Below, piece by piece: positions 1-64,000 of a stretch of 64,000 nucleotides of DNA. The notes under the pieces were generated by a model. The model had not been told where the DNA came from, searched no databases, and worked only from the letters and a program-made list of their open reading frames with translations. The position numbers and the translations under genes are program-made. Every line of letters starts with the position of its first letter. The first letter of the stretch is position 1. The DNA comes from Sulfitobacter sp. THAF37 (lineage in GTDB: Bacteria > Pseudomonadota > Alphaproteobacteria > Rhodobacterales > Rhodobacteraceae): the NCBI RefSeq assembly GCF_009363555.1, contig NZ_CP045372.1, positions 1,995,501 to 2,059,500 on the forward strand, given 5' to 3'.

Positions 1-1
1 T

Positions 2-892
2 GGCCGGGTCAGCGACGTGCAGCGCCGCCAGATGACCACCCCGAGCGAAGGCAACGTGCACGCGCTGGCGGTCGACGGCGACTTCGACGATTGCCAGGCC
101 CGGCTGAAGGACATGTTCAACGATTTCGAGTTTCGCGACGCAGTGAAACTTGCCGGCGTGAACTCGATCAACTGGGGTCGGGTGCTGGCGCAGGTGGTCT
201 ATTACTTTTCCGCCGCCGTCAGCCTCGGCGCGCCCGGTCGCGCGGTCAGCTTTACCGTGCCCACGGGCAATTTCGGCGACATCTTCGCGGGCTACATCGC
301 GCAGCGGATGGGCCTGCCGATCCGCGACCTCGTGGTGGCCACGAACCAGAATGACATTCTGGACCGCTGCCTCAGGGGGCAGGGCTATCACAAGTCGACG
401 GTGCATCCATCCATCAGCCCGTCGATGGACATTCAGGTCTCGTCCAATTTCGAACGCGCGTTGTTCGATGCCTACGGGCGTGACGGCAACGCGGTGGCCC
501 AGCTGATGGGGGAACTGGGGCAGGGCGGTTTCGACGTCAGCCAGGGCGCGATGCAGGCGCTGCAGGACATCTACCGGTCCGGCCGCGCCTCGGAAGAAGA
601 GACGTCCGCCACCATCGCGCAGGCGCGCAAGACCATGGGCGAACTGCTGTGTCCGCATTCCGCCGTGGGGGTCAAGGTTGCCGAAGACCAGCGTGATCCG
701 GCAGTGCCGATGGTCACGCTGGCCACCGCGCACCCGGCCAAATTTCCCGATGCGGTGGAGGCCGCGACAGGATACCGTCCCGACCTGCCGCCGCATATGT
801 CGGACCTTTTCGATCGGCCCGAGCGTTTCACGCGCATCGGCAACGATCTCGATGCATTGAAATCCCATATCAAGGAAAACCTCTCCGCATGA
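2..892 (+). CDS. thrC: Threonine synthase, C-terminal part (5' end outside window)
   Basis: Last step of threonine synthesis: PLP-dependent conversion of O-phosphohomoserine to threonine in the cytosol. The open frame runs in from the left edge without a start. The visible 296 residues contain the family signatures FTVPTGNFGD and ATNQND and the stretch HPSISPSMDIQVSSNFER. The N-terminal third, including the PLP lysine, lies outside the window. The stop overlaps the start of the M16 peptidase gene by 4 bases (ATGA), so the two are probably co-translated. This gene order is common in Rhodobacteraceae (family knowledge). Identity is secure; only the start is missing. Confidence 0.95.
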   Translation, partial: GRVSDVQRRQMTTPSEGNVHALAVDGDFDDCQARLKDMFNDFEFRDAVKLAGVNSINWGRVLAQVVYYFSAAVSLGAPGRAVSFTVPTGNFGDIFAGYIAQRMGLPIRDLVVATNQNDILDRCLRGQGYHKSTVHPSISPSMDIQVSSNFERALFDAYGRDGNAVAQLMGELGQGGFDVSQGAMQALQDIYRSGRASEEETSATIAQARKTMGELLCPHSAVGVKVAEDQRDPAVPMVTLATAHPAKFPDAVEAATGYRPDLPPHMSDLFDRPERFTRIGNDLDALKSHIKENLSA

Positions 893-2151
893 GCCTGAAC
901 CAGACCCGCCTGTCAAACGGCTTTCGCATCGTCACGGAACACATGCCGGGGCTTGCCTCCGCCTCTGTCGGGGTCTGGGTGAACGCGGGCGGGCGCCATG
1001 AAACCGTGCAGCAAAACGGCGTTGCGCATTTTCTCGAACACATGGCGTTCAAGGGCACGGCGCGGCGCAGTTCACTTCAGATTGCCGAGGCGATCGAGGA
1101 TGTGGGCGGCTACATCAACGCCTATACCTCGCGCGAGGTGACGGCCTATTACGTGCGCGTGCTGGAGAACGACGTGGCGCTGGGGCTGGACGTGATCGCG
1201 GATATCCTGCGCAATCCGGTGCTGGACCCCGGCGAGATCGAGGTGGAGCGTGGCGTGATCCTGCAGGAGATCGGCCAGGCGCTGGACACGCCCGACGACG
1301 TGATCTTCGACTGGCTGCAGGAAGAGGCCTACCCGGACCAGCCGCTGGGCCGCACAATTCTGGGCCCGAGCGAGTGGGTCTCGCACTTCAGCCGCGAGGA
1401 TCTGCAAGGCTTCATCGCGGATCATTACGGCCCCGACCAGATGATCCTCGCCGCCGCGGGCGCCGTGAACCACGACGAGATCGTCAAGCTTGCCGAAGAC
1501 CTGTTCGGCGACATGCCGGCAAAGCCGATGTTCCAGATGCAGGGTGCCAGTTTCAAGGGGGGCGAGACCCGCCAGGTCAAGACATTGGAGCAGGCGCATT
1601 TCGCGCTTGGTTTTGAATCGCCGGGCTACCGGGCCGAGGACATTTACGTTGCGCAGATCTACGCCTCTGCCTTGGGGGGCGGGATGTCGAGCCGCCTGTT
1701 CCAGGAAATCCGCGAGAACCGCGGCTTGTGCTACACCATATTCGCCCAGGCCGGTGCCTATGCCGACACCGGCATGACGACGATCTATGCGGGCACCTCT
1801 GCGGCGCAGCTGCCGCAACTGGCCGAGATCACGATAGATGAGATGAAGCGCGCCGCCAGCGACATGTCGCCCGCCGAAGTGGCCCGCGCCCGTGCGCAGA
1901 TGAAGGCGGGGCTGCTGATGGGCCTGGAAAGCCCGTCGAACCGGGCGGAACGGCTGGCCCGGCTGCTGGAGATCTGGGACCGGATTCCGCCGCTGGAGGA
2001 AACCATCGAAAAGATCGACGCGGTGACGACGGGCGACGTGCGTGACCTTGCCCAGCACATGGCGGAAGCCGCACCCGCGGCTCTGGCGCTTTATGGTCCG
2101 GTAGAGCACGCGCCGACGCTGGAGGCGTTGCAGGCGCGCCGCGCCGCCTGA
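889..2151 (+). CDS. M16 family zinc metallopeptidase (processing-peptidase-like)
   Basis: A 420-residue protein of the M16 (pitrilysin / mitochondrial processing peptidase beta) family. The inverted zinc motif HFLEH is at residues 47-51, followed by a downstream glutamate in EVERGVILQEIGQ. The C-terminal half has the inactive-domain hallmark of the family (GGGMSSRLFQEIRENRGLCY). Length fits the short bacterial one-chain type. No signal peptide is visible, so a cytoplasmic role is likely; the substrate is unknown. The start is the ATG overlapping the thrC stop, and the stop overlaps the next ATG by one base, giving a three-gene translationally coupled unit. Confidence 0.93.
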   Translation: MSLNQTRLSNGFRIVTEHMPGLASASVGVWVNAGGRHETVQQNGVAHFLEHMAFKGTARRSSLQIAEAIEDVGGYINAYTSREVTAYYVRVLENDVALGLDVIADILRNPVLDPGEIEVERGVILQEIGQALDTPDDVIFDWLQEEAYPDQPLGRTILGPSEWVSHFSREDLQGFIADHYGPDQMILAAAGAVNHDEIVKLAEDLFGDMPAKPMFQMQGASFKGGETRQVKTLEQAHFALGFESPGYRAEDIYVAQIYASALGGGMSSRLFQEIRENRGLCYTIFAQAGAYADTGMTTIYAGTSAAQLPQLAEITIDEMKRAASDMSPAEVARARAQMKAGLLMGLESPSNRAERLARLLEIWDRIPPLEETIEKIDAVTTGDVRDLAQHMAEAAPAALALYGPVEHAPTLEALQARRAA

Positions 2152-2735
2152 TGCTGCTGGTCAAACGGAAACTTCGGATCGAAACCGAACGGCTGACGCT
2201 GCGCCCGCCTCAGCATGCCGATTTCCGTGACTGGACCAGCCTGCGCATCCTGAGCCGCGATTTCCTGACCAGGTGGGAACCGGCCTGGGCCGAGGATCAC
2301 CTGACCCGAAAGGCATTTACCAATCGGGTCTATTGGGCGCAGCGGTCAGTCAATTCGGGAACTGCGCTGCCGCTGTTCCTGTTCCGTCGGGACGATCAGA
2401 CCCTTGTGGGCGCGATCACACTGGACAACGTCCGCCGGGGCCCTGCGCAATCCGCCACATTGGGCTACTGGACCGGCGAACCCCACGCCCGCCACGGCTA
2501 TATGCGGGAGGCGATCGAGGCGATGGTGCACCATGCTTTCACCCGCATGGACCTGAGCCGGATCGAAGCCGCCTGCCTGCCAGAGAACGCCCCCTCGCGG
2601 GGGCTGCTTGAAAAGACCGGGTTCAAATACGAGGGCGTGGCGCAAAGCTATCTTCAGATCGACGGGCGCTGGCGGACGCATGTGCTTTACGCCGCGCTGC
2701 GTGGCGACCGGCGCGGAAAGTCCGATGCAGGGTAG
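2151..2735 (+). CDS. GNAT-family N-acetyltransferase, RimJ/RimL type
   Basis: A 194-residue GNAT acetyltransferase. The N-terminal TERLTLRPPQ and the C-terminal block with EAACLPENAPSRGLLEKTGF are typical of the RimJ/RimL branch, which acetylates protein N-termini; the acetyl-CoA-binding region is around GYWTGEPHARHGYM. Third gene of the thrC operon: its ATG overlaps the M16 stop in the sequence TGATG. The substrate cannot be told from sequence; a ribosomal-protein target is only one possibility. Confidence 0.85.
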   Translation: MLLVKRKLRIETERLTLRPPQHADFRDWTSLRILSRDFLTRWEPAWAEDHLTRKAFTNRVYWAQRSVNSGTALPLFLFRRDDQTLVGAITLDNVRRGPAQSATLGYWTGEPHARHGYMREAIEAMVHHAFTRMDLSRIEAACLPENAPSRGLLEKTGFKYEGVAQSYLQIDGRWRTHVLYAALRGDRRGKSDAG

Positions 2736-2750
2736 ACAGAGGCGCCCGCT

Positions 2751-3227
2751 CTAGGCAGCGTTGTCGCCTGCCACTTTGCCTCTTGCCGTGGTGGCGGACA
2801 ACAGCGCGTCCACGTGGTCATCGGCCTGGATAATGGCGTAGAGGCTGTAAGCGACCTTCCAGTCCTCTCCATCCCGCCGTTCCAGCCAGGAAAACGTCTG
2901 ATAAGGCGGCTGCAACAGCTCGTCGCCCCGGTAGACCCGCGCCTCGTGCAGGGCTTCGACCCGGTTCTTGCTCTTGAATTCGGCCTCCAGGCAGTGCCGC
3001 ACCACCTGTGTAACGCCGCGCTGGCGATAGTTTTCACGCACCGCGCAGAAAATCTTGTGCAGTGTCTCCCGGTCGTTCACGAAACACCGGCCCTCGAAGG
3101 TCTCGATATTCTGGGGCAGGATGAAACAGGATGCGAAGGTATCAAAGTCGCCGCGCATCAGCGCAGGCCCTGAGCGTTGAAGAAGATATTCGGAAACGTC
3201 GATCGCATTTTCGAACTCTGGCGGCAT
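2751..3227 (-). CDS. Hypothetical protein, possibly NTF2/SnoaL-like fold
   Basis: A 158-residue cytosolic protein transcribed toward the thrC operon. I chose the ATG at 3227 because AGGAGG lies 10 bases upstream; the frame stays open further up to 3290 but without such a site. The pattern of an N-terminal helix pair (EYLLQRSGPALMRGDFDTFASCF) followed by strands with charged ends (EARVYRGDELLQPPYQTFSWLERRDGEDWKVAYSLY) suggests a NTF2/SnoaL-like alpha+beta barrel. That is a fold guess, not a functional assignment. Confidence 0.65.
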   Translation of the reverse strand: MPPEFENAIDVSEYLLQRSGPALMRGDFDTFASCFILPQNIETFEGRCFVNDRETLHKIFCAVRENYRQRGVTQVVRHCLEAEFKSKNRVEALHEARVYRGDELLQPPYQTFSWLERRDGEDWKVAYSLYAIIQADDHVDALLSATTARGKVAGDNAA

Positions 3228-3419
3228 CGGAAGCAAACCTCCTGGGGAACTGGCGCAACTGGTAACGGGCGCGTGGTTCATACCGGTCACACGCGCAAAC
3301 TAGTGTACCGGAGAGGGCACTGACGATTCTCTCCGGTATTCCAGAAAAATCACAAGACTCTGGCAAAACTGTGTTGAAGGCCCGGCTTGGTGCTCATCTG
3401 GCCGGAATGAATCCAGAGC

Positions 3420-4739
3420 CTAGATCCCCCCGACGAAGTGCAACCTGTCGAAGGTCGCCCGCACTGCACGGGTCTCGGCAGCAAGCGCGCCGGGATCGTC
3501 GCTGCGCAGGGCGCGGACGATCAGCCTGGCAAGTGTTGGCGCATCGTCGATGCCGACGCCCCAGCGCACCAGCTCGGGTGTGCCGATGCGCAGGCCGTTC
3601 ATGTCGCCGGGCACGTCGGGAAGGGGCAGACCGATGCCGCAGGCCAGGAAACCTGCGGCGCGCAGTTTCCGTGACGCGGCCTGCCCGCCGCCGAACTCCG
3701 CCGCTTCGACCGCGAACTGGTGCGCGTTCGTGAAACCGCGCGCCTTGCCAAAGACCTTCAGCCCCTCGGCGTCCAGGGCCTGCGCCAGCGCCTGCGCCAC
3801 GGCGATCATCTCGGCGGCATAATCGGCGCCGTAGTCGACCCAGTCCAGCAGGGTCAGCGCCAGTGCCGCGGACTTTGCCGCGTCGAAATTGGCCGTCATG
3901 CCCGGAAAGGCGATGGCATCCAGCCGCTCGGCGATCGCCGCATCGTCCGTGACGATCAGCCCGCCCGCCGGACCGCCCAGGCTTTTGTAAGTGCTCATCG
4001 TCATCAGATGCGCGCCCTCCTTCAGCGGGTTGCGCCAGGCGCGTCCGGCGATGATCCCGCATTGATGCGCCGCGTCAAAGAGCACCTTGGCGCCCACCTC
4101 GTCGGCAATGGCCCGGACCTGTGCCACCGGGTGCTCGAACAGGTTGAGCGAGGCGCCCACCGTGATCAACGCCGGCCGGACGTCGCGGGCCAGCTTGCGC
4201 AGACCGTCGATGTCCAGCGTATACCCGTCGGCATCGACCGGCGCGGACACCGTATGCAGCCCGAACAGCCCCGCGCAGCCCGCGCCGTGGTGCGTGACGT
4301 GTCCGCCGACCGACGCAGGCGGTGCGATGATCGTGTCGCCCGGTCGGCAGAGCGCCATGAAGCCATAGAGGTTCGCGAGCGCCCCCGAGGGCACGCGTAT
4401 CTCGGCATAGGCCGCGTCGAATACCCGGGCCGCCAGTTCGGCGGCGATGACCTCGATCTCCTCGATGGCCTCCAGCCCCATCTCGTATTTGTCGCCCGGA
4501 TAGCCCAGAGACGGGCGCGTGCCGATACCGCTGGCCAGCGCCGCTTCGGCGCGGGGCGACATGACATTGGTCGCGGGGTTGAGATTGAAGCACTCGCTCT
4601 CGTGGATCTCGCGATTACGTGCGGTCAGCGCCGCAATGCGGCTGGCGATCTGCGCGGTGTCGGCACCTGCCGTCCGCCCGGCGATCCGCTGCACGAGGGT
4701 CTCGCTGTGGTCAGGGACCCAATCTCTCTTGGCAAGCAT
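3420..4739 (-). CDS. Serine hydroxymethyltransferase-like PLP enzyme (non-canonical)
   Basis: A 439-residue fold-type I PLP enzyme of the SHMT family. It keeps the family stretches ESECFNLNPATNVMSPRAE and SLGYPGDKYEMG, the DAAHQCGIIAG block, and a PLP-lysine region reading MSTYKSLGGPAGG. Classical GlyA has HKTLRGPRGG there, so the His before the Lys and two Arg/Pro positions differ. It may act on another hydroxymethyl- or alkyl-amino acid rather than plain serine/glycine. The start at 4739 has GAAGGA a few bases upstream and is preferred over an earlier in-frame start. It is divergent from the metallo-beta-lactamase gene. Confidence 0.8.
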   Translation of the reverse strand: MLAKRDWVPDHSETLVQRIAGRTAGADTAQIASRIAALTARNREIHESECFNLNPATNVMSPRAEAALASGIGTRPSLGYPGDKYEMGLEAIEEIEVIAAELAARVFDAAYAEIRVPSGALANLYGFMALCRPGDTIIAPPASVGGHVTHHGAGCAGLFGLHTVSAPVDADGYTLDIDGLRKLARDVRPALITVGASLNLFEHPVAQVRAIADEVGAKVLFDAAHQCGIIAGRAWRNPLKEGAHLMTMSTYKSLGGPAGGLIVTDDAAIAERLDAIAFPGMTANFDAAKSAALALTLLDWVDYGADYAAEMIAVAQALAQALDAEGLKVFGKARGFTNAHQFAVEAAEFGGGQAASRKLRAAGFLACGIGLPLPDVPGDMNGLRIGTPELVRWGVGIDDAPTLARLIVRALRSDDPGALAAETRAVRATFDRLHFVGGI

Positions 4740-4863
4740 GGCGCATCCTTCTTCTGATTTTTGTGCACCATGCCCCCGTCCGGCGGGATTTAGCAATTGT
4801 GATCCCGCAGGGCGTTCGGAATTTCACGAACCCGTGCTAGCTTGGCTCGAAGGGGGTACCGCC

Positions 4864-5691
4864 ATGCTGTTTCGCCGTTTCGTCTGCATCATCATTGCGC
4901 TCATGCTGCCCGCTGTCGCATCCGCGCAGGAGCGCACGCCAAGCCATTGTATCGCCCTGGCGGAAACCACGCCGGGCGTTGCCCATGTGATCCCGGCAAA
5001 TCTGCCCGACGTGCCGCCCGAAGAAGTCTACCTGCATTACATCGCCCATGCGTCATTCCTCATCCGCAGCCACGGCGGGCTGAACATGGTGACGGATTAC
5101 ACCGGCTTTACCGGGACACTGCCGCTGATCCCCGACGTGGTGACGATGAACCACGCCCACGACAGCCACTGGACCCCCTTTCCGGACCCGGCGATCCCCC
5201 ATGCGCTGCAGGGCTGGGGCGCGTTCGGTGAAGGCATCGACCACGAGGTCGATCTGGGCGAAGTTCTGATCCGCAACGTATCGACCGACATCCGGTCGCA
5301 GTTCTCGGAGGTGGAGCCGCAGGGCAATTCGATCTTCGTTTTCGAGATGGCGGGCCTGTGCATCGGCCACCTGGGCCATTTGCACCACGAACCGACAGAG
5401 GCCCAATATGCCGCGCTGGGCCGAATCGACGTGCTGATGGCGCCGGTCGACGGCGGATACACGCTGCCGCTGCCGGTGATGATGCAGGTGATCCGGCGGC
5501 TCAAGTCCTCCATCGTGATCCCGATGCACTGGTTCTCCGGCTATGCGCTGGACGCGTTCCTGACCGGTATGTCGGATGAATTCCAGGTGGTGGAGCTGGA
5601 AGGATCCAGCCTCAACGTCTCGATCGACCGCTTGCCGTCACAGCCGACGATCATGGTTCTGCGGCCTTCCTACATCAACGTCGTGCGATAG
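4864..5691 (+). CDS. Exported metallo-beta-lactamase-fold hydrolase (UlaG-like)
   Basis: A 275-residue protein. It begins with a clear Sec signal peptide (MLFRRFVCIIIALMLPAVASAQ), so it probably acts in the periplasm. The metal-binding motif reads NHAHDSH (HxHxDH type), with further histidines in IGHLGHLHH and IPMHW, as in the UlaG/RomA branch of the metallo-beta-lactamase superfamily. AAGGGGG upstream of the ATG at 4864 decides the start; the frame is open much further upstream but that part lies over the divergent gene. Substrate unknown. Confidence 0.83.
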   Translation: MLFRRFVCIIIALMLPAVASAQERTPSHCIALAETTPGVAHVIPANLPDVPPEEVYLHYIAHASFLIRSHGGLNMVTDYTGFTGTLPLIPDVVTMNHAHDSHWTPFPDPAIPHALQGWGAFGEGIDHEVDLGEVLIRNVSTDIRSQFSEVEPQGNSIFVFEMAGLCIGHLGHLHHEPTEAQYAALGRIDVLMAPVDGGYTLPLPVMMQVIRRLKSSIVIPMHWFSGYALDAFLTGMSDEFQVVELEGSSLNVSIDRLPSQPTIMVLRPSYINVVR

Positions 5692-5728
5692 GACTTGCAT
5701 CCGACGCGGTGAGGACCGATCAAGTGGC

Positions 5729-7150
5729 ATGCTGAACGCCGCTGACAAAGACTTTGAAACCCTGCTGCTGCAACATCTGCCCGCCGAGGTGCTGCGCCCG
5801 GTGGAGCCGCGCTACACCGAAGAGCCGCGAAGCTATCACACCGGAAAGGTCGGCCTTCTGGCGCTGCCGCGCACGGTCGAAGAGGTCGCGACCCTGATCC
5901 GCTGCGCGAACGAGGCGCGGGTGGGCGTGATCCCCTATGGCGGCGGTACCGGGCTGGTGGCAGGGCAGCTCACACCGGACGGGCCCGCGCCGCTGGTTCT
6001 GTCGCTGGAGCGGATGAACGCGGTGCGCGACATCTATCCGGACGAGAATGTCATCGTGGCGGAGGCCGGGGTGATCCTGGCCGATGTGCAGGCAGCGGCG
6101 CAGAACGCTGACCGTTTGTTTCCGCTGTCGCTGGCGGCCGAAGGCTCGGCCCGGATCGGCGGCAACCTTGCCACCAACGCGGGCGGCACCGGTGTCCTGC
6201 GCTACGGCAACACCCGCGACCTTTGCCTGGGGCTGGAGGCCGTGCTGCCCGATGGCCAGATCTGGAAGGGGCTGACCCGGCTGCGCAAGAACAACACCGG
6301 CTACGACCTGCGCAATCTTCTCATCGGGTCCGAGGGAACGCTGGGCGTGATCACCGCCGCGGCGCTCAAGCTCTTTCCCCGGCCGGGAAACACCGGCACG
6401 GCGATCATGGTGGTGCCGTCGCCCCGCGCCGCGCTGGACCTGCTGTCGCTGGGGCGCAGCCAGCTGGGCGAGGGGATCAGCGCCTTTGAGCTGATGAACA
6501 GGCAGGGCTTCGATTTTCTGACCGAGGTGCTGCCGGACGTGCGCCAGCCCTTTGATACGCCGCCGGACTGGTGCGTCCTGATCGACGTGGGGCTGAGCGG
6601 CGGGCTGGACGCCGCCGAGGCGCTGGAAACCCTTTTCATGGCGGGAATGGAGGCCGGGCTGGTCTCTGACGGCTTGATCGCCCAGAACGAACAGCAGGCG
6701 ACCGAATTCTGGACCGTGCGGGAACAACTGCCCCAGGCGAATCGCCTCATCGGGTCGATTTCCAGCCACGATATTTCCGTCCCGTTGCGTGCGCTGCCGG
6801 AATTCATCGAAGCTGGCCTGAAAAAGGTGGCCGAGGTGGGCGATTTCCGCGTCAACTGTTTCGGCCATGTGGGCGACGGCAACCTGCATTACAACGTCTT
6901 TCCCCCCCGGGGCAGATCGCGCGACGACTACGCCGAACAGCGCGCAGCCATTCAACGGGCCGTGCATGACCTTGTGGATGAGGTCGGCGGAAGCTTCAGT
7001 GCCGAACATGGGGTGGGGCGGCTCAAGGTCGATGACCTTGAACACTACGGCGACCCGGCAAAGCTGTCGGCGATGCGGGCGATCAAGGCGGCGCTCGACC
7101 CCAATGGCATCATGAATCCCGGGGCCGTGCTGCGCCCTGCGGCGGGATGA
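5729..7150 (+). CDS. FAD-binding 2-hydroxyacid dehydrogenase (GlcD / D-lactate / D-2-hydroxyglutarate dehydrogenase family)
   Basis: A 473-residue flavoprotein. The N-terminal FAD-binding domain has the PYGGGTGLVAG motif and GGNLATNAGGTGVLRYG. The C-terminal FAD-oxidase domain ends with CFGHVGDGNLHYNVFPP and the SAEHGVG motif. These define the family that oxidises D-2-hydroxy acids and feeds electrons to the respiratory chain. Exact substrate (D-lactate, glycolate or D-2-hydroxyglutarate) is not resolved. The start at ATG 5729 excludes an upstream extension with no family similarity. Convergent with the glutamate dehydrogenase gene. Confidence 0.88.
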   Translation: MLNAADKDFETLLLQHLPAEVLRPVEPRYTEEPRSYHTGKVGLLALPRTVEEVATLIRCANEARVGVIPYGGGTGLVAGQLTPDGPAPLVLSLERMNAVRDIYPDENVIVAEAGVILADVQAAAQNADRLFPLSLAAEGSARIGGNLATNAGGTGVLRYGNTRDLCLGLEAVLPDGQIWKGLTRLRKNNTGYDLRNLLIGSEGTLGVITAAALKLFPRPGNTGTAIMVVPSPRAALDLLSLGRSQLGEGISAFELMNRQGFDFLTEVLPDVRQPFDTPPDWCVLIDVGLSGGLDAAEALETLFMAGMEAGLVSDGLIAQNEQQATEFWTVREQLPQANRLIGSISSHDISVPLRALPEFIEAGLKKVAEVGDFRVNCFGHVGDGNLHYNVFPPRGRSRDDYAEQRAAIQRAVHDLVDEVGGSFSAEHGVGRLKVDDLEHYGDPAKLSAMRAIKAALDPNGIMNPGAVLRPAAG

Positions 7151-7162
7151 CCGGCGCGGCGC

Positions 7163-8443
7163 CTAGCCCTTGAAATAGCAGGAATCGCCCCGGATGCTGA
7201 TCGCTTCGGCAATCCGCTCCACCGCGATGGCATAGGCCGCCTGCCGCAGGGTTGAGCCGTCCTTTTCCGCACGATCAAAGACCTGCGGCGTGATCCGGTC
7301 GAACCGCGCTTGCAGCCGCTCTTCCACGTCGTGCTCCGACCAGCGTTCGCCGGTTCGCCCCTGAACCCACTCGTAATAGCTGACGGTTACGCCGCCCGCG
7401 TTCGCCAGCACGTCGGGCAGGACGGCGATGCCGTTGTCTGCAAGGGTCTGATCCGCGCCCGGCGAAACCGGGCCATTGGCAATCTCCAGCACGCAGCCCG
7501 CCTTGACATCGGACACGTTGTCTTCGGTGACAGCATCCTGCAGCGCCGCCAGCGCCAGCACATCCACATCCATCGACAACAGCGCATCCGGTTCGATCGA
7601 GGAGTAATCCTCGTTTTCGCCGACCGAGGTGCCCGAATAGACGTCGTCCAATCCCTTGCCCTGCTCCTTTTCCCGGTGCAGCGGTTCGGGGTCGAGCCCG
7701 CCCTCGCTGTGAAGGGCGCCACGCGAGTCCGATACCGCCACCACCTTGAAGCCCGCATCATGCGCGCGCATGGCGAAATGCGCCCCGGCATTGCCGAACC
7801 CCTGAACCGCCACCGTGATGTCGCCCGGATCCCGGTCCTGCCGGCGCGCCCATTCCTGCAACACCAGCAGCGCCCCTTGCCCCGTGGAGGCGACCCGCCC
7901 CGCCGAACCGCCCAGCGGCAGCGGCTTGCCGGTGATCGCGGCCGGTCGGTGCGCGCGGGTGATAACCGCGTATTCGTCCACCATCCATCCCATGATGCGC
8001 GGATTGGTGTTCACATCCGGCGCCGGGATGTCCCGGTCGGGTCCCAGCATGTCTCCGAAGCCATCGACAAAGGCGCGCGAAAGCCGTTCAAGTTCCTGAC
8101 GCGACAGGGTCTTCGGATCGACCTGAACGCCCCCCTTTGCTCCGCCAAAGGGCAGGTCCATCAGGGCGCATTTGATGGTCATCCAGCGCGCCAGCTCTGT
8201 CACCTCTTCGAGGTTCACATCGGGATGAAACCGCACCCCGCCCTTGGTCGGCCCCAGCACGTCGTTGTACTGGACCCGCCAGGCCGGATAGACAGCCATC
8301 GTTCCGTCATCGCGCCGCAGCCGCAGCGCCACTTCGACGCGGCGTTGCGGGGCCCGCAGCATCTTGCGGGCGTCGTCGGGAATATCCAGACGAGAGAGCG
8401 TTTCGTCCAGGATGGGCGTGTCGCTTTTGGAATCTTTGGGCAT
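7163..8443 (-). CDS. Glu/Leu/Phe/Val dehydrogenase (glutamate dehydrogenase)
   Basis: A 426-residue amino-acid dehydrogenase, interconverting glutamate and 2-oxoglutarate plus ammonia with NAD(P). Family signatures: GPTKGGVRFHPDVNLEEV, the catalytic-lysine block LPFGGAKGGVQVDP, the DIPAPDVNTN stretch, and the Rossmann motif VAVQGFGNAGAHFA. I placed the start at ATG 8443; a TTG 13 codons upstream is also in frame. It lies head to tail with apt, 63 bases downstream of the apt stop, and convergent with the FAD dehydrogenase gene. Confidence 0.9.
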   Translation of the reverse strand: MPKDSKSDTPILDETLSRLDIPDDARKMLRAPQRRVEVALRLRRDDGTMAVYPAWRVQYNDVLGPTKGGVRFHPDVNLEEVTELARWMTIKCALMDLPFGGAKGGVQVDPKTLSRQELERLSRAFVDGFGDMLGPDRDIPAPDVNTNPRIMGWMVDEYAVITRAHRPAAITGKPLPLGGSAGRVASTGQGALLVLQEWARRQDRDPGDITVAVQGFGNAGAHFAMRAHDAGFKVVAVSDSRGALHSEGGLDPEPLHREKEQGKGLDDVYSGTSVGENEDYSSIEPDALLSMDVDVLALAALQDAVTEDNVSDVKAGCVLEIANGPVSPGADQTLADNGIAVLPDVLANAGGVTVSYYEWVQGRTGERWSEHDVEERLQARFDRITPQVFDRAEKDGSTLRQAAYAIAVERIAEAISIRGDSCYFKG

Positions 8444-8506
8444 CGGCGGCGTCCTCGTCGGAATGAGAGTGTCGAATTCCAACGCGGTTGCCGCCGGTCT
8501 GTTCCG

Positions 8507-9037
8507 TCAGGCCCCCTGGAAAGCGCAGAGCGCGTGCACCTCCATGCCCATCGCCTCCAGCTTCGCGCGGCCGCCAAGCTCGGGCAGGTCGACGATGAAC
8601 GCGGTCGAGACGATCTCACCGCCCAGCCGCTCGATCAGCTTGATGCCCGCCTCGGCGGTGCCGCCCGTGGCCAGCAGGTCATCGACCAACAGCACCTTTT
8701 CTCCCGCCTGGATGGCATCGTCGTGGATCTCCACGATGGCTTCACCGTATTCCAGCTTGTAGTCCTGGCTGATGGTGGTGCCCGGCAGCTTGCCCTTCTT
8801 GCGGATCGGCACGAAACCGACGCTGAGCTGATGCGCGATGGCCCCGCCCAGGATAAAGCCCCGCGCTTCCAGCCCCACGACCTTGTCGATCTTCACGCCC
8901 GCGTAGGGGTGCAGCATCTGGTCGATCGCCATGCGGAACCCGCGCGGGTCGGCGAACAGGGTGGTCACATCGCGGAACATGATCCCCTCGTGCGGGAAAT
9001 CGACAATGGTGCGGATGTAGTCTTCGACGCGCGTCAT
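8507..9037 (-). CDS. apt: Adenine phosphoribosyltransferase
   Basis: A 176-residue type I phosphoribosyltransferase that salvages adenine to AMP using PRPP. The PRPP-binding motif is [17 protein letters not shown], and the N-terminal region [17 protein letters not shown] is diagnostic of Apt. GAGAAAGG precedes the ATG at 9037. The start overlaps the stop of the LysE-type exporter gene by 4 bases (ATGA), so both are in one operon. Confidence 0.95.
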
Positions 9038-9663
9038 GCGGTGGCCTTTCTCAGCGTTGCGGTCAGGACTCCCATGCCGATCAGGGCCGTGCCCCCGGCG
9101 CGGGTGATCCATGTCAAAATGGCGGGGCGGCCGATGACCCGGCGCAGACGGTCGGCCAGCAGGGCATAGGCCAGCGCGTTCAGCCCGGCCAACCCCACGA
9201 ATGTCACGATCAGAATGGCGAACTGCGGCAGGAGCACCGCGTCAGCGGTCACGAACTGCGGCACGAAGGCGATGAAAAATCCGATGCTCTTGGGGTTCAG
9301 GGCGGTGACGGCCGCCGCATGGCGAAACACACCCGCCGCGCCGATATCGGCACGGTCGGGCAGATCCAGCCCCTTTTCGGGGGCGGACCGGATCAACCTG
9401 ATCCCCAGCCAGACCAGATAGGCCGCACCGGCCCACTTCAGCACCGTGAACAGGGTGGCCGAGGCCAGCACAAGCGCCCCCAGCCCGGCAAGCGAGGCGC
9501 TCATCGCGACAAGATCGCCAAGCGCCACACCGGCAGCCGAGGCCAACGCCACCGACCGCCCCCTGCTGAGCGCATAACTCAGCACGAGCAAGACCGTAGG
9601 CCCCGGGATCAGCAGCAAGGCTGTCGAGGCCGCCACGAAAGCAAGCCAGAGATCGAGTGTCAT
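9034..9663 (-). CDS. LysE/RhtB family amino-acid exporter
   Basis: A 209-residue inner-membrane protein with about six hydrophobic segments. The family signature is near the N-terminus ([21 protein letters not shown]), with [16 protein letters not shown] and [18 protein letters not shown] following. RhtB-type proteins export amino acids such as homoserine lactone or threonine; the real substrate here is unknown. Upstream partner of apt in a two-gene operon (ATGA overlap). Confidence 0.88.
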
Positions 9664-9707
9664 GATGAGGTCCTTCTCCCGCTTTCAGCCAGCAAAGACA
9701 GGATCGC

Positions 9708-9750
9708 CGGGGGGCCGCAACCCCCCGATTTCATTGTTCCCGAAATACAC
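9708..9750. repeat. Intergenic hairpin plus conserved tail (REP-like element)
   Basis: A perfect hairpin CGGGGGG / CCCCCCG (9708-9714 with 9721-9727) is followed by a segment at 9730-9750. On the minus strand this segment reads GTGTATTTCGGGAACAATGAA. The same 21-mer with two mismatches occurs at 21483-21503, also in an intergenic gap. It sits between the MTA phosphorylase gene and the exporter gene and may end transcription of the former. Confidence 0.55.
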
Positions 9751-9798
9751 GAAAGCACCATCTGCCCCGCGGACCGCCGCCCGGGTCCGCGGATCAGC

Positions 9799-10671
<873 letters not shown>

Positions 10672-10837
10672 TGGCCTGCTCCCCGTACCGGATAGGTTCA
10701 CCTGTGCGCAGGACCACACAGAATGTGCCAGGGTTCAAGCCCAAACCGGTCGAACCTTGACAAGAGCAACGCCAGAACCGTTTAACAGCTGAAAGGCAAG
10801 CCGTTCCGGGCAAAACGGGCGGACCCGAGGTAGATGC

Positions 10838-11950
10838 ATGTTTTACGCCCCCGCTGACGATGATGCGCGTTCCGATTGGGGCGTCGTGTGTACCTGTCGT
10901 GAACCGACCCAACTGGTCGTCGCCTGGGCCGCGCATTACGTGGCGCTGGGCGCGGCGGAGGTGCGTATCTTCCTCGATCAGCCGCAACCGCAGCTCGAAT
11001 CCCTGCTGGCAGAAATCCCCCAGGTCATCGTGACAGTCTGCACGCACAAGTATTGGCGGCAAACCCTGAACAAGCCGCGCCCGGACATCGTGGAATACCG
11101 GCAGCTGGTCAACGCGTTTGAGGCCTACAAGGACACGAAACTGTCCTGGCTGGCGCATTTTGACGCCGATGAATTCCTGCATTCTGACGTCCCGATCAGG
11201 GACATCCTGCTGGCGCAGCCGCGCGAGATCGACTTTCTCGTGGTGGAACCGCGCGAGCGCGCCTTTGTCGAGGGTCAGCCGCAGGAGGGCCTTTTCGATG
11301 GCGTGTTCCGCCAGCCCACGCCGCCGAACTGGGGCCAGGCCCCGTTTCTGTTCGGCAAGGCCATGCGGTTCCTGCGCCAGGGCGTGCTGGGGTATCCCCA
11401 TGGCAAAAGCTTCATGCGCACGGGTCAGCCGATGGTACCGGGCATCCACACGCCGCGCCGCCCCGCCAGCCACCGCCGCCTGAAACTGCGCGGCTGGGCC
11501 GTGCAGCGCATGCGCCTGCTGCATTTCGACGGACTTACCGCTTTTCATTGGTCGTCCAAGCTGCTGCGCGCCGCTGCCACCGGGGGGCATCATCAGTTCA
11601 CCAAGAAGGCGGCGCGCGACAGCCACCGCGCCAAGCAGATCGTGCATATGCGCAAACTGGAAAATTCGCCCAAGCATGCCTGGAACATGCACCAGATGCT
11701 GAAGGTGGTCCCGGCGGACCATCTGGCACGATTACGAACACTCGCACTTGTCGAGGATTACAGCATTGATCCCCGCCGCGACATCGACGCCTTGGGGCTG
11801 GGCGGGTCAATCGACCTCAGCCGGGCCGCCTTTGACAAGGCGCTGACCCTCGATAATGAGGACCTTGCCCGGTGGCTCCCCGAATGGGAACGCGTGACCC
11901 GTGCCGTGAACAGCGCCGGATCGGCGCAAGGCAAGCGCAGCACGCGCTGA
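10838..11950 (+). CDS. Glycosyltransferase family 2-like protein
   Basis: A 370-residue cytosolic protein of the group often annotated 'glycosyl transferase family 2' (Glyco_tranf_2_4 type). The N-terminal WGVVCTCREPTQLVVAWAAHYVALGAAEV and the acidic HFDADEFL (a DxD nucleotide-sugar/metal motif) support this. The ATG has GAGG seven bases upstream. No membrane segment. Divergent from mtnP. Acceptor unknown; surface polysaccharide is a reasonable guess. Confidence 0.75.
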   Translation: MFYAPADDDARSDWGVVCTCREPTQLVVAWAAHYVALGAAEVRIFLDQPQPQLESLLAEIPQVIVTVCTHKYWRQTLNKPRPDIVEYRQLVNAFEAYKDTKLSWLAHFDADEFLHSDVPIRDILLAQPREIDFLVVEPRERAFVEGQPQEGLFDGVFRQPTPPNWGQAPFLFGKAMRFLRQGVLGYPHGKSFMRTGQPMVPGIHTPRRPASHRRLKLRGWAVQRMRLLHFDGLTAFHWSSKLLRAAATGGHHQFTKKAARDSHRAKQIVHMRKLENSPKHAWNMHQMLKVVPADHLARLRTLALVEDYSIDPRRDIDALGLGGSIDLSRAAFDKALTLDNEDLARWLPEWERVTRAVNSAGSAQGKRSTR

Positions 11951-12090
11951 AACACCGCAACAGACGGACGGCGCCGGGACACATCGGGCGATCCCGCCTT
12001 TCCATTCCGGACATTCTCCATTAGGGGGGCGCCAACACGGCCTGCCATGCCGGGCCACTTTTCCAACGCCCCTGCAAAGGATGCCTCACC

Positions 12091-13749
12091 GTGCGCGCCA
12101 CGCTTCACGCCTTCACAAAGAACCTTGATGTCACCGATCTGCGTTGGATGCCGGGCGAAGGTTTCTCTCCCGGGCGGCTGCGCATCGAACTTCTGTCGGG
12201 CCTGACCGTCGCATTGGCGCTGGTGCCCGAGGCCGTCGCATTTGCCTTTGTCGCGGGGGTGCATCCGCTGGTGGGGCTGTATGCGGCATTCCTCGTGGGG
12301 CTGATCACCGCGCTGATCGGGGGGCGGCCGGGCATGATTTCGGGTGCGACGGGCGCGCTGGCGGTGGTCATGGTCGCGCTGGTGGCCCAGCACGGGGTCG
12401 AATACCTCTTTGCCACCGTGGTCCTGATGGGGGCGATCCAGATCTTCGCGGGCGTCATGCAATGGGGCAAGTTCATCCGGCTGGTGCCGCATCCGGTGAT
12501 GCTGGGCTTTGTCAACGGGCTGGCGATCGTGATCTTCCTTGCGCAGCTCAGCCAGTTCAAGGTGCCCGGCACGATGGTCGACACCGGGCACGGCATGGGC
12601 GGCGGCGAATGGCTGTCGGGCCAGCCGCTCTATCTGATGCTGGCGCTGGTGGCGGCGACCATGGCGATCATCTGGCTGACGCCGAAAGTGACCCGCCTGA
12701 TCCCGGCGCCGCTGGCGGGCATCGGCATCATCGCGGTGCTGGTCATCGCCACCGGCATGAACGTGCCGCGGGTCGGTGATCTCGCCTCCATCGAAGGCAG
12801 CTTTCCCGCCTTCCACAACCCCTTTGGCGAGGGCGTGGGCCTGTACGGCACGGCGCTGGCGCCCCTTACGCTGGAAACGCTTTATATCATCGCCCCTTAT
12901 GCCGTGATCCTCGCCGCCATCGGGCTGATCGAATCCCTGCTCACCCTCAACCTTGTCGGGGACATGACCGGCACACGGGGCGGTGCGAGCCAGGAGTGTA
13001 TCGCCCAGGGCGTCGCGAATACCGTCACCGGCTTCTTTGGCGGCATGGGCGGCTGCGCCATGATCGGCCAGTCCATGATCAACGTGAAATCCGGCGGACG
13101 CACGCGGGTCGCGGGTATCGCTGCCGCGGTTTTCCTGCTGCTTTTCATCTTGGTCGGCGCGCCGCTGATCGAACAGATCCCGCTGGCCGCGCTGGTGGGG
13201 GTGATGTTCATGGTGGTGATCGGGACCTTTGCCTGGAACTCTTTCGGCATACTGCGCAAGGTGCCGCTGATGGATGCCTTCGTGATCCTGCTGGTCACGG
13301 TGGTCACGGTCTACGAAGACCTTGCGGTCGCCGTTGTGGTCGGTGTGATCGTCAGCGCGCTGGCCTATGCCTGGAACAATGCCCGTCGCATCCATGCGAA
13401 AACCTACGGCACCCCGGAAGGTGCCAAGGTCTATCAGGTTCAGGGGCCGTTGTTCTTCGGCTCTGCCGAAGGGTTTTCAGAACTCTTCGACGTGGCGAAC
13501 GACCCGTCCCGCGTGATCGTGGATTTTGCCGACAGCCGCGTCGTGGACCAGTCCGCCCTTCAGGCAATCGAAGCGATGGCCGCGAAATACGAGGCCGCGG
13601 GCAAGGTGCTTGAACTGCGCCATCTCAGCCGCGACTGTCACCGGTTGCTGACCAAGGCGGGGCACCTCGTCGTGGACAGCGACGATGACCCCGAATATCA
13701 GCTTGCGGTGAATTACCAGGTCCGCACGGGCATTCTGGGCGGGCACTGA
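12091..13749 (+). CDS. SulP family inorganic anion transporter with STAS domain
   Basis: A 552-residue inner-membrane transporter. The N-terminal two-thirds holds about ten or more hydrophobic segments with SulP signatures (VALALVPEAVAFAFVAGV, GRPGMISGATGALAVVM). A soluble STAS domain follows from about residue 440 (VYQVQGPLFFGSAEGF, VIVDFADSRVVDQSAL). SulP proteins carry sulfate, bicarbonate or other anions; the substrate is undecided. The start is GTG at 12091 with AAGGA nearby; no ATG in this frame lies close upstream. A strong hairpin follows the stop. Confidence 0.9.
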   Translation: MRATLHAFTKNLDVTDLRWMPGEGFSPGRLRIELLSGLTVALALVPEAVAFAFVAGVHPLVGLYAAFLVGLITALIGGRPGMISGATGALAVVMVALVAQHGVEYLFATVVLMGAIQIFAGVMQWGKFIRLVPHPVMLGFVNGLAIVIFLAQLSQFKVPGTMVDTGHGMGGGEWLSGQPLYLMLALVAATMAIIWLTPKVTRLIPAPLAGIGIIAVLVIATGMNVPRVGDLASIEGSFPAFHNPFGEGVGLYGTALAPLTLETLYIIAPYAVILAAIGLIESLLTLNLVGDMTGTRGGASQECIAQGVANTVTGFFGGMGGCAMIGQSMINVKSGGRTRVAGIAAAVFLLLFILVGAPLIEQIPLAALVGVMFMVVIGTFAWNSFGILRKVPLMDAFVILLVTVVTVYEDLAVAVVVGVIVSALAYAWNNARRIHAKTYGTPEGAKVYQVQGPLFFGSAEGFSELFDVANDPSRVIVDFADSRVVDQSALQAIEAMAAKYEAAGKVLELRHLSRDCHRLLTKAGHLVVDSDDDPEYQLAVNYQVRTGILGGH

Positions 13750-13766
13750 ACCGTCAACCGGGTGAC

Positions 13767-13797
13767 GCGGACGGAAGACACCGGATCTTCCGTCCGC
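13767..13797. terminator. Bidirectional terminator hairpin
   Basis: A perfect 12-bp stem (13767-13778 pairing with 13786-13797) with a 7-base loop, between the convergent sulP-type gene and rsgA. There is no long T-run, so termination strength is a guess, but position and symmetry fit a shared terminator. Confidence 0.7.
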
Positions 13798-13803
13798 CAC
13801 CGG

Positions 13804-14877
13804 CTACTTGCGGTTCTCTTTCACGATGCCGCGCACCATCTTGCCAAAGGCGCGGTCCTTGGCCCGCCGTTGGGCCAGTGTGGCCGAATTGAACGCCTCT
13901 TCCGCCAGTAGCTTGCGCCACCGCGTCAGTCGGTCCCTGTCGATCGCGCCGGTTTCAAGTCCCGCTTGCACGGCACAGCCCGGTTCCGTGTCATGCGCGC
14001 AATCGTTGAACCTGCAGGATGCCGCCAGCGCGGCAAGATCGGCAAAGGTCTCCTCCAGCCCGGTCGAGGCATCGGTCAGCTGCAACTCGCGCATCCCCGG
14101 CGTGTCCAGCACGGCACAGCCCGTACCGGTGATGTGCAACTGCCGGTGCGAGGTGGTATGCCGCCCCCGCGCATCGTCTTCGCGGATGCTTTGGGTCGCG
14201 GCCTGTGCTGTCTCTGACAGGGCATTGGTGAGCGTGGATTTGCCCACCCCGGACGAGCCCAGGAAAGCGATGATCTGTCCTGGCTTGCACCAGGGTGCCA
14301 GCGCGCTGCGCGCCTCATCCCCCCGTGCATCCAGCGCCAGCACCGTGATCCGGTCGGAAATGCTGCGCGCGTCGGCAAGGTAGGGGGCCGGATCATCGCT
14401 GAGATCCGCCTTGGTCAGCAGGATCACAGGCGTGATCTGCGTCTCCATCGACAGAGCCACATAGCGTTCGAGCTGCGCCAGGTTGAAATCGGCATTGCAG
14501 GAGGTCACGATGAATGCGGTGTCGATATTGGCACCGATCAGCTGTTCCTTGCGCTCATGGCCCGCCGCGCGCCGTTTGAGCAGGCTCTTGCGGTCCAGAA
14601 CCCTGCTGCGCTGTGGCTGATCCGGGTTAAAGAGCAACCAGTCGCCCACGGTCGCCTCCGGGCCCGGTGGGATCTCGGTTGCAAAGCCGTCACCGGCCAC
14701 CCGCAAGCCAGAGCGGTGAACCTCCACCACCCGGCAGGGCGGTGTGGCTGCCAGTTCATCGACGTCGGTCTGCTGGGCAAAGACGCTTTGCCAGCCCAGC
14801 CGGACGAGGGGCGAGAGTTCTTGTTTGGGAAGGCCGGCACTGCCAGCCCCGAAAAATTGGGAATAGTCCCGTGTCAT
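13804..14877 (-). CDS. rsgA: Ribosome small subunit-dependent GTPase A
   Basis: A 357-residue circularly permuted GTPase that helps late 30S subunit maturation. An OB-like N-terminal region (RVVEVHRSGLRVAG) is followed by TKAD (G4), the P-loop GSSGVGKST and DTPGMREL (G3), the permuted order typical of YjeQ/RsgA. A C-terminal zinc-binding cluster follows: CRFNDCAHDTEPGC. It is a monocistronic gene facing the SulP transporter gene. Confidence 0.95.
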   Translation of the reverse strand: MTRDYSQFFGAGSAGLPKQELSPLVRLGWQSVFAQQTDVDELAATPPCRVVEVHRSGLRVAGDGFATEIPPGPEATVGDWLLFNPDQPQRSRVLDRKSLLKRRAAGHERKEQLIGANIDTAFIVTSCNADFNLAQLERYVALSMETQITPVILLTKADLSDDPAPYLADARSISDRITVLALDARGDEARSALAPWCKPGQIIAFLGSSGVGKSTLTNALSETAQAATQSIREDDARGRHTTSHRQLHITGTGCAVLDTPGMRELQLTDASTGLEETFADLAALAASCRFNDCAHDTEPGCAVQAGLETGAIDRDRLTRWRKLLAEEAFNSATLAQRRAKDRAFGKMVRGIVKENRK

Positions 14878-15109
14878 CGCTGTGATCTTTCATGTCGCAC
14901 CGGCAGGCGCCGGTTGGTAATTTTCATGGCTTTCAGCACATCAGCACTTACCCGCGCGCGGGGCGGCAGGCTGTTGCGGTCACAATGTGCATAGGGGTGG
15001 CGCGCTGCCGCCCCACATTACCGGGACATGAAATCTCCATTCTTGCTGATCAGAGGATAGAACCGATCCGATCACCGATCAAGCGGGAACGAAACGCCCC
15101 CTGCGGTGG

Positions 15110-15727
15110 TCAGTCATCGGGCCGGGCGAGTTCAAAGACCTCGCGCACGGCAGTATATTCGCGATACCCCATGCGGCTGAGCGGGATGTAGGTCGCGCTT
15201 TCGAACTTGCCGTCCACCAGGCAATCGTCGCGCAGGTGAATGCCGATGACCTCGCCCAGCACGACAAAGTTGTTCTTGCCGACCAGATCGACGATCTGTG
15301 TCATCCTGCATTCCAAGGCGGCGGGGGCGTGGGCCACGCGGGGGCAGGCGATGGTCTGGCATTCTGCCTTCTCGATGCCGGCATGGGCGAATTCGTCCAC
15401 CTCGCGCGGCAGCATCTCGGAGGTGGCGTTCATCGCGTCCCGGTCCGCCACCCCCACCACGTTGACGCAGAATACCCCGGTTTCGCGGATGTTGGCGACA
15501 TTGTCCTTGGTGTTGCCCGCGTCCTCTTTGGTTCCGGTGGATGAAAACATCACCTGTGGCGGAGAATAGGCCGCGCCGTTGAAGAAGGAATAGGGCGCGA
15601 TGTTGTCGGTGCCGTCCTTGCCCCGGGACGAAATCCATCCGATCGGGCGGGGCGTGATCAGGGCGTTGAACGGGTTGTGAGGCAGGCCGTGGCCGTCTTG
15701 GGGGCGGTAGAACATCGGTGTCTCCAT
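15110..15727 (-). CDS. Flavin reductase-like, FMN-binding protein
   Basis: A 205-residue protein of the flavin reductase-like (split-barrel) family. Signatures are NPFNALITPRPIGWISSRG, the PYSFFNGAAYSPPQVMFSS block and ETGVFCVNVV, which in relatives bind FMN. Electron partner and substrate are unknown. Two starts are possible: ATG 15727 (AGGGGC upstream) and ATG 15715 (GGAG six bases upstream); I list the longer. It is divergent from the acetyltransferase gene at 15792. Confidence 0.82.
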   Translation of the reverse strand: METPMFYRPQDGHGLPHNPFNALITPRPIGWISSRGKDGTDNIAPYSFFNGAAYSPPQVMFSSTGTKEDAGNTKDNVANIRETGVFCVNVVGVADRDAMNATSEMLPREVDEFAHAGIEKAECQTIACPRVAHAPAALECRMTQIVDLVGKNNFVVLGEVIGIHLRDDCLVDGKFESATYIPLSRMGYREYTAVREVFELARPDD

Positions 15728-15791
15728 GATTGTTTGCCCCTATGGCTAGCGCCATGCTAGGGGCAATGCCACCGCAAACCGGGAAACGCCC

Positions 15792-16295
15792 TTGTACAAA
15801 TTCGCCCCCGAAACAGCGCAAGACCACTGGGAGGTCGAAGCCCTGTACGACACCTGTTTCGCGCCTGGTCGAGAGGCGCTGTCCTCTTACCGTCTGCGCG
15901 ATGGCGTGCCACCGGTCACCGGTCTGTGCCGGGTGGCGCGTGACGCGGGCGGCGTTCTGGCGGGGGCGATCCGGTATTGGCCGGTGCGCGTGGGTCCGGT
16001 GGACGTTGATCCGGTGGACGCGCTGCTGCTGGGACCGGTGGCCGTGCACCCCACCCGGCAGGGCGAGGGCCTGGGCCGCGATCTGATCGAGGACAGCCTG
16101 GCGCTGGCCGCACCTTTGGGATGGACCCGGGTGTTGCTGGTGGGCGATGCCCCCTATTACGGGCGCTTCGGGTTTACCCGGCTCGATACCGTGGTGATGC
16201 CGCCCCCCACCAACCCCGAAAGGGTCCTGGGCCGCGCGCTGGTTCCCGGCGCCTGGGACGGGGTTGTCGGCGACGTGCTGCGCTGGGCGGATTGA
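15792..16295 (+). CDS. GNAT N-acetyltransferase (YhbS-like)
   Basis: A 167-residue acetyltransferase. The acetyl-CoA-binding motif A reads LGPVAVHPTRQGEGLGRDLIEDSL, followed by VLLVGDAPYYGRFGF, which is characteristic of the YhbS branch. The start appears to be TTG at 15792, because no in-frame ATG precedes the conserved N-terminus and the region upstream belongs to the divergent promoter. Substrate unknown. Confidence 0.82.
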   Translation: MYKFAPETAQDHWEVEALYDTCFAPGREALSSYRLRDGVPPVTGLCRVARDAGGVLAGAIRYWPVRVGPVDVDPVDALLLGPVAVHPTRQGEGLGRDLIEDSLALAAPLGWTRVLLVGDAPYYGRFGFTRLDTVVMPPPTNPERVLGRALVPGAWDGVVGDVLRWAD

Positions 16296-16340
16296 AATGG
16301 GATATCTAGCCCCCCACATTGACGTGATGGAGGAACGCGC

Positions 16341-17108
16341 ATGGATATCAACACCAGCCTGCCCGCGAAAATAGACGTCGACGCTGAACTGGACCGGCTC
16401 GCAAAGCGGTATCGTGCCGCCAACGGACTGGGCATGAACGTGCTGAACCTGATCGGTGGCAGTGCCGAGAATCTGCTGGACCGTCTGCCGGGGGCGATGC
16501 GCGCCAATCTCGAACGCGCCACGGTTGCGGCCCTTCAGCAGGCGATGCGCGCGGCCAATTCCAGCCGTGGCATGGTGCGCGACCAGAAAAGCTGGCTGAA
16601 CCAGGCGGTCTCCGCCGCCATGGGCGCGGCAGGCGGGGCGGGCGGTCTGCCCACGGCCCTGGCGGAACTGCCGGTGACGACCACGCTGCTCTTGCGGGTG
16701 ATCCAGGGCGTCGCGGTGGAACATGGCTTTGACCCGCAGGCGGAGAACGTGCAGTTCGACTGCGTGCAGGTCTTTGCCGCCGCGGGGCCTTTGACGGGCG
16801 ACGACGGAGCCGACCTGGGCTTTCTCGCCGCGCGGATGACCCTGACGGGCAAGGCGATGCAGGCGGTGATCCACCGCGTGGCCCCCCGGCTGGCCATCGT
16901 GCTGGGCCAGAAACTCGCGGCCCAGACCGTGCCGGTGCTCGGGGCCGTCGCGGGGGCGGCGACCAATTACGCCTACACCAGCTACTACCAGGAAATCGCC
17001 CATGTGCATTTTGGCCTGCGCAAGCTGGCCATCGACGCCGACGTGCCCCAGGCCGAACTTCTCAAACGGCTGGAGGCGCGGATGACGGGCCCGGCGGTCA
17101 GGACCTAG
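16341..17108 (+). CDS. EcsC family protein
   Basis: A 255-residue protein resembling the EcsC family. The glycine/alanine-rich middle (AAMGAAGGAGGLPTALAELPVTTTLLLRVIQGVA) and the tail (ALAGAATNYAYTSYYQEIAHVHFGLRKLA-like segment) match the family. GGAGG lies seven bases before the ATG. In Bacillus, EcsC is encoded with an ABC transporter, but here it stands alone, 45 bases after the acetyltransferase gene. Function unknown; likely membrane associated. Confidence 0.75.
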   Translation: MDINTSLPAKIDVDAELDRLAKRYRAANGLGMNVLNLIGGSAENLLDRLPGAMRANLERATVAALQQAMRAANSSRGMVRDQKSWLNQAVSAAMGAAGGAGGLPTALAELPVTTTLLLRVIQGVAVEHGFDPQAENVQFDCVQVFAAAGPLTGDDGADLGFLAARMTLTGKAMQAVIHRVAPRLAIVLGQKLAAQTVPVLGAVAGAATNYAYTSYYQEIAHVHFGLRKLAIDADVPQAELLKRLEARMTGPAVRT

Positions 17109-17136
17109 GGTCCAGAGCCTAGGGTCCCACCCCTAG
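17101..17136. repeat. Palindromic CCTAGG cluster between convergent genes
   Basis: GGACCTAGGGTCC at 17101-17113 is a near-perfect palindrome that includes the ecsC-like stop codon. CCTAGGGTCC is repeated at 17118-17127, and CCCTAG at 17131-17136 overlaps the modC stop. It could act as a weak shared terminator; no stronger claim is possible. Confidence 0.4.
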
Positions 17137-18221
17137 CGCCCGATGCTGCCGGGGGCCACCGTCGTCGCCTTGAGGATTGCAAAGCACGGCATGCCCGGGG
17201 CCAGGTTCATCTCCCGCACCGCGCGGGCCGTGACCCGCGCCAGCAGCCGGTCGCGCCCCGCGCGCAGCCCGATCGCCGCGCCGGGGCCATCGCCGGGGTG
17301 GATGCTGTCGATCACCACCGGCAGGACATTGACGGATGACAACCCCTCTGGCCGGCCGCGTGACAGGATCACGTCCTGTGCCAGCACCCGCAGGCGCACC
17401 TGTGCGCCGACGGGGGCCTGCACGCCGGGCAGTTCCAGCGTGCCTGCGTCCATCCGCAGGCTGGACAGCCCGTCATCCGCGTGGGCCATGACTTCGGCTT
17501 CAATCACGGCACCGGCCTCGCGAACGCCCAGCAGCGGCACCGCCGCCGGATCGGCCAGGACGTCGTAGAGCGGCCCCTGCGCCCGGACCCGACCGTCCTG
17601 AAGCAGTACCAATGTATCCGCCAGTCGGGCGATCTCGTCCACCGCGTGGCTGACGTAGAGGATCGGCAGCTTCAGCGGCCCGTCGCGCAGCCGTTCCAGA
17701 TAGGGCAGGATCTCTTGCTTGCGCGGACCGTCGAGGCTCGCCAGCGGTTCGTCCATCAGCAGCATGCGCGGATGGCTCAGAAGGGCGCGGCCCAGGGCGA
17801 CGCGCTGTTTCTCGCCCCCCGACAGGGTGGCGGGCGCGCGGTGCAGCAGGTCCGACAGGCCAAGCAACTCGATCACGTCGTCGAAATCCGCGCCCGTCGC
17901 ACCAGCAGGCCGGTACCGCACACCGAAGAGCAGGTTGGCGCGGGTGTCCAGATGCGGAAACAGGCGTGCGTCCTGGAACACCACGCCAAGCCGCCGCGCG
18001 GCGGGGGGAACAAAGACCCCCGCATCTGAATGGAACAGCCGCGCGCCCGCGATCTCGACGTGTCCGGCGTCAGGGCGCAGCAGACCCGCAACCGCGTTGA
18101 TCACCGTGCTCTTGCCTGCGCCGGAGCGTCCGAACAGCGCGGTGATGCCGGGACCGGCCTTGCACGCAACATCCAGCGCGAAATCCGCGAAGCGGTGGCG
18201 GATATGAATGTCGAGGCTCAT
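17133..18221 (-). CDS. modC: Molybdate ABC transporter ATP-binding protein
   Basis: A 362-residue ABC ATPase powering molybdate import. Walker A is GRSGAGKST, the signature LSGGEKQRVALGRALL, and Walker B LLMDEPLASLD. The last ~100 residues form a MOBE-type regulatory domain (VLAQDVILSRGRPEGLSSVNVLP, AIGLRAGRDRLLARVTARA). The start at ATG 18221 overlaps the modB stop by 4 bases. Last gene of modABC on the minus strand; a longer reading through modB is not a real start. Confidence 0.95.
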   Translation of the reverse strand: MSLDIHIRHRFADFALDVACKAGPGITALFGRSGAGKSTVINAVAGLLRPDAGHVEIAGARLFHSDAGVFVPPAARRLGVVFQDARLFPHLDTRANLLFGVRYRPAGATGADFDDVIELLGLSDLLHRAPATLSGGEKQRVALGRALLSHPRMLLMDEPLASLDGPRKQEILPYLERLRDGPLKLPILYVSHAVDEIARLADTLVLLQDGRVRAQGPLYDVLADPAAVPLLGVREAGAVIEAEVMAHADDGLSSLRMDAGTLELPGVQAPVGAQVRLRVLAQDVILSRGRPEGLSSVNVLPVVIDSIHPGDGPGAAIGLRAGRDRLLARVTARAVREMNLAPGMPCFAILKATTVAPGSIGR

Positions 18222-18907
18222 GGCCCCGCGATCCGGGCCGCCACGCGCCGGGCCAGCGCCTCGGACAGGACGACAGCGCCCAGGGCCACGACACAGGCCA
18301 TGAGGACCATCGCCACCGCCTGGCTTTCGCCACCGGGAACCTGAAGGGCGGTCCAGATGGCGCTGGGCAGGGTCTGGGTCTGGCCGGGAATATTGGCGAC
18401 AAAGGTGATCGTCGCGCCGAATTCGCCCATGGCCTTGGCAAAGCCCATGACAGACCCGGCCAGGATGCCGGGCAGGATCAGCGGCAGGGTGACGCGGGCA
18501 AAGATCGCGTGACGCGGCGCGCCCAGCGTGGCGGCGGCCTGTTCTATGCGGGGGTCGACCGCCTCGATCGCGAGGCGCATGGCCCGCACCATCAGCGGAA
18601 ACCCCATGACGATGGCCGCCAGCACCGCCCCGGTCCAGTGAAACGCAAGCGTGAGACCGATGGCATCGAGCATCCGGCCAACCGCCCCGGTCCGTCCGAA
18701 GGCGATCAACAGCAGATAGCCCGTCACCACCGGGGGCAGCACCAGCGGCAGGTGGACCAATGCGTTCAGCGCCGACTTGCCCCGAAAGTCCCGGCGCGCC
18801 AGAAGCCACGCCACCCAGAGCGCAAGCGGCAGGGCCAGCAGCGTGGCCCAGCAGGCCACCCAGAGCGACAGCCGCAGCGCGTCCCATGCGGCGGCATCCA
18901 CAGTCAC
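18218..18907 (-). CDS. modB: Molybdate ABC transporter permease
   Basis: A 229-residue inner-membrane permease with about five to six hydrophobic segments. The EAA loop that docks ModC is visible as AAATLGAPRHAIFARVTLPLILPG, and GEFGATITFVANIPG is typical of ModB. The start is GTG at 18907, overlapping the modA stop in GTGA; the stop overlaps modC in ATGA, so all three genes are translationally coupled. Confidence 0.95.
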   Translation of the reverse strand: MTVDAAAWDALRLSLWVACWATLLALPLALWVAWLLARRDFRGKSALNALVHLPLVLPPVVTGYLLLIAFGRTGAVGRMLDAIGLTLAFHWTGAVLAAIVMGFPLMVRAMRLAIEAVDPRIEQAAATLGAPRHAIFARVTLPLILPGILAGSVMGFAKAMGEFGATITFVANIPGQTQTLPSAIWTALQVPGGESQAVAMVLMACVVALGAVVLSEALARRVAARIAGP

Positions 18908-19623
18908 GGGGCGCGGAACCCGTGACGGGCGAAGACGGCGCGTGCCTCGGGGCTTTGCAGAACACGCAGGAAAGGCCGTCCGTCAGGGCGCAGCGCCGCT
19001 GCCGGGTAGGTGATCGGGCCGGAGAGCGCCTCGTCCACCTGATAAAGCACCGAAACCCGAGGTTCCGCAGCCGCGTCGGTGGCATAGACCACGCCCAGCG
19101 GCGCCTCGCCCCGGGCCACGAGCGCCAGCGCGGCGCGCACGTTGTCGGTTTCGGCAAGATGGGCCTGCAGCGCGTCCCACCGGTTCACCGCGCGCAACCA
19201 TGTCTGGGCATAGGCCCCCGCCGGAACCGCGTCGCGCTGGCCCATGGCCAGGCGCCGCCCCTGCAACCGCGGCAGCAGGTCTTCGGCGCCCGAAAGGGGG
19301 GCAGCGCCCGGCGCGCCGACCACCACCAGTGTGTTGCGTGCCACGCTCACCGCGTCTGCGGCGCCGTCGACACCCTGTTCGGCCAGCCAGGTCATCCACA
19401 GCGGACTGGCCAGCACGATCACGTCCACGGGGGCCCCTGCGGCGGTCTGGCGCGCCATGGTGCCGGACCCGCCGTAGGACAGCGCGACCCCGTCGTCGGA
19501 CAGGTCTGCGACCTCTTCCAGCACGCCCCGCAGCGAGGCGGCGGCGAAAACCGTGATCCGTTCGGCCAGGGCGGGGCCGGCGAAGGTCAGGGCAAGACAG
19601 AAAAAGGGGATCAGCCGTATCAT
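18904..19623 (-). CDS. modA: Molybdate ABC transporter substrate-binding protein
   Basis: A 239-residue periplasmic binding protein. A Sec signal peptide (MIRLIPFFCLALTFAGPALA) precedes ITVFAAASLRGVLEEVA, the usual mature ModA N-terminus, with SYGGSGTMARQ and APVDVIVLAS following. ATG 19623 is chosen because it places the signal peptide correctly. I saw no ATAT-type Mo-box palindrome in the 112 bases upstream, so ModE control is not supported by what is visible. Confidence 0.93.
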   Translation of the reverse strand: MIRLIPFFCLALTFAGPALAERITVFAAASLRGVLEEVADLSDDGVALSYGGSGTMARQTAAGAPVDVIVLASPLWMTWLAEQGVDGAADAVSVARNTLVVVGAPGAAPLSGAEDLLPRLQGRRLAMGQRDAVPAGAYAQTWLRAVNRWDALQAHLAETDNVRAALALVARGEAPLGVVYATDAAAEPRVSVLYQVDEALSGPITYPAAALRPDGRPFLRVLQSPEARAVFARHGFRAP

Positions 19624-19735
19624 CCGGCGCACTATCGGGGAAGGATTCGCAAGGCACAAGTCCTCCCATTGTCGGTGGTGTTTGTCGCCTGAAGCCCTAT
19701 ACTGAGACCAAGGCAGCACGCTTTGGCAGGACACC

Positions 19736-20227
19736 TTGAAGATACAGAAGATCAGGCAATTGCCCATCTCGCTGCATGGTGCGCGCAAGGATGAGATGCG
19801 AACACAATTCGCGGCGCTTTGCTATCGGGTGCGGCGCGGAAAGGTGGAGGTGTTGCTGGTCACGTCACGCGGGTCGAAACGATGGATCGTGCCCAAGGGC
19901 TGGCCGATGGATGCCCGGACCCCGGCTGCCGCCGCGCTACAGGAAGCCTGGGAGGAAGCGGGCGTGATCGGTCGGGCCGACGACCGGTGCCTCGGGGTCT
20001 ATACCTACGCCAAGGAGATCGGCGATGCCCTTGATGTGCCCTGTCTCGCGATGCTGTACCCGGTACAGGTGACGTCCCTGTCCGAACAGTACCCCGAAAG
20101 TGCGCAACGCAGGCGCAAGTGGATGTCGCGCAAGAAGGCCGCGCGCCTGTTGGTCGAGCCGGAACTGTCGCGACTGATTCTCGATTTCGATCCGCGCCGG
20201 ACGCCGGGCCAGAAAGATGCTTCTTGA
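19736..20227 (+). CDS. Nudix hydrolase
   Basis: A 163-residue Nudix-fold protein, of the group that includes diadenosine/diphosphoinositol polyphosphate hydrolases. The Nudix box begins at PKGWPMDARTPAAAALQEA and ends WEEAGV. The catalytic EE pair is kept, but the first Glu of the consensus and the Arg of REUXEE are replaced (R and Q). Two starts are possible: TTG 19736 (AGGA upstream) or ATG 19796 (AAGGA upstream); the longer is listed. Divergent from modA. Confidence 0.8.
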   Translation: MKIQKIRQLPISLHGARKDEMRTQFAALCYRVRRGKVEVLLVTSRGSKRWIVPKGWPMDARTPAAAALQEAWEEAGVIGRADDRCLGVYTYAKEIGDALDVPCLAMLYPVQVTSLSEQYPESAQRRRKWMSRKKAARLLVEPELSRLILDFDPRRTPGQKDAS

Positions 20228-20302
20228 CGCAGGCGGTGCGCGGTCCCATCTGCTGCACAGCACGCCAGCCGGAAAAACGATACAAGGATATTTGACGCGA
20301 CG

Positions 20303-20746
20303 ATGATCAGCTACACCCTGAAATGCGAGGCCGGGCACAGCTTTGACAGCTGGTTCCAGTCGGCTGCGGCATTCGACAAGCTGGTCGCGGCGCGGCAGGT
20401 CGTCTGCGTGGAATGCGGCAGCCATGAGGTGTCCAAGGCGGTGATGGCGCCGCGGCTGGCCAAGGCGGGGGCGCAAAAGGACGAAACCGCGCCTGACACG
20501 GCCCCCATGCTTGGCACGCCGTCGTCCGAGGTACAGCAGGCGCTGGCCGAGTTGCGCCGCAAGGTCGAGGCGCATTCGGAGTATGTCGGCGACCGGTTCG
20601 CCCATGAAGCGCGCGCCATGCACCTGGGGGAGAAGCCTGAACGCTCGATCTACGGCGAGGCGCGGCTGGACCAGGCGCGCAGCCTGATCGAAGACGGTGT
20701 GCCGCTGGTGCCCCTGCCGTTCCGACCGAAACGAAAACTCAGCTGA
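20303..20746 (+). CDS. DUF1178 family protein
   Basis: A 147-residue protein of the DUF1178 family, recognised by the N-terminal LKCEAGHSFDSWFQSAAAFDKL and the CVECGS pair, which together suggest a small zinc ribbon. The tail EARAMHLGEKPERSIYGEA is also typical. Function unknown. It sits 11 bases before an SDR gene, probably in one transcript with it and perhaps with the Nudix gene. Confidence 0.82.
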   Translation: MISYTLKCEAGHSFDSWFQSAAAFDKLVAARQVVCVECGSHEVSKAVMAPRLAKAGAQKDETAPDTAPMLGTPSSEVQQALAELRRKVEAHSEYVGDRFAHEARAMHLGEKPERSIYGEARLDQARSLIEDGVPLVPLPFRPKRKLS

Positions 20747-20757
20747 AGGGCCGGGGC

Positions 20758-21402
20758 ATGACGATTCTCATTACGGGTGCCAACCGGGGCATCGGCGCGG
20801 GTCTTGCCGCACATTATCGGGACCGGGGGGAAGAGGTGATCGGCACCGGGCGGTCGGGCGCCGTGCGGATCGAGTTGGACGTGACCCGCCCGGAAAGCCA
20901 CGCGGCCATGGCGCGGGCCCTGGGCGAGACGGCAATCGACCTGCTGATCTGCAATGCGGGGGTCTATCTCGACAAGGGGGCGGATCCGGAGACGGGTTAT
21001 GGCGCCGACCTCTGGGCGCAGACCTTTGCGACGAACGTGACGGGGGTGTTCCTGACGGTACAGGCGTTGCTGCCGAATCTGCGCCGTGCGCGGGGCGCCA
21101 AGGTGGCGATCATCGCCTCGCAGATGGGGTCTTCCACGCGCGCGCCGGGGGGCAGCTATATCTACCGTGCGTCCAAGGCGGCGGCGGTGAACCTTGGCCG
21201 CAACCTGGCCGCGGACCTCAAGGCGGAGGCGATTGCGGTGGGCATCTATCACCCCGGCTGGGTGCAGACCGACATGGGCGGCCCGACGGCCGAGATCACG
21301 GCCGAGGAAGCGGTGCATGGGTTGGCGCAGCGTTTTGCCGCGCTGAGCCTTGAGACCACGGGTTGTTTCGAGACATGGGACGGGCTCGCCCACCCGTTCT
21401 GA
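20758..21402 (+). CDS. Short-chain dehydrogenase/reductase
   Basis: A 214-residue SDR enzyme. The cofactor motif TGANRGIG (residues 6-13), NAGVY (NNAG equivalent), a serine in IIASQMGSS and the catalytic YRASK are all present. The closely spaced upstream DUF1178 gene suggests co-transcription. NADP or NAD preference and substrate are not predictable from what is visible. Confidence 0.87.
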   Translation: MTILITGANRGIGAGLAAHYRDRGEEVIGTGRSGAVRIELDVTRPESHAAMARALGETAIDLLICNAGVYLDKGADPETGYGADLWAQTFATNVTGVFLTVQALLPNLRRARGAKVAIIASQMGSSTRAPGGSYIYRASKAAAVNLGRNLAADLKAEAIAVGIYHPGWVQTDMGGPTAEITAEEAVHGLAQRFAALSLETTGCFETWDGLAHPF

Positions 21403-21503
21403 GCAGAGCGGCGCGGCTGCGCCGCATGCGATTCATGGATTTCGGTGCCCGAAATCGGTGCGAGGCGCTGCCTCGCGCTCCGGTGTATTTTTGGAACAAT
21501 GAA
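21403..21503. repeat. Intergenic hairpin cluster (REP-like), lysC leader
   Basis: This gap holds three small hairpins: GGCGCGGCTGCGCC, GATTTCG/CGAAATC around 21435-21455, and GCGAGGC/GCCTCGC near 21460-21476. They end in the tail GTGTATTTTTGGAACAATGAA (21483-21503), which recurs in reverse at 9730-9750. The spread of the same tail in unrelated gaps suggests a dispersed repeat rather than an lysC-specific control element. Confidence 0.5.
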
Positions 21504-21572
21504 GCAGGGCGCAGGCTTGCGGCGGGTCGCGCTTGGGCGTAAACCCCGCCGGGATTGAAGGGCGGGAGTGTT

Positions 21573-22811
21573 ATGCCTGTTTTGGTGATGAAATTCGGCG
21601 GGACGTCGGTGGCGACGCTGGACCGGATCCGGCGCGCGGCCAAGCGCGTGGGCGTCGAGGTGGCAAAGGGCTATGATGTGATCGTCATCGTCTCGGCCAT
21701 GTCGGGCAAGACCAACGAGCTGGTCGGTTGGGTGAACGAGACCTCGCCGCTTTTTGATGCGCGCGAATACGATGCGGTGGTGTCCAGCGGTGAGAATGTG
21801 ACCGCGGGTCTGATGGCGCTGACCCTGCAGGAGATGGATGTCCCGGCGCGGTCCTGGCAGGGCTGGCAGGTGCCTGTGCGCACCACGTCGGCCCATTCCG
21901 CCGCCCGGATCGAGGAAATACCGCCCGCCAATATCCGTGCCAAGTTCGATGAAGGCATGCGGGTGGCCGTGGTTGCGGGCTTTCAGGGCGTGAGCCCGGA
22001 GGGCCGCATCACCACCCTGGGCCGGGGCGGGTCGGACACCACGGCGGTCGCATTCGCCGCCGCTTTCGAGGCGGAACGCTGCGATATCTATACGGATGTC
22101 GACGGGGTCTATACCACCGACCCGCGGGTGTCGTCCAAGGCGCGCAAGCTCGACCGGATCGCTTTCGAGGAGATGCTGGAGCTGGCGTCGCTCGGGGCCA
22201 AGGTTCTGCAGACTCGGTCGGTGGAGCTGGCCATGCGCTACAAGGTCAAGCTGCGGGTGCTGTCGAGTTTCGAGGAACAATCCGACGAGGCGGGAACGCT
22301 CGTTTGCGATGAGGAGGAAATCATGGAAAGCAATGTGGTTGCCGGGGTCGCTTTTTCGCGCGATGAGGCGAAGATGACGATGGTGTCGGTCGCGGACCGG
22401 CCGGGCATCGCCGCCTCGATCTTTACCGCGCTCAGCGATGCGGGGGTCAATGTGGACATGATCGTGCAGAACATCGCCGAAGAGGGGCGCACGGACATGA
22501 CATGGTCCTGCCCTGTGGATCAGGTCAAACGCGCCGAGCGTGCCATCGCCGGGGCCAAGGACAGCGGTGTCATCAACTTTCAGGAGCTGATCGCCGACGA
22601 GGATGTGGCCAAGGTGTCGGTTGTGGGCATCGGCATGCGCAGCCACACCGGCGTCGCGGCCAAGATGTTCCAGGTGCTGCGTGACGAAGGCATCAACATC
22701 AAGGTCATCACCACATCGGAGATCAAGATCTCTGTCCTGATTGACCGCAAGTACATGGAACTTGCGGTGCAGGCCCTGCACGACGCCTTTGAACTGGACA
22801 AGGCGGCCTGA
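21573..22811 (+). CDS. lysC: Aspartate kinase
   Basis: A 412-residue aspartokinase that phosphorylates aspartate, the entry step to lysine, threonine and methionine. The kinase domain starts VLVMKFGGTSVATLDRI and includes TLGRGGSDTTAVAFAAAF. Two C-terminal ACT domains follow (VSVADRPGIAASIFTALSDAGVNVD and VVGIGMRSHTGVAAKMFQVL), the site of feedback inhibition in the family. GGAG precedes ATG 21573; an upstream in-frame TTG is less likely. Confidence 0.96.
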   Translation: MPVLVMKFGGTSVATLDRIRRAAKRVGVEVAKGYDVIVIVSAMSGKTNELVGWVNETSPLFDAREYDAVVSSGENVTAGLMALTLQEMDVPARSWQGWQVPVRTTSAHSAARIEEIPPANIRAKFDEGMRVAVVAGFQGVSPEGRITTLGRGGSDTTAVAFAAAFEAERCDIYTDVDGVYTTDPRVSSKARKLDRIAFEEMLELASLGAKVLQTRSVELAMRYKVKLRVLSSFEEQSDEAGTLVCDEEEIMESNVVAGVAFSRDEAKMTMVSVADRPGIAASIFTALSDAGVNVDMIVQNIAEEGRTDMTWSCPVDQVKRAERAIAGAKDSGVINFQELIADEDVAKVSVVGIGMRSHTGVAAKMFQVLRDEGINIKVITTSEIKISVLIDRKYMELAVQALHDAFELDKAA

Positions 22812-22979
22812 GCGTTCGGGACGTAGCCGCCCCGCCTGATCCGGGTGCCCTGAAAATGGGCGGCGGCCCCGTTCCAACCTGCGTCCTGCCCCCGCTACAC
22901 GTCAGAGTGGTCAGTCAGGTACTTTCCGTTTTGCGTTGTGTATGCTCTAAGCCGAAGGAGGAACAGGGGGCGCACAGCG

Positions 22980-25226
22980 ATGGCAGAGCGTTTTGAAACC
23001 GAAAGCCGCAAGCTGCTGGGACGCCTGCGCGATGCCATGGCGTCGGACGATGCCGGTCAGGCGCGGCTGAACAAGATCACCCATCTCATTGCCACCTCCA
23101 TGGGCTGCGAAGTCTGCTCGATCTACCTGTTCAGGGATGAGGACACGCTTGAGCTTTGTGCCACCGAAGGGCTGAAGGCCGAGGCGGTGCACGAGACGCG
23201 GATGCGTATGGGGGAAGGGCTGGTGGGCCGTGTGGCCAAACGTAAACGGGTGATCAACACGCCCGATGCGCCACAGGCCCCAGGTTTCCGTTTCATGCCC
23301 GAGACGGGCGAGGAAATATATTCCAGCTTCCTCGGCGTGCCGATCCAGCGCCTGGGTGAGACTCTGGGTGTGCTGGTGGTGCAGTCCAAGGTGGCGCGCG
23401 AATTCTCGGCGGACGAGGTTTATGCGCTGGAGGTCGTCGCGATGGTGCTGGCGGAAATGACCGAGCTGGGCGCCTTTGTCGGCGAGGGCGCGGCAATGTC
23501 GGCGCGCCATTCCCAGCCGGTTCTGTTTCGCGGGACCGTGGCACAGGAAGGGGTGGCCGAGGGGCACGTGTGGCTGCATGAGCCGCGCGTGGTGGTGTCG
23601 AACCCCATTGCCGACGATCCGGCGCTGGAAGAAGAGCGGCTGAACGACGCGGTGGAGCAGCTGCGCGTGGGGGTCGACCAGATGCTGGCAATGGCGGGCG
23701 GCGACAAGGACCAGGCACAGGTGTTGGAAGCCTACCGGATGTTCGCCAATTCCAAGGGCTGGATGCGGCGCATGTGCGAGAGCATCCAGAGCGGCCTGTC
23801 CGCGGAGGCGGCTGTGGAAAAGGAACAGTCGCTGGCCCGCGCCCGCATGGGCCAGTCCACCGACGCCTACCTGCGCGAGCGGCTCAGCGACCTGGACGAC
23901 CTGTCGAACCGGCTGCTGCGCATCCTGACCGGCCAGGGCAATAACACCGGCGCCGAGATGCCGCCGGATCCGATTCTCGTGGCGCGCAACATCGGGCCGG
24001 GGGAATTGCTGGACTACGGGCGGTCGCTGCGCGGCATCGTGCTGGAAAACGGTTCCGTCGGGTCGCATGCGGCGATCGTGGCGCGGGCGCTGGCCATTCC
24101 GCTGGTTGTTCATGCCAACCAGATCACGAACGACGCGTTGAATGGCGACCATATCATGGTGGACGGCGAACAGGGCGTGGTGCATCTGCGTCCCGATGAA
24201 AGCGTGGCCTCGGCCTTTCGCGACAAGATTGCGATGCAGGCCGCAGCGCAGGAAAGATATGCGTCGATCCTTGATCTGCCGGCACAGGCCAAATGCGGCG
24301 CCACGGTTGCGCTGCACATGAACGCCGGGCTGATGGCGGATCTGCCCTCGCTCACCTCGTCGGGGGCGGAGGGCGTGGGGTTGTTCCGGACCGAACTGCA
24401 GTTTCTGGTGCGCAACCAGATGCCCAAGCGGATGGAGCTTGCGGCGCTTTATTCACGGGTGCTGGATGCGGCGCAGGGCAGGCGGGTGGTGTTTCGGACC
24501 CTCGATATCGGGTCGGACAAGGTACTGCCCTACATGAAGCCGAACGATGAGCCGAACCCGGCCTTGGGCTGGCGCGCAATCCGGGTGGGTCTGGACAAGC
24601 CGGGGGTGATGCGGATGCAGTTGCAGGCGCTGATCCGTGCGGCCAACGGGCGGCCTCTGACGGTGATGTTTCCCTTTGTCGCGCAATTCGAGGAATTCCG
24701 CGCCGCCCGTGCGGAGATGGACAAGACACTGGCGCGGGAAGAGCGGTTGGGCCATGTTCTGCCATCGAAGATCGAGGTCGGCGCGATGCTGGAAACCCCC
24801 AGTCTCGCCTTCGCCCCCAGGAAATTCTTCGAAGAGGTGGAGTTTCTGTCGATTGGGGGCAATGACCTCAAGCAGTTTTTCTTTGCCGCCGACCGCGAGA
24901 ACGAATTGGTCCGCCGCCGTTACGACACGCTGAACCACAGCTTTTTGACCTTTCTCCAGGGCATTGTGGAACGGTGCAAGGAAACCGGCACCGCCGTTTC
25001 CTTTTGCGGCGAAGATGCTGGACGGCCGGTCGAGGCGGTGTGTTTTGCCGCGATCGGTTTGCGCTGCCTTTCTATGCGGCCGGCTTCCATCGGTCCGGTG
25101 AAAAGCCTGATCCGCCGCTGCAACCTCGACGAGGTGCGCGAGGTGATCGAGAAATCGCGCGAGCAGGGGGACATGTCGGTGCGTCCCGCCGTGATGGAGT
25201 ACATCCGGGCGCAACATTCCCAGTGA
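22980..25226 (+). CDS. ptsP: Phosphoenolpyruvate-protein phosphotransferase of the nitrogen PTS
   Basis: A 748-residue EI-Ntr. An N-terminal GAF domain (roughly residues 25-165; CEVCSIYLFRDEDTLEL) is followed by PTS enzyme I domains. The phospho-histidine region is GSVGSHAAIVARALAIP, and the PEP-binding barrel includes GVGLFRTELQFL, SFCGEDAGRP and EFLSIGGNDLKQFF. It starts the regulatory phosphorelay EI-Ntr / NPr / EIIA-Ntr, which senses nitrogen and carbon status. ATG 22980 is preferred over an in-frame GTG at 22938. Location next to lysC is conserved in relatives. Confidence 0.94.
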   Translation: MAERFETESRKLLGRLRDAMASDDAGQARLNKITHLIATSMGCEVCSIYLFRDEDTLELCATEGLKAEAVHETRMRMGEGLVGRVAKRKRVINTPDAPQAPGFRFMPETGEEIYSSFLGVPIQRLGETLGVLVVQSKVAREFSADEVYALEVVAMVLAEMTELGAFVGEGAAMSARHSQPVLFRGTVAQEGVAEGHVWLHEPRVVVSNPIADDPALEEERLNDAVEQLRVGVDQMLAMAGGDKDQAQVLEAYRMFANSKGWMRRMCESIQSGLSAEAAVEKEQSLARARMGQSTDAYLRERLSDLDDLSNRLLRILTGQGNNTGAEMPPDPILVARNIGPGELLDYGRSLRGIVLENGSVGSHAAIVARALAIPLVVHANQITNDALNGDHIMVDGEQGVVHLRPDESVASAFRDKIAMQAAAQERYASILDLPAQAKCGATVALHMNAGLMADLPSLTSSGAEGVGLFRTELQFLVRNQMPKRMELAALYSRVLDAAQGRRVVFRTLDIGSDKVLPYMKPNDEPNPALGWRAIRVGLDKPGVMRMQLQALIRAANGRPLTVMFPFVAQFEEFRAARAEMDKTLAREERLGHVLPSKIEVGAMLETPSLAFAPRKFFEEVEFLSIGGNDLKQFFFAADRENELVRRRYDTLNHSFLTFLQGIVERCKETGTAVSFCGEDAGRPVEAVCFAAIGLRCLSMRPASIGPVKSLIRRCNLDEVREVIEKSREQGDMSVRPAVMEYIRAQHSQ

Positions 25227-26035
25227 ACGCGGGCTTGGCCCGTCAGCCTGTTCGGCACGGCCATCGGCGGGCCGGGGTTTGGCTATGGATTTATCCCCAG
25301 AATTGGTAGTCGCCTTGCCGGAATCGCGGGAACCGGGATTGACCATATGCGAGTTTCTTCACGATTTTTTACGCTGAATCCCGTTACGTGCTGTCCAAAA
25401 AGGAACATTCCATCAACCTTATCCAGAAGGCGACGGGATGGTTGTGAATATTTGGGCCATGGACAATCATGGGGGATTTCAGCCCCGCCTGAGACGGCAT
25501 GGCATCGAACCGGTCAAGCGGGTTGCCACCCATTGCGCGGCGAGATGGGGCAGGCTGATGACCACCACACCCGACCCGAGTGCTGACGATCCGCAAAGCT
25601 ATGAAAGCAAGACAGGTCCGACCCCCTAAGGGAGCCCCGGGTCAAACCGATGTGCCAACCTGAGCGCGAAAACCGGATGCCCGGCAGGCCAAAGCGCAGA
25701 ACAGCGGCGCACGGGTTCACTTGGGGCGGCAGTTTGGCGATCAGCCGCCTTGTTCGGTTCTTCACCGCCAGACATGTCAGCTGATTACGTCGCCGCACCT
25801 GGCAATACCGGGCCATGAGCCCGGATCCGAGCCGACCCGTTCTTGAATGTTTGGCGGCGTGACGGTGACGTAACGATCAAGCGGGCCCCAAAGCTCAAAG
25901 GCTCACCAATGCGATCCGGGCATTTGGTTCGGAGAACCACCCTGGCGGAACTAGGCTTTCCGCTCTCAGAGGCCGCGAGGGACCAGCGAAAATGGAAAAC
26001 GCCATGCCGTGAGAGACTTAGACAGGATGACAACA
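25227..26035. other. Stretch without a supported gene (ptsP to array left edge)
   Basis: About 800 bases between ptsP and the leftmost tRNA-Cys fragment. GGCCCG/CGGGCC arms near 25239-25272 could end ptsP transcription. Short open frames exist on both strands (for example 25438-25629 and 25785-26039), but none has a good ribosome site or a recognisable domain. It reads like eroded mobile or island-edge DNA. I call nothing in it. Confidence 0.5.
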
Positions 26036-26437
26036 TCATAGGGTGTGTGTCCCACTTTGTGTCACACCCGACCGTTCAGCCGCTATGCCTGTGATTAAGA
26101 AGTAATGGAGGCGAGTACCGGAATCGAACCAGTGTACACGGATTTGCAGCAAGGTGCGCCGGGTCTCAAGAGCGTTCTTGCGATTGGCTGTCTTCAAGAC
26201 ATCGAATTCTTTCTCGAAATTTTCCAGCCGAATACCTTCGATCTCGTCGAGCGCATTCTCAAGCCAATCTTCTTCACCGATGATGCGGAAGTTCAGCGGT
26301 GTCCGGCTATGATCCACCTGAGGGTAGTTCTCCGCGGTCCGTTCCGCGTGCGCGCGATACTTCGCAAGTTGGTCGGGTGTGATGCCCTCCATCTGCAATA
26401 CGATGGGGTGGGGGCCGGTGAGCGGATGATGGTACAT
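26036..26437 (-). pseudogene. Truncated relaxase-like gene (MobV/Pre type, tentative) cut by the tRNA-Cys repeat
   Basis: The first ~96 codons look like a real gene. GGAG lies seven bases before the ATG at 26437, and the protein reads ...DQLAKYRAHAERTAENYP then SRTPLNFRIIGEEDW and LDEIEGIRLENFEKEF. The H-x-x-R motif with SRTxLNF recalls motif I of MobV/Pre plasmid relaxases; this is tentative. From about residue 97 the frame is only translation of the reversed tRNA-Cys fragment (26148-26106). The gene is therefore cut at the attachment site and has lost its C-terminal part. Confidence 0.5.
26106..26148 (-). repeat. Partial tRNA-Cys 3' half: attachment-site copy 1 (left edge of element A)
   Basis: Read on the minus strand this is the 3' end of a tRNA-Cys including CCA, with the shared core TGTACACGGATTTGCA at 26133-26148. 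Beyond the anticodon region similarity stops abruptly. Its T-stem reads ACCGG...CCAGT (plus strand), unlike the intact tRNA but like copy 3. It marks the far end of the island array. Confidence 0.88.
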
Positions 26438-26744
26438 TTCGAAGCTCCGTTATCGTCTGGAGCTTTGAATGTCGGATCGTATTACCGGAGGTGGGAATCT
26501 GGGGTGGAAGGGCGGCCGCGGATAGGATTATCAGAACTGCGCTGGTCCTTCGTCGGAAGTCTACGGGGGGTGCGGTTGGGCTTGAAGGAACGCCACGTGA
26601 CTTCGATTTCGGCTCAGCAAATGCAAATGGGATGGCTTAGCTGCGACCGACGGTGGGTCAAAATGGGCGGATTGCGGCCCTTCGCTGCAAAAGGTTTCAA
26701 CGCCGGCTTAGCTCAAAGCACGCATGGTCGCGCTCTGATGATCG
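26438..26744. other. Stretch without a supported gene
   Basis: About 300 bases between the relaxase remnant and the CoA-transferase gene. A long plus-strand open frame covers it but runs through the tRNA repeat and into the antisense of the CoA-transferase gene, and it has no recognisable domain. I see no gene here. Confidence 0.5.
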
Positions 26745-27878
26745 CTATTTTGAAAATACAGTCCCATCGTTCGCCGCCTGGATACACAACTTCCGTTCAG
26801 GTTCATTGTCTGCCGCATCTTGATCCCGCACACCATTAAAGACGGCCGGAAAACTGGGATAGCGGAATGTGGTATCGTCCTCGACCCACTGGGCTATCGC
26901 GCCCCGCCGGGTCAAATGATCGTCATCTAATGCTTCGCTTCCCTCCCATACAGGAACCACAGGAACGCGACCTGATGCAAAGATAAGGATCCAGTCCTCT
27001 CTGTCGCGGCTGGCGAAAAGGTCGGCGAGAAGTTCCGCAAGACGTGTTTTGTCAGCATCTCTGCCTTCGCGCGACGCGTAGCGCGCAGACCGCAAATCAT
27101 GGTCATGTGGGGTGGCCAGCCGAACGAACTCCGCCCAATAGTGATCTTCTAGGGTCGCGATTGCCATTCGTCTTCCATCTCGGCACGTGTAAATGGCGCT
27201 ATCTGCCATGACTTGCCTTTGATCTTCCGGGGAGCTGTCCGGGGCCGTGCGCGACAGGGACATCGTCAGGCAGGCTGCTGCGGTCGCGTCGAAAATCGAA
27301 GTGTCAACGACTTGGCCTTGACCGGTGCGGTCGGCTTCGACAATGGCGGCGAACGCAGCGAGGCTGGCGGCATTCACCGTCAGCGCGTCGGCCAGCCTGA
27401 TATTGGGTCGGACCACCTTGGGATCCAGTTCGGAGGGAAGGGCGAAATATCCGGCGACTCCCAGGACCGAGAGGTCATGGGCGGGCTGGTGACGATACGG
27501 ACCCGTCGCGCCGTAGCCACTGATCGACACGATCACGAGCCGGGGCTGGATCCGGTGCAGCCAATCGGCGCCGAGCCCCAGACGGGCCAGCACCCCAGGG
27601 CGGAAACTTTCGATCATGACATCCGCATCGGCGACATGACGGGCCAGGTCGGCCTTGCCGTCCTCGGACTTGAGGTCGAGCCTCATGACCGTCTTGCCGC
27701 GATTAAGCAGCCGGTAGGTCTCGGGGAACAGCCGTTCCGTCGGGTCACCGGTCGGCGGTTCGATCTTGGTCACCTCGGCGCCGAAGGTGCGCAGCGTGGC
27801 GGCCGTGGCGGGACCGGGATAGAGAAGCGAGAGGTCGAGCACCCGCTTCCCCACGAGGGGTTTGGGAAATCCGGGCAT
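26745..27878 (-). CDS. CaiB/BaiF family CoA-transferase
   Basis: A 377-residue type III CoA-transferase, moving CoA between acyl-CoA and a free acid. Family features: VGKRVLDLSLLYPGPATAATLRTFGAEVTKIEPP at the N-terminus, LLNRGKTVMRLDLKSEDGKADL, IESFRPGVLARLGLG and ISGYGATGPY. The ATG at 27878 overlaps the acyl-CoA dehydrogenase stop by one base. Last gene of a three-gene operon with an acyl-CoA synthetase, consistent with activation and oxidation of a carboxylic acid. Confidence 0.9.
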   Translation of the reverse strand: MPGFPKPLVGKRVLDLSLLYPGPATAATLRTFGAEVTKIEPPTGDPTERLFPETYRLLNRGKTVMRLDLKSEDGKADLARHVADADVMIESFRPGVLARLGLGADWLHRIQPRLVIVSISGYGATGPYRHQPAHDLSVLGVAGYFALPSELDPKVVRPNIRLADALTVNAASLAAFAAIVEADRTGQGQVVDTSIFDATAAACLTMSLSRTAPDSSPEDQRQVMADSAIYTCRDGRRMAIATLEDHYWAEFVRLATPHDHDLRSARYASREGRDADKTRLAELLADLFASRDREDWILIFASGRVPVVPVWEGSEALDDDHLTRRGAIAQWVEDDTTFRYPSFPAVFNGVRDQDAADNEPERKLCIQAANDGTVFSK

Positions 27879-29101
27879 CAGCCGGCCCGGTCCAGCAGCG
27901 CCTTGGCGACCGTGTTCTTCTGAATCTCCGACGTGCCTGTCACGATCCGGAAGGTGCGCAGGTTGCGGAAGATGTACTCTATCGGGCCGCCTTTGAGCAG
28001 ACCGACGCCGCCATGTACCTGCATCGCCCGGTCCGCGATGCGGAACCCGTTCTCGGCGCAGAAGAGTTTGCACATCGAGGCCTCGGCACGGATGTCATGC
28101 CCCGCATCGAGGCGCCGCGCCGCGTCGAACATCATCGACCGCCCGGCATACAGGTCCGTCGCCATGTCCGCCAGCATGTGCTGGATCGCCTGAAAGCTGC
28201 CGATCGGGCGACCGAATTGCTGGCGTCCTCCGGCGCGTTCAATGGACAGGTCCAGCGCCAGCCGGGCGAAGCCCATCATGGTCGAACAATGCAGCAGCCG
28301 GTTGACCGAAATCCGGGCCATGCCAAGGCGGAAGCCCGTGCCTTCCTCTCCGATCAGGTTCGCCTCCGGGACAATCACGTCCTCGAAGACCAGATCAGCA
28401 TGAGCCCCTTTGCCGGACAAGACCTCGTAATCCACCCGCTTCGACGCGCCCTCAGAGTGCAGGTCGATGAAGAAGGCAGAGATACCGCGTGGCCCGGCCT
28501 CGGCGTCGGTGACAGCCAGCACAATGGCCACATCGGCAAAACTGCCGCCAGAGATGAAACGTTTGACGCCGTTCAGACGATAACCATCCGCCGTCTTTTC
28601 GGCCCGCGTCTTGATCGAGGCCGCGTCGGAGCCCGCCCCGGCTTCGGTCAGCGCGAAACAGACGGCAAGATCGGCGGTCTGGATCGGCTTGAGAAAGGTG
28701 TCGACCTGATGCGGGCTGGCCTGTTTGAACAGATGCCCGACGCGCGGCGGGCCGGACAGATCGCCCAGCACATGGGAGGCCAGCACCGAGCCGGTCATGA
28801 GCGCCGCCTCGCGCACGGCGCAGATGTCGGCGACGGAAAGGCCCTGACCGCCCAGGTCCTTGGGCAACAGGTAGGAATAAAAGCCCCGCTCGGCGGACAT
28901 CTTCCACACGCGGCGCAGGGTGTCGTGATCGACCGGCGTATCCCAGTCGATGCCATTCTCACGCTCGAAATCGGCGATCTCGCCTGTCAGGAAATCGATA
29001 AGCGGTTCGGCCGCGGCACGGGCCGCATCGCCGCCGCGAAAATCGCTGAGCGCGCGGGCGCGGGCTTTGTCGTCAGCGTCGGTTTGCACGGTATCAGCCA
29101 T
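27878..29101 (-). CDS. Acyl-CoA dehydrogenase
   Basis: A 407-residue FAD-dependent acyl-CoA dehydrogenase. Signatures are CFALTEAGAGSDAASIKT (FAD/substrate loop), a middle beta domain RFISGGSFADVAIVLAVTD, and the C-terminal helical part with QFGRPIGSFQAIQHMLADMATD, QVHGGVGLL and RIVTGTSEIQKNTVAKALL. It forms the 2,3-double bond in acyl-CoA. The ATG at 29101 overlaps the ligase stop by one base; a GTG one codon earlier is also possible. Confidence 0.93.
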   Translation of the reverse strand: MADTVQTDADDKARARALSDFRGGDAARAAAEPLIDFLTGEIADFERENGIDWDTPVDHDTLRRVWKMSAERGFYSYLLPKDLGGQGLSVADICAVREAALMTGSVLASHVLGDLSGPPRVGHLFKQASPHQVDTFLKPIQTADLAVCFALTEAGAGSDAASIKTRAEKTADGYRLNGVKRFISGGSFADVAIVLAVTDAEAGPRGISAFFIDLHSEGASKRVDYEVLSGKGAHADLVFEDVIVPEANLIGEEGTGFRLGMARISVNRLLHCSTMMGFARLALDLSIERAGGRQQFGRPIGSFQAIQHMLADMATDLYAGRSMMFDAARRLDAGHDIRAEASMCKLFCAENGFRIADRAMQVHGGVGLLKGGPIEYIFRNLRTFRIVTGTSEIQKNTVAKALLDRAG

Positions 29102-30651
29102 CACACTTTCCTTTCAGCATCCGCCCAATAGGCATCGCGCACCTTGCGCCGGACGATCTTGCCATTGGGATTTCGGGGAAGTTCCTGCGTGAAGTCGAAA
29201 CTGCGCGGACGTTTGAAGCCAGGCAGGTTTTCGCGGCAGAAGGTTTCAAGAACGTCCCCAGAAACGTCCGCGCCGTCCTTGGTGACGACCACGGCCTTCA
29301 CGGCCTCGCCCCATTCGCGATCCGGCACGCCGACCACAGCGACTTCGAAGACGGCGGGATGGCTATAGAGAACCTTTTCAACCTCGGACGGATAAACGTT
29401 GAAACCGCCGGAAATGATCATGTCCTTCTTGCGGTCGACGATGAACATATAGCCCTCGTCGTCCTGTGTCGCGACGTCGCCGGTGTGGTACGCGCCGTCC
29501 TTGAGCACCTCTTCCGACAGCTCCGGCGCGCCCCAGTAGCCCTGCATGATATCGGGGCCGCGCACGACGATTTCGCCCGCTTCGCCCAGCTCGCATTCGC
29601 TGCCGTCTTCGCGCAGGATGCGGACATCGTTGTCGAAATAGCTGCGGCCGCAGCTGGCAAGTCGGCTGCGATCCCCAGCCAGCGCATCGACATGATCCTG
29701 AGCGGTCAGCACGGTGATGGTCGAGGTCGTCTCGCCTGCTCCATAACCTTGCGACAAGATGGGGCCAAAGGTCTCCATTGCTTCGGCGACGACAGATGGG
29801 GCCATGGGCGCCGCACCATAGATAACGCTGGTCAGGCTCGACAGGTCATGCTTCGGAACCTCCCCCGAGGCGAGGATGCGCGACACCATCGTGGGGACAA
29901 GGAACACGCGGTTGATCCGTTCTTTTTCGATCGTTGCCAGGAACTCCGAGATGTCGAACCGGTCGAACAGGACATTGCATCCGCCCATGTAGAGCGTCGG
30001 CAGAATCGACATGCCAGAGGCATGGGTGATCGGTCCGACATGCCCCATAGTCGTGCCAATGCCGCCGTCGCCACCGGGCCGGACAAGCTGTTTGCGCAGC
30101 AGCGCGGCCCGGTTGCCATAGCTTTGCATCGCAGCCTTCAGGACACCCGAGGACCCTGACGTATAGTGCAAAACGGCAAGATCGCTGTCCTGTGTTTCCA
30201 GACTTTCAAACCCGGTTTTGCCAAGCTCTAGAATGTCGGAGTAGAGGACATCTCCCGCATCGCCCGAGATCGCCACGATCTTTTTCAGGCGCGGCATCTG
30301 GTCCCGACGCTCGGCCAAATCGGCGGCGTGCTTCGGTCCAGCGATGACCACTTCGGCGTGGCTGTCGTTGATGACATGCACGGATTCCTCGGCAGACAGG
30401 CGCGCGTTCACCGGGACCTTCACGAAGGCACCCCTGTAGCAGGCGATTTCGGTGGCCAGGATCTCGACGCAGTTCGGCGCCTGCATCGCGACATGTGTTC
30501 CCGCCGGGAACCCCGCGGCCATCAGGCCGGTCGCCAGACGGCTGGTTTCTGCATCAAGCTGTGCAAAGTTCAGCCGCCGGGTCTTGTCCACCGCAGCCTT
30601 GGCATTCGGCCAATAACGTGCAGAACGCTGCACGACTCGTCCCAAATTCAT
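29101..30651 (-). CDS. AMP-dependent acyl-CoA synthetase
   Basis: A 516-residue ANL-superfamily ligase that activates a carboxylic acid to its CoA thioester via an acyl-AMP. The P-loop motif is LHYTSGSSGVLKAAMQS. The A5 motif is SQGYGAGETTSTITVLTA; YHTGDVATQDDEGYMFIVDRKKD and the C-terminal lysine NPNGKIVRRKVRDAYW are also present. GGAGGAG lies just before ATG 30651. First gene of the operon, divergent from the LysR gene. The acid substrate is unknown. Confidence 0.93.
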   Translation of the reverse strand: MNLGRVVQRSARYWPNAKAAVDKTRRLNFAQLDAETSRLATGLMAAGFPAGTHVAMQAPNCVEILATEIACYRGAFVKVPVNARLSAEESVHVINDSHAEVVIAGPKHAADLAERRDQMPRLKKIVAISGDAGDVLYSDILELGKTGFESLETQDSDLAVLHYTSGSSGVLKAAMQSYGNRAALLRKQLVRPGGDGGIGTTMGHVGPITHASGMSILPTLYMGGCNVLFDRFDISEFLATIEKERINRVFLVPTMVSRILASGEVPKHDLSSLTSVIYGAAPMAPSVVAEAMETFGPILSQGYGAGETTSTITVLTAQDHVDALAGDRSRLASCGRSYFDNDVRILREDGSECELGEAGEIVVRGPDIMQGYWGAPELSEEVLKDGAYHTGDVATQDDEGYMFIVDRKKDMIISGGFNVYPSEVEKVLYSHPAVFEVAVVGVPDREWGEAVKAVVVTKDGADVSGDVLETFCRENLPGFKRPRSFDFTQELPRNPNGKIVRRKVRDAYWADAERKV

Positions 30652-30699
30652 CGGTCTCCTCCCGAATATGTCTCAGGGCAAACTATCCCCGGCTCTGGC

Positions 30700-30718
30700 T
30701 ATTACCGAAAAACAGTTT
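30700..30718 (+). promoter_or_regulatory. Candidate LysR operator, copy 1
   Basis: TATTACCGAAAAACAGTTT lies in the 113-base gap between the divergent ligase and LysR genes. A similar 19-mer (15 of 19 bases) occurs at 31751-31769 upstream of the transporter operon. A repeat flanking both units controlled by one LysR gene is what a shared operator would look like; binding is inferred. Confidence 0.4.
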
Positions 30719-30764
30719 GCGTCTGGCCTCTATACGGTTTTGATATCGCGAGAGGAGAGAGGTT

Positions 30765-31712
30765 ATGAATTCAAGGCAACTTCAGTATTTCGAAGCCGTC
30801 CTGCGGGAGGGTGGATTTTCCGCCGCATCAAGACGGTTGAACGTGGCCCAGCCAGCGCTTTCGGGGCATATCGCTGCCCTTGAGGCAGAACTTGGCGTGA
30901 AACTCTTTGAACGTACGAACAAGGGGGTTACGCCCACCTCGGCAGGTATCCGGCTTGGCCAGCACGCCGAAGCGATCCTAAGACAACTGGAGGCTGCCAC
31001 CGCGGATGTAAGCGGCGGTCAAGACAGCCCTAGCGGAGAAGTCATGGTCGCGTTGCCGCTGACCGCCGCTTATCTGCTCTCCGCTCCGATGTATGAACGC
31101 GTTGCGCGCGAACTGCCGCGGGTGAACCTTCGCATCGTCGAAGGCCTGAGCTTTGAGAGCGGCGACATCATGTCCTCCGGTCGCGGAGACCTGGGGCTGG
31201 TGCCCAATGCAGCCGACCTGCCCAACCTCGAGTCCGTCACTCTATTTCAGGAGAACCTATACCTCGTTGGAAAGTGGGACGGAAAATCACCTCGCATCGG
31301 CGAGGTGCCTCTGAGCAGCATGCCCGACTATCCTCTCATTCAGACCCACAAACGTGTCGTTCTTCGCCGGGCTATCGAGGAGCTTGCCGCGTCACAGGGG
31401 GTGCGTCTGAATACAACTTTCGAGATCACCGGTTTGCATGTGCTGTATTCATTGCTGGAGGCCGGTCTTGGGTATGCCATCATGAACTGGGCGTTGCTCG
31501 GCAGTCGGTGGGACATGAACGTCCTGGCCGCCTGGAAGATTGTCGAGCCGGAAGCAAAGCGCACCATTTCGCTCACTTGGCCGCGAAATCGGCCGATGAC
31601 GGACGCGGTGCGCGCTGTTCGGCGCATTCTTGTTGAAGTCTTGCGTGAGGTCGTCATGGATGGCCGGTGGCCTGCCAGCGACGTCGCCTTACACGACGAC
31701 AGCTGGCTATAG
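30765..31712 (+). CDS. LysR family transcriptional regulator
   Basis: A 315-residue LTTR. The N-terminal winged helix-turn-helix is MNSRQLQYFEAVLREGGFSA then RRLNVAQPALSGHIAALEAELG, and the effector-binding domain starts at about residue 90 (GEVMVALPLTAAYLL). It resembles the NAC/CbbR-like branch. Divergent from the acyl-CoA ligase operon and just upstream of the tctCBA-like genes, so it likely controls both in response to the transported acid or a CoA derivative. Confidence 0.9.
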   Translation: MNSRQLQYFEAVLREGGFSAASRRLNVAQPALSGHIAALEAELGVKLFERTNKGVTPTSAGIRLGQHAEAILRQLEAATADVSGGQDSPSGEVMVALPLTAAYLLSAPMYERVARELPRVNLRIVEGLSFESGDIMSSGRGDLGLVPNAADLPNLESVTLFQENLYLVGKWDGKSPRIGEVPLSSMPDYPLIQTHKRVVLRRAIEELAASQGVRLNTTFEITGLHVLYSLLEAGLGYAIMNWALLGSRWDMNVLAAWKIVEPEAKRTISLTWPRNRPMTDAVRAVRRILVEVLREVVMDGRWPASDVALHDDSWL

Positions 31713-31750
31713 TGTCAATGTATAGCTGGCATGTTGAACCTGTATTTTGG

Positions 31751-31769
31751 TATTGCCGAAAGCCTGTTT
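31751..31769 (+). promoter_or_regulatory. Candidate LysR operator, copy 2
   Basis: TATTGCCGAAAGCCTGTTT, about 35 bases before the transporter gene start. It matches the copy at 30700-30718 in 15 of 19 positions. The GAGG ribosome site follows it closely, so the promoter must overlap or precede it. Confidence 0.4.
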
Positions 31770-31804
31770 TACCGTGAAGGCCACTTGCAAGGAGGAGGCA
31801 AGAA

Positions 31805-32758
31805 ATGACCCAATTGAAATTCTCAGGCGCAATGCGCCGTGTCGCAACCGCGCTGACCCTTGGCCTTGTGGCCACCCCGGCATTCGCAGATTTCCCCGAA
31901 AAACCCGTGACCGTTCTTGTCGGATTCGGCGCAGGCGGCGGCACCGACACCCTGGCCCGGCTGATCGGCAAAGAGGCCGAGGCAGCACTTGGCCAGCCTG
32001 TCGTGATCGAAAACGTCCCGGGTGGTGGCGGCGTCGTCGCCGCGACGAAGCTGATGACCGCCGAACCCGATGGCTACACCATCGGCATGGCCGTGACATC
32101 GACGTTTTCCTACGCGCCGCTGGCCTCGGACAGTGTCAAATACGACGCGGATACCTTTGATTACCTGACCTCGGCAGCAAAGCTTCAGAACGCCGTCGTG
32201 GCGGGCAAGGACTCGCCCTTTAACACGTGGGAAGATGTTGTCGCTGCCGGCAAGGGTGGACAGAAGATCTCGTTCGGGTCGTCGTCCCCGGCTGTGAACC
32301 TGATGATGGGTTACGTTGCCGCGCAGGACGGTTACGAAATGAAGATCGTCCCGACCAAGGGCGGCGCGGAAATCATGAAGGACGTGATGGGTGGCCACAT
32401 TGACATGGGCTGGAGCGCCGGTATCCACCAGCGGTTCGGCGAAGATGTAAAAGTGCTTGTCGCGGCTGGCAACGATCGTCTGGTCGGCTCGTCTGACGTA
32501 CCGACCTTCAAGGAATCGGGTTACGATATCGGCGACGACACCTACTTCCTGTTCTTCGCGCCCAAAGGCATTCCCGAAGACGTGTTCCAGAAATTGTACG
32601 ACGCCTTCTCGAGCGGCGCGAAAAACGCTGACGTAGTCTCGATGGTTGAAGGCAAGATGGGCTTCCCATCAACGGTCTTGACCCCGGACGAACTGCGCGA
32701 AAACGTCGCGAACTCTTCGGCGATTTACGAAAAGCTGATCGCCGCAGCCGGCAACTGA
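31805..32758 (+). CDS. Tripartite tricarboxylate transporter substrate-binding protein (TctC family)
   Basis: A 317-residue periplasmic binding protein of the TctC/Bug family. The signal peptide ends near VATPAFA, followed by DFPEKPVTVLVGFGAGGGTD, the family's typical first strand and loop, then VIENVPGGGGVVAATKL. GGAGGAGG precedes the ATG. It is encoded directly before the TctB and TctA homologues, forming the complete tripartite system. Ligand unknown; the neighbouring CoA-activation genes point to a carboxylic acid. Confidence 0.92.
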   Translation: MTQLKFSGAMRRVATALTLGLVATPAFADFPEKPVTVLVGFGAGGGTDTLARLIGKEAEAALGQPVVIENVPGGGGVVAATKLMTAEPDGYTIGMAVTSTFSYAPLASDSVKYDADTFDYLTSAAKLQNAVVAGKDSPFNTWEDVVAAGKGGQKISFGSSSPAVNLMMGYVAAQDGYEMKIVPTKGGAEIMKDVMGGHIDMGWSAGIHQRFGEDVKVLVAAGNDRLVGSSDVPTFKESGYDIGDDTYFLFFAPKGIPEDVFQKLYDAFSSGAKNADVVSMVEGKMGFPSTVLTPDELRENVANSSAIYEKLIAAAGN

Positions 32759-32766
32759 GACCTCAG

Positions 32767-33216
32767 ATGACCTTGCGCATCTTCGAAGCACTCGTGGGGG
32801 CCGGCGTAACGCTGCTGGCCCTTGTGATCTGGCTCTGGGGCATTCCGGCCTGGGTCGAACCCAATGATTTTGTCACCGTTGCCCCGGACCTGATGCCGCG
32901 CGTCGCGGTCGGCGCGATCGGAGCGCTTGGTGCGATGATGTGCCTGCATCGGCTTTTTCTGGAACCGGACCGCACAAGCCCGGCTCCGATCAACCCCAAA
33001 GCAACGCTGCTGACCGTGATCGTGCTGGCCCTGTTCGCCGTCACAGTCACCCTGATGCTGACGGTCGGTTACCTTGTCGGTGGCGTCTTCATCACAGGCG
33101 CGCTGACCATCTTCATGGGCCAGCGGTCGTGGTGGGCGATCTTACTCACCGCCGTGTGCCCGCCGCTCCTTCTCTGGGGCTTTTTCGAAATCCTGCTGGG
33201 CATACCGCTGCCCTGA
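32767..33216 (+). CDS. Tripartite tricarboxylate transporter small membrane subunit (TctB family)
   Basis: A 149-residue inner-membrane protein with about four hydrophobic segments, eight bases after the TctC-like stop. Size, topology and position between TctC and TctA homologues identify it as TctB. Sequence conservation in this subunit is low, so context carries most of the weight. Confidence 0.85.
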   Translation: MTLRIFEALVGAGVTLLALVIWLWGIPAWVEPNDFVTVAPDLMPRVAVGAIGALGAMMCLHRLFLEPDRTSPAPINPKATLLTVIVLALFAVTVTLMLTVGYLVGGVFITGALTIFMGQRSWWAILLTAVCPPLLLWGFFEILLGIPLP

Positions 33217-33242
33217 TCGGGCCCGCCAAAACAGGTGCAGCC

Positions 33243-34748
33243 ATGCTAGACATTGTCATAACTGCCTTCTCCGACGCGTTCACCGCCCAGACCCTAATCC
33301 TTATTGTCTCGGGCGTTTTCATCGGCCAGTTCTTCGGGGCGATCCCTGGATTGTCGGCGCTAACTGCCATCGCCATCGCCGTGCCGCTCACCTACTATTT
33401 CACACCCGTGGGCGCGCTGGCCTTCCTTGTGTCAATCAACAAGGGCGGCACCGTCGGCGGCTCTGTCTCTGCCATCCTGATGAACACCCCCGGCACGCCC
33501 GAAGCGGCCGCGACCGCCTTTGACGGCCACCCGCTGGCCAAACAGGGTAAAGGACTAAAGGCCCTGAAGATGGCGCTGTTTTCGTCGGTGACCGGCGACA
33601 CGCTGTCCGATTTTGTCCTCTTCGCCGTCTCTGCACCGCTGGCCCTGATTGCCATCAAGATGGGCCCGACCGAAATGCTGTCCGTTATCGTCTTCGCCCT
33701 GACGATCATCGCCAGCCTTGTGGGCCGGTCGATGTTCAAAGGCCTGATCGCGGCTTTCCTCGGCCTGCTTCTGGCCACCGTCGGGCTAGACCCCGAAGGC
33801 GGCACCAGCCGGTTCATCTTTGGCATGCCGGACCTAATGGACGGACTGCCGATTTCCGCGGTCGGCATCGGTGTGCTGGCCATGGCCGAGGTGCTGCGCC
33901 AGCTGGTCATGCTGCGCGGCGCGGCGGGAGACAGCCACCTGCCCCTCAGCTCTGAACGGCCTGAGGACAAGGGCCTTAGCTGGGCCGAATATCGGGGCAC
34001 CCTGCGCACCATTCTGCGCTCGGCCACCATCGGGACCGGGATCGGCGCCTTACCCGGCATCGGGTCCAGCGCCGCGGCCTTCATCGGCTACAACGCGGCA
34101 ATCCGCGCTTCCAAAGACCCCAAGTCGTTCGGCAAGGGCAATATCGAAGGCGTCGCCGCGACCGAGGCAGCCAACTCTTCCGTCGTCGGCGCGAACTTCA
34201 TTCCACTGCTCTCGCTTGGCATTCCCGGCAACGTGGCGGCCGCGCTGATCCTTGGCGCCTTCATCGTGCACGGCATCCAGCCGGGACCGCATCTGATGAC
34301 CGACCAGGGGCGGCTGGTCTATGCCATGTTTGCGGCCATGGTGATTGCCAACGGCACCAACCTGATCCTGGGGTATTTTGGCCTAAGGGCCTTTGCCCTG
34401 GCCGCCCGCGCCCCCGCCATGGTCGTCTTTCCCACCATCGGTCTTGTCTGCCTGACCGGCGCCTTCCTGACCTCGGGCACCTTCGGCCTGCCGCTGGTCG
34501 TGGGCTTCGCGTTAATCGGCTACCTGATGCGCGCGCTGGATTTCTCCTTCGTGACTTTCATCATCGGTTTCGTGCTTGGGCCGAGTTTCGAGCTGTCTTT
34601 TCGGCAGACCGTCATCCTGGCGGATGGGGAAATCAGCTACCTATTCGACCGCCCGATTGCCCTAGTGATCTTCGGACTGGCCGCCTTCGCGTTGGCCCGG
34701 ACGGTTTGGCGCCACGTCGCCCATGCGCGGAAGCCAGCAAACACCTGA
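33243..34748 (+). CDS. Tripartite tricarboxylate transporter large permease (TctA family)
   Basis: A 501-residue inner-membrane permease with about ten or more hydrophobic segments. Family signatures: IGQFFGAIPGLSALTAIAIAVPLTYY near the N-terminus, NKGGTVGGSVSAILMNTPGTPEAAATAFDG, and the second repeat GIGALPGIGSSAAAFIGYNAA with LLSLGIPGNVAAALILGAF. ATG 33243 follows the TctB stop by 26 bases. It completes the secondary transporter. Confidence 0.94.
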   Translation: MLDIVITAFSDAFTAQTLILIVSGVFIGQFFGAIPGLSALTAIAIAVPLTYYFTPVGALAFLVSINKGGTVGGSVSAILMNTPGTPEAAATAFDGHPLAKQGKGLKALKMALFSSVTGDTLSDFVLFAVSAPLALIAIKMGPTEMLSVIVFALTIIASLVGRSMFKGLIAAFLGLLLATVGLDPEGGTSRFIFGMPDLMDGLPISAVGIGVLAMAEVLRQLVMLRGAAGDSHLPLSSERPEDKGLSWAEYRGTLRTILRSATIGTGIGALPGIGSSAAAFIGYNAAIRASKDPKSFGKGNIEGVAATEAANSSVVGANFIPLLSLGIPGNVAAALILGAFIVHGIQPGPHLMTDQGRLVYAMFAAMVIANGTNLILGYFGLRAFALAARAPAMVVFPTIGLVCLTGAFLTSGTFGLPLVVGFALIGYLMRALDFSFVTFIIGFVLGPSFELSFRQTVILADGEISYLFDRPIALVIFGLAAFALARTVWRHVAHARKPANT

Positions 34749-34776
34749 CTGACCAAAGACCAGCACAATAACCGAT

Positions 34777-35789
34777 TTGTTTACTGCGACGCTGCACGAG
34801 AAAACGCGCAAGGAAAACGCGGGCGTTGCAAGGCGCCTCCCGCTTGGTGATCAGGCTGATTTCGAACCGTCCCGCCGCGGTTTCATAGCCGCGATGCCAG
34901 AGGGCGGGATCAAGACCGGGACCGGATCCAAGTCATGGGACATTGCCGACTGGACTTTCCTGCAAAAAGACTGTCCCGCCACGGTCAATCCGTCCCTGTG
35001 GCGCCTGCACAGCTGAACGCAATTTCAGGACTTTTCGAAGTGACGGACGGCGTCTGGCAGGTGAGGGCCGCCGACTATGCCAACATGACGATTGTCCGGG
35101 GCGACACCGGCTGGATTGTTATCGCCCCTTTGTCAGTGGCGGAAACGTCGGCCGCAGCGCTCAAGCTGGTGTGCGATCATCTGGGCGACCGCCCCGTAAG
35201 TGCCATCCTGGTCACGCATTCCCATGCGGACCACTACGGTGGTCTTCAAGGCGTCATTGCCGACCCCTCTGCTCCACCGCCCATTTACGTCCCTGAAGGC
35301 TTTGAGGAGGCCGTCGCATCCGAAGGCGCCCTCGGGGAGGTGCCGATGCTGCGGCGGTCTATCTACCAATTCGGCGGCTTGCTGCGGTTTGGCCCCGAAG
35401 GGATGGTCGACGGCGGCGTCGGCAAGACTCTTGCACGAGGTCGCGCAACCTTCGCGACGCCGACAGAGCATATCTCGGAAACCGGCGAGGAACGCGTGAT
35501 CGACGGCGTGCGCTTCACGTTCTTAATGGCCAGCGGGACAGAGGCACCCGCCGAATTCGCCTTCTATTTGCCCGATCATCGTGTGCTCTGTATGGCCGAA
35601 GTCTGTAACCGCACGTTTCACAATCTTCTGCCCCCTCGCGGAGCCGAGATGCGGGACGGAAGGCTTTGGGCGCGGACCATCGACAAGGCGGTCGAGATGT
35701 TCGCCGACGACGCGGAGATCGTGATCAACGTCCATAATTGGCCGACCTTCGGCAACGTAGAACTAACGCGTTACCTCATCGAACGTTGA
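34777..35789 (+). pseudogene. Broken alkyl/aryl-sulfatase gene (SdsA1/BDS1 type)
   Basis: The N-terminal part (34777 to about 35010) reads ADFEPSRRGFIAAMPEGGIK and ends PATVNPSLWR. The expected continuation, QLNAISGLFEVTDGVWQVR, follows in another frame from about 35010, so one frameshift (loss of one base or gain of two) lies at about 35005-35012. The second part carries the zinc motif THSHADHYGG and further metallo-beta-lactamase-fold segments. It ends at NWPTFGNVELTRYLIER, where intact relatives of about 650 residues continue with a C-terminal dimer and SCP2-like domain. Both a frameshift and a C-terminal deletion are present, just before the recombinase gene. Confidence 0.82.
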
Positions 35790-35811
35790 AGATTTGTAAA
35801 TGGAGGCTGCC

Positions 35812-36465
35812 GTGGAAAAATTCGTGATCTATCGCCGAGTATCGACAAAGCGGCAGGGTGACAGCGGGCTGGGTCTTGAAGCCCAGGACCGCGACATTCG
35901 GATTTTCCTCAACAGCTATGCGGAAGTACCGTTCGAGGTGCTGGGTACGTTCACCGACGTTGAAAGCGGGTCGAAGGCGGATCGTCCTCAACTACAGGCG
36001 GCGATGCAACTTGCCCGACAAGAAGGCGCTGCAGTTCTGGTTGCAAAGCTTGACCGGATCAGTCGTTCGGTCGCGTTCATCGCTGGTCTGCTGGAAGATA
36101 AGCGCCTTAGCCTTCGTGTGGCTTCAATGCCGTATGCCGACAAGTTTCAGCTGCACATATACGCGGCCCTAGCGGAGCAGGAACGCGAGTTTATCAGTCG
36201 CCGGACAAAGGCAGCACTGGCAGAAGCAAGGGCGCGCGGCAAGGTTCTCGGCGGCTTGCGGAAGGGTACTGCCGAGCGCAATGCGGCAGCACGAGCTAAG
36301 GCAGATGCATTTGCCGAAAAAGTATTGCCGACGATCAGTGCCCGCAAGGAAGCAGGCGCAAGTCTGCAAGCTATCGCAGATGAGCTGAATGCGCTGGGCG
36401 TGGCCACTGCTAGAGGCGGCGCGTGGCATCCATCGACAGTGCGGAATGCCTTAGGTCGAAGCTAG
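35812..36465 (+). CDS. Serine recombinase (resolvase/invertase family)
   Basis: About 217 residues. The catalytic serine is in YRRVSTKRQGDSGLGLEAQ, with the conserved arginine region VAKLDRISRS and EQEREFISRRTKAALAEAR linking to a C-terminal helix-turn-helix (LQAIADELNALGVATARGG). GTG at 35812 has GGAGG five bases upstream and is preferred; an in-frame ATG at 35800 overlaps that ribosome site. Its position right after the truncated sulfatase gene suggests that a recombinase-linked insertion removed the sulfatase 3' end. Confidence 0.9.
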   Translation: MEKFVIYRRVSTKRQGDSGLGLEAQDRDIRIFLNSYAEVPFEVLGTFTDVESGSKADRPQLQAAMQLARQEGAAVLVAKLDRISRSVAFIAGLLEDKRLSLRVASMPYADKFQLHIYAALAEQEREFISRRTKAALAEARARGKVLGGLRKGTAERNAAARAKADAFAEKVLPTISARKEAGASLQAIADELNALGVATARGGAWHPSTVRNALGRS

Positions 36466-36602
36466 TCGCTACCTGGTAGGTAGAGAAGGTCGGCGCTGGT
36501 CAATCGACCCACCAACCTGACTGGTGGAGCGTGACAATCATCCGACACAAACGTCAGTTAATGTGCTAGGACGCAAGCATATTTTGAGGGTAGGAAGAAG
36601 TT

Positions 36603-36923
36603 ATGAAGATGCTGACCATGACGATCATGCTCGCAATCTTTCCTACAGGCTCACTGCCCCAGACTGATGTAGGTTGTATCGGCTCCAACGGTTACCGGCT
36701 CAATCCTAGGACAAACGAAATTGAGTACAATTCGATCCTGTGTGAGTTTGGTGATGCTGAGGCAACAACGCCAATCCCAATGAATGTCTTACGGCAGAAG
36801 TACATTGAGAGCCTATCAGGTGAGCTTAAAGAGCATGCCTTAGCAGTTGAGCGGAAGCGACAAGGCAATCCCAAAGAGGATTGGCAAAAGTTTCTCGATC
36901 AGACGGGGCGCTCGTTCGATTGA
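36603..36923 (+). CDS. Small exported hypothetical protein
   Basis: A 106-residue protein with a short hydrophobic N-terminus (KMLTMTIMLAIFPTGSLP) that looks like a signal peptide, then two cysteines (VGCIGSNGY and SILCEFG), possibly a disulfide. AGGAAG precedes the ATG. Codon use is less G+C-rich than the core genes. No domain recognised. Confidence 0.6.
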   Translation: MKMLTMTIMLAIFPTGSLPQTDVGCIGSNGYRLNPRTNEIEYNSILCEFGDAEATTPIPMNVLRQKYIESLSGELKEHALAVERKRQGNPKEDWQKFLDQTGRSFD

Positions 36924-37089
36924 TCCAGCCCACCTTGCTTCAAACTGCACATGTTACCATGACCGCAAGCTGAGCGGACTAGCATCGTATGAAGCTAGTT
37001 TCTCCCAAAGCGTCCTTCACAGAAGTTTGTCTGCAAGTTGGCTCGGTATCAAACGCAACCCGCTCGCTTTGCTTACATAGCGCTTACGC

Positions 37090-37112
37090 GGCGCGCGGTT
37101 TTCGCGCCTTTT
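37090..37112 (+). terminator. Rho-independent terminator
   Basis: GGCGCG (37090-37095) and CGCGCC (37103-37108) form a 6-bp G+C stem with a 7-base loop, followed by TTTT. It ends element A transcription just before the second tRNA-Cys fragment. Confidence 0.65.
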
Positions 37113-37136
37113 GTCTGCTAAGTCATTGAAAATGCT

Positions 37137-37184
37137 TGGAGGCGAGTGGGAGAATCGAACTCCTGTACACGGATTTGCAATCCG
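37137..37184 (-). repeat. Partial tRNA-Cys 3' half: attachment-site copy 2 (A/B junction)
   Basis: 48 bases that match the 3' part of the intact tRNA-Cys at 56362-56435, including CCA, T-arm and anticodon loop. The core TGTACACGGATTTGCA is at 37164-37179. The match ends just past the anticodon stem (…ATCCG). The flank TTGAAAAT just outside the CCA end is also shared with copies 3 and 4. The T-stem GGGAG/CTCCT is close to the intact gene. Confidence 0.93.
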
Positions 37185-37253
37185 GCAAAAAAGTGAAATA
37201 AATCAAAGGGTTTTTGTTTCAAATCTCCCCCGGACAGACAGTGAACTTAGCGA

Positions 37254-37269
37254 GAAAGTTTCAACCGCT
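37254..37269 (+). repeat. Candidate integrase arm site, left end of element B
   Basis: GAAAGTTTCAACCGCT, matched in 15 of 16 positions at 50640-50655 near the right end of the same element. TGTTTCAA is also found close by at both ends (37215-37222 and 50655-50662). Paired short repeats inside both ends fit arm-type binding sites of the element B integrase; inferred. Confidence 0.5.
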
Positions 37270-37302
37270 TTTCTGCGATCTCATCGTGTCCAGAAGCTAA
37301 AA

Positions 37303-37335
37303 GACCCTGTCGCAGCGGCAACTGCGAGCAGGGTC
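37303..37335. repeat. 33-base inverted repeat upstream of the mobilization genes
   Basis: GACCCTG-T-CGCAG pairs with CTGCG-A-GCAGGGTC across a 6-base loop, leaving only one unpaired base per arm side. There is no T-run. Its location 78 bases before the first gene of the replication/mobilization block makes it a candidate oriT or replication-origin hairpin, or an operator. Confidence 0.45.
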
Positions 37336-37412
37336 CAAATCAAAGAAGCCGGTCAGCTTCCCTCCATCCATACCACGCAAGCCGATGTCTCTGCAAACGC
37401 TGGAGACGGCGT

Positions 37413-38282
37413 ATGAGCTGGAAGGTTGCAAACCTTTGCGCCGAGAGGCGCTTCGGTAGTCCCGTGCGCAAGCAGATCATCATGTTCCTGGCCGACAAGG
37501 CTAGCGACGATGGATCTGGTATCTGGTGCTCGAAGGGGACAGTCCAGCGCCATACCGAGCTAGGCGAGTCGACGGTCAAGCGGACGATCACTGAATTCTT
37601 GCGTGAGGGTATTCTGGTCGAGACCGGACGGCGCCCCTGCAAGAACGGCTATACGGTGATTTACAGGATCGTTCTGGGTTCTGTGAACGGCTTGGAAACG
37701 ATCTCCGAACCGGACGACGAACCTGAGTTTTCGAGGGGGGCCACAGCGGACGGGGTTCCGCATGGCCCTGGAACGGGGGCCGCTGCGGACGGGGTGCCGG
37801 GTCCAGAGCGGACCCCAAACCATCCTAAAACCATCCAGAAACCACCTACGCGCGCGGACACGCGCGAGGCGGAGGATCAGGATTTCGAGAAAGCATGGGC
37901 CGCCTATCCGCCGGATCGGCGTCGGAACAAGAACACCTGCCGACAACAATTCGAGCGGGCCATCAAGGACGGCACGACCGCCGAGGAATTTATCTGCGCA
38001 GTCAATGCCTATGCGACCGAGACCGAAGGCTACACCCGCTCGAAGGTATGCTTCTCCGACAACTGGTTTCGGGACAGCCGTTGGCAACGATTTGTCGAGG
38101 AGGCCCGCGACGCGCAGATTGACGCTGCCGAACTTGAGGGAAAGCACTTTCGCCAGCTTGCCGGGTGGGTCCGCGAGCGCAATTGGATGTGCCAGCACAT
38201 CTCGCGCAATCAGGCTGGTGAACTGCTGATGCGCGGTCTGGTTTCGGAACCGGAGCTTCGCCGTGCGGAGGTGGCATGGTGA
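37413..38282 (+). CDS. Helix-turn-helix replication-initiator-like protein
   Basis: A 289-residue protein. An N-terminal winged helix-turn-helix (WCSKGTVQRHTELGESTVKRTITEF) is followed by a disordered proline/glycine-rich linker (residues ~105-150). A C-terminal domain follows, with FEKAWAAYPPDRRRNKN and YTRSKVCFSDNWF, seen in phage/plasmid replication helper proteins. GGAG seven bases before the ATG sets the start. The stop overlaps the MobC start by 7 bases, so it is the first gene of the mobilization operon. Replication role is inferred from context. Confidence 0.6.
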   Translation: MSWKVANLCAERRFGSPVRKQIIMFLADKASDDGSGIWCSKGTVQRHTELGESTVKRTITEFLREGILVETGRRPCKNGYTVIYRIVLGSVNGLETISEPDDEPEFSRGATADGVPHGPGTGAAADGVPGPERTPNHPKTIQKPPTRADTREAEDQDFEKAWAAYPPDRRRNKNTCRQQFERAIKDGTTAEEFICAVNAYATETEGYTRSKVCFSDNWFRDSRWQRFVEEARDAQIDAAELEGKHFRQLAGWVRERNWMCQHISRNQAGELLMRGLVSEPELRRAEVAW

Positions 38283-38764
38283 CTTCGAACATCAAGCAGT
38301 CTGGGCAAAGAGCAAGGCGACCCGGTTCTAGGTCTTCGACCGTCGAACCGGGGCCTTGCGAGGGGCGGCAAGCCTCCCCTTCGAACCCCAACCGGACCGC
38401 GCGGGGCGCGGTCCCTTCGGAGAAGCAGGAAGCCGTATTCTTCTACTGCTCCTCCGAGGAAAAGGCGCTGATCCGGCAAGCGGCTGCGGATCGCGGGTTG
38501 TCCATGTCGGCCATGCTTCGGCAACTCGCGACCGGCGCGTCTCCGAAGCGGCGCAAGCCCGCGCCCCGTGTCGATCCCGCGCTCGTTCTGGCTGTGTCCC
38601 GCTATGGCGGCAACCTCAACCAGATCGCGCGGTGGCTCAACACGGCGGCCAGCACGGGCCGGGCCAGCGAGGTCGAGGCCCTGCGCGTGGGGGCGGCGCT
38701 GGTCGGCATCGAGCGGCGGTTGGCGGAGATCATCGCCCAGCACCGGAGGCCACCCGGATGCTGA
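38276..38764 (+). CDS. mobC: Mobilization protein MobC (relaxosome accessory)
   Basis: A 162-residue protein with a basic, disordered N-terminus. A C-terminal MobC domain follows: KQEAVFFYCSSEEKALIRQAA, then the hallmark RYGGNLNQIARWLNTAAS. MobC proteins bind oriT and help the relaxase open the DNA. Overlaps its neighbours on both sides by 7 bases, so expression is coupled with the replication-like protein and the relaxase. Confidence 0.87.
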   Translation: MVTSNIKQSGQRARRPGSRSSTVEPGPCEGRQASPSNPNRTARGAVPSEKQEAVFFYCSSEEKALIRQAAADRGLSMSAMLRQLATGASPKRRKPAPRVDPALVLAVSRYGGNLNQIARWLNTAASTGRASEVEALRVGAALVGIERRLAEIIAQHRRPPGC

Positions 38765-40302
38765 TCAAGTTCTTCCCCAACGGCAAGGGCGGCGGCGCGG
38801 GGCCGGTCGACTACCTGACCGCCCGCACGGTGCTAGCCTATGACGACAATCGCGATCTGATCCGCGAAGCCTCGGGCCAACCCATGACCGTGACGCGTGA
38901 GCCGTTGCCAGAGGTCGTGCGCGGCGATCCCCAAGGCATGATCGACCTGATCGACGCCTGCCCGCACAAGTGGACCTATCGCGCCGGTGTCGTCAGCTTC
39001 GCCCGCGAGGACGCCCCGAGCGCGGACCAGCAGCAGGAGGTGATCGACCGCTTTGAAGAGATCGCCTTCGCCGGGCTCGATGCCGACCGCTACGCCTGTC
39101 TCTGGGTGCGCCACACCCACGAGGATCGCGTCGAGCTGCATTTCTGCACGCCGCGGATGGAGCTTCACAGCGGACGCAGCCTCAACATCGCCCCACCCGG
39201 CTATGAGCGCGCCTTCGACAGCCTGCGCGACCTGATGAACAAGACCCACGGCTGGACCGACCCCATGGACGTGGAGCGCGCGGCCGAGGTCAAGCCGGTC
39301 TCGGAAGCCCCGGATCGCGCCGCCGGGCGCGACGGGCTCCATGCCTGGATCGCCGACCAGATTTCCATAGGGCTGATCGAGGACCGCGCCGGGATGCTCG
39401 CCGCCCTGACCGATGCGGGCTTCGAGGTGCCCCGCGCCGGCACGAATTACCTGACAGTCAAAGACCCTGAGACCGAAGAACGGTTTCGCCTTAGAGGAGA
39501 GATTTTCCATGAAGACTGGAGAGCCGAAGCAACGGCTGAGCGAGAAGCTAAACGCGGACATGGAGCGGATCAGGGCAGAGAACGCCGCCTCGATCGACAC
39601 ACAGTTGCAGAACTTCAGGACCGATTTGACGGTCATTGCCGAAAACGCGCTGGCTACAATCAAGACCGATACGGAAGACTACCTGCTGCGCGTGAGGAAG
39701 CACCTCATGCGGCAGAGCGCGAACGCAGCTCGACCGGAATGGAAGGCTCTGATGTGGCCGATGCTGGTGGCCTGCTGCCTGATGATCTGCACCGGGATTT
39801 CGACCTGGTCAGTCATGACATGGCTGACGCCGAACTTGAACACGATGGGGCTCAGGGTGATCGAGCGGCCGGAGGCGGTCTATCTGATCCCGCGCAGCGG
39901 CCGCGCGGCGCTGACACGCTGTTCGCTGGCAGGGGAACCCGTGGACTGTCTGACGATCCCGAAGGAGTGAGTGATGGATGGCTTGACGCCACTCGAACGC
40001 GAATTGTTGGGCTACGTCGAGCAGTTGACGGAAGCCTCGAAGGCATCCGCGCAGGAATTGACCGCCTTTGGGCAGGACAGGCGGACGGAGCTGGATGGGT
40101 TACGCGGCTCCATGATCGCTTTGCTCAGGTCGCAGCTCTCATTGGTCGAAGCCTTGAACGGCTGGATGCAGGATGGCCCCGACACCGCGCAGGCACCGTC
40201 GAAGCTGAAGGACAGCCTGTCGCTCGCGCTGGAGGCGCAGAAGCGCCTCCGGACGCGGTGACAGACGAGATCGAGGAGGACGTGCATGGCCTACGCCATT
40301 GA
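38758..40302 (+). CDS. mobA: Relaxase / mobilization nuclease
   Basis: A 514-residue relaxase, which nicks oriT and stays bound to the 5' end during transfer. An N-terminal tyrosine (PVDYLTART, Tyr19) is followed by the metal-binding triad WVRHTHEDRVELHF (His119, His121, His128) and NIAPPGYERAFDSLRDLMN. The C-terminal half (from residue ~251) is low in recognisable domains and is read through by two other genes in a second frame. The ATG at 38758 overlaps the mobC stop. Confidence 0.88.
   Translation: MLIKFFPNGKGGGAGPVDYLTARTVLAYDDNRDLIREASGQPMTVTREPLPEVVRGDPQGMIDLIDACPHKWTYRAGVVSFAREDAPSADQQQEVIDRFEEIAFAGLDADRYACLWVRHTHEDRVELHFCTPRMELHSGRSLNIAPPGYERAFDSLRDLMNKTHGWTDPMDVERAAEVKPVSEAPDRAAGRDGLHAWIADQISIGLIEDRAGMLAALTDAGFEVPRAGTNYLTVKDPETEERFRLRGEIFHEDWRAEATAEREAKRGHGADQGRERRLDRHTVAELQDRFDGHCRKRAGYNQDRYGRLPAAREEAPHAAERERSSTGMEGSDVADAGGLLPDDLHRDFDLVSHDMADAELEHDGAQGDRAAGGGLSDPAQRPRGADTLFAGRGTRGLSDDPEGVSDGWLDATRTRIVGLRRAVDGSLEGIRAGIDRLWAGQADGAGWVTRLHDRFAQVAALIGRSLERLDAGWPRHRAGTVEAEGQPVARAGGAEAPPDAVTDEIEEDVHGLRH
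39509..39970 (+). CDS. MbeB-like mobilization protein nested inside the relaxase gene
   Basis: A 153-residue frame lying wholly within the relaxase gene but in another reading frame, with AGAGGAGAG before its ATG. The N-terminal half is a charged helical/coiled-coil region (EKLNADMERIRAENAASI, then ENALATIKTDTEDYLLRVRK). A single membrane segment follows (MLVACCLMICTGISTWSVMTW). In ColE1, mbeB and mbeD are likewise embedded in mbeA. Its own ribosome site and membrane segment argue that it is a real gene rather than a chance frame. Confidence 0.7.
   Translation: MKTGEPKQRLSEKLNADMERIRAENAASIDTQLQNFRTDLTVIAENALATIKTDTEDYLLRVRKHLMRQSANAARPEWKALMWPMLVACCLMICTGISTWSVMTWLTPNLNTMGLRVIERPEAVYLIPRSGRAALTRCSLAGEPVDCLTIPKE
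39974..40261 (+). CDS. MbeD-like mobilization protein nested inside the relaxase gene
   Basis: A 95-residue helical protein starting MDGLTPLERELLGYVEQLTE, close in style to MbeD of ColE1 plasmids. GAAGGAG lies just before ATG 39974 and overlaps the end of the MbeB-like gene, three bases upstream. It ends 41 bases before the relaxase stop. Probably involved in mobilization or entry exclusion, by analogy only. Confidence 0.68.
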   Translation: MDGLTPLERELLGYVEQLTEASKASAQELTAFGQDRRTELDGLRGSMIALLRSQLSLVEALNGWMQDGPDTAQAPSKLKDSLSLALEAQKRLRTR

Positions 40303-40309
40303 GGGGCAA

Positions 40310-40500
40310 ATCCAGCTCTCCCCCGGACACGCAACACTGAACAAGCAACACGTAACACTGAACAGGGGACAGGCAGCACGCGACACGCGACACGCGACAC
40401 GCGACCGTGGCCACTCAACACCGGACAGTCAACACGCAACAGACGACACCGGACAAGCGACAGGCGACACGCAACACCGAACAAACGACGGGAGTAACCG
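40310..40500 (+). repeat. T-poor low-complexity repeat tract
   Basis: About 190 bases dominated by A, C and G in CACGCRACA-type units. ACGCGAC is repeated four times in tandem (40378-40405), and ACACGCAACACTGAACA (40327-40343) recurs as ACACGTAACACTGAACA (40348-40364). It lies after the relaxase stop and before a secreted-protein gene. A frame crosses it but would give only a low-complexity peptide. Confidence 0.7.
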
Positions 40501-40501
40501 T

Positions 40502-40912
40502 ATGATTTATCGAGCTATCTTGTTTCTGGCTTTGACTACCGATCCGGTGATGGCGGACCAGATCGAGTTGAGAAACTCCATCCAATCCGCAGAGACCGAC
40601 CGCTACGGTTGCGCAATCCGCCCGCGACCGGAACATCTGACTTTCCGGTCATTTCGAGATTCATGGCGCTCAGTGGCAGCGGACGACCTCTATAGCTTGA
40701 AGCGGCATCAGATGGCGCTGGAGGCCGGTTCTTGCGATTGCGAGGCTCTATGGCCCGACTGGGCGATCATCGAGGACGAGTATGCGGAACTGGGTTTTGC
40801 CGCCCCGACCGCCACCGACAGCCTGCACATCGCATGGTCGGCGGAAGAGTATTTCCCTGTCATTTCCGATCTTCGGGATCGGTTACGCACTCAGTGCCAG
40901 GAGCCTGAGTGA
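40502..40912 (+). CDS. Exported hypothetical protein of the mobilization block
   Basis: A 136-residue protein with a probable signal peptide (IYRAILFLALTTDPVMA) and conserved-looking cysteines (YGCAIRP, SCDCEALW, RTQCQEPE). GGGAG lies seven bases before ATG 40502, so the repeat tract upstream is not part of the protein. The stop overlaps the VirB6-like start by one base (TGATG). A role with the VirB6-like protein, such as a periplasmic or entry-exclusion partner, is suggested only by coupling. Confidence 0.65.
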   Translation: MIYRAILFLALTTDPVMADQIELRNSIQSAETDRYGCAIRPRPEHLTFRSFRDSWRSVAADDLYSLKRHQMALEAGSCDCEALWPDWAIIEDEYAELGFAAPTATDSLHIAWSAEEYFPVISDLRDRLRTQCQEPE

Positions 40913-41970
40913 TGGGTATCGTTAACTTTATCGTATCAGCCGCAGACGAGGGTCTCGAGAAAGTGGCTACCTCGCAGTTCGCGGCGGTCGCGGAGGTCTC
41001 CGGCACGATTGTTGTCGGGGCCGCGACCCTCGCAATGATCGTTTTGTTTATCAACATGGCATGGCAAATCCGGCCCATGGACGGGAAAGAGCTGCTGGTC
41101 TTGTCATTCAAGATCGCTTTGATCAACACATTCGCGTTCAATTGGGCAAATTTTAACTTCGTCAGCGGTCATATCATCGACGGCCTCGACGAACTGGCTG
41201 GGCGCTTGGTCGGCTCGGCAATCGGTGTAGACCTCGCGGGACCCAGATATTTCGCCCTTCGTTTTGACCTTCAGCTCGACAGGCTGGCGGAATACGGCAA
41301 CTCGGCCACATCGCATATGGGGGCGGTCAGCAAGGCTGTTATGGGAGTCTTCTTCATGGCTCTTCTGGCTGTAATCGGTGGCGCGGCGGGCGCTGTTCTC
41401 GTCCTGGCAAAGATGATGATGACTTTCCTGATAGGTATCGCGCCCACCATGATCCTCTGCTCGATGTTCCCGGTGACGAAGGACTATTTCCACCGATGGG
41501 TGTCTGCGCTGGCGAGTTTTGCCCTTTACCCGGTCGTGATGGCTGGCGTTTTCTCGATGGTCTTCGGCCTGGTGAGCCAGCTGGTCGGCCAGATTGGATC
41601 GCCCGATTCTGTCAAGCAGGTTGGAGCGACGCTTCCCTTTCTGGCTGTAGTCATACTTTCGCTTGTGATGGTTGTGGCGATCCCGTTCATCGTACCGATG
41701 ATCTCGGGCAACTTGCAGGCTGGTTGGGCAGCGGCAGCTGTAGGAAGCAGTGTGCGTAAGATGATACCACAGTCTCGCCCACAGCAAGCAAACAACCTAT
41801 CCTTGAACGCCGCGAGCAGTATGAACCGAAAACCGCCTGCGGGTGCGGATGCAGGCCGTACTTCAATGTCCGCAACAGGTCATCGCCTTTCAGCCGGGAC
41901 GGGTGCCAAGATGCAACGCGCCATGGATCGCGCCGAGCGGCTTGGCACACAAAATAAGACGCGATTATAG
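40912..41970 (+). CDS. VirB6/TrbL-like type IV secretion membrane protein
   Basis: A 352-residue polytopic inner-membrane protein with about six hydrophobic segments and a soluble, basic C-terminal tail (~residue 285 onward). The central block with SKAVMGVFFMALLAVIGGAA, GIAPTMILCSMFPVTKDYFH and RWVSALASFALYPVVMAGVF is typical of VirB6/TrbL. No other virB genes are found in the window, so it is an orphan of a type IV system. Confidence 0.82.
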   Translation: MGIVNFIVSAADEGLEKVATSQFAAVAEVSGTIVVGAATLAMIVLFINMAWQIRPMDGKELLVLSFKIALINTFAFNWANFNFVSGHIIDGLDELAGRLVGSAIGVDLAGPRYFALRFDLQLDRLAEYGNSATSHMGAVSKAVMGVFFMALLAVIGGAAGAVLVLAKMMMTFLIGIAPTMILCSMFPVTKDYFHRWVSALASFALYPVVMAGVFSMVFGLVSQLVGQIGSPDSVKQVGATLPFLAVVILSLVMVVAIPFIVPMISGNLQAGWAAAAVGSSVRKMIPQSRPQQANNLSLNAASSMNRKPPAGADAGRTSMSATGHRLSAGTGAKMQRAMDRAERLGTQNKTRL

Positions 41971-42033
41971 CCCGATGCTCATATTCGATTTCATCTTCCC
42001 CACAAAATCCTCGGGGGAGCGCCTCAACGGCGC

Positions 42034-42050
42034 GGGGGCAGACAGCCCCC
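42034..42050. terminator. G+C hairpin after the VirB6-like gene
   Basis: GGGGGC (42034-42039) and GCCCCC (42045-42050) with a 5-base loop. There is no T-run. Could stop the mobilization transcript or serve as a small structural site. The rest of 41971-42161 shows nothing else I can support. Confidence 0.4.
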
Positions 42051-42161
42051 ATCCTCACTTGACGGAAGAGATCGCACGACCTGCCCAGCCATGTCTTTCT
42101 ACTGCTGGAAAAGGTCAGTTGCCGCCTTTCCCTTGACTGTAGCTGCGCAAGGCTCAAAAAC

Positions 42162-42452
42162 ATGACGCTAAATAGAGATTTAGAACTTCGCCTCCGAAAA
42201 GCTATTGAGATCACGAGTGAAAAAGCCTCTTCCCGAGCGCCGATCACTCACCCAGACCAACAGCTATTATTAGATTGGGCAACTTACGGGCCAAAAGGCC
42301 CGAACATACAGCACCTTGTATGGCGGCTAGCTCTAGAGCATGACCTCCGCGTTTCGGATATTGAAGAGTTCATCGCGACCTGTCTTGCTCGCAAGTTGCA
42401 AAAGCTGGAGCGAGAAAGGTTAACTCGAGCGCACTCTCGACCCAGGCCTTAG
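42162..42452 (+). CDS. Small hypothetical protein
   Basis: A 96-residue, highly charged helical protein (ELRLRKAIEITSEKASS, HLVWRLALEHDLRVSDIEEF, LARKLQKLERERL). AAGG lies about ten bases before the ATG. It is convergent with the receiver-like gene. G+C is clearly lower than in the core. No domain recognised. Confidence 0.5.
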   Translation: MTLNRDLELRLRKAIEITSEKASSRAPITHPDQQLLLDWATYGPKGPNIQHLVWRLALEHDLRVSDIEEFIATCLARKLQKLERERLTRAHSRPRP

Positions 42453-42474
42453 AAGCCCCCGGCGTTTCACCAAT

Positions 42475-44136
42475 TCAGGATGATGCCTTCCTCCGGAGCC
42501 ACTCAAACTTGTTATTACCGATACGTCCACCCTGCGCAGCCAAGGCAGATTGAGCTTCGGCAGCGTAGTGCTCCTTCAGCTCTGCAAGCCATATAAATTT
42601 CGAGCCATCAAAGGCCGTAAACTCCTCGCAACTACCCACTCTTACTGATCGTACGTCGTGTGTATCGCCGTTGGGCTCGAAGTCAGCCATGACAATATCC
42701 GACAACTTAAATGTGCTCGTTAGATGCTTAAACTCAGTTCCCTCCATAATAGGGAAGCGAAATTTCTTCGTTTGCTCAACGAGCTTAAGCTTAAGTAAAG
42801 GGAATGCGGTTCTCTCAACAAGGCGAACAGCATCACAAACAGGTTGAAGGCAAAGAAAATATTCACCTCCTTCCGCTGCTTGATTTCCTTCACCTGCTAC
42901 ATCTTGATCTTGGCCTTGAACCTTTCTCTTTAGTATTGTCCCAGATCGCAGCAGGAAGTGCCCATCAATATTCTTAGGATAGCTGTTTATTTGATCCAAG
43001 ATAGAAATTTGTGTGAAGCTATTTGGATCGATATCCAGCAGCATCAGAGGCTTCTTGCCTTCTTGGAACCCTCTAGTGTCACTATTGTTCATGCTTAGCT
43101 TGCTCTTGACCAGCTCCTTAAAGACTTCATAGTCTTGACCAAAGAAAACGGTTTCCAAGTCTTCGCCCGAAAACGAATAAGCTGAGTTATCGTTCTTATC
43201 CGAAATCTTGATGCTTTTGGGGCTGGTTAAAGTTAGGCACCTCGTCAAATCCTCCTTGTCAGTTACGGACGCCACCAACTTTGAAGAGTGCAGTGCTGCA
43301 GCGAGATCGTCCAGGACAAGCGTAGTGGTGTACTCGGCAAAGCTTTCCCGCGATGTTGGAAACTCGAGTGTGCTAGATCTTTTGTCGAGCAGATGAGTGC
43401 TAATAGCTTTGTCGAGACCGCGATTGAATCGAAAAAGATGTTCATAGGTGCGGTTCCGGACTTCGGCAACCGTCGCCATAACAGTTCGAGGCAAAATACC
43501 GTCTTGAAACTCCGCGAAGTCTTTCACCACCGCTTCAGCCAAGGCTTCCTCTTTAACGTCATTTTTTTTGAAATGCTTGATGCGCCAAACCGAAGGCCCA
43601 GCGATAACCTTCACATCAACAGAGTCTTCGATTTTGGATGCGGTAATGCCATCGATGCCCCCAAACTCCTCGACGATGGCATCGAGAACGCTGTCAGTAC
43701 CGCGGTCTGTATAAATGGCGACATACCTAAGGCGCTTACGCCCGTCGAGATCCTCTTTGAGTCTTTGTGCAAGGATATCTAGAGCGGTTCTTTCGGTCTC
43801 ATCCAGCTTCCAGTCAATGATGATCAAGTCAGCTTTATCAATAGATTTAGGGGGCTGCTTGTGTTCGGCTCTCCATTGATATGTCGAACATATAAGGCCG
43901 AGTTCAGAGAAGCCATCGACTACTGCTTCAGCGTTCACCTCAGGAATTTTTGCTTCGGCCGCAGGCTGCTCAGTTTCTTCAAGCCCAACGTCAAATCCGT
44001 CGGAATCTGGAGCGACAAGTCCTTCCCCTGCATCTGCAGTGTCTACTTTATTCTTTGGCCAAATGAGCGCATCATCGATGAAAACAGCAGCACCCAAGAA
44101 CTCCTTGGGAATGTCGAGAAAATCAAACTTAGTCAA
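42475..44136 (-). CDS. Receiver-like protein with large unknown C-terminal region
   Basis: About 553 residues. The N-terminal ~150 residues resemble a divergent response-regulator receiver: acidic pair in AAVFIDDALIW (Asp21/22), candidate phospho-acceptor Asp108 in ADLIIIDWKLD, and Thr143 in YVAIYTDRG. An unusual ~70-residue acidic insert sits between the first two elements. The remaining ~400 residues match nothing I recognise: no helix-turn-helix or nuclease motif. The start is probably TTG 44136, with GGAG seven bases upstream inside the end of the ATPase gene (8-base overlap). It is encoded with a histidine-kinase-like ATPase and a DNA methyltransferase. Confidence 0.75.
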   Translation of the reverse strand: MTKFDFLDIPKEFLGAAVFIDDALIWPKNKVDTADAGEGLVAPDSDGFDVGLEETEQPAAEAKIPEVNAEAVVDGFSELGLICSTYQWRAEHKQPPKSIDKADLIIIDWKLDETERTALDILAQRLKEDLDGRKRLRYVAIYTDRGTDSVLDAIVEEFGGIDGITASKIEDSVDVKVIAGPSVWRIKHFKKNDVKEEALAEAVVKDFAEFQDGILPRTVMATVAEVRNRTYEHLFRFNRGLDKAISTHLLDKRSSTLEFPTSRESFAEYTTTLVLDDLAAALHSSKLVASVTDKEDLTRCLTLTSPKSIKISDKNDNSAYSFSGEDLETVFFGQDYEVFKELVKSKLSMNNSDTRGFQEGKKPLMLLDIDPNSFTQISILDQINSYPKNIDGHFLLRSGTILKRKVQGQDQDVAGEGNQAAEGGEYFLCLQPVCDAVRLVERTAFPLLKLKLVEQTKKFRFPIMEGTEFKHLTSTFKLSDIVMADFEPNGDTHDVRSVRVGSCEEFTAFDGSKFIWLAELKEHYAAEAQSALAAQGGRIGNNKFEWLRRKASS

Positions 44137-47095
44137 CTTTAGTCTCCATCGGCCCGATTGCAAACACCGCACCCGCTCTGCTCTCGTCAAGCAGTGAGAT
44201 GTCGAGCAAATCTTTATTTAGAGAGGTCTTAGCGATGTAGAGACCCATCCCTTGTCCGCCAAATTTCTTTGAATAGCCAAACTCGAAAATGAGATCACGG
44301 TCCATCGCAGAAATACCAGGTCCATTGTCACGGATAATGAAGCTGTTTCCATCAGAATCTAGCACGATGCTCCGCTCACCATCTTTGCGGGATAGCCAAT
44401 GAATAGCGTTGTCAACGAGGTTGACGAAAACCGGCAAGACTACCGATGCGAAACTCTCAAGGTAATGTTCAGCTGCGGTAGAGGTCACTTCGAACCTCAC
44501 TTGATGTCGCCGGAACCTCTCCCCAAATAGGTCTTGAACAAACTCGGAAATCTGAGTTCCAGTGATCTTCGTCTTCCTCCGCCTCAAACGTCGATCTAGG
44601 GGCGTGAAAAGACTTAGGTAATTGTCCAGGTGATCGAAGCCATCTCTGATATCGTTGTATATTTCACGCAGAGCTTCGTTCTTATCAGCCCACCGTTTCA
44701 TTGCTTGGAGGGACCGTCGTACACCTCTGACGTTTCCTTCAAACTCATGCTGGACGATGCTAACGGCCATCCCTAACTGGGCGAGGTCTAGCGTCTGGGT
44801 GTAGTCTTCCTTGAGTACCTCAAGTTCGGTTTCCAGCGCTGCCACCGTGGCGTCGGAGTTGATCTCACTTTGATCGCCGGTATCTCTAATTCTCTTGAGT
44901 TGAGAACTGATAGACGCCAAGTTCACCTCGAAAACTTTGCGTGCCTCGAGCAGCTTCCCTTCTATTTCGGCATGAAACGCGTCTAGATCGTCGTCTGAAG
45001 CGGTATCAAACGAAAACTCGCTCAAAGAGATATCGACCTCGTCTTTTGTTCTTTGCAGCGCTTCCTTGGCACTTCGGAGTTGGTCGGTAACGTACTTTGA
45101 TGTCTCATCGAGCTCAGTTTTTGCGTCTTTTCGCTTCTGACTGACTGACTTTTCTGAGAACTCTTCCGCTGCCGAAAGAGCAGCGGCAAGACGCATGCGG
45201 GAATCGAGATGCACCTTTGCATCTCTCGCGATGTTACCAATTGTGGCCTCGGCTTCACGCTTCGCATTTTCAAAGTGCGGAAGAACATCTTCCCCGTAAG
45301 AGCGCTGATATTGCTCCCATTGCCTAGCAAGCGCCTTATTCAGACCAACCCCGCTGGGGCGAGATATACGGAAGCTATTTAAGTGGCTCTGAAGCTTGAG
45401 AAGTAGATCTTTCTCAATCTTTAGAATTTGATCGGCGGCAGTTGCCAGATCTTCACCTTCAACCAGGGAAGAAACACGGGCTTTTGCCGTGCTCACCTCT
45501 TCGCTGAAAGCTTTTTGATGTCCTTCATCTGCAACTCTTGAGAAATAGGCCTCAAGGTCAGCGCTGAGCTTCTTTCTCCTGGACCCAGATTGCCGTTCAC
45601 GCTTCTGACTGAGCGCGAACTCCTTCTGAAGTGCGGTTCTCTCGTTGAGAAACTCATCTGAATAGGCGCCTTCCTCTCGGAAGAAGCGCGCCGCCAACTC
45701 CTCAAAAAACGACATCAGTTGCTCGCGGAATTGCCTGTAAGCTCTATTGCTTTGGAAGCCCTCACGTCCCGCTTTTTCCTTCAGATTTCCGTTGGCATCA
45801 GCCGTAATGTCGATCGCTCCAAACATTCTGCGGTAGGAAAAGAAATAATACGACGCGCTAAGCGTTCGTCTGCGTTCAATTTCCAGGAAGTCAAAGTCTG
45901 AATTTCCGAATGGCAGGACGCGAATGCCATTTCTGTAAATGTAAAGACCGCCGAGCTTGTCCAATTTTAGCCTCAAGGGCTCCCATAAATCACTGGGAAC
46001 CCTTGTATCTCTTTTTGTTCCTTGCAAGTAAGCAAATGACAACTTGAAGGGACCGCAGTCGCGCTCAGCTCCGGAATCAAATAGAGGTATCTTGACCTCC
46101 TTATATTCCCCGCCGTAGATGGATATCTTGCCTGAGAAGTTCCCATACTTATCGAATTCCCCGGAGACCTTATGGTCAGCTAATTCAAACTCTTCTGGAG
46201 TAAAAAATTGCTGCTCCGCGATTCGATCTATCGTCTCTCCGTCGGCAAGATGATCGCGAAAGTTGGCGGTCATTGGAGTCGCGCCGGGTTTAGTGAGGCT
46301 GTTGGAGAATCCGAGCAACATCTTCTCCAATGACGTAGCTTTGAGCGTACTGTTCGCTTTTTCAGAGCGCGCATCGATATCCGCTGTTAATTCATCATCG
46401 ACAGGGTGGACGATAAAATGGGTGCCTGAGCCATCGCCTGTTAAAGTTGGCCCACTCAGTGTCTGCAGGCGCTCAATAGGTAGTGTCCACGAACGAAAAT
46501 CGTTTGCGATTGCAGACGTATAGGGGAGAAGCGCTAGGTTTGACGACAACTGCTCCGTTACTGCGACCAATTCATCACGCATGCTTTCTACGAGGTCTTT
46601 TGTCACCTCGGATATTGAGTCGACGGTCTGGAGCGGAATGACAATCTGATCCAGATCGACGCCTGGAATCTCGAACAGACCCCAGTGAATCAAGCAGACG
46701 GTTATGGACCCGCTTCCGTCATCAAGCTCGGGCTTTGTGAGGATCAGAACGATTTTTCCGGTTGTGGCAATGGCCAAGCGTCCAATGCCCTTTTCCCCCA
46801 TTGTGGGGCGATACTCCCTGCCTTTTCGGGCAGGCGGCGGAGATGAGTTTTCGAGGCGTAGCTTGCTCTCCGTGCCGAGCGTGAGCCAACGGCCTTCAAA
46901 ATCCTCTCTAGACATTCCCACACCGTCGTCCCTAATGAATAGGATATCTTGACGGCGAAAGTAATCGACCGATACTTGGTCGGCGTATGCATCATAAGCA
47001 TTCTTAAAGAGCTCATGCAGCGCGGTTGGGATGCCAGCAATTTGTTGCTTTCCCAACATATCCAACGTTCGGGCTCGTGCTCGAAACTTCGCCAT
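44129..47095 (-). CDS. Double GHKL ATPase: MORC/Hsp90-like N-terminus and histidine-kinase-like C-terminus
   Basis: A 988-residue protein with two ATPase modules. N-terminal: N-box HELFKNAYDAYA (~residues 27-38), G1 DDGVGMS (~55) and G2 GEKGIGRLA (~101), as in MutL/MORC/Hsp90-type GHKL proteins. Middle (~430-760): long charged coiled-coil with RERQSGSRRKK and LRSAKEALQRTKDEVD. C-terminal: an H-box with candidate phospho-His783 (SIVQHEFEG), N-box NLVDNAIHW (892), G1 DNGPG (923) and G2 GGQGMGLYIAKT (946). The ATG follows the methyltransferase stop by one base; its end overlaps the receiver-like gene. It likely senses a signal and signals to the receiver protein. Confidence 0.85.
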   Translation of the reverse strand: MAKFRARARTLDMLGKQQIAGIPTALHELFKNAYDAYADQVSVDYFRRQDILFIRDDGVGMSREDFEGRWLTLGTESKLRLENSSPPPARKGREYRPTMGEKGIGRLAIATTGKIVLILTKPELDDGSGSITVCLIHWGLFEIPGVDLDQIVIPLQTVDSISEVTKDLVESMRDELVAVTEQLSSNLALLPYTSAIANDFRSWTLPIERLQTLSGPTLTGDGSGTHFIVHPVDDELTADIDARSEKANSTLKATSLEKMLLGFSNSLTKPGATPMTANFRDHLADGETIDRIAEQQFFTPEEFELADHKVSGEFDKYGNFSGKISIYGGEYKEVKIPLFDSGAERDCGPFKLSFAYLQGTKRDTRVPSDLWEPLRLKLDKLGGLYIYRNGIRVLPFGNSDFDFLEIERRRTLSASYYFFSYRRMFGAIDITADANGNLKEKAGREGFQSNRAYRQFREQLMSFFEELAARFFREEGAYSDEFLNERTALQKEFALSQKRERQSGSRRKKLSADLEAYFSRVADEGHQKAFSEEVSTAKARVSSLVEGEDLATAADQILKIEKDLLLKLQSHLNSFRISRPSGVGLNKALARQWEQYQRSYGEDVLPHFENAKREAEATIGNIARDAKVHLDSRMRLAAALSAAEEFSEKSVSQKRKDAKTELDETSKYVTDQLRSAKEALQRTKDEVDISLSEFSFDTASDDDLDAFHAEIEGKLLEARKVFEVNLASISSQLKRIRDTGDQSEINSDATVAALETELEVLKEDYTQTLDLAQLGMAVSIVQHEFEGNVRGVRRSLQAMKRWADKNEALREIYNDIRDGFDHLDNYLSLFTPLDRRLRRRKTKITGTQISEFVQDLFGERFRRHQVRFEVTSTAAEHYLESFASVVLPVFVNLVDNAIHWLSRKDGERSIVLDSDGNSFIIRDNGPGISAMDRDLIFEFGYSKKFGGQGMGLYIAKTSLNKDLLDISLLDESRAGAVFAIGPMETKVD

Positions 47096-47096
47096 T

Positions 47097-48131
47097 CTAG
47101 ATTTCTTTCACAGAGATCATTAGTTGTTTTCCAAGTGTTTCAGCAAACGAAACCGGAACCGCATTACCTACCTGCCTCGCCGTTTGCGAGACCGTTCCAA
47201 GAAACATAAAGTCGTCAGGAAAACTCTGGAGAGCCGCGGCTTCACGCACCGATAGACCTCTGTTCTGATTTGGATGCCCAAATCTACCATTCGATATGGA
47301 GATACACTTGGTGGTCAATGTCTTTGCGGGAAGTGACCAGCTGAGGCGCCCGTAGGTATCAGTGTAGCCTGTCTTCTTCTTATGGCATTTAAGTAATAGG
47401 TGTTCTGGCCAATCACGCCGATCGCCGCCTTCAGGTGTGTGTCGCAATCTCTCAAGGTTAACCTCTGAGATTTGTGCCGTTTGATGGTTTGGCACTTCGT
47501 GGTGGGTGGCACCTGCTTCTAGCTCTGGATAGTGGCTAATTGCATCTCGAACAGTCGCATATTCAATTAGGCCTTCTGCATCGCCGTGAGTCTTCTTGGG
47601 AAGTTTAGCTTCACCGTTTCGCGCGGCTACGAGCACGAGCCTCCGCCGAGATTGCGGCACGCCGTAATCAACTGCATCAAGCACTCCGTGATCATATTTG
47701 TAATCAAGGCGATCCAATAAATCCGTAAATCTAAAGAAAGGGCCGCCATCTACCTTCTGCATGCCAGGTACATTCTCAAGAACTAGAAAATCTGGCTGAA
47801 AGTGCTCTACAAACCTGTGAAATTCGTCCAGCAAGACTACTCTCTTATCCGAGGTGTCCTTGTGGCGGTTCTGGTTTGAGAATGGCTGACAAGGCGCGCA
47901 GGCCGAGAATAGCAAGGGCCTTTCTATCTCACCCACTTCCTGCTGAAGCTGTTCGCAAGTTAGATCAGAGATGTTTCTCTGCAGAGCGCTGGCTTCTGGA
48001 AAATTATGCTGATACGTCTTGAGAGCGACCCCATCATAGTCGATACCGGCAAGAATTTTCATCCCAGCCTTTCGGAGACCAGCACTGGTTCCGCCGCATC
48101 CACAAAAAAAGTCAATTACCGATATTTGCAA
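47097..48131 (-). CDS. DNA (cytosine-5-)-methyltransferase
   Basis: A 344-residue C5 methyltransferase. Motif I is DFFCGCGGTSAGL (7-19), the catalytic Cys81 is in SACAPCQPFS (motif IV), ENV at 119-121 (motif VI), QSRRR at 160-164 (motif VIII), and motif X is QVGNAVPV near the end. The target-recognition region lies between about 185 and 280. It would methylate a short DNA sequence on the host. First gene of a three-gene unit with the double-GHKL ATPase and receiver-like protein; no restriction endonuclease gene is next to it. Confidence 0.95.
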   Translation of the reverse strand: MQISVIDFFCGCGGTSAGLRKAGMKILAGIDYDGVALKTYQHNFPEASALQRNISDLTCEQLQQEVGEIERPLLFSACAPCQPFSNQNRHKDTSDKRVVLLDEFHRFVEHFQPDFLVLENVPGMQKVDGGPFFRFTDLLDRLDYKYDHGVLDAVDYGVPQSRRRLVLVAARNGEAKLPKKTHGDAEGLIEYATVRDAISHYPELEAGATHHEVPNHQTAQISEVNLERLRHTPEGGDRRDWPEHLLLKCHKKKTGYTDTYGRLSWSLPAKTLTTKCISISNGRFGHPNQNRGLSVREAAALQSFPDDFMFLGTVSQTARQVGNAVPVSFAETLGKQLMISVKEI

Positions 48132-48295
48132 CTATCTTGCCCAGTTTTTCGATTTCAAGCGAGACCGTTCGCTGTTGGGGTGCTGCTCCTGAAACATTCA
48201 GAAGAACGCGTTATATCATGTATGTTTACTTCAGGGTTTGAAACTGCGCTGCCCAATTCCAGAGAAACATTTTCACCAAGTGTGTTCTTGACCGA

Positions 48296-48580
48296 CTAGA
48301 ACTCCCGCTCGTCTACGCTCGACTTAGCTTTCAAGGCTCGCCAGAAGATGTCTGCAGCAAGGGCGGCTCCGAACCCAATCGCGCCGATAGCAACCAGACT
48401 GATGAGGGTCAGACCAGTGGAATAGTGCTCTCCTTCTAGAACTGCAATAATGGCGACAAGAGAAACTGCTAAGGTGAATAATCCACCAATTCTCATTCGA
48501 TTGGCCATCTTTCCCAAGTAGCGATCGGAACTTTGCCTGTCACTCAAAAGTGGAAGGTCCTTTCCGCTGGGCCTAATCAT
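48296..48580 (-). CDS. Small membrane protein downstream of the XRE repressor
   Basis: About 94 residues with two hydrophobic segments (IGGLFTLAVSLVAIIAVL and LTLISLVAIGAIGFGAAL). The start lies in GTGATGATG (48586, 48583 or 48580), which overlaps the last codons of the XRE gene; GAGG sits right before. The two genes are coupled. Function unknown; a membrane-anchored partner of the regulator is possible. Confidence 0.65.
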   Translation of the reverse strand: MIRPSGKDLPLLSDRQSSDRYLGKMANRMRIGGLFTLAVSLVAIIAVLEGEHYSTGLTLISLVAIGAIGFGAALAADIFWRALKAKSSVDEREF

Positions 48581-48995
48581 CATCACCTCTCATAAGTGCG
48601 TACACCGCTGTTGCTTCCTCGCTGGGAGGAGAACCTTTGCTGAAGCTCTGCTCCAACACGTAACGGAAGAATTTGGAGTAGCTCTTCATCCCGAGCGGCG
48701 GCCCCTCCGACGTAGCGAGTGCATAGGTGGCGTCGCTTGTTTTTCCAGCAAGATCAATTAGTTGTATATCTTTTGGTTGCGTTTCATCCCCGAACACCAA
48801 CCATCGGAGGTCAACGCCAAACTTTGACGAGAAATCGGCCACAACAGACAAGGGCGGTTCTCGCTTTCCAAGCTCATAGTTCTTGTATGCGCGGTCTGAG
48901 AGCTCAAGCATCGCGGCGAACTTGCTTTGCGAGTAGCCGGTTTTCTCACGCTCCTCACGCATCCTCTGTCCAACGAACGCAACTTGGCTTGCCAT
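48573..48995 (-). CDS. XRE family helix-turn-helix regulator
   Basis: A 140-residue regulator. The N-terminal Cro/CI-type helix-turn-helix is at about residues 9-65 (GQRMREEREKTGYSQSKFAA, then LSDRAYKNYELGKREP). The C-terminal half carries no peptidase motif, so it is not a LexA/CI-type autocleaving repressor. Divergent from an excisionase-like gene, an arrangement typical of integration/excision switches. Confidence 0.87.
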   Translation of the reverse strand: MASQVAFVGQRMREEREKTGYSQSKFAAMLELSDRAYKNYELGKREPPLSVVADFSSKFGVDLRWLVFGDETQPKDIQLIDLAGKTSDATYALATSEGPPLGMKSYSKFFRYVLEQSFSKGSPPSEEATAVYALMRGDDD

Positions 48996-49017
48996 GGTAT
49001 CAATTGTGCCCTACGAT

Positions 49018-49061
49018 GGTAACGAACGCGCATACTTTGCCGACTTTGCGCTAGTGTTACC
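49018..49061. promoter_or_regulatory. Candidate operator half-sites in the divergent control region
   Basis: GGTAAC (49018-49023) and GTTACC (49056-49061) form an inverted pair, 32 bases apart, between the divergent XRE and excisionase-like genes. Widely spaced inverted half-sites could bind two repressor dimers. Weak evidence without binding data. Confidence 0.3.
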
Positions 49062-49086
49062 TGAATGTGCGGAAAAGGGAAGAAAG

Positions 49087-49302
49087 ATGTCCGATTGTGC
49101 CCTTCTGTCACCGAGAGAGATGGCTGAGAAGAGCGGCTGGCCAGAGAGGCGAATCCGTTCTTTGATTGCGAGCAAGCAGATCAAACACCTCAAGATTGGT
49201 AGCACGTTCTACCTACCTGAAGATGCAATCGCCGACTTCGTGCGGCGCAACATGGTGGAGCCTGAGCAAGGGGGGAGCGCTGATGTGCCGGGCCAGGATT
49301 GA
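49087..49302 (+). CDS. Excisionase-like helix-turn-helix protein
   Basis: A 71-residue protein with a MerR/Xis-type winged helix: LLSPREMAEKSGWPERRIRS, then KQIKHLKIGSTFYLPEDAIADFV. GGGAAG precedes ATG 49087. It faces away from the XRE gene and toward the integrase gene, so it may be the excision-directionality factor or a small activator of element B. Confidence 0.72.
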   Translation: MSDCALLSPREMAEKSGWPERRIRSLIASKQIKHLKIGSTFYLPEDAIADFVRRNMVEPEQGGSADVPGQD

Positions 49303-49424
49303 TTGCTACCCTAGCGCCCGACGGCATCAAGAGTGCAATCGCATACCCTCAAGTAAGCGCGCTCTCCGCTGCTGCCCGTCTCGGATACCTAGCGACCTAG
49401 ATCGATCAAGTGGAGGTGGTGAGA

Positions 49425-49616
49425 ATGGCCGATCCTAGACCACATACGGCAGCAAAGTAGGCTGTTGCTGCATTGCTCCGCGAAGCACGCGAGGCCGGAT
49501 GGCTGCGGGCAAAATTTGAGATCAGGCCAGATGGCAGTGTGACCGTTGACGCAGGTATGACCGAGCCAGGTGTCTCTGACGAGTTTCTGAGTGGTGATCT
49601 CAGGATGGGTCGATGA
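49425..49616 (+). pseudogene. Small integrase-leader gene with in-frame stop
   Basis: GGAGG precedes an ATG at 49425, and 63 codons run in one frame to a TGA that overlaps the integrase ATG (ATGA). The frame is broken by TAG at 49458-49460, after 11 codons. The rest reads AVAALLREAREAGWLRAKFE then IRPDGSVTVDAG, the style of small proteins found just upstream of alphaproteobacterial integrases. It is either a recent nonsense mutation or a restart/readthrough arrangement. Confidence 0.6.
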
Positions 49617-50641
49617 CGCGGAAAATTCTTCCGAAATTCGTGTACCTGGATCGAGGTTATCTGCGCTTCATTCGTCGTGCTCGCGGTCAGTCGATCATGA
49701 TGAAAGAAGAATACGGAAGTCCCGAGTTCTGGGAACACTACAATATGCTGCTCCGTGGTCGCGAACCTGTCCCCGCGAAGCGCAACTTTGAAGCGTTGAT
49801 CTGGAGCTACTATGACAGCGAAGCGTTCAAGAAGCTGAAGCCGCGCACCAAGTCGGACTATCGGAAATACATCGAGCACATACGGCTGATTTGGGGGCAA
49901 AAGGACCCGGCGAAAGTCGAGCCTCATCACGTCTATGAGCTGCATCGGGCCAACTCTGAGCGGTGGCGACAAGCCAATTATCTGGTTCAGGTCATGATCG
50001 TGCTGATGAACCATGCCCGGCTTATCGGTTTCCTTCGCAAGGAGCACGGCAACCCGGCCAAAGGCATCCCGCTTTTCAAACAACAAAGTGAAGGATGGGA
50101 GCCTTGGCCCGATGATATCCGTGCCGAATTCGAAGAGGTCGCGACTTCGCGTGCCCGCCTAGTCTACGAACTGTGCATCGGTACCGGTCAGCGCATCGGT
50201 GATGTGCTTAGCATTCGGTGGAGCCACCTACAGAACGGGGCCTATGACTGCACCCAAGGTAAAACCGACAAAGAGTTGTGGATTCCACTGACAGACCGTC
50301 TCAAGGCATACTTGGCCACGGTAGAGAAAAAGGGGCTGACAGTCGTGACCGACGCATCTGGTCGGCCTGTGAGGTACCGGACCGTTGCCGAAGAAATGCG
50401 CAAGGTTAAAGGGAAGATGCAGCACCCTGAGGCCTCAAAGTACGTTACTCACGGGCCGCGCAAGAACGCTACAATCGAACTCTATCGAGCAGGCTGCGAC
50501 GACGAGATGGTCAAAGCAGTCACGGGGGCTCAGGTGTCGAGATGCTGGAAAAAATATGGTGGGAAGGTACGTCAGCGCGAGTTGGCAACGCGGGCGCAAG
50601 AAGCCAGAAACAAGATGGAACAGAACAGGGCCGGAACGTGA
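49613..50641 (+). CDS. Tyrosine integrase of element B
   Basis: A 342-residue site-specific tyrosine recombinase. The catalytic Arg194 is in CIGTGQRIGDVLSIRW, His280-x-x-Arg283 in THGPRKNAT, and the nucleophile is Tyr315 in WKKYGGK. An N-terminal SAM-like core-binding domain spans about residues 60-145. It lies 68 bases from the tRNA-Cys repeat at 50709, i.e. at the tRNA-proximal end of element B. It shares the LCxGTGQRIGDVL region and overall length with the element C integrase. Start overlaps the small leader gene (ATGA). Confidence 0.93.
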   Translation: MTRKILPKFVYLDRGYLRFIRRARGQSIMMKEEYGSPEFWEHYNMLLRGREPVPAKRNFEALIWSYYDSEAFKKLKPRTKSDYRKYIEHIRLIWGQKDPAKVEPHHVYELHRANSERWRQANYLVQVMIVLMNHARLIGFLRKEHGNPAKGIPLFKQQSEGWEPWPDDIRAEFEEVATSRARLVYELCIGTGQRIGDVLSIRWSHLQNGAYDCTQGKTDKELWIPLTDRLKAYLATVEKKGLTVVTDASGRPVRYRTVAEEMRKVKGKMQHPEASKYVTHGPRKNATIELYRAGCDDEMVKAVTGAQVSRCWKKYGGKVRQRELATRAQEARNKMEQNRAGT

Positions 50642-50655
50642 AAGTTTCAACGGCT
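50640..50655 (+). repeat. Candidate integrase arm site, right end of element B
   Basis: GAAAGTTTCAACGGCT, 15 of 16 bases identical to 37254-37269 at the other end of element B and in the same orientation. It begins at the integrase stop codon and is followed by TGTTTCAA (50655-50662), which also has a partner at the left end. Confidence 0.5.
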
Positions 50656-50708
50656 GTTTCAATTTTCAAGAAGGAGACAAGCAGGGTGACGCAAGTGCTT
50701 GAAAATAT

Positions 50709-50752
50709 TGGAGGCGAGTACCGGAATCGAACCGGTGTACACGGATTTGCAA
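50709..50752 (-). repeat. Partial tRNA-Cys 3' half: attachment-site copy 3 (B/C junction)
   Basis: 44 bases of the tRNA-Cys 3' end with CCA, with the core TGTACACGGATTTGCA at 50736-50751. The T-stem is ACCGG/CCGGT, different from the intact gene but the same type as copy 1. TTGAAAAT just outside is shared with copies 2 and 4. Similarity stops right after the anticodon. Confidence 0.92.
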
Positions 50753-50822
50753 GAGTATCTAAGAGACTGTTTCGCATTGATAAAGTGTCTAGATTGCCGC
50801 CCGAGATCGGCGGAACATATCA

Positions 50823-50835
50823 AGAATGTTTAGAC
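50823..50835 (+). repeat. Candidate integrase arm site, left end of element C
   Basis: AGAATGTTTAGAC, exactly repeated at 56289-56301 near the other end of element C, in the same orientation. Fits an arm-type binding site of the element C integrase; inferred. Confidence 0.5.
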
Positions 50836-50952
50836 GTGAAAGGGTTGTCGCGCGAAGTGGCCGAAACGAGAGCAGAGCAACACCATCCGTCAATGAGGAG
50901 GCGAATTATCGGCGTCCGTTGTCTGCCCAATCCTGCCGTTGACTTAAACCAT

Positions 50953-50973
50953 GGAAGCCGCAATGCGGCTTCC
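50953..50973. terminator. Hairpin downstream of the HNH gene
   Basis: A perfect 9-bp stem, GGAAGCCGC with GCGGCTTCC and an AAT loop, 65 bases past the stop of the minus-strand HNH gene. There is no T-run. It probably ends that transcript. Confidence 0.5.
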
Positions 50974-51037
50974 CAAAGAACACTTTTACCGCCTAAATTC
51001 ATGCGACCTGACTAGCAGCATATCTTTGCTGTTTGTC

Positions 51038-51946
51038 TTAGCCTGAGGGTTCGCTCCCAAATGCTTTCGCAACCTCAGAGATAGTCAATGGGGAAAGCAA
51101 ATCCGGCGCTTTCACATGCGCCCACCTGTGACATGTCGGGCAAAGAACAACCAAATCATCGGCACGGCTCTCGCGAACGCCAGCAGCAAGGGGTTGGAGG
51201 TGGTGCGCGTCGAACATCCCGTCAGATGTATCGCTGAAACCACAAGCTTCGCAGCAGAGCGCGCCGTCATTCTTCGCCCGATTTCGGTCCTTCACCGCGC
51301 GTTTCAATCTCGGGTCGCGCTCAATTTCCTTCGAGAGTTTCCAGACCTGTATTCCCTCGGACGATTTGATGTTTAATTTAGGATATAAAGTGCCGATGAG
51401 CTTGACGCCACCGGGATCGCGAAAGCCGGAGGGTACCTGCACCTCCCATCTGCGGGAAACAGTGCGGTCCTTCAAGGCATTCCACAGTGCATGAATTTGG
51501 TCGGTGTAACGCATAACCCGGTCATATGCGTTGGCAAGGATGTTCATGTCATCGAAACCGAGTTCGTCGACCAACAACGGTTCGCCGTCAATCGCATAGA
51601 CCTCGGAAAGGACAACAGCGACCGGCCATTGTTCAAGGCGTTTTCGCAGCGGTTCACCTTTAACGAATGCTGTTGTCTCGCCGTATGCTCCAGTCGTGCG
51701 GACCAATTCCAAGGCTCGCCCTCGCAATTCTTCTGGGACATGCTTTCCGCCGCCAATCGTCACGAAATAGGGCTGCTCTTGCGCCTTTTCTGCTGTAATC
51801 CTTGCCTGAGAGTAGTGGCCTTTGTTTTTCGTCGCAGCGTCTCCTCGCGATCCGAAGCACATGACCGCTTCTTCTGATCTGCCCCAAACGGCTTTAACGC
51901 CCATCAGATCGTTTTCGCTTGGAACTACTTCGCTGAACTTGACCAT
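51038..51946 (-). CDS. HNH endonuclease, possibly modification- or phage-DNA-specific
   Basis: A 302-residue protein. The C-terminal HNH nuclease has zinc cysteines in CCEACGFSD (231-235) and CPTCHRWAH (269-277), with the catalytic AHHLQPL (His248/249) between. The N-terminal ~210 residues are of unknown type; the GGGKHVPEELRGRALELV and WPVAVVLSEVYAIDG segments could be an EVE/PUA-like DNA-reading domain, which would fit a type IV restriction enzyme, but this is a guess. Transcribed alone on the minus strand, low G+C. Confidence 0.78.
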   Translation of the reverse strand: MVKFSEVVPSENDLMGVKAVWGRSEEAVMCFGSRGDAATKNKGHYSQARITAEKAQEQPYFVTIGGGKHVPEELRGRALELVRTTGAYGETTAFVKGEPLRKRLEQWPVAVVLSEVYAIDGEPLLVDELGFDDMNILANAYDRVMRYTDQIHALWNALKDRTVSRRWEVQVPSGFRDPGGVKLIGTLYPKLNIKSSEGIQVWKLSKEIERDPRLKRAVKDRNRAKNDGALCCEACGFSDTSDGMFDAHHLQPLAAGVRESRADDLVVLCPTCHRWAHVKAPDLLSPLTISEVAKAFGSEPSG

Positions 51947-52274
51947 ACCGACTTCTACCTAATAATTCGACGGGTGCTAATTTCAGTCAAAAGGAATTTC
52001 AGGATAGCTTCAATTAAAATTTCGCAGAGCGAAAGTTATAGACATCACTAGTCGGGCAGGTGCGACACCATTCGCGGCTCATTACGTTCATTCAGCACGT
52101 TAGCAATCACTGTGCAGCACCTTCTTTGGAGCAGTCATTCGGAAAAGTTTGCAGGACTAGGGCCCATGCAGTCCGTTGTCACGGCGCAACTCTCCAAGGC
52201 GCTGAGAGGTCGCCATCACCCATGCAGAGCGGTATCAAATTCTAATTTCTCCATTGGGCCACTTGAGCGAAACA
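51947..52274. other. Stretch without a gene (HNH to HEPN)
   Basis: About 330 A+T-richer bases upstream of the HNH gene and downstream of the HEPN gene. It should hold the HNH promoter, but I cannot point to clear -35/-10 boxes, and I see no open frame or RNA gene worth calling. Confidence 0.5.
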
Positions 52275-52943
52275 CTACGCACTGTTGAGTTCATAGCCTT
52301 TTTGCTCAAAAAAAGCCTGCAAAGCCGAACCGAATCTTTCAACTTCTGTATCCGCTATTGAGTGCATAGTTCGTATTTCACCGAAGGAGAACCTGCCACC
52401 GACCTGCACCGAAGATTCGCGGCCGTGAGATACCGCGTTTCGTCGTTCACGGAGATTATTTAGTCGGCCCTTCTCCATTACGCCAATAACGAAGTTGGGC
52501 ACACCGAGCAACTGGCAGCACTGCTCCATCTGTGAACCGTCAACGTTCTGCAGACGCACCGAGAATGGGTTGCTTGCAACACTGAACTCAAGCTCCTCAT
52601 TGAGCATAGAAAATAGCTCAATCGACTTGTTGAGTGAATTATCATAGGAGCAATCGCGAAGTGACTGTATTCGCGGATAGTGGAAAATTGCCTGCACCTC
52701 CGGGATGCAGTCTTTGACCAGTGGGGCATGCGATGTGGCCACCGCCATTGCCTCTTCAACGTAAGCGTTTACTCCCCGTTCCATCGCAGAATATATTGCT
52801 ACAAGTAGTAGCCCACGTAACGATTTGTCAGGGTCGGTGGAGGGGATGAGGTTGGGTGGTCCGCCGGGGTCCAGCCGATTAATAACTTGGAGAGTTTCCG
52901 TGAATCTGCCGCGCACCTCTAGCTGAGCGTCGGCAAAGCTCAT
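52275..52943 (-). CDS. HEPN-domain protein (MAE_28990/MAE_18760-like), predicted RNase
   Basis: A 222-residue, mostly helical protein. The HEPN catalytic motif R-x4-H is visible as RRNAVSH (Arg168, His173). The N-terminal LLLVAIYSAMERGVNAYVEEA is the usual helix preceding it in the MAE_28990-like branch. HEPN proteins with this motif are commonly metal-independent RNases used as toxins or defence effectors. Its ATG overlaps the DUF262 stop by 4 bases, so the two form one module. Confidence 0.78.
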   Translation of the reverse strand: MSFADAQLEVRGRFTETLQVINRLDPGGPPNLIPSTDPDKSLRGLLLVAIYSAMERGVNAYVEEAMAVATSHAPLVKDCIPEVQAIFHYPRIQSLRDCSYDNSLNKSIELFSMLNEELEFSVASNPFSVRLQNVDGSQMEQCCQLLGVPNFVIGVMEKGRLNNLRERRNAVSHGRESSVQVGGRFSFGEIRTMHSIADTEVERFGSALQAFFEQKGYELNSA

Positions 52944-53986
52944 GCAGCAACGGCCTCTCTAACGATTTCAATTCGCCGCAAGAGTTTGGGGTTGCTGTTC
53001 GTGCCACCCGAGGTGGCCTTCTTCAACTCCTGGTCGTCAAGAACGGCTCGAAGTGCAACTTCGTTGACTTGGTTCCCCGCGCTGATTACGTCAGCGACTC
53101 CAACAGATACGGCTTCAAACAATAGAAGCGGCGTCGTATTCTTTCGTTCGCTTCGAACTACCCCATCCGGGAGCGCACCCGATAAAACGTCCATCGTATT
53201 GTCGAACAGTTCAGAAAGCGCTTTCTTGTTTTTGAATTTTTTCGTCTTGTTTTCCATGTAGGTGTTCAGAAATTCCTTAACGGAGTGTTTGAAGTCGCTC
53301 CTGCATTCGAAATACGCAAAAAACTTAAGTACAATCTCCTCCATGTTGCCGCGGCCTTCACGTTTTGATTTTCGAAAAACGTTTTCTAATCGCTGATCCG
53401 CGGCGCACGATTTGATGAATTCGTTAAATTCCCCTTGAAACACGCAATTTCGGATTTCCTGCTGGTGCAGTATTATGCCTCCGGTGTTCAGCCTCTCAAA
53501 TAGGTCGAATCTGACTTGATAATCACTCAGATCATTGAGAACTGTTATCCTGACGGGTCTCGTTAGGAAGTTAAGTTTCAGCGTCTCAGGAAGATCACAA
53601 AACTTCTTTCCATTTAGACTTGGAATCTTTTCGAGGCCGCTAATCTTTAGCTCGTGTGTCGAGATATCTTCGATCCCCGAACGAAATTGCGGCCTCACGA
53701 AGTTTACAAGCGTTGTGATCCTCTGCAGACCGTCGATGCACTCCCAGCTTGAGTCGTCATTTGTAGCCATAAATAGGCTGGGAATAGGAATTCCCAAAAA
53801 AACCGATTCAATCAATGCCGACTCTCTATCCGACTTCCAAACGAAGTGCCGCTGGTAGTCGGGTGCCACCTGTATCTGCCCTTCAGCAACCATATCTAGC
53901 AGCTGCTTCGCAGTTATGTCGTAGGTGTCAAACCCAACGGTTCTTCGCTGCTGTTTTAACTCCGAAGCTATTTTCGTTGCATTCAT
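52940..53986 (-). CDS. DUF262 (ParB/GmrS-like) protein
   Basis: A 348-residue protein with the DUF262 core: TAKQLLDMVAEGQIQVAPDY, then QRHFVW (to residue 50), and ECIDGLQRITTLVNF (DGLQR at 85-89), the ParB/Srx-like nucleotide-binding motif found in GmrSD and related defence proteins. It lacks the DUF1524 (HNH) half of GmrSD. Instead the next gene encodes a HEPN protein, so sensor/NTPase and effector are on two coupled chains. Low G+C. Confidence 0.87.
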   Translation of the reverse strand: MNATKIASELKQQRRTVGFDTYDITAKQLLDMVAEGQIQVAPDYQRHFVWKSDRESALIESVFLGIPIPSLFMATNDDSSWECIDGLQRITTLVNFVRPQFRSGIEDISTHELKISGLEKIPSLNGKKFCDLPETLKLNFLTRPVRITVLNDLSDYQVRFDLFERLNTGGIILHQQEIRNCVFQGEFNEFIKSCAADQRLENVFRKSKREGRGNMEEIVLKFFAYFECRSDFKHSVKEFLNTYMENKTKKFKNKKALSELFDNTMDVLSGALPDGVVRSERKNTTPLLLFEAVSVGVADVISAGNQVNEVALRAVLDDQELKKATSGGTNSNPKLLRRIEIVREAVAA

Positions 53987-54219
53987 TTGGCACCTAAGTG
54001 AGCGAAGAGAGTTGTTGATATAGCTTGCAGACTAGCTCCATTCGTGTCGAGCGACAAGTTCACGAAAAGCCAGAAGTGCTTCCGGGGAGGCGCTCGATTG
54101 CTGACGGAGTTTGTCGCTGCGGTTGGGTGCCGTCGGTCGAACAGCAAATCTTTGATGGCGATGTTCTTTTGCAGGGTGACGAAGCAACGGTCGCGGTCGT
54201 TTCGCGTCCCGTAGACCAT
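53983..54219 (-). CDS. Doubtful small ORF upstream of the DUF262 gene
   Basis: A frame of 78 residues (MVYGTRNDRDRCFVTLQKNI at its start) whose stop overlaps the DUF262 ATG by 4 bases. Such overlap suggests coupling, but there is no good ribosome site and the composition is odd. It may be chance. The rest of 53987-54318 shows nothing else. Confidence 0.2.
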   Translation of the reverse strand: MVYGTRNDRDRCFVTLQKNIAIKDLLFDRRHPTAATNSVSNRAPPRKHFWLFVNLSLDTNGASLQAISTTLFAHLGAK

Positions 54220-54318
54220 CTGCTCGCGCCAGAACACGCCATGTGCTGCTGCGGTGGCGCCGCTTATGCTCGACGCAGCGAATGACCTGTATCCTCCCGA
54301 CGTTGCCTCTCCTCTTAG

Positions 54319-55326
54319 CTATCGCCCTTTCCGATTTTCACGCATCTGCTGCGCAGCAATGGCTCTGATCCGTTGACGCACCTTCTTGGTATAGTGCAGC
54401 ACCATTGCCGGGCTTTGCCCCGTCACAGCTGCGACCAGGTCGTCGCTGCATCCGGCTTCTACCAGCTCACAGGCTGCGTTGTAGCGCCAGCTGTGGATGT
54501 CATAGTCGACAGCCCCGATCTGCTCTCTGACCTTCCGCACGGCAGCGGAGGCGCCGCGATAGGACCAGCGGTTGGTTCCGCGTTCGTTTGTGACCATGAA
54601 GACGGAATGGCGCTCAGCGGCCTCCAAGGCCTGTTGGAGCTGGGGCAGGATTGGCACCCAGAGTTCCTTTTTGGTCTTGCTCTGCCGTACAAAGACCGCG
54701 CCATCCTGAATATCCGACCAGCGCATTTCAAGAACGTCACCGATCCTCTGGCCGGTCCCGACGCAGAGTTCCATGACAAGGCGTTGTCTGGTGCCGAGCG
54801 GGCAGGTGGCCCGGTAGGTATCCAGAAGCTCTTGCGGCCACGGCTCGCGTTCGCGCTTGTCGGTCTTGAGTTCGGAAACGCCACGTGCCGGGTTGCTTTC
54901 GCGCCAACCGAGATCGACACAGTGTTCCATCAAAACGCGCAGGACGCGCAAAGAGTAATTTGCGAAATAGGCCTTTTCAGCGTTTGAGTCTCGCAGGCGG
55001 ATCACGTCCTTCCGTTGCAGCTTGGCCGGGTTGCGATCGCCCATGATGGAAATGAAAAAATCCAGATGCTTGTCGTAATCCAGACCAGTACGCGGTTTCA
55101 GGTTCCGGTATCTGGGGGACTTCCGGTAGCTCCTGATAAGCGCCTTGAAGCTTCGCGATGCGATGACTTGCGGCTTGTCCTTGGCGGCGAGTATGTCGGC
55201 GTATTCCTTCCAGAACGCCGCTGTGCCGAACTCGCTTAGGAATTTTTGCGAGGGCCACCCCCGCCGTTGGAAGTAGATGCCATTGCGTTGGCGGTAGACG
55301 TGCTTGGGAAGCTCGCGTTTAGCCAT
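54319..55326 (-). CDS. Tyrosine integrase of element C
   Basis: A 335-residue tyrosine recombinase. Arg194 is in CVGTGQRIGDVLEMRW, His278-x-x-Arg281 in DIHSWRYNA, and the nucleophile Tyr312 in VLHYTKKVRQR. The core-binding domain is at about 55-145. The ATG at 55326 overlaps the end of the small upstream gene by 8 bases; an upstream extension to 55410 is not supported. Related to the element B integrase (same length class and active-site context), though transcribed away from the tRNA. Confidence 0.93.
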   Translation of the reverse strand: MAKRELPKHVYRQRNGIYFQRRGWPSQKFLSEFGTAAFWKEYADILAAKDKPQVIASRSFKALIRSYRKSPRYRNLKPRTGLDYDKHLDFFISIMGDRNPAKLQRKDVIRLRDSNAEKAYFANYSLRVLRVLMEHCVDLGWRESNPARGVSELKTDKREREPWPQELLDTYRATCPLGTRQRLVMELCVGTGQRIGDVLEMRWSDIQDGAVFVRQSKTKKELWVPILPQLQQALEAAERHSVFMVTNERGTNRWSYRGASAAVRKVREQIGAVDYDIHSWRYNAACELVEAGCSDDLVAAVTGQSPAMVLHYTKKVRQRIRAIAAQQMRENRKGR

Positions 55327-55486
55327 GCCGCATGTCGATCCTGTCAAACTCATCGGCAATCTCGCCAGTAGACAGTTCAAGCTCGATTTTTCGACCATCG
55401 ATAGAGACACGGGTGACCATTTTGCCTGCCCGCTCGAATGCGCGGAGCAGGCTGAGTGCTTTTTGTTCCATGTTCGTCGCCGCCAT
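55319..55486 (-). CDS. Small integrase-leader protein
   Basis: About 55 residues (start uncertain: ATG 55501, 55486 or 55471). It reads MEQKALSLLRAFERAGKMVT, then SIDGRKIELEL and ends ADEFDRIDMRHG. Small proteins ending in a similar EFDRIDMR sequence recur just before integrases in alphaproteobacteria as I recall. Its stop lies inside the integrase start (ATGGCTAA), so translation is coupled. It may be an excisionase or integrase cofactor; unproven. Confidence 0.6.
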   Translation of the reverse strand: MAATNMEQKALSLLRAFERAGKMVTRVSIDGRKIELELSTGEIADEFDRIDMRHG

Positions 55487-55600
55487 CTTCACACCAATCA
55501 TACAACCTGTGATGGGTTTGCGCGCCTTGGACAGAGCGAATGTGCACTGGGTGCCATGCAAACCGTGTTGATGGTTGGAAAGTAGCTTGGCGGGACTCAC

Positions 55601-55900
55601 GGCTCAAGCACTAGGGGAATTAAGTGCCACCGGCATCACTTGGGTGTCACTAAACGCATATACGGTCTGGTGGCTATGAAGACACACTGAGCGATCAGTG
55701 CGAGTCGGGAAGGCTAAAAAGCCATTGACAGTTAATGCCAGTTTTGACGTGGAAAAATGGCGGTCTGCTGCCAGTTATTGAAGTGGCCGGTGTCACTAAA
55801 TGCATACCTTATCAAGGTAGTGTCAGGGGGTCCGCCTTCCGCCCCCTCCGATATTTGAGTCTACGGGGGCCGAAGGCTCTGGCAGTGCGCCAGGTTGATG
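55601..55900. other. Stretch without a gene, with direct repeats
   Basis: About 300 bases upstream of the integrase leader gene. It has no convincing gene. It holds the direct repeat listed at 55643 and 55789, and AATGCCAGTT / CTGCCAGTT copies, so it looks like a control or recombination region. Confidence 0.5.
55643..55806 (+). repeat. Direct repeat pair upstream of the element C integrase
   Basis: GGTGTCACTAAAYGCATA occurs at 55643-55660 (Y = C) and 55789-55806 (Y = T), 146 bases apart and in the same orientation. Possible operators for the integrase operon or additional integrase/Xis binding sites. Confidence 0.6.
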
Positions 55901-56152
55901 TCAGTTCCGTGCGGGAGGCTTGGCGCTGTTACCTGCGATACGCGCCAACAGGCCGATACCGACGCCCACTGCAATCATGATGAAGCCTTGGTCAATCGCT
56001 TCGCCGGAAGTTCTCGATCCAAAGTATCGGGCGGTTGCGGCGGCATAGGCCTGCGGTTCCGAAAACATCTGGGCGACGAAAATGCCCATAGCAACCCGCA
56101 GAGTGCCAAGAATGACAAGCGCCCACGAGATCAGTTTGCCGAGAAATACCAT
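55901..56152 (-). CDS. Small inner-membrane hypothetical protein
   Basis: An 83-residue protein with two hydrophobic segments (ISWALVILGTLRVAMGIFVAQ? region and FIMIAVGVGIGLLARIAG). GGAG lies seven bases before ATG 56152. The gene lies between the integrase block and the intact tRNA-Cys and has G+C closer to the core than its neighbours. No domain recognised. Confidence 0.6.
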   Translation of the reverse strand: MVFLGKLISWALVILGTLRVAMGIFVAQMFSEPQAYAAATARYFGSRTSGEAIDQGFIMIAVGVGIGLLARIAGNSAKPPARN

Positions 56153-56288
56153 GCGAATGCTCCAGTTAGGGGGAGCATACGCCCAATGGTCGGAAGCGCG
56201 CAACTGGAGCCTGTAGTGGCGGGCTTCCTCTGCGGGACAGGGTCGGCAAAACTATCGGCGGCACTATGATTTAGGAACAGAACAAAAA

Positions 56289-56313
56289 CAGAATGTTTAG
56301 ACATTTGTTTAGA
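56289..56313 (+). repeat. Candidate integrase arm sites, right end of element C
   Basis: AGAATGTTTAGAC (56289-56301) followed directly by ATT and a second TGTTTAGAC (56305-56313). The first is identical to 50823-50835 at the opposite end of element C. Lies 49 bases from the tRNA 3' end. Confidence 0.5.
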
Positions 56314-56361
56314 CGCGCGGGCGGTCTAGTTGTCGGCTTGATCTAAGTCTTTGAAAATAAA

Positions 56362-56435
56362 TGGAGGCGAGTAGGAGAATCGAACTCCTGTACACGGATT
56401 TGCAATCCGCTGCGTAACCACTCCGCCAACTCGCC
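56362..56435 (-). tRNA. tRNA-Cys (GCA), intact; integration target
   Basis: 74 bases on the minus strand including the encoded CCA. The acceptor stem is GGCGAGT/ACTCGCC with U73, the D-arm contains GGAGTGGTTA, and the anticodon loop TTGCAAA gives anticodon GCA (plus-strand positions 56401-56403). The T-arm is AGGAGTTCGATTCTCCT. All helices close. Its 3' half is repeated at 50709, 37137 and 26106, so it is the attachment site for the neighbouring elements and stays functional because each element restores its 3' end. Confidence 0.97.
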
Positions 56436-56652
56436 GAAATCGCTGTGGTGACCGGCTTTTGCCATGTTCCATCTGAGGCCGCAAGAGGTCGTGGCGAACA
56501 GTCCGGCAATCTTTTACCTTCTGAACCGGCTCTGTTCCCCGCTGTGACCGCAATACCCAAGGTGAGCTTAAATCCGTTTCCGGCCCGTTGCCGCGCTCCG
56601 AGTGATGTGGCAAACCTGAAAGCCAGAGGATCCGAACAGATGAGTTTAGCTG

Positions 56653-57306
56653 ATGATTGATTTCGCCACGCGCCGGACCATGATGGTCGATACGCAGGTC
56701 CGCCCCTCGGATGTGACAAAGTTCCCGATCATCGAGGCGATGCTGACGGTCCCGCGGGAGGATTTCGTGCCGACTGCACAACGCGAGGCGGCGTATCTCG
56801 GTGAAAACCTCGATCTCGGGCAGGGCCGTGTTATGCTTGATCCGCGCACGCTGGCCAAGATGCTGGATGCGCTGGCCATCACCGACAGGGAACTTGTGCT
56901 CGATGTGGGCGGGGCCATGGGCTATTCCACAGCTGTGATCGCCCATATGGCCGAGGCGGTCGTCACCGTCGAGGAAGACGAATCGATGGCCCACGAAGCG
57001 CAAGAGGCGCTGACAGCGGCGGGGGCCGATAACGCAGTGGTCCATGTGGGGCCACTTGCGGAGGGAGCGGCGCAGCACGGGCCCTACGACGCCATCGTTT
57101 TGCAGGGCGGGGTGCAGCAGGTGCCCGCCGCGCTGATCGACCAGCTGAAAGACGGCGGCCGTATCTGTGCGCTGTTCATGAACGGCCAGCTGGGCGAGGT
57201 GCGCGTTGGTCGAAAGAACTCCGACGACGTAAGCTGGCGCATGGCGTTCAATGCGGCGGCGCCAGTGCTGCCGGGGTTCGGGCGCGAAGCGGTCTTTGAA
57301 TTCTGA
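56653..57306 (+). CDS. Protein-L-isoaspartate O-methyltransferase-like protein
   Basis: A 217-residue SAM-dependent methyltransferase-fold protein. N-terminal DFATRRTMMVDTQVRPSDVT and TVPREDFVP match the alphaproteobacterial PCMT-like family, with the SAM loop VLDVGGAMGYSTAVIAHMA. The usual Pcm motif (G-x-G-x-G) is altered to GGAMG, so repair of isoaspartate is not certain. It directly precedes the TolC-type gene (56 bases), an order common in Rhodobacteraceae. Confidence 0.85.
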   Translation: MIDFATRRTMMVDTQVRPSDVTKFPIIEAMLTVPREDFVPTAQREAAYLGENLDLGQGRVMLDPRTLAKMLDALAITDRELVLDVGGAMGYSTAVIAHMAEAVVTVEEDESMAHEAQEALTAAGADNAVVHVGPLAEGAAQHGPYDAIVLQGGVQQVPAALIDQLKDGGRICALFMNGQLGEVRVGRKNSDDVSWRMAFNAAAPVLPGFGREAVFEF

Positions 57307-57362
57307 GGGGTAATGGGCCGGCCTGCAGACCGGACTGGCATATTAAAAGAAGGCGAGAACCG

Positions 57363-58790
57363 ATGCAGATGAGTTCCTTGGTAAAACTACGGCGTGCCGC
57401 GGGCGTGACCGTGCTGGTGACCGCTTTGGCGATCACGGGGCGTCTGGCCGAGGCCGAAACGCTGGCCGATGCGCTGGTGGGGGCCTATAACCATTCGGGC
57501 CTTCTTGAGCAGCAGCGCGCCGTCCTGCGTGCCGCCGACGAGGATGTCGCCGCCGCGGCCTCTGCGCTGAAACCGGTGCTGCGCTGGACCGCGGACCTGA
57601 CCCAGAGCTACCGTGAAGTGCCACAGTTGAACGTCTTGGCGACTTCGGGCAGCAGCAATTCGTTGACCGCTTCCATCAACCTGATCGCCGAAGTGCTGGT
57701 TTATGATTTCGGCGCTTCGGCGTTTCGCGTCGAGGCGACGAAGGAGACCGTGCTGGCGACGCGCGATACCTTGCTGAATGTCGAACAGCAAATCCTGTTG
57801 CGGGCCGTCAGCGCCTACATGGGCGTGATCGAAGCGTCCGAGTTCGTGGCCTTGCGGCAGAACAACGTGCGGCTGCTGACGCAGGAACTGCGCGCGGCGC
57901 GGGACCGGTTCGAAGTGGGCGAAGTGACCCGCACCGATGTTGCCCTGGCCGAAGCGCAGCTGGCCAACGCCCGAAGCGGGCTTGCCGCAGCCCAGGGCAC
58001 GCTGCTGCGCGCGCAGGAGGAATACCGCACCGCCGTCGGCCGCAAGCCCGGCCGGCTGAGCGGCCCGCCCAGTCTGCCGACTATCGGAGGGGACATTCAG
58101 GCGGCCAAGGCACTGGCCGTGCGCCAGCATCCACTGTTGCGATCGGCGCAACATCAGGTGGCTGCCGCCGAACTTCTGATCCGGTCGAACGAAGCGGCCA
58201 TGGCACCGCGGGTCACGCTGAACGGCAGTGTCGGCGTATCCGAGGAATTCGGCGGCAGCGACTTCAACAGAAACGCGTCGGTCGGTCTTGGTGTAAACCA
58301 GACGATCTATCAGGGTGGCAGGCTGTCGTCGGATGTGCGCAGAAGCATGGCGCAGCGCGACGCGCAGCGCGCCAACCTGCACGTGGTCCGCTTTGACGTA
58401 GAACAGGCCGTCGGCGATGCCTATGCCAGTTTCGCAACGGCCCGGGCACAGCTGGAAGCGTCGGAACGCCAGATCCGCGCCGCGCGTATCGCCTTCCGCG
58501 GCGTCCGGGAAGAAGCGACCCTCGGCGCGCGTACCACGCTGGACGTGCTGGATGCCGAACAATCTTTGCTGGATGCGCAGTCCACGCAGGTATCCGCCCG
58601 TGCGAGCCTTTATATCGCGGCCTATTCGGTGCTTTCGGCGACGGGGCGGCTGACGGCGGCGCACCTTGGCCTGCCGGTCCAGATTTACGATCCGGCGGGC
58701 TACTACAACCTGGTCAAGGACAGTCCCGCCAAGAACAGCCGACAGGGGCGTCAGCTGGACCGGGTATTGAGGGCGCTGCAAAAGGACTGA
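57363..58790 (+). CDS. TolC family outer-membrane channel protein
   Basis: A 475-residue TolC homologue: the outer-membrane exit duct of type I secretion and efflux pumps. The N-terminal signal peptide (VTVLVTALAITGRLAEA) is followed by ETLADALVGAYNHSGLL, and the internal duplicated pattern (RDRFEVGEVTRTDVALAEAQ and REEATLGARTTLDVLDAEQS) is typical. Start ATG 57363. No inner-membrane pump genes are adjacent, so its partners are elsewhere. Confidence 0.92.
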   Translation: MQMSSLVKLRRAAGVTVLVTALAITGRLAEAETLADALVGAYNHSGLLEQQRAVLRAADEDVAAAASALKPVLRWTADLTQSYREVPQLNVLATSGSSNSLTASINLIAEVLVYDFGASAFRVEATKETVLATRDTLLNVEQQILLRAVSAYMGVIEASEFVALRQNNVRLLTQELRAARDRFEVGEVTRTDVALAEAQLANARSGLAAAQGTLLRAQEEYRTAVGRKPGRLSGPPSLPTIGGDIQAAKALAVRQHPLLRSAQHQVAAAELLIRSNEAAMAPRVTLNGSVGVSEEFGGSDFNRNASVGLGVNQTIYQGGRLSSDVRRSMAQRDAQRANLHVVRFDVEQAVGDAYASFATARAQLEASERQIRAARIAFRGVREEATLGARTTLDVLDAEQSLLDAQSTQVSARASLYIAAYSVLSATGRLTAAHLGLPVQIYDPAGYYNLVKDSPAKNSRQGRQLDRVLRALQKD

Positions 58791-58851
58791 CAATTTTCGG
58801 CACTCTATTGTGAGAATCTGCGATCCGCGCTAATCTTCGCGCGAGGAAAGA

Positions 58852-59877
58852 GTGGTAAAATCTATGTCCGACCCCGTCACAAATGCCGAGGTAGAGGATG
58901 TTCTGTCTTCGATCCGCCGTCTGGTGTCCGAAGACAAACGCCCTTTGCAAACCAAGACCAAGCCGGTCCAGTCGGATCGGTTGGTGCTGACGCCCGCGCT
59001 GCGGGTGGCCGATGCCGAAACGTCGCCCCGGCAAACGGATGCGGCGCCACAGGCCGCGCAAGACTGGTCCGATGAGGACGCGGCATTCGAAGCGGCGTAC
59101 GGCGAGGGCGCGGCCGATACACCTGCGGATGACCCTGTGCGGGCGGCGACAGCCGAACCCGAGCCTGCGGATGAAAAAGTCTTTTCCGATTTCATTCAAC
59201 AGATGGAGCAGGACGACCCGGCGCTCGACTACGATGGCGACCCCTACAACTTTTCCGATGACAGCGACGAGGACGGCGAGGGTGGTTTCGAGATGAACAG
59301 CGATACCGCGCTGTTCGACGCGGAAACGCCGGAAGCAGACGGTGAAGCCGGTTCGGCGGAACAGGACCGGGGTCCCGAGGGCGCGGCGGATGTGTCGCAT
59401 GACGCCCAGGCCGATACGCTGAGCGCCAAGATCGCGGCGCTGGAAACCGCCATCGGCAAGATTCCCGAAACCTGGGAACCTGACGGCTCGGGCGAGGGCG
59501 ATTATTCCGGCACGGATGCCCCCGCCATGGAATGGGAGGACGACGCGGAAAGCAGCGCCACCACCGCCCGCCTGCACAACCTGCCGCGCAATCACCCTGC
59601 GGAGGCGGAAGCGGCGAGCTTTTTCCGCGACCGCGACGCGGATCGCACCGCACCGCAAGCCCCCCGGCAGGACAACGGTGGCACCGCACCCGAGGAGGAG
59701 CGTTTGGCCCTGTCCGATGACGATCAGGTGCTGGATGAGGAAGCCCTGCGCGATCTCGTCAGCGAAATCGTCCGGGCAGAGCTTCAGGGCGCGCTGGGCG
59801 AGCGGATTACCCGCAACGTGCGCAAGCTGGTGCGCCGCGAAATCCATCGTGCCCTGACGGCGCAGGAGCTGGAGTAA
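58852..59877 (+). CDS. PopZ-like acidic protein (DUF2497-type ends)
   Basis: A 341-residue, very acidic and mostly disordered protein. The N-terminal helix NAEVEDVLSSIRRLVSEDK and the C-terminal helical stretch EEALRDLVSEIVRAEL with VRKLVRREIHRAL correspond to the two conserved ends of PopZ-type polar organising proteins, with a long Asp/Glu-rich linker between. The start GTG 58852 has GAGG five bases upstream. A cell-pole or chromosome-anchoring role is inferred, not shown. Confidence 0.6.
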   Translation: MVKSMSDPVTNAEVEDVLSSIRRLVSEDKRPLQTKTKPVQSDRLVLTPALRVADAETSPRQTDAAPQAAQDWSDEDAAFEAAYGEGAADTPADDPVRAATAEPEPADEKVFSDFIQQMEQDDPALDYDGDPYNFSDDSDEDGEGGFEMNSDTALFDAETPEADGEAGSAEQDRGPEGAADVSHDAQADTLSAKIAALETAIGKIPETWEPDGSGEGDYSGTDAPAMEWEDDAESSATTARLHNLPRNHPAEAEAASFFRDRDADRTAPQAPRQDNGGTAPEEERLALSDDDQVLDEEALRDLVSEIVRAELQGALGERITRNVRKLVRREIHRALTAQELE

Positions 59878-59883
59878 CCTCGT

Positions 59884-61341
59884 TCACACCTCTTCGGAGA
59901 GCGACAGCAACAGGTCCACATCCATATAGCGTTCAACATGCGCGGCCAGCGCATCCAGGGTCTCTTCGACGTTCCTGTCGAAGACGAGCGAGGACGTGAC
60001 CCCGAAATTCGTCAGGTAGGCGCGCCGGAAAGCGTCCGAGGTGAAAATCCCGTGCATGTAGCATCCCTGCACGCGGCCATTCCCGCTCATCGCGCCTTCG
60101 GGCGTGCCGTCAAAGGTCAGCCAGCCACGCGCACAATCCGGGCCTGTCGTTTCGCCGATATGTATCTCGTAGCCCGACAAGGCCGTGCCGCTGGCCGGAT
60201 GATGACCGGTCTTGAGCGAAAGGTGCTTTTTCGGTTCCATCACGGTATGAATGTCCAGATGGCCCAGCCCCGCCACATCGGAAGGCGGACCCTCGATGCC
60301 GTGGGGATCGGAAATGCTGCGCCCCAGCATCTGGTAGCCTCCGCACAGGCCCAGCACGTGACCGCCCCGCCGGATATGGGCGGCGAGGTCGATGTCCCAG
60401 CCTTCCGCCCGCAGCGCGGCAAGGTCTGCTATCGTCGCCTTGGAGCCGACCAGCAGGACCAGATCGGCCTCGGCGGGCAGGGGGGTGCCCGGCATGATCA
60501 TGCGCAGATCCACCCCCGGTTCCGCTGCCAGCGGGTCGAGATCGTCGAAATTGGCGATGCGCGGCAGACGCGGCACAGCGATCACGCAGCCGGTCCCGCC
60601 GGAACGGGCGCGGGCGGGCAGGTCCATCACGTCTTCGGCGGGAAGACGGTGCGCCTGATCGAACCAGGGGATCACGCCCAGGCTGGGCCAGCCGGTGCGT
60701 CTTGCGATGTCGTCGCGGCCCGCGTCGAACAGGCTGCGGTCGCCGCGAAACTTGTTGACGGCAAAGCCGCGCACCTGCGCGTTGTCCTCCTCTGACATCA
60801 CCGCCTGGGTGCCAACGATCTGTGCGATGACGCCGCCGCGGTCGATGTCCCCCATCAGGATCACCGGCACGCCGGCGGCGGTGGCAAACCCCATGTTTGC
60901 GATGTCTCCCGCCCGCAGATTGGTTTCTGCGGGGCTGCCGGCCCCTTCGACGACGATGAGGTCGGCCCCGCGTCCCAGCCGATGAAAGGACTCCAGCACG
61001 CGCGGCATGAGCGTCTGCTTGTTCCGGCCGAACTCCGCGGCTTCTTGCTGTCCGGCCATCCGGCCCTGGACCACCACCTGCGCCCCGGTGGCGGATTGCG
61101 GCTTCAGCAGGATCGGGTTCATGTCGGTGTGCGGCGCCACGCCCGCCGCGCGTGCCTGCAACGCCTGGGCGCGACCGATCTCGCCGCCGTCCTCCGTCAC
61201 GGCGGCGTTGTTCGACATATTCTGCGGCTTGAAGGGGCGCACCCGCAGCCCCCGCCGCATACAGGCCCGGATCAGCCCGGCGACGATCATGGATTTTCCC
61301 ACGTTCGACCCGGTGCCCTGGATCATGATCGCCCTGGTCAT
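59884..61341 (-). CDS. cobQ: Cobyric acid synthase
   Basis: A 485-residue glutamine-dependent amidotransferase that amidates adenosyl-cobyrinate a,c-diamide at four positions in cobalamin synthesis. N-terminal ATP-binding domain: [19 protein letters not shown] and [23 protein letters not shown]-terminal class I glutaminase: the Cys in [14 protein letters not shown] and the His in CYMHGIF. GAGGGG before ATG 61341 sets the start. It stands alone, with the other cob genes outside the window. Confidence 0.95.
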
Positions 61342-61429
61342 TTCGCCCCCTCGCAAGTCAGGCGCAAACTGGCGCAAATTGCTGTGGCGGGAAAGGGGGA
61401 TAGTCTTTGCTGCGGGGCCCAAACGAAAA

Positions 61430-61453
61430 AAACGCAGCACTGAGGCTGCGTTT
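61430..61453 (-). terminator. Rho-independent terminator of the DUF6280-like gene
   Basis: A perfect 9-bp stem AAACGCAGC / GCTGCGTTT (61430-61438 and 61445-61453). On the minus strand it is followed by a run of T (the A-run at 61426-61432). It lies 30 bases after the stop of the minus-strand gene. Confidence 0.85.
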
Positions 61454-61483
61454 GATCCGGTCTGGATAGCGATGTTGGTGGTA

Positions 61484-61804
61484 TCAGGCCGCTTCGGCCT
61501 GTTGGGCGGCATTGCGCCGCTCGGATTCTTCTCGGCTGAGGGCGACGGACGTCCGCACACCTTTGCCGACAAATTCCATGAGGCCGGTCACGACACGTTC
61601 ATTCGGGTCGATGCCGGCACAGCTCAGCACTTCACGACCGTCGCGCGACCGCGCCCAGCGGGCGATCTGCTCAGGTCCGTTGCCGTATTTCTTGTCATCC
61701 GCGATCGCGTCATCCAGTGCTGCCAGTACCACGGCAGCGAAAAGTTTGCGGGCCCGATTTCCTTGCTCGTTATTGAAAGCGGTGCCATCAACGAAATCTC
61801 TCAT
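61484..61804 (-). CDS. Small conserved protein, DUF6280-like (tentative)
   Basis: A 106-residue soluble protein. The N-terminus [20 protein letters not shown] and the middle [20 protein letters not shown] are strikingly regular and recall a short conserved roseobacterial family, which I believe is DUF6280. It has its own terminator and is divergent from efp. Function unknown. Confidence 0.7.
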
Positions 61805-62023
61805 CTCGTCGTCCTTTCCGTTATTCTTGCTCTTGTCATTTTGGCGTGCGGCCTCTTATGACGGATATCCCACGATTCGGATACCGATATTTCGCATGTC
61901 TCCCATGCAAGGATTGCATGACTTTCGCGGGCGCAGCATACCGTCCGCTCGCCTTGCAGGGAGCCGATACCGCAGATATAGGAGGCGTTGAACACACATC
62001 AACCTTTATAGCGGTTTTACCAA

Positions 62024-62587
62024 ATGCCAAAAATCAACGGAAACGAGATCCGCCCCGGCAATGTGCTGGAGCATAACGGCGGCCTTTGGGCGGCGGTCAA
62101 GGTTGACCACGTGAAGCCCGGCAAGGGCGGTGCCTTTGCCCAGGTCGAACTGCGCAACCTGCGCAACGGGTCCAAGCTGAATGAACGCTTTCGGTCTGCC
62201 GACAAGGTGGAGCGCGTGCGGCTGGAACAGAAAGATCAGCAATTTCTCTATGAAGACAATGGGATGCTGGTTCTGATGGATACCGAAACCTACGAACAGG
62301 TGCAGCTTTCCTCCGAACTTCTGGGCGAACGGCGGCCGTTCCTTCAGGACGGCATGATGATCGTGGTCGAGTACCACGAAGCCGAGGCGCTGAACGCCTC
62401 GCTGCCGCAAAAAGTGGTCTGCAAGGTCGTGGAAACCGAGCCGGTGGTCAAAGGACAGACGGCTGCGAATTCCTTCAAACCGGCCATTCTCGACAATGGC
62501 GTGAAAGTTTCTGTGCCGCCCTTCGTCGGCCAGGACGAGGATATCGTGGTCAATACAGAGACCATGGAATATGTCGAACGCGCCTGA
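62024..62587 (+). CDS. efp: Elongation factor P
   Basis: A 187-residue EF-P that relieves ribosome stalling at proline runs. KOW-like N-terminal domain ([19 protein letters not shown]) with the modification-site lysine in [16 protein letters not shown], then two OB domains ending [15 protein letters not shown]. No clear Shine-Dalgarno precedes ATG 62024, so translation may start on a short or leaderless message. Confidence 0.96.
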
Positions 62588-62617
62588 CGGCGGCTCAGTT
62601 TGACGCGACGTTATGCT

Positions 62618-62642
62618 GCGGGTGCAAGGCTCTTTGCCCCGC
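62618..62642. terminator. Possible shared terminator between efp and the YgfZ-like gene
   Basis: GCGGG-T-GCAA pairs with TTGC-CCCGC across a short loop, with a single bulged T, in the 57-base gap between the two convergent genes. Confidence 0.45.
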
Positions 62643-62644
62643 GG

Positions 62645-63424
62645 CTATGTCGATTCCCCTTGATCGGACGACTCACCGTCGGCGTCTTTCCAAGTCACCT
62701 GCGCGTCGCCCGCGGTCATCGGACCCTTGGCGCGATCGAATCTGAGGTAGGCGATGCCCTTGCCCCCGGCCTGGGTCAGCAGTGTCCCCGCCGGTTTCTC
62801 GCCTGCCAGCAGATCGGTCCCCACGGGGGCCTCACCCTTGACATCGACCTGGGCCAGGCCCTTGCGTAGCGTCGTCTTGTGCCGCATGCGCGCTGTCACC
62901 TCCTGGCCGACGTAGCAGCCTTTGCGAAAGTCGACACCGTTGAGCCGGTCGAAGCCTGCCTCCAGAACAAAGGTGTCCGGCGTCAGCTCGACCCCGGTTT
63001 CGGGCACCAGATGGGCCACGCGCAGCGCATCCCAGTCTATGCCGGCGTCGTCGGTCTGGGGTGCGTCGCGGTAGGCGCGCCAGCCCATCTCGGGCGTGCG
63101 GGGGTCCGGAAAGCCGTCCGTCGGGGCCTTGCCGAGGCCCCGATGCACATGCAGGCCGGTCTCTTCGATCTGCACGTCTGCACGCAGCTTGTAGAGGCTC
63201 AGACGCTGAACCAGCATGTCGCCATGGCTTTCCGCCACGTCCAGAAGGATGCTCCCGTCCGGCGCTTCGGTGATCAGGAAATCGGCCATGTATTTGCCCT
63301 GCGGGCTCAGCAGTGCCGCATAGACGGCGCCCTGTGCCAGCTTGTCGATATCGTTGGTGATCAGGCCCTGGAGAAACTCGCGGGTGTCCTTGCCCGACAG
63401 GCGCAGGATGCGACGGTGCGTCAT
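62645..63424 (-). CDS. ygfZ: Folate-binding YgfZ/GcvT-like protein
   Basis: A 259-residue protein of the YgfZ/IBA57 family, which uses a folate to support Fe-S cluster enzymes. N-terminal LSGKDTREFLQGLITNDIDKL and the signature KGCYVGQEVTARMRHKT (the invariant Cys of YgfZ) are present. ATG 63424 begins the conserved N-terminus; the open frame further upstream overlaps the divergent glycosyltransferase gene. Confidence 0.88.
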   Translation of the reverse strand: MTHRRILRLSGKDTREFLQGLITNDIDKLAQGAVYAALLSPQGKYMADFLITEAPDGSILLDVAESHGDMLVQRLSLYKLRADVQIEETGLHVHRGLGKAPTDGFPDPRTPEMGWRAYRDAPQTDDAGIDWDALRVAHLVPETGVELTPDTFVLEAGFDRLNGVDFRKGCYVGQEVTARMRHKTTLRKGLAQVDVKGEAPVGTDLLAGEKPAGTLLTQAGGKGIAYLRFDRAKGPMTAGDAQVTWKDADGESSDQGEST

Positions 63425-63488
63425 GGTGGTGTCCTTTCTGCGGTAGCCATGACATATACCCTCCGTTCCAGGTTCTAAAGGGGGTGCG

Positions 63489-64000
63489 ATGCGCGCGCCG
63501 ATTTCGGTCATCATTCCCACGCTCGACGCGGCAGATGTCCTGCCGGGCTGCCTGTCCGCGCTGATGGAGGGGCTGGAGGCAGGTCTGATCCGGGAGCTGA
63601 TCGTCAGCGATGGCGGGTCTTCCGACGCGACGGGTGCGCTGGGACAGGCCTGGGGCGCGCAGGTGCTGCACGGCGACGCTACCCGCGGGGGGCAGTTGCG
63701 GCGCGGCTGCGCGGCTGCGCAGGGGGACTGGCTGCTGATCCTGCATGCCGACACGCGGCTGCAGCCGGGATGGAGCGGTCGGATGCGCGATCACCTGATG
63801 GCAGACAACCGCGCGGGGTGGTGCCGGTTGAAATTCGATGGTGGCGGTGTTCCGGCGCGACTGGTCTCGGGCTGGGCCAATCTGCGCAGCCGCCTTGGGC
63901 TGCCCTACGGCGACCAGGGGCTGCTGTTGTCCAGAGAGCTGTACGATGCGGCTGGCGGCTATCCCGACATTCCGTTGATGGAGGATGTGGCCATCGCCCG
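63489..64000 (+). CDS. Glycosyltransferase, TIGR04283 type (3' end outside window)
   Basis: The frame opens at ATG 63489 and runs off the window with 170 codons visible. GT2 features: SVIIPTLDAADVLPGCLSAL, IVSDGGSSDAT, the acidic LILHADTRL (DxD) and GDQGLLLSRELYDAAGGYPD, followed by LMEDVAIAR. RGGQLRRGCAAAQGDWLL is typical of the TIGR04283 branch, annotated for arsenosugar-type biosynthesis; real function here unknown. Divergent from the YgfZ-like gene. Confidence 0.85.
   Translation, partial: MRAPISVIIPTLDAADVLPGCLSALMEGLEAGLIRELIVSDGGSSDATGALGQAWGAQVLHGDATRGGQLRRGCAAAQGDWLLILHADTRLQPGWSGRMRDHLMADNRAGWCRLKFDGGGVPARLVSGWANLRSRLGLPYGDQGLLLSRELYDAAGGYPDIPLMEDVAIA

Follow-up and report, generated by a model that had tools for sequence, protein, structure and literature searches.

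Three genes lie together on the minus strand of the 64,000-nucleotide stretch of Sulfitobacter sp. THAF37 DNA analysed here (hereafter the window), in the order methyltransferase, kinase and receiver protein (Table 1). The first two are separated by a gap of 1 base and the last two overlap by 8 bases; coordinates and Pfam domains agree with the original prediction of three tightly packed genes. The receiver protein most likely begins at the TTG at 44136, as in its protein database entry (P0001, 553 residues). The neighboring XRE-type regulator, which is 31% identical to the product of an XRE gene upstream of the cassette in the closest relative (L049), is a possible controller of the cassette.

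Table 1. Positions of the cassette, its domains and residues, and the surrounding features in the window
Feature	Position	Strand	Details
C5 cytosine DNA methyltransferase	47097..48131	-	TTG start, 344 aa, PF00145 2.9e-62
Methyltransferase catalytic Cys81	47889-47891	-	codon
Double-GHKL histidine kinase	44129..47095	-	ATG, 988 aa; PF13589 + PF19191 + PF02518
N-terminal MutL/MORC-like ATPase (HATPase_c_3), residues 24-123	46727..47026	-	PF13589 3.6e-15
HEF_HK (DHp) domain, residues 773-839	44579..44779	-	PF19191 5.1e-28
H-box His783 of kinase	44747-44749	-	codon
C-terminal kinase ATPase (HATPase_c), residues 889-968	44192..44431	-	PF02518 4.3e-16
Receiver-effector protein (effector role proposed)	42475..44136	-	TTG start, 553 aa, Response_reg_2 (PF19192) 1.9e-20
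Receiver domain, ~residues 13-190	43567..44100	-	phospho-acceptor Asp108 at 43813-43815
C-terminal domain, MazF/PemK/CcdB fold (modeled), residues 384-553	42475..42987	-	Gly399, Cys429, Cys434, Asp435, Arg538 conserved
XRE-type regulator	48573..48995	-	HTH_3 3.2e-11; directly upstream of cassette
Left end repeat, 3' part of tRNA-Cys	37136..37180	+	45-nt direct repeat, 84% identical copies
Mobilization genes of element	38276..41970	+	Pfam
NikA/MobC	38276-38764	+	Pfam
Relaxase-like gene	38356-40302	+	Pfam, below cut-off
TrbL/VirB6	40909-41970	+	Pfam
Excisionase-like HTH_17 protein of element	48994..49302	+	PF12728 1.8e-5, below Pfam cut-off
Tyrosine integrase of element	49613..50641	+	PF00589 4.7e-13
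Right end repeat, 3' part of tRNA-Cys	50708..50752	+	adjoins integrase
HNH gene	51038-51946		beyond right end repeat
DUF262/HEPN pair	52275-53986		beyond right end repeat

The cassette and its carrying element

The cassette is cargo of a 13.6-kb mobilizable element that lies between 37136 and 50708 in a tandem array, its mobile setting being marked in the window by tRNA-Cys repeats, an integrase and mobilization genes. The 45-base repeat occurs at 26105, 37136, 50708 and 56361, the last copy within the intact tRNA-Cys gene (when up to 3 mismatches are allowed, the window has four matches versus 0.00 expected). The HNH gene and the DUF262/HEPN pair were considered as parts of the cassette and rejected, since both lie outside the end repeat at 50708; the DUF262 protein matches NsnA and PD-T4-2_A in PADLOC. 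Downstream of the receiver gene, the nearest frames of at least 90 aa are 42162-42452 (plus strand, 96 aa), which has no Pfam match at 0.01, and 41687-42247 (minus strand, 186 aa).

Judged from its sequence, the methyltransferase carries its catalytic motif: Pro80-Cys81-Gln82 is identical throughout an alignment of 86 methylases that includes the window protein, with Cys81 found in 86 of 86. In a PADLOC scan of six proteins, with 25 of 60 families listed for the methylase, the other five had no BREX name among their matches.

In the kinase, the two ATPase sites and the H-box histidine are likewise intact as far as residues can tell. HATPase_c_3, HEF_HK and HATPase_c all score above their Pfam cut-offs, and the match to PF13589 supports the earlier assignment of a MORC-like ATPase to one end of the protein, the domain being of the MutL/MORC kind. 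His783 is invariant among 94 aligned long-form kinases, the window's included, as are the ATP-site residues Glu28, Asn32, Asp56, Asn892 and Asn896. Four positions beyond His783, just seven of the 94 have an Asn or a Thr; in other kinases, such a residue at this place is tied to phosphatase activity. The N-terminus also resembles the BbrUII/HgiDII restriction-enzyme model (2.5e-18), at 66 of 550 bits and far below the cut-off, and the restriction-enzyme matches from NCBIfam and PADLOC are confined to the N-terminal ATPase (approximately residues 9-124). A Pfam scan of the kinase up to an E value of 1 gave no DUF4263 nuclease of the Shedu type.

The receiver protein and the fold of its C-terminal domain

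Asp21 and Asp108 are invariant in 89 of 89 aligned receivers, again with the window protein included; position 22 is Asp in 83 of them and Asn in 6, and position 143 is Thr or Ser. We found no place in the window protein, by alignment, for the conserved receiver lysine. The residues of a phosphorelay, His783 and Asp108, are thus both present, and the codons of Cys81, His783 and Asp108 lie where the original prediction had put them. It had also described some 400 residues of unknown type behind the receiver. The region is there, but an AlphaFold2 model of the protein (pLDDT 90.7) resolves it into two domains, a helical middle domain (residues ~196-382) and a beta domain (~393-553). In this model, the Asp site of the receiver is intact and the helical domain links the receiver to a domain of MazF/CcdB fold.

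The model supports the view that the C-terminal domain is effector-like, with a MazF/CcdB fold, and this evidence of fold agrees with the expectation that the C-terminus would be the effector. The best Foldseek match has an E value of 0.046 (probability 0.97), none being at or below 0.001. At the level of sequence, the domain had no match up to an E value of 10 among PDB sequences, PF02452 matched neither the window receiver protein nor its C-terminal domain, and no PemK/MazF family is among the 25 of 35 Pfam families listed for 86 members of the domain. In hhalign, comparison with 15 PemK-family proteins drawn from 17 loci gave a probability of 0.15 and thus showed no sequence homology to MazF. 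The catalytic pair of MazF consists of an Arg and a Thr. No conserved Arg or Thr was seen in two alignments at the strands expected for this pair, so an RNase activity would be a guess. All 94 aligned C-terminal sequences have Gly399, Cys429 and Cys434, and 97% have Asp435; Arg538 is conserved in 96% of these sequences and in 82 of 89 in another alignment. Cys434-Asp435 and Arg538, conserved here and shared with a shorter sister family (see below), are candidates for the working site of the domain.

Other assignments of the domain were set aside: PD-(D/E)XK or HNH (no match in the window domain; PDDEXK_5 in one of 86 members, at 0.06), zf_CopZ (14 of 86, best 0.003) and DUF6593 (5 of 86), the last two being weak and regarded as chance.

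The C-terminal domain is private to the kinase/receiver system. A profile of it gave 12 strong matches over 398 genomes of the phylum, 11 of them in the 14 genomes that bear HEF_HK. The twelfth (G467) begins 913 bases from the first base of its contig, so its kinase may be missing for that reason. HEF_HK scores lowest in just the three HEF_HK genomes that lack a profile match (G446, G462 and G473). L166 and L167, which match the profile weakly, were discarded, as by eye they resemble other genes.

Conservation of the gene set

The cassette is a member of the HEF_HK/Response_reg_2 elements (PF19191/PF19192). The set of kinase, receiver and C5 methylase was published in 2021 (Bellieny-Rabelo et al.; PMC8011034) and is therefore not new. 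As described there, the kinase and receiver genes are linked at 91.6% across 644 regions, C5 methylases are often found upstream, Vsr genes occur in 20 genera, and the main kinase architecture (group 1), HATPase_c_3+HEF_HK+HATPase_c, accounts for 174 of 222. The passages of that paper drawn on here treat Response_reg_2 proteins as having no other known domain and give the remainder no fold. In the open-licence literature we found no account in print of a MazF/CcdB fold for the receiver C-terminus; judged by title and the start of the abstract, no other works than this paper and Iyer et al. (2008) address the subject directly. The gene set is thus known, and the toxin-like fold seems to be the new point.

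The spread of the system is patchy: in a set of 98 genomes from relatives, Response_reg_2 turned up in one, which is that of the window itself, and in the class it turned up in five of 385 genomes, again counting the window's. A single-sequence scan of genome contigs gave no match; the first homologue search reached no further than the close clade, with 7 proteins, and an alignment search added one. The query used on public genomes was an alignment of 11 kinases alone, and the neighboring genes were therefore free to vary. At least 594 stretches fit the pattern and at least 539 of them encode a relative; the 80 most similar were kept, so that more distant relatives may differ. In 79 of these 80 loci the kinase is followed by the receiver gene, the exception (L092) stopping at a contig edge. 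A C5 methylase lies near in 72, in 65 of them no more than 1 kb upstream and on the kinase's strand, and in 7 more up to 4 kb downstream; our rule finds no methylase in the other 8, though the listing shows one in L067 and L091. The expectation of a conserved three-gene unit is borne out by these counts.

By record label, the trio occurs in numerous phyla of Bacteria and in four archaeal bins (L060, L071, L076 and L083). All four bins are metagenome-assembled, so mis-binning is possible; the two archaeal receivers scanned both carry Response_reg_2 (5e-35 and 1e-41). Distance correlations over 84 loci were 0.91 for kinase and receiver, 0.64 for kinase and methylase, and 0.61 for receiver and methylase (each with 0 of 999 permutations as high); kinase and receiver thus seem more tightly linked in their travels than either is to the methylase, and inherited linkage or shared descent by itself yields such correlations. 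PADLOC listed defence-like families, without a control set, among 134 neighbors of 35 loci.

A sister family has a shorter kinase and a second protein of 354-480 residues, and those members scanned fall outside both Pfam definitions (HEF_HK and Response_reg_2). It retains the Cys-Asp pair and an Arg-x-Gly close to the end and lacks Cys429. With 8 of 11 sister sequences, L150 being left out, hhalign equated the sister C-terminus with that of the window family (probability 93, E value 2.4e-7) and matched the sister N-terminus to the receiver (probability 94); the helical middle domain was unmatched (0.1), and for L014 and L017 the second protein gave no alignment to the C-terminal domain (0.2). 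In five viral-contig loci the sister family is paired with an N6/N4-type methylase, as is a sister-type system on an Allorhizobium plasmid. An exchange of methylase type while kinase and effector are kept fits self-marking better than it fits a regulatory role at one motif.

Possible modes of action and relation to known systems

We tentatively favor the reading, to which we give somewhat less than an even chance, of the cassette as a mobile, restriction-like form of immunity in which a switched toxin-like domain, not a restriction nuclease, serves as the effector. The methylase would mark host sites, and the N-terminal MORC/MutL-like ATPase would clamp or scan DNA and detect DNA that is unmarked or disturbed, such as that of a phage. 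Detection would set off autophosphorylation of His783 and the phosphate would move to Asp108, whereupon the MazF/CcdB-like domain, freed or dimerized, would halt growth, either through RNA cleavage or as a poison of gyrase or some other target, and infection would abort. We infer all the steps from sensing to toxicity. A wider formulation, which we offer more guardedly as a possibility, is that restriction-like immunity can do without a nuclease. The self mark would come from any DNA methylase that is available (C5 or N6/N4), the MutL/MORC-like ATPase-kinase would sense DNA that lacks the mark or is topologically disturbed, and a two-component relay would wire this reading of self and non-self to license a MazF/CcdB-fold effector of toxin-antitoxin type, in bacteria and perhaps in archaea.

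The original prediction saw no visible nuclease. This holds for the trio, in whose three proteins Pfam found no nuclease domain, and in that we found no nuclease common to the copies; it does not hold as a general rule for the neighborhoods. Of the 80 loci, 29 have Vsr no more than 6 kb away, six have an HNH_2 protein nearby, and in seven, all Bacteroidota by record label, an AAA protein adjoins the receiver; the two of these AAA proteins that were scanned are OLD-like (Pfam AAA_15/AAA_21). One or another of these is near 37 copies, and none of them is present in the DNA covered, partly shortened by contig ends, at the other 43. A dedicated nuclease as the common effector was rejected, the largest cluster of neighbors (at least 120 aa) beyond the core and Vsr reaching 8 of 95 loci. 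The Vsr, HNH_2 or OLD-like products could nonetheless be the true effectors. The 2021 authors, who reported that restriction-modification (R-M) genes are over-represented around the pair, proposed a two-component-like system bound up with R-M (PMC8011034). In a rival reading along their lines, kinase and receiver would control a separate restriction or repair nuclease (Vsr, HNH_2 or OLD-like) or the methylase itself, and the C-terminus would bind a partner and be no toxin. The neighbor counts fit such a regulator, but the 43 loci do not, nor does a trio without a nuclease in which the restriction-enzyme matches of the kinase cover its ATPase alone, and Vsr may merely repair deaminated 5mC; we think it unlikely.

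A cassette that keeps its element rather than defending its host, as an addiction module, would work with the same parts: on loss of the element methylation would fade, the kinase would sense unmethylated host DNA and the toxin-like domain would kill the cell. The mobilizable tRNA-Cys element fits this selfish maintenance, as do relatives elsewhere. The same trio is on plasmids of Rhizobium, Pseudoalteromonas and Pantoea, and among 25 loci on viral contigs, 24 of them with a kinase frame by our rule, the receiver adjoins in 20 of the 24 and a methylase is present in 20; R-M selfishness is discussed in PMC8011034. The receiver-effector would, however, have to outlast the methylase, and we regard this explanation as rather improbable. 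A similarly slim chance attaches to action in the manner of CcdB, with gyrase or another protein rather than RNA as its target, a reading that overlaps the favored explanation; against it, the EWLR end is not seen in the short sister family and the Foldseek matches include more MazF rows than CcdB rows, a surplus that may mirror the number of MazF structures. Least probable is an ordinary two-component regulator, with no part in defence, whose effector binds nucleic acid and alters transcription according to DNA damage or methylation state: kinase and receiver are intact and the 2021 work began with genes activated in Pectobacterium on potato tubers (PMC8011034), but the window receiver protein has no Pfam output domain besides Response_reg_2, the distribution is patchy and on mobile DNA, and the methylase is retained alongside.

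When the HEF_HK family was reported in 2021, neither the input nor the output of its signal chain had a demonstrated function. Should the MazF/CcdB-fold domain be a toxin, DNA self-marking, two-component signaling and toxins, themes usually kept apart, would be joined in one system and the absence of a shared nuclease would be accounted for; a sensor role for bacterial paraMORC-like ATPases would also be suggested.

The window cassette resembles the published HEF_HK/Response_reg_2 elements in its kinase domains, adjacent receiver gene and C5 methylase neighbor (PF00145 here), and differs in that the remainder of its receiver protein models as a MazF/CcdB fold; the published search began in Bacteria only, whereas the present analysis adds four archaeal bins and a sister family of shorter proteins (PMC8011034). 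With Type II R-M systems, including BbrUII/HgiDII, it shares a C5 methylase in the operon and the resemblance of the N-terminal ATPase noted above, but no cognate restriction nuclease was found in the window cassette. The domain is like the MazF/PemK/Kid and CcdB toxins in fold, and differs in having no detected sequence similarity or recognized catalytic residues and in its proposed control by a receiver domain. In Detocs a receiver switches a fused effector. That defensive three-gene two-component system of phage defence would be similar in its working (PMC11249213), but the best-described Detocs has an ATP-cleaving PNP domain, which Pfam does not find in the three window proteins, whereas the cassette would have a MazF/CcdB-fold effector and has a methylase in the unit; its receiver protein has no PADLOC match (2023 library). 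Finally, DNA looping has been proposed for MORCs and for paraMORCs in R-M operons (Iyer et al. 2008; PMC2292703), and VcSduA, a Shedu protein with a GHKL ATPase and an architecture formerly called paraMORC3, protects against phage (Adams et al. 2025; PMC12137116). VcSduA has a DUF4263 nuclease where the window kinase has an H-box and a second ATPase, with no nuclease domain found, but the two are alike in their N-terminal GHKL ATPase, and VcSduA shows that a protein so headed can act against phage.

Variants of the cassette and their distribution

The methylase-kinase-receiver cassette has a shorter relative, found at eight of the collected loci (viral contigs L144, L145, L147, L148, and L149, together with L012, L013, and L016), in which a kinase of ~720-770 residues is paired with a receiver-type protein of 354-480 residues. 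The C-terminal Cys-Asp/Arg domain of the latter is the same as that of the long-form cassette, and in the members scanned this short sister system falls outside both PF19191 and PF19192. An N6/N4-type methylase accompanies it in the five viral loci and in L016. Campylobacter contributes 38 of the 87 plasmid records with a kinase match, and in the one such record examined (L012) the system is of the short type and a C5 methylase is encoded on the other strand.

At eight further loci (L082, L094, L100, L111, L113, L114, L119, and L135) the receiver gene is adjoined by a gene for an AAA protein of ~600 residues, which is split in L119 and which matched AAA_15/AAA_21 of Pfam in the two members scanned. 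As judged by record title, seven of these loci are from Bacteroidota, and L135 is a viral contig. The trio and the AAA protein may represent a four-gene variant. The trio is also present in the archaeal bins L060, L071, L076, and L083 (Methanoperedens, Methanosarcinaceae, Methanosarcina, and Euryarchaeota), for which mis-binning is possible.

Other features of the carrying element

A gene for an XRE regulator lies 5' of the methylase gene both in the window and in its closest relative (L049); the two products are 31% identical, and the gene may be a controller gene. Elsewhere in the element, a 24-nt repeat is present in ten imperfect copies spaced 14-21 bases apart.

A tandem array at the tRNA-Cys gene

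The 3' part of tRNA-Cys occurs four times in the window, and these copies delimit elements that have inserted in tandem at the tRNA-Cys gene.

Features of the window (L049 in its own coordinates)
Feature	Position	Strand	Remark
tRNA-Cys 3'-part copies	26105-26149, 37136-37180, 50708-50752, 56361-56405
tRNA-Cys gene	56362-56435
24-nt repeats	40326-40489		within frame 40286-40912
XRE regulator	48573-48995
XRE regulator, L049	6126-6539
HNH protein	51038-51946		next element
DUF262 (GmrSD_N) gene overlapping RiboL-PSP HEPN gene	52275-53986		next element
Integrase-like frame	54319-55410	minus	by-eye likeness to integrase 49613-50641

In the next element, the HNH protein was a weak hit (8.8e-6) for a model of type IV restriction enzymes. 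The DUF262/HEPN pair is likely to be a second defence system; in PADLOC its DUF262 protein matched NsnA (1.8e-68) and PD-T4-2_A (1.2e-52).
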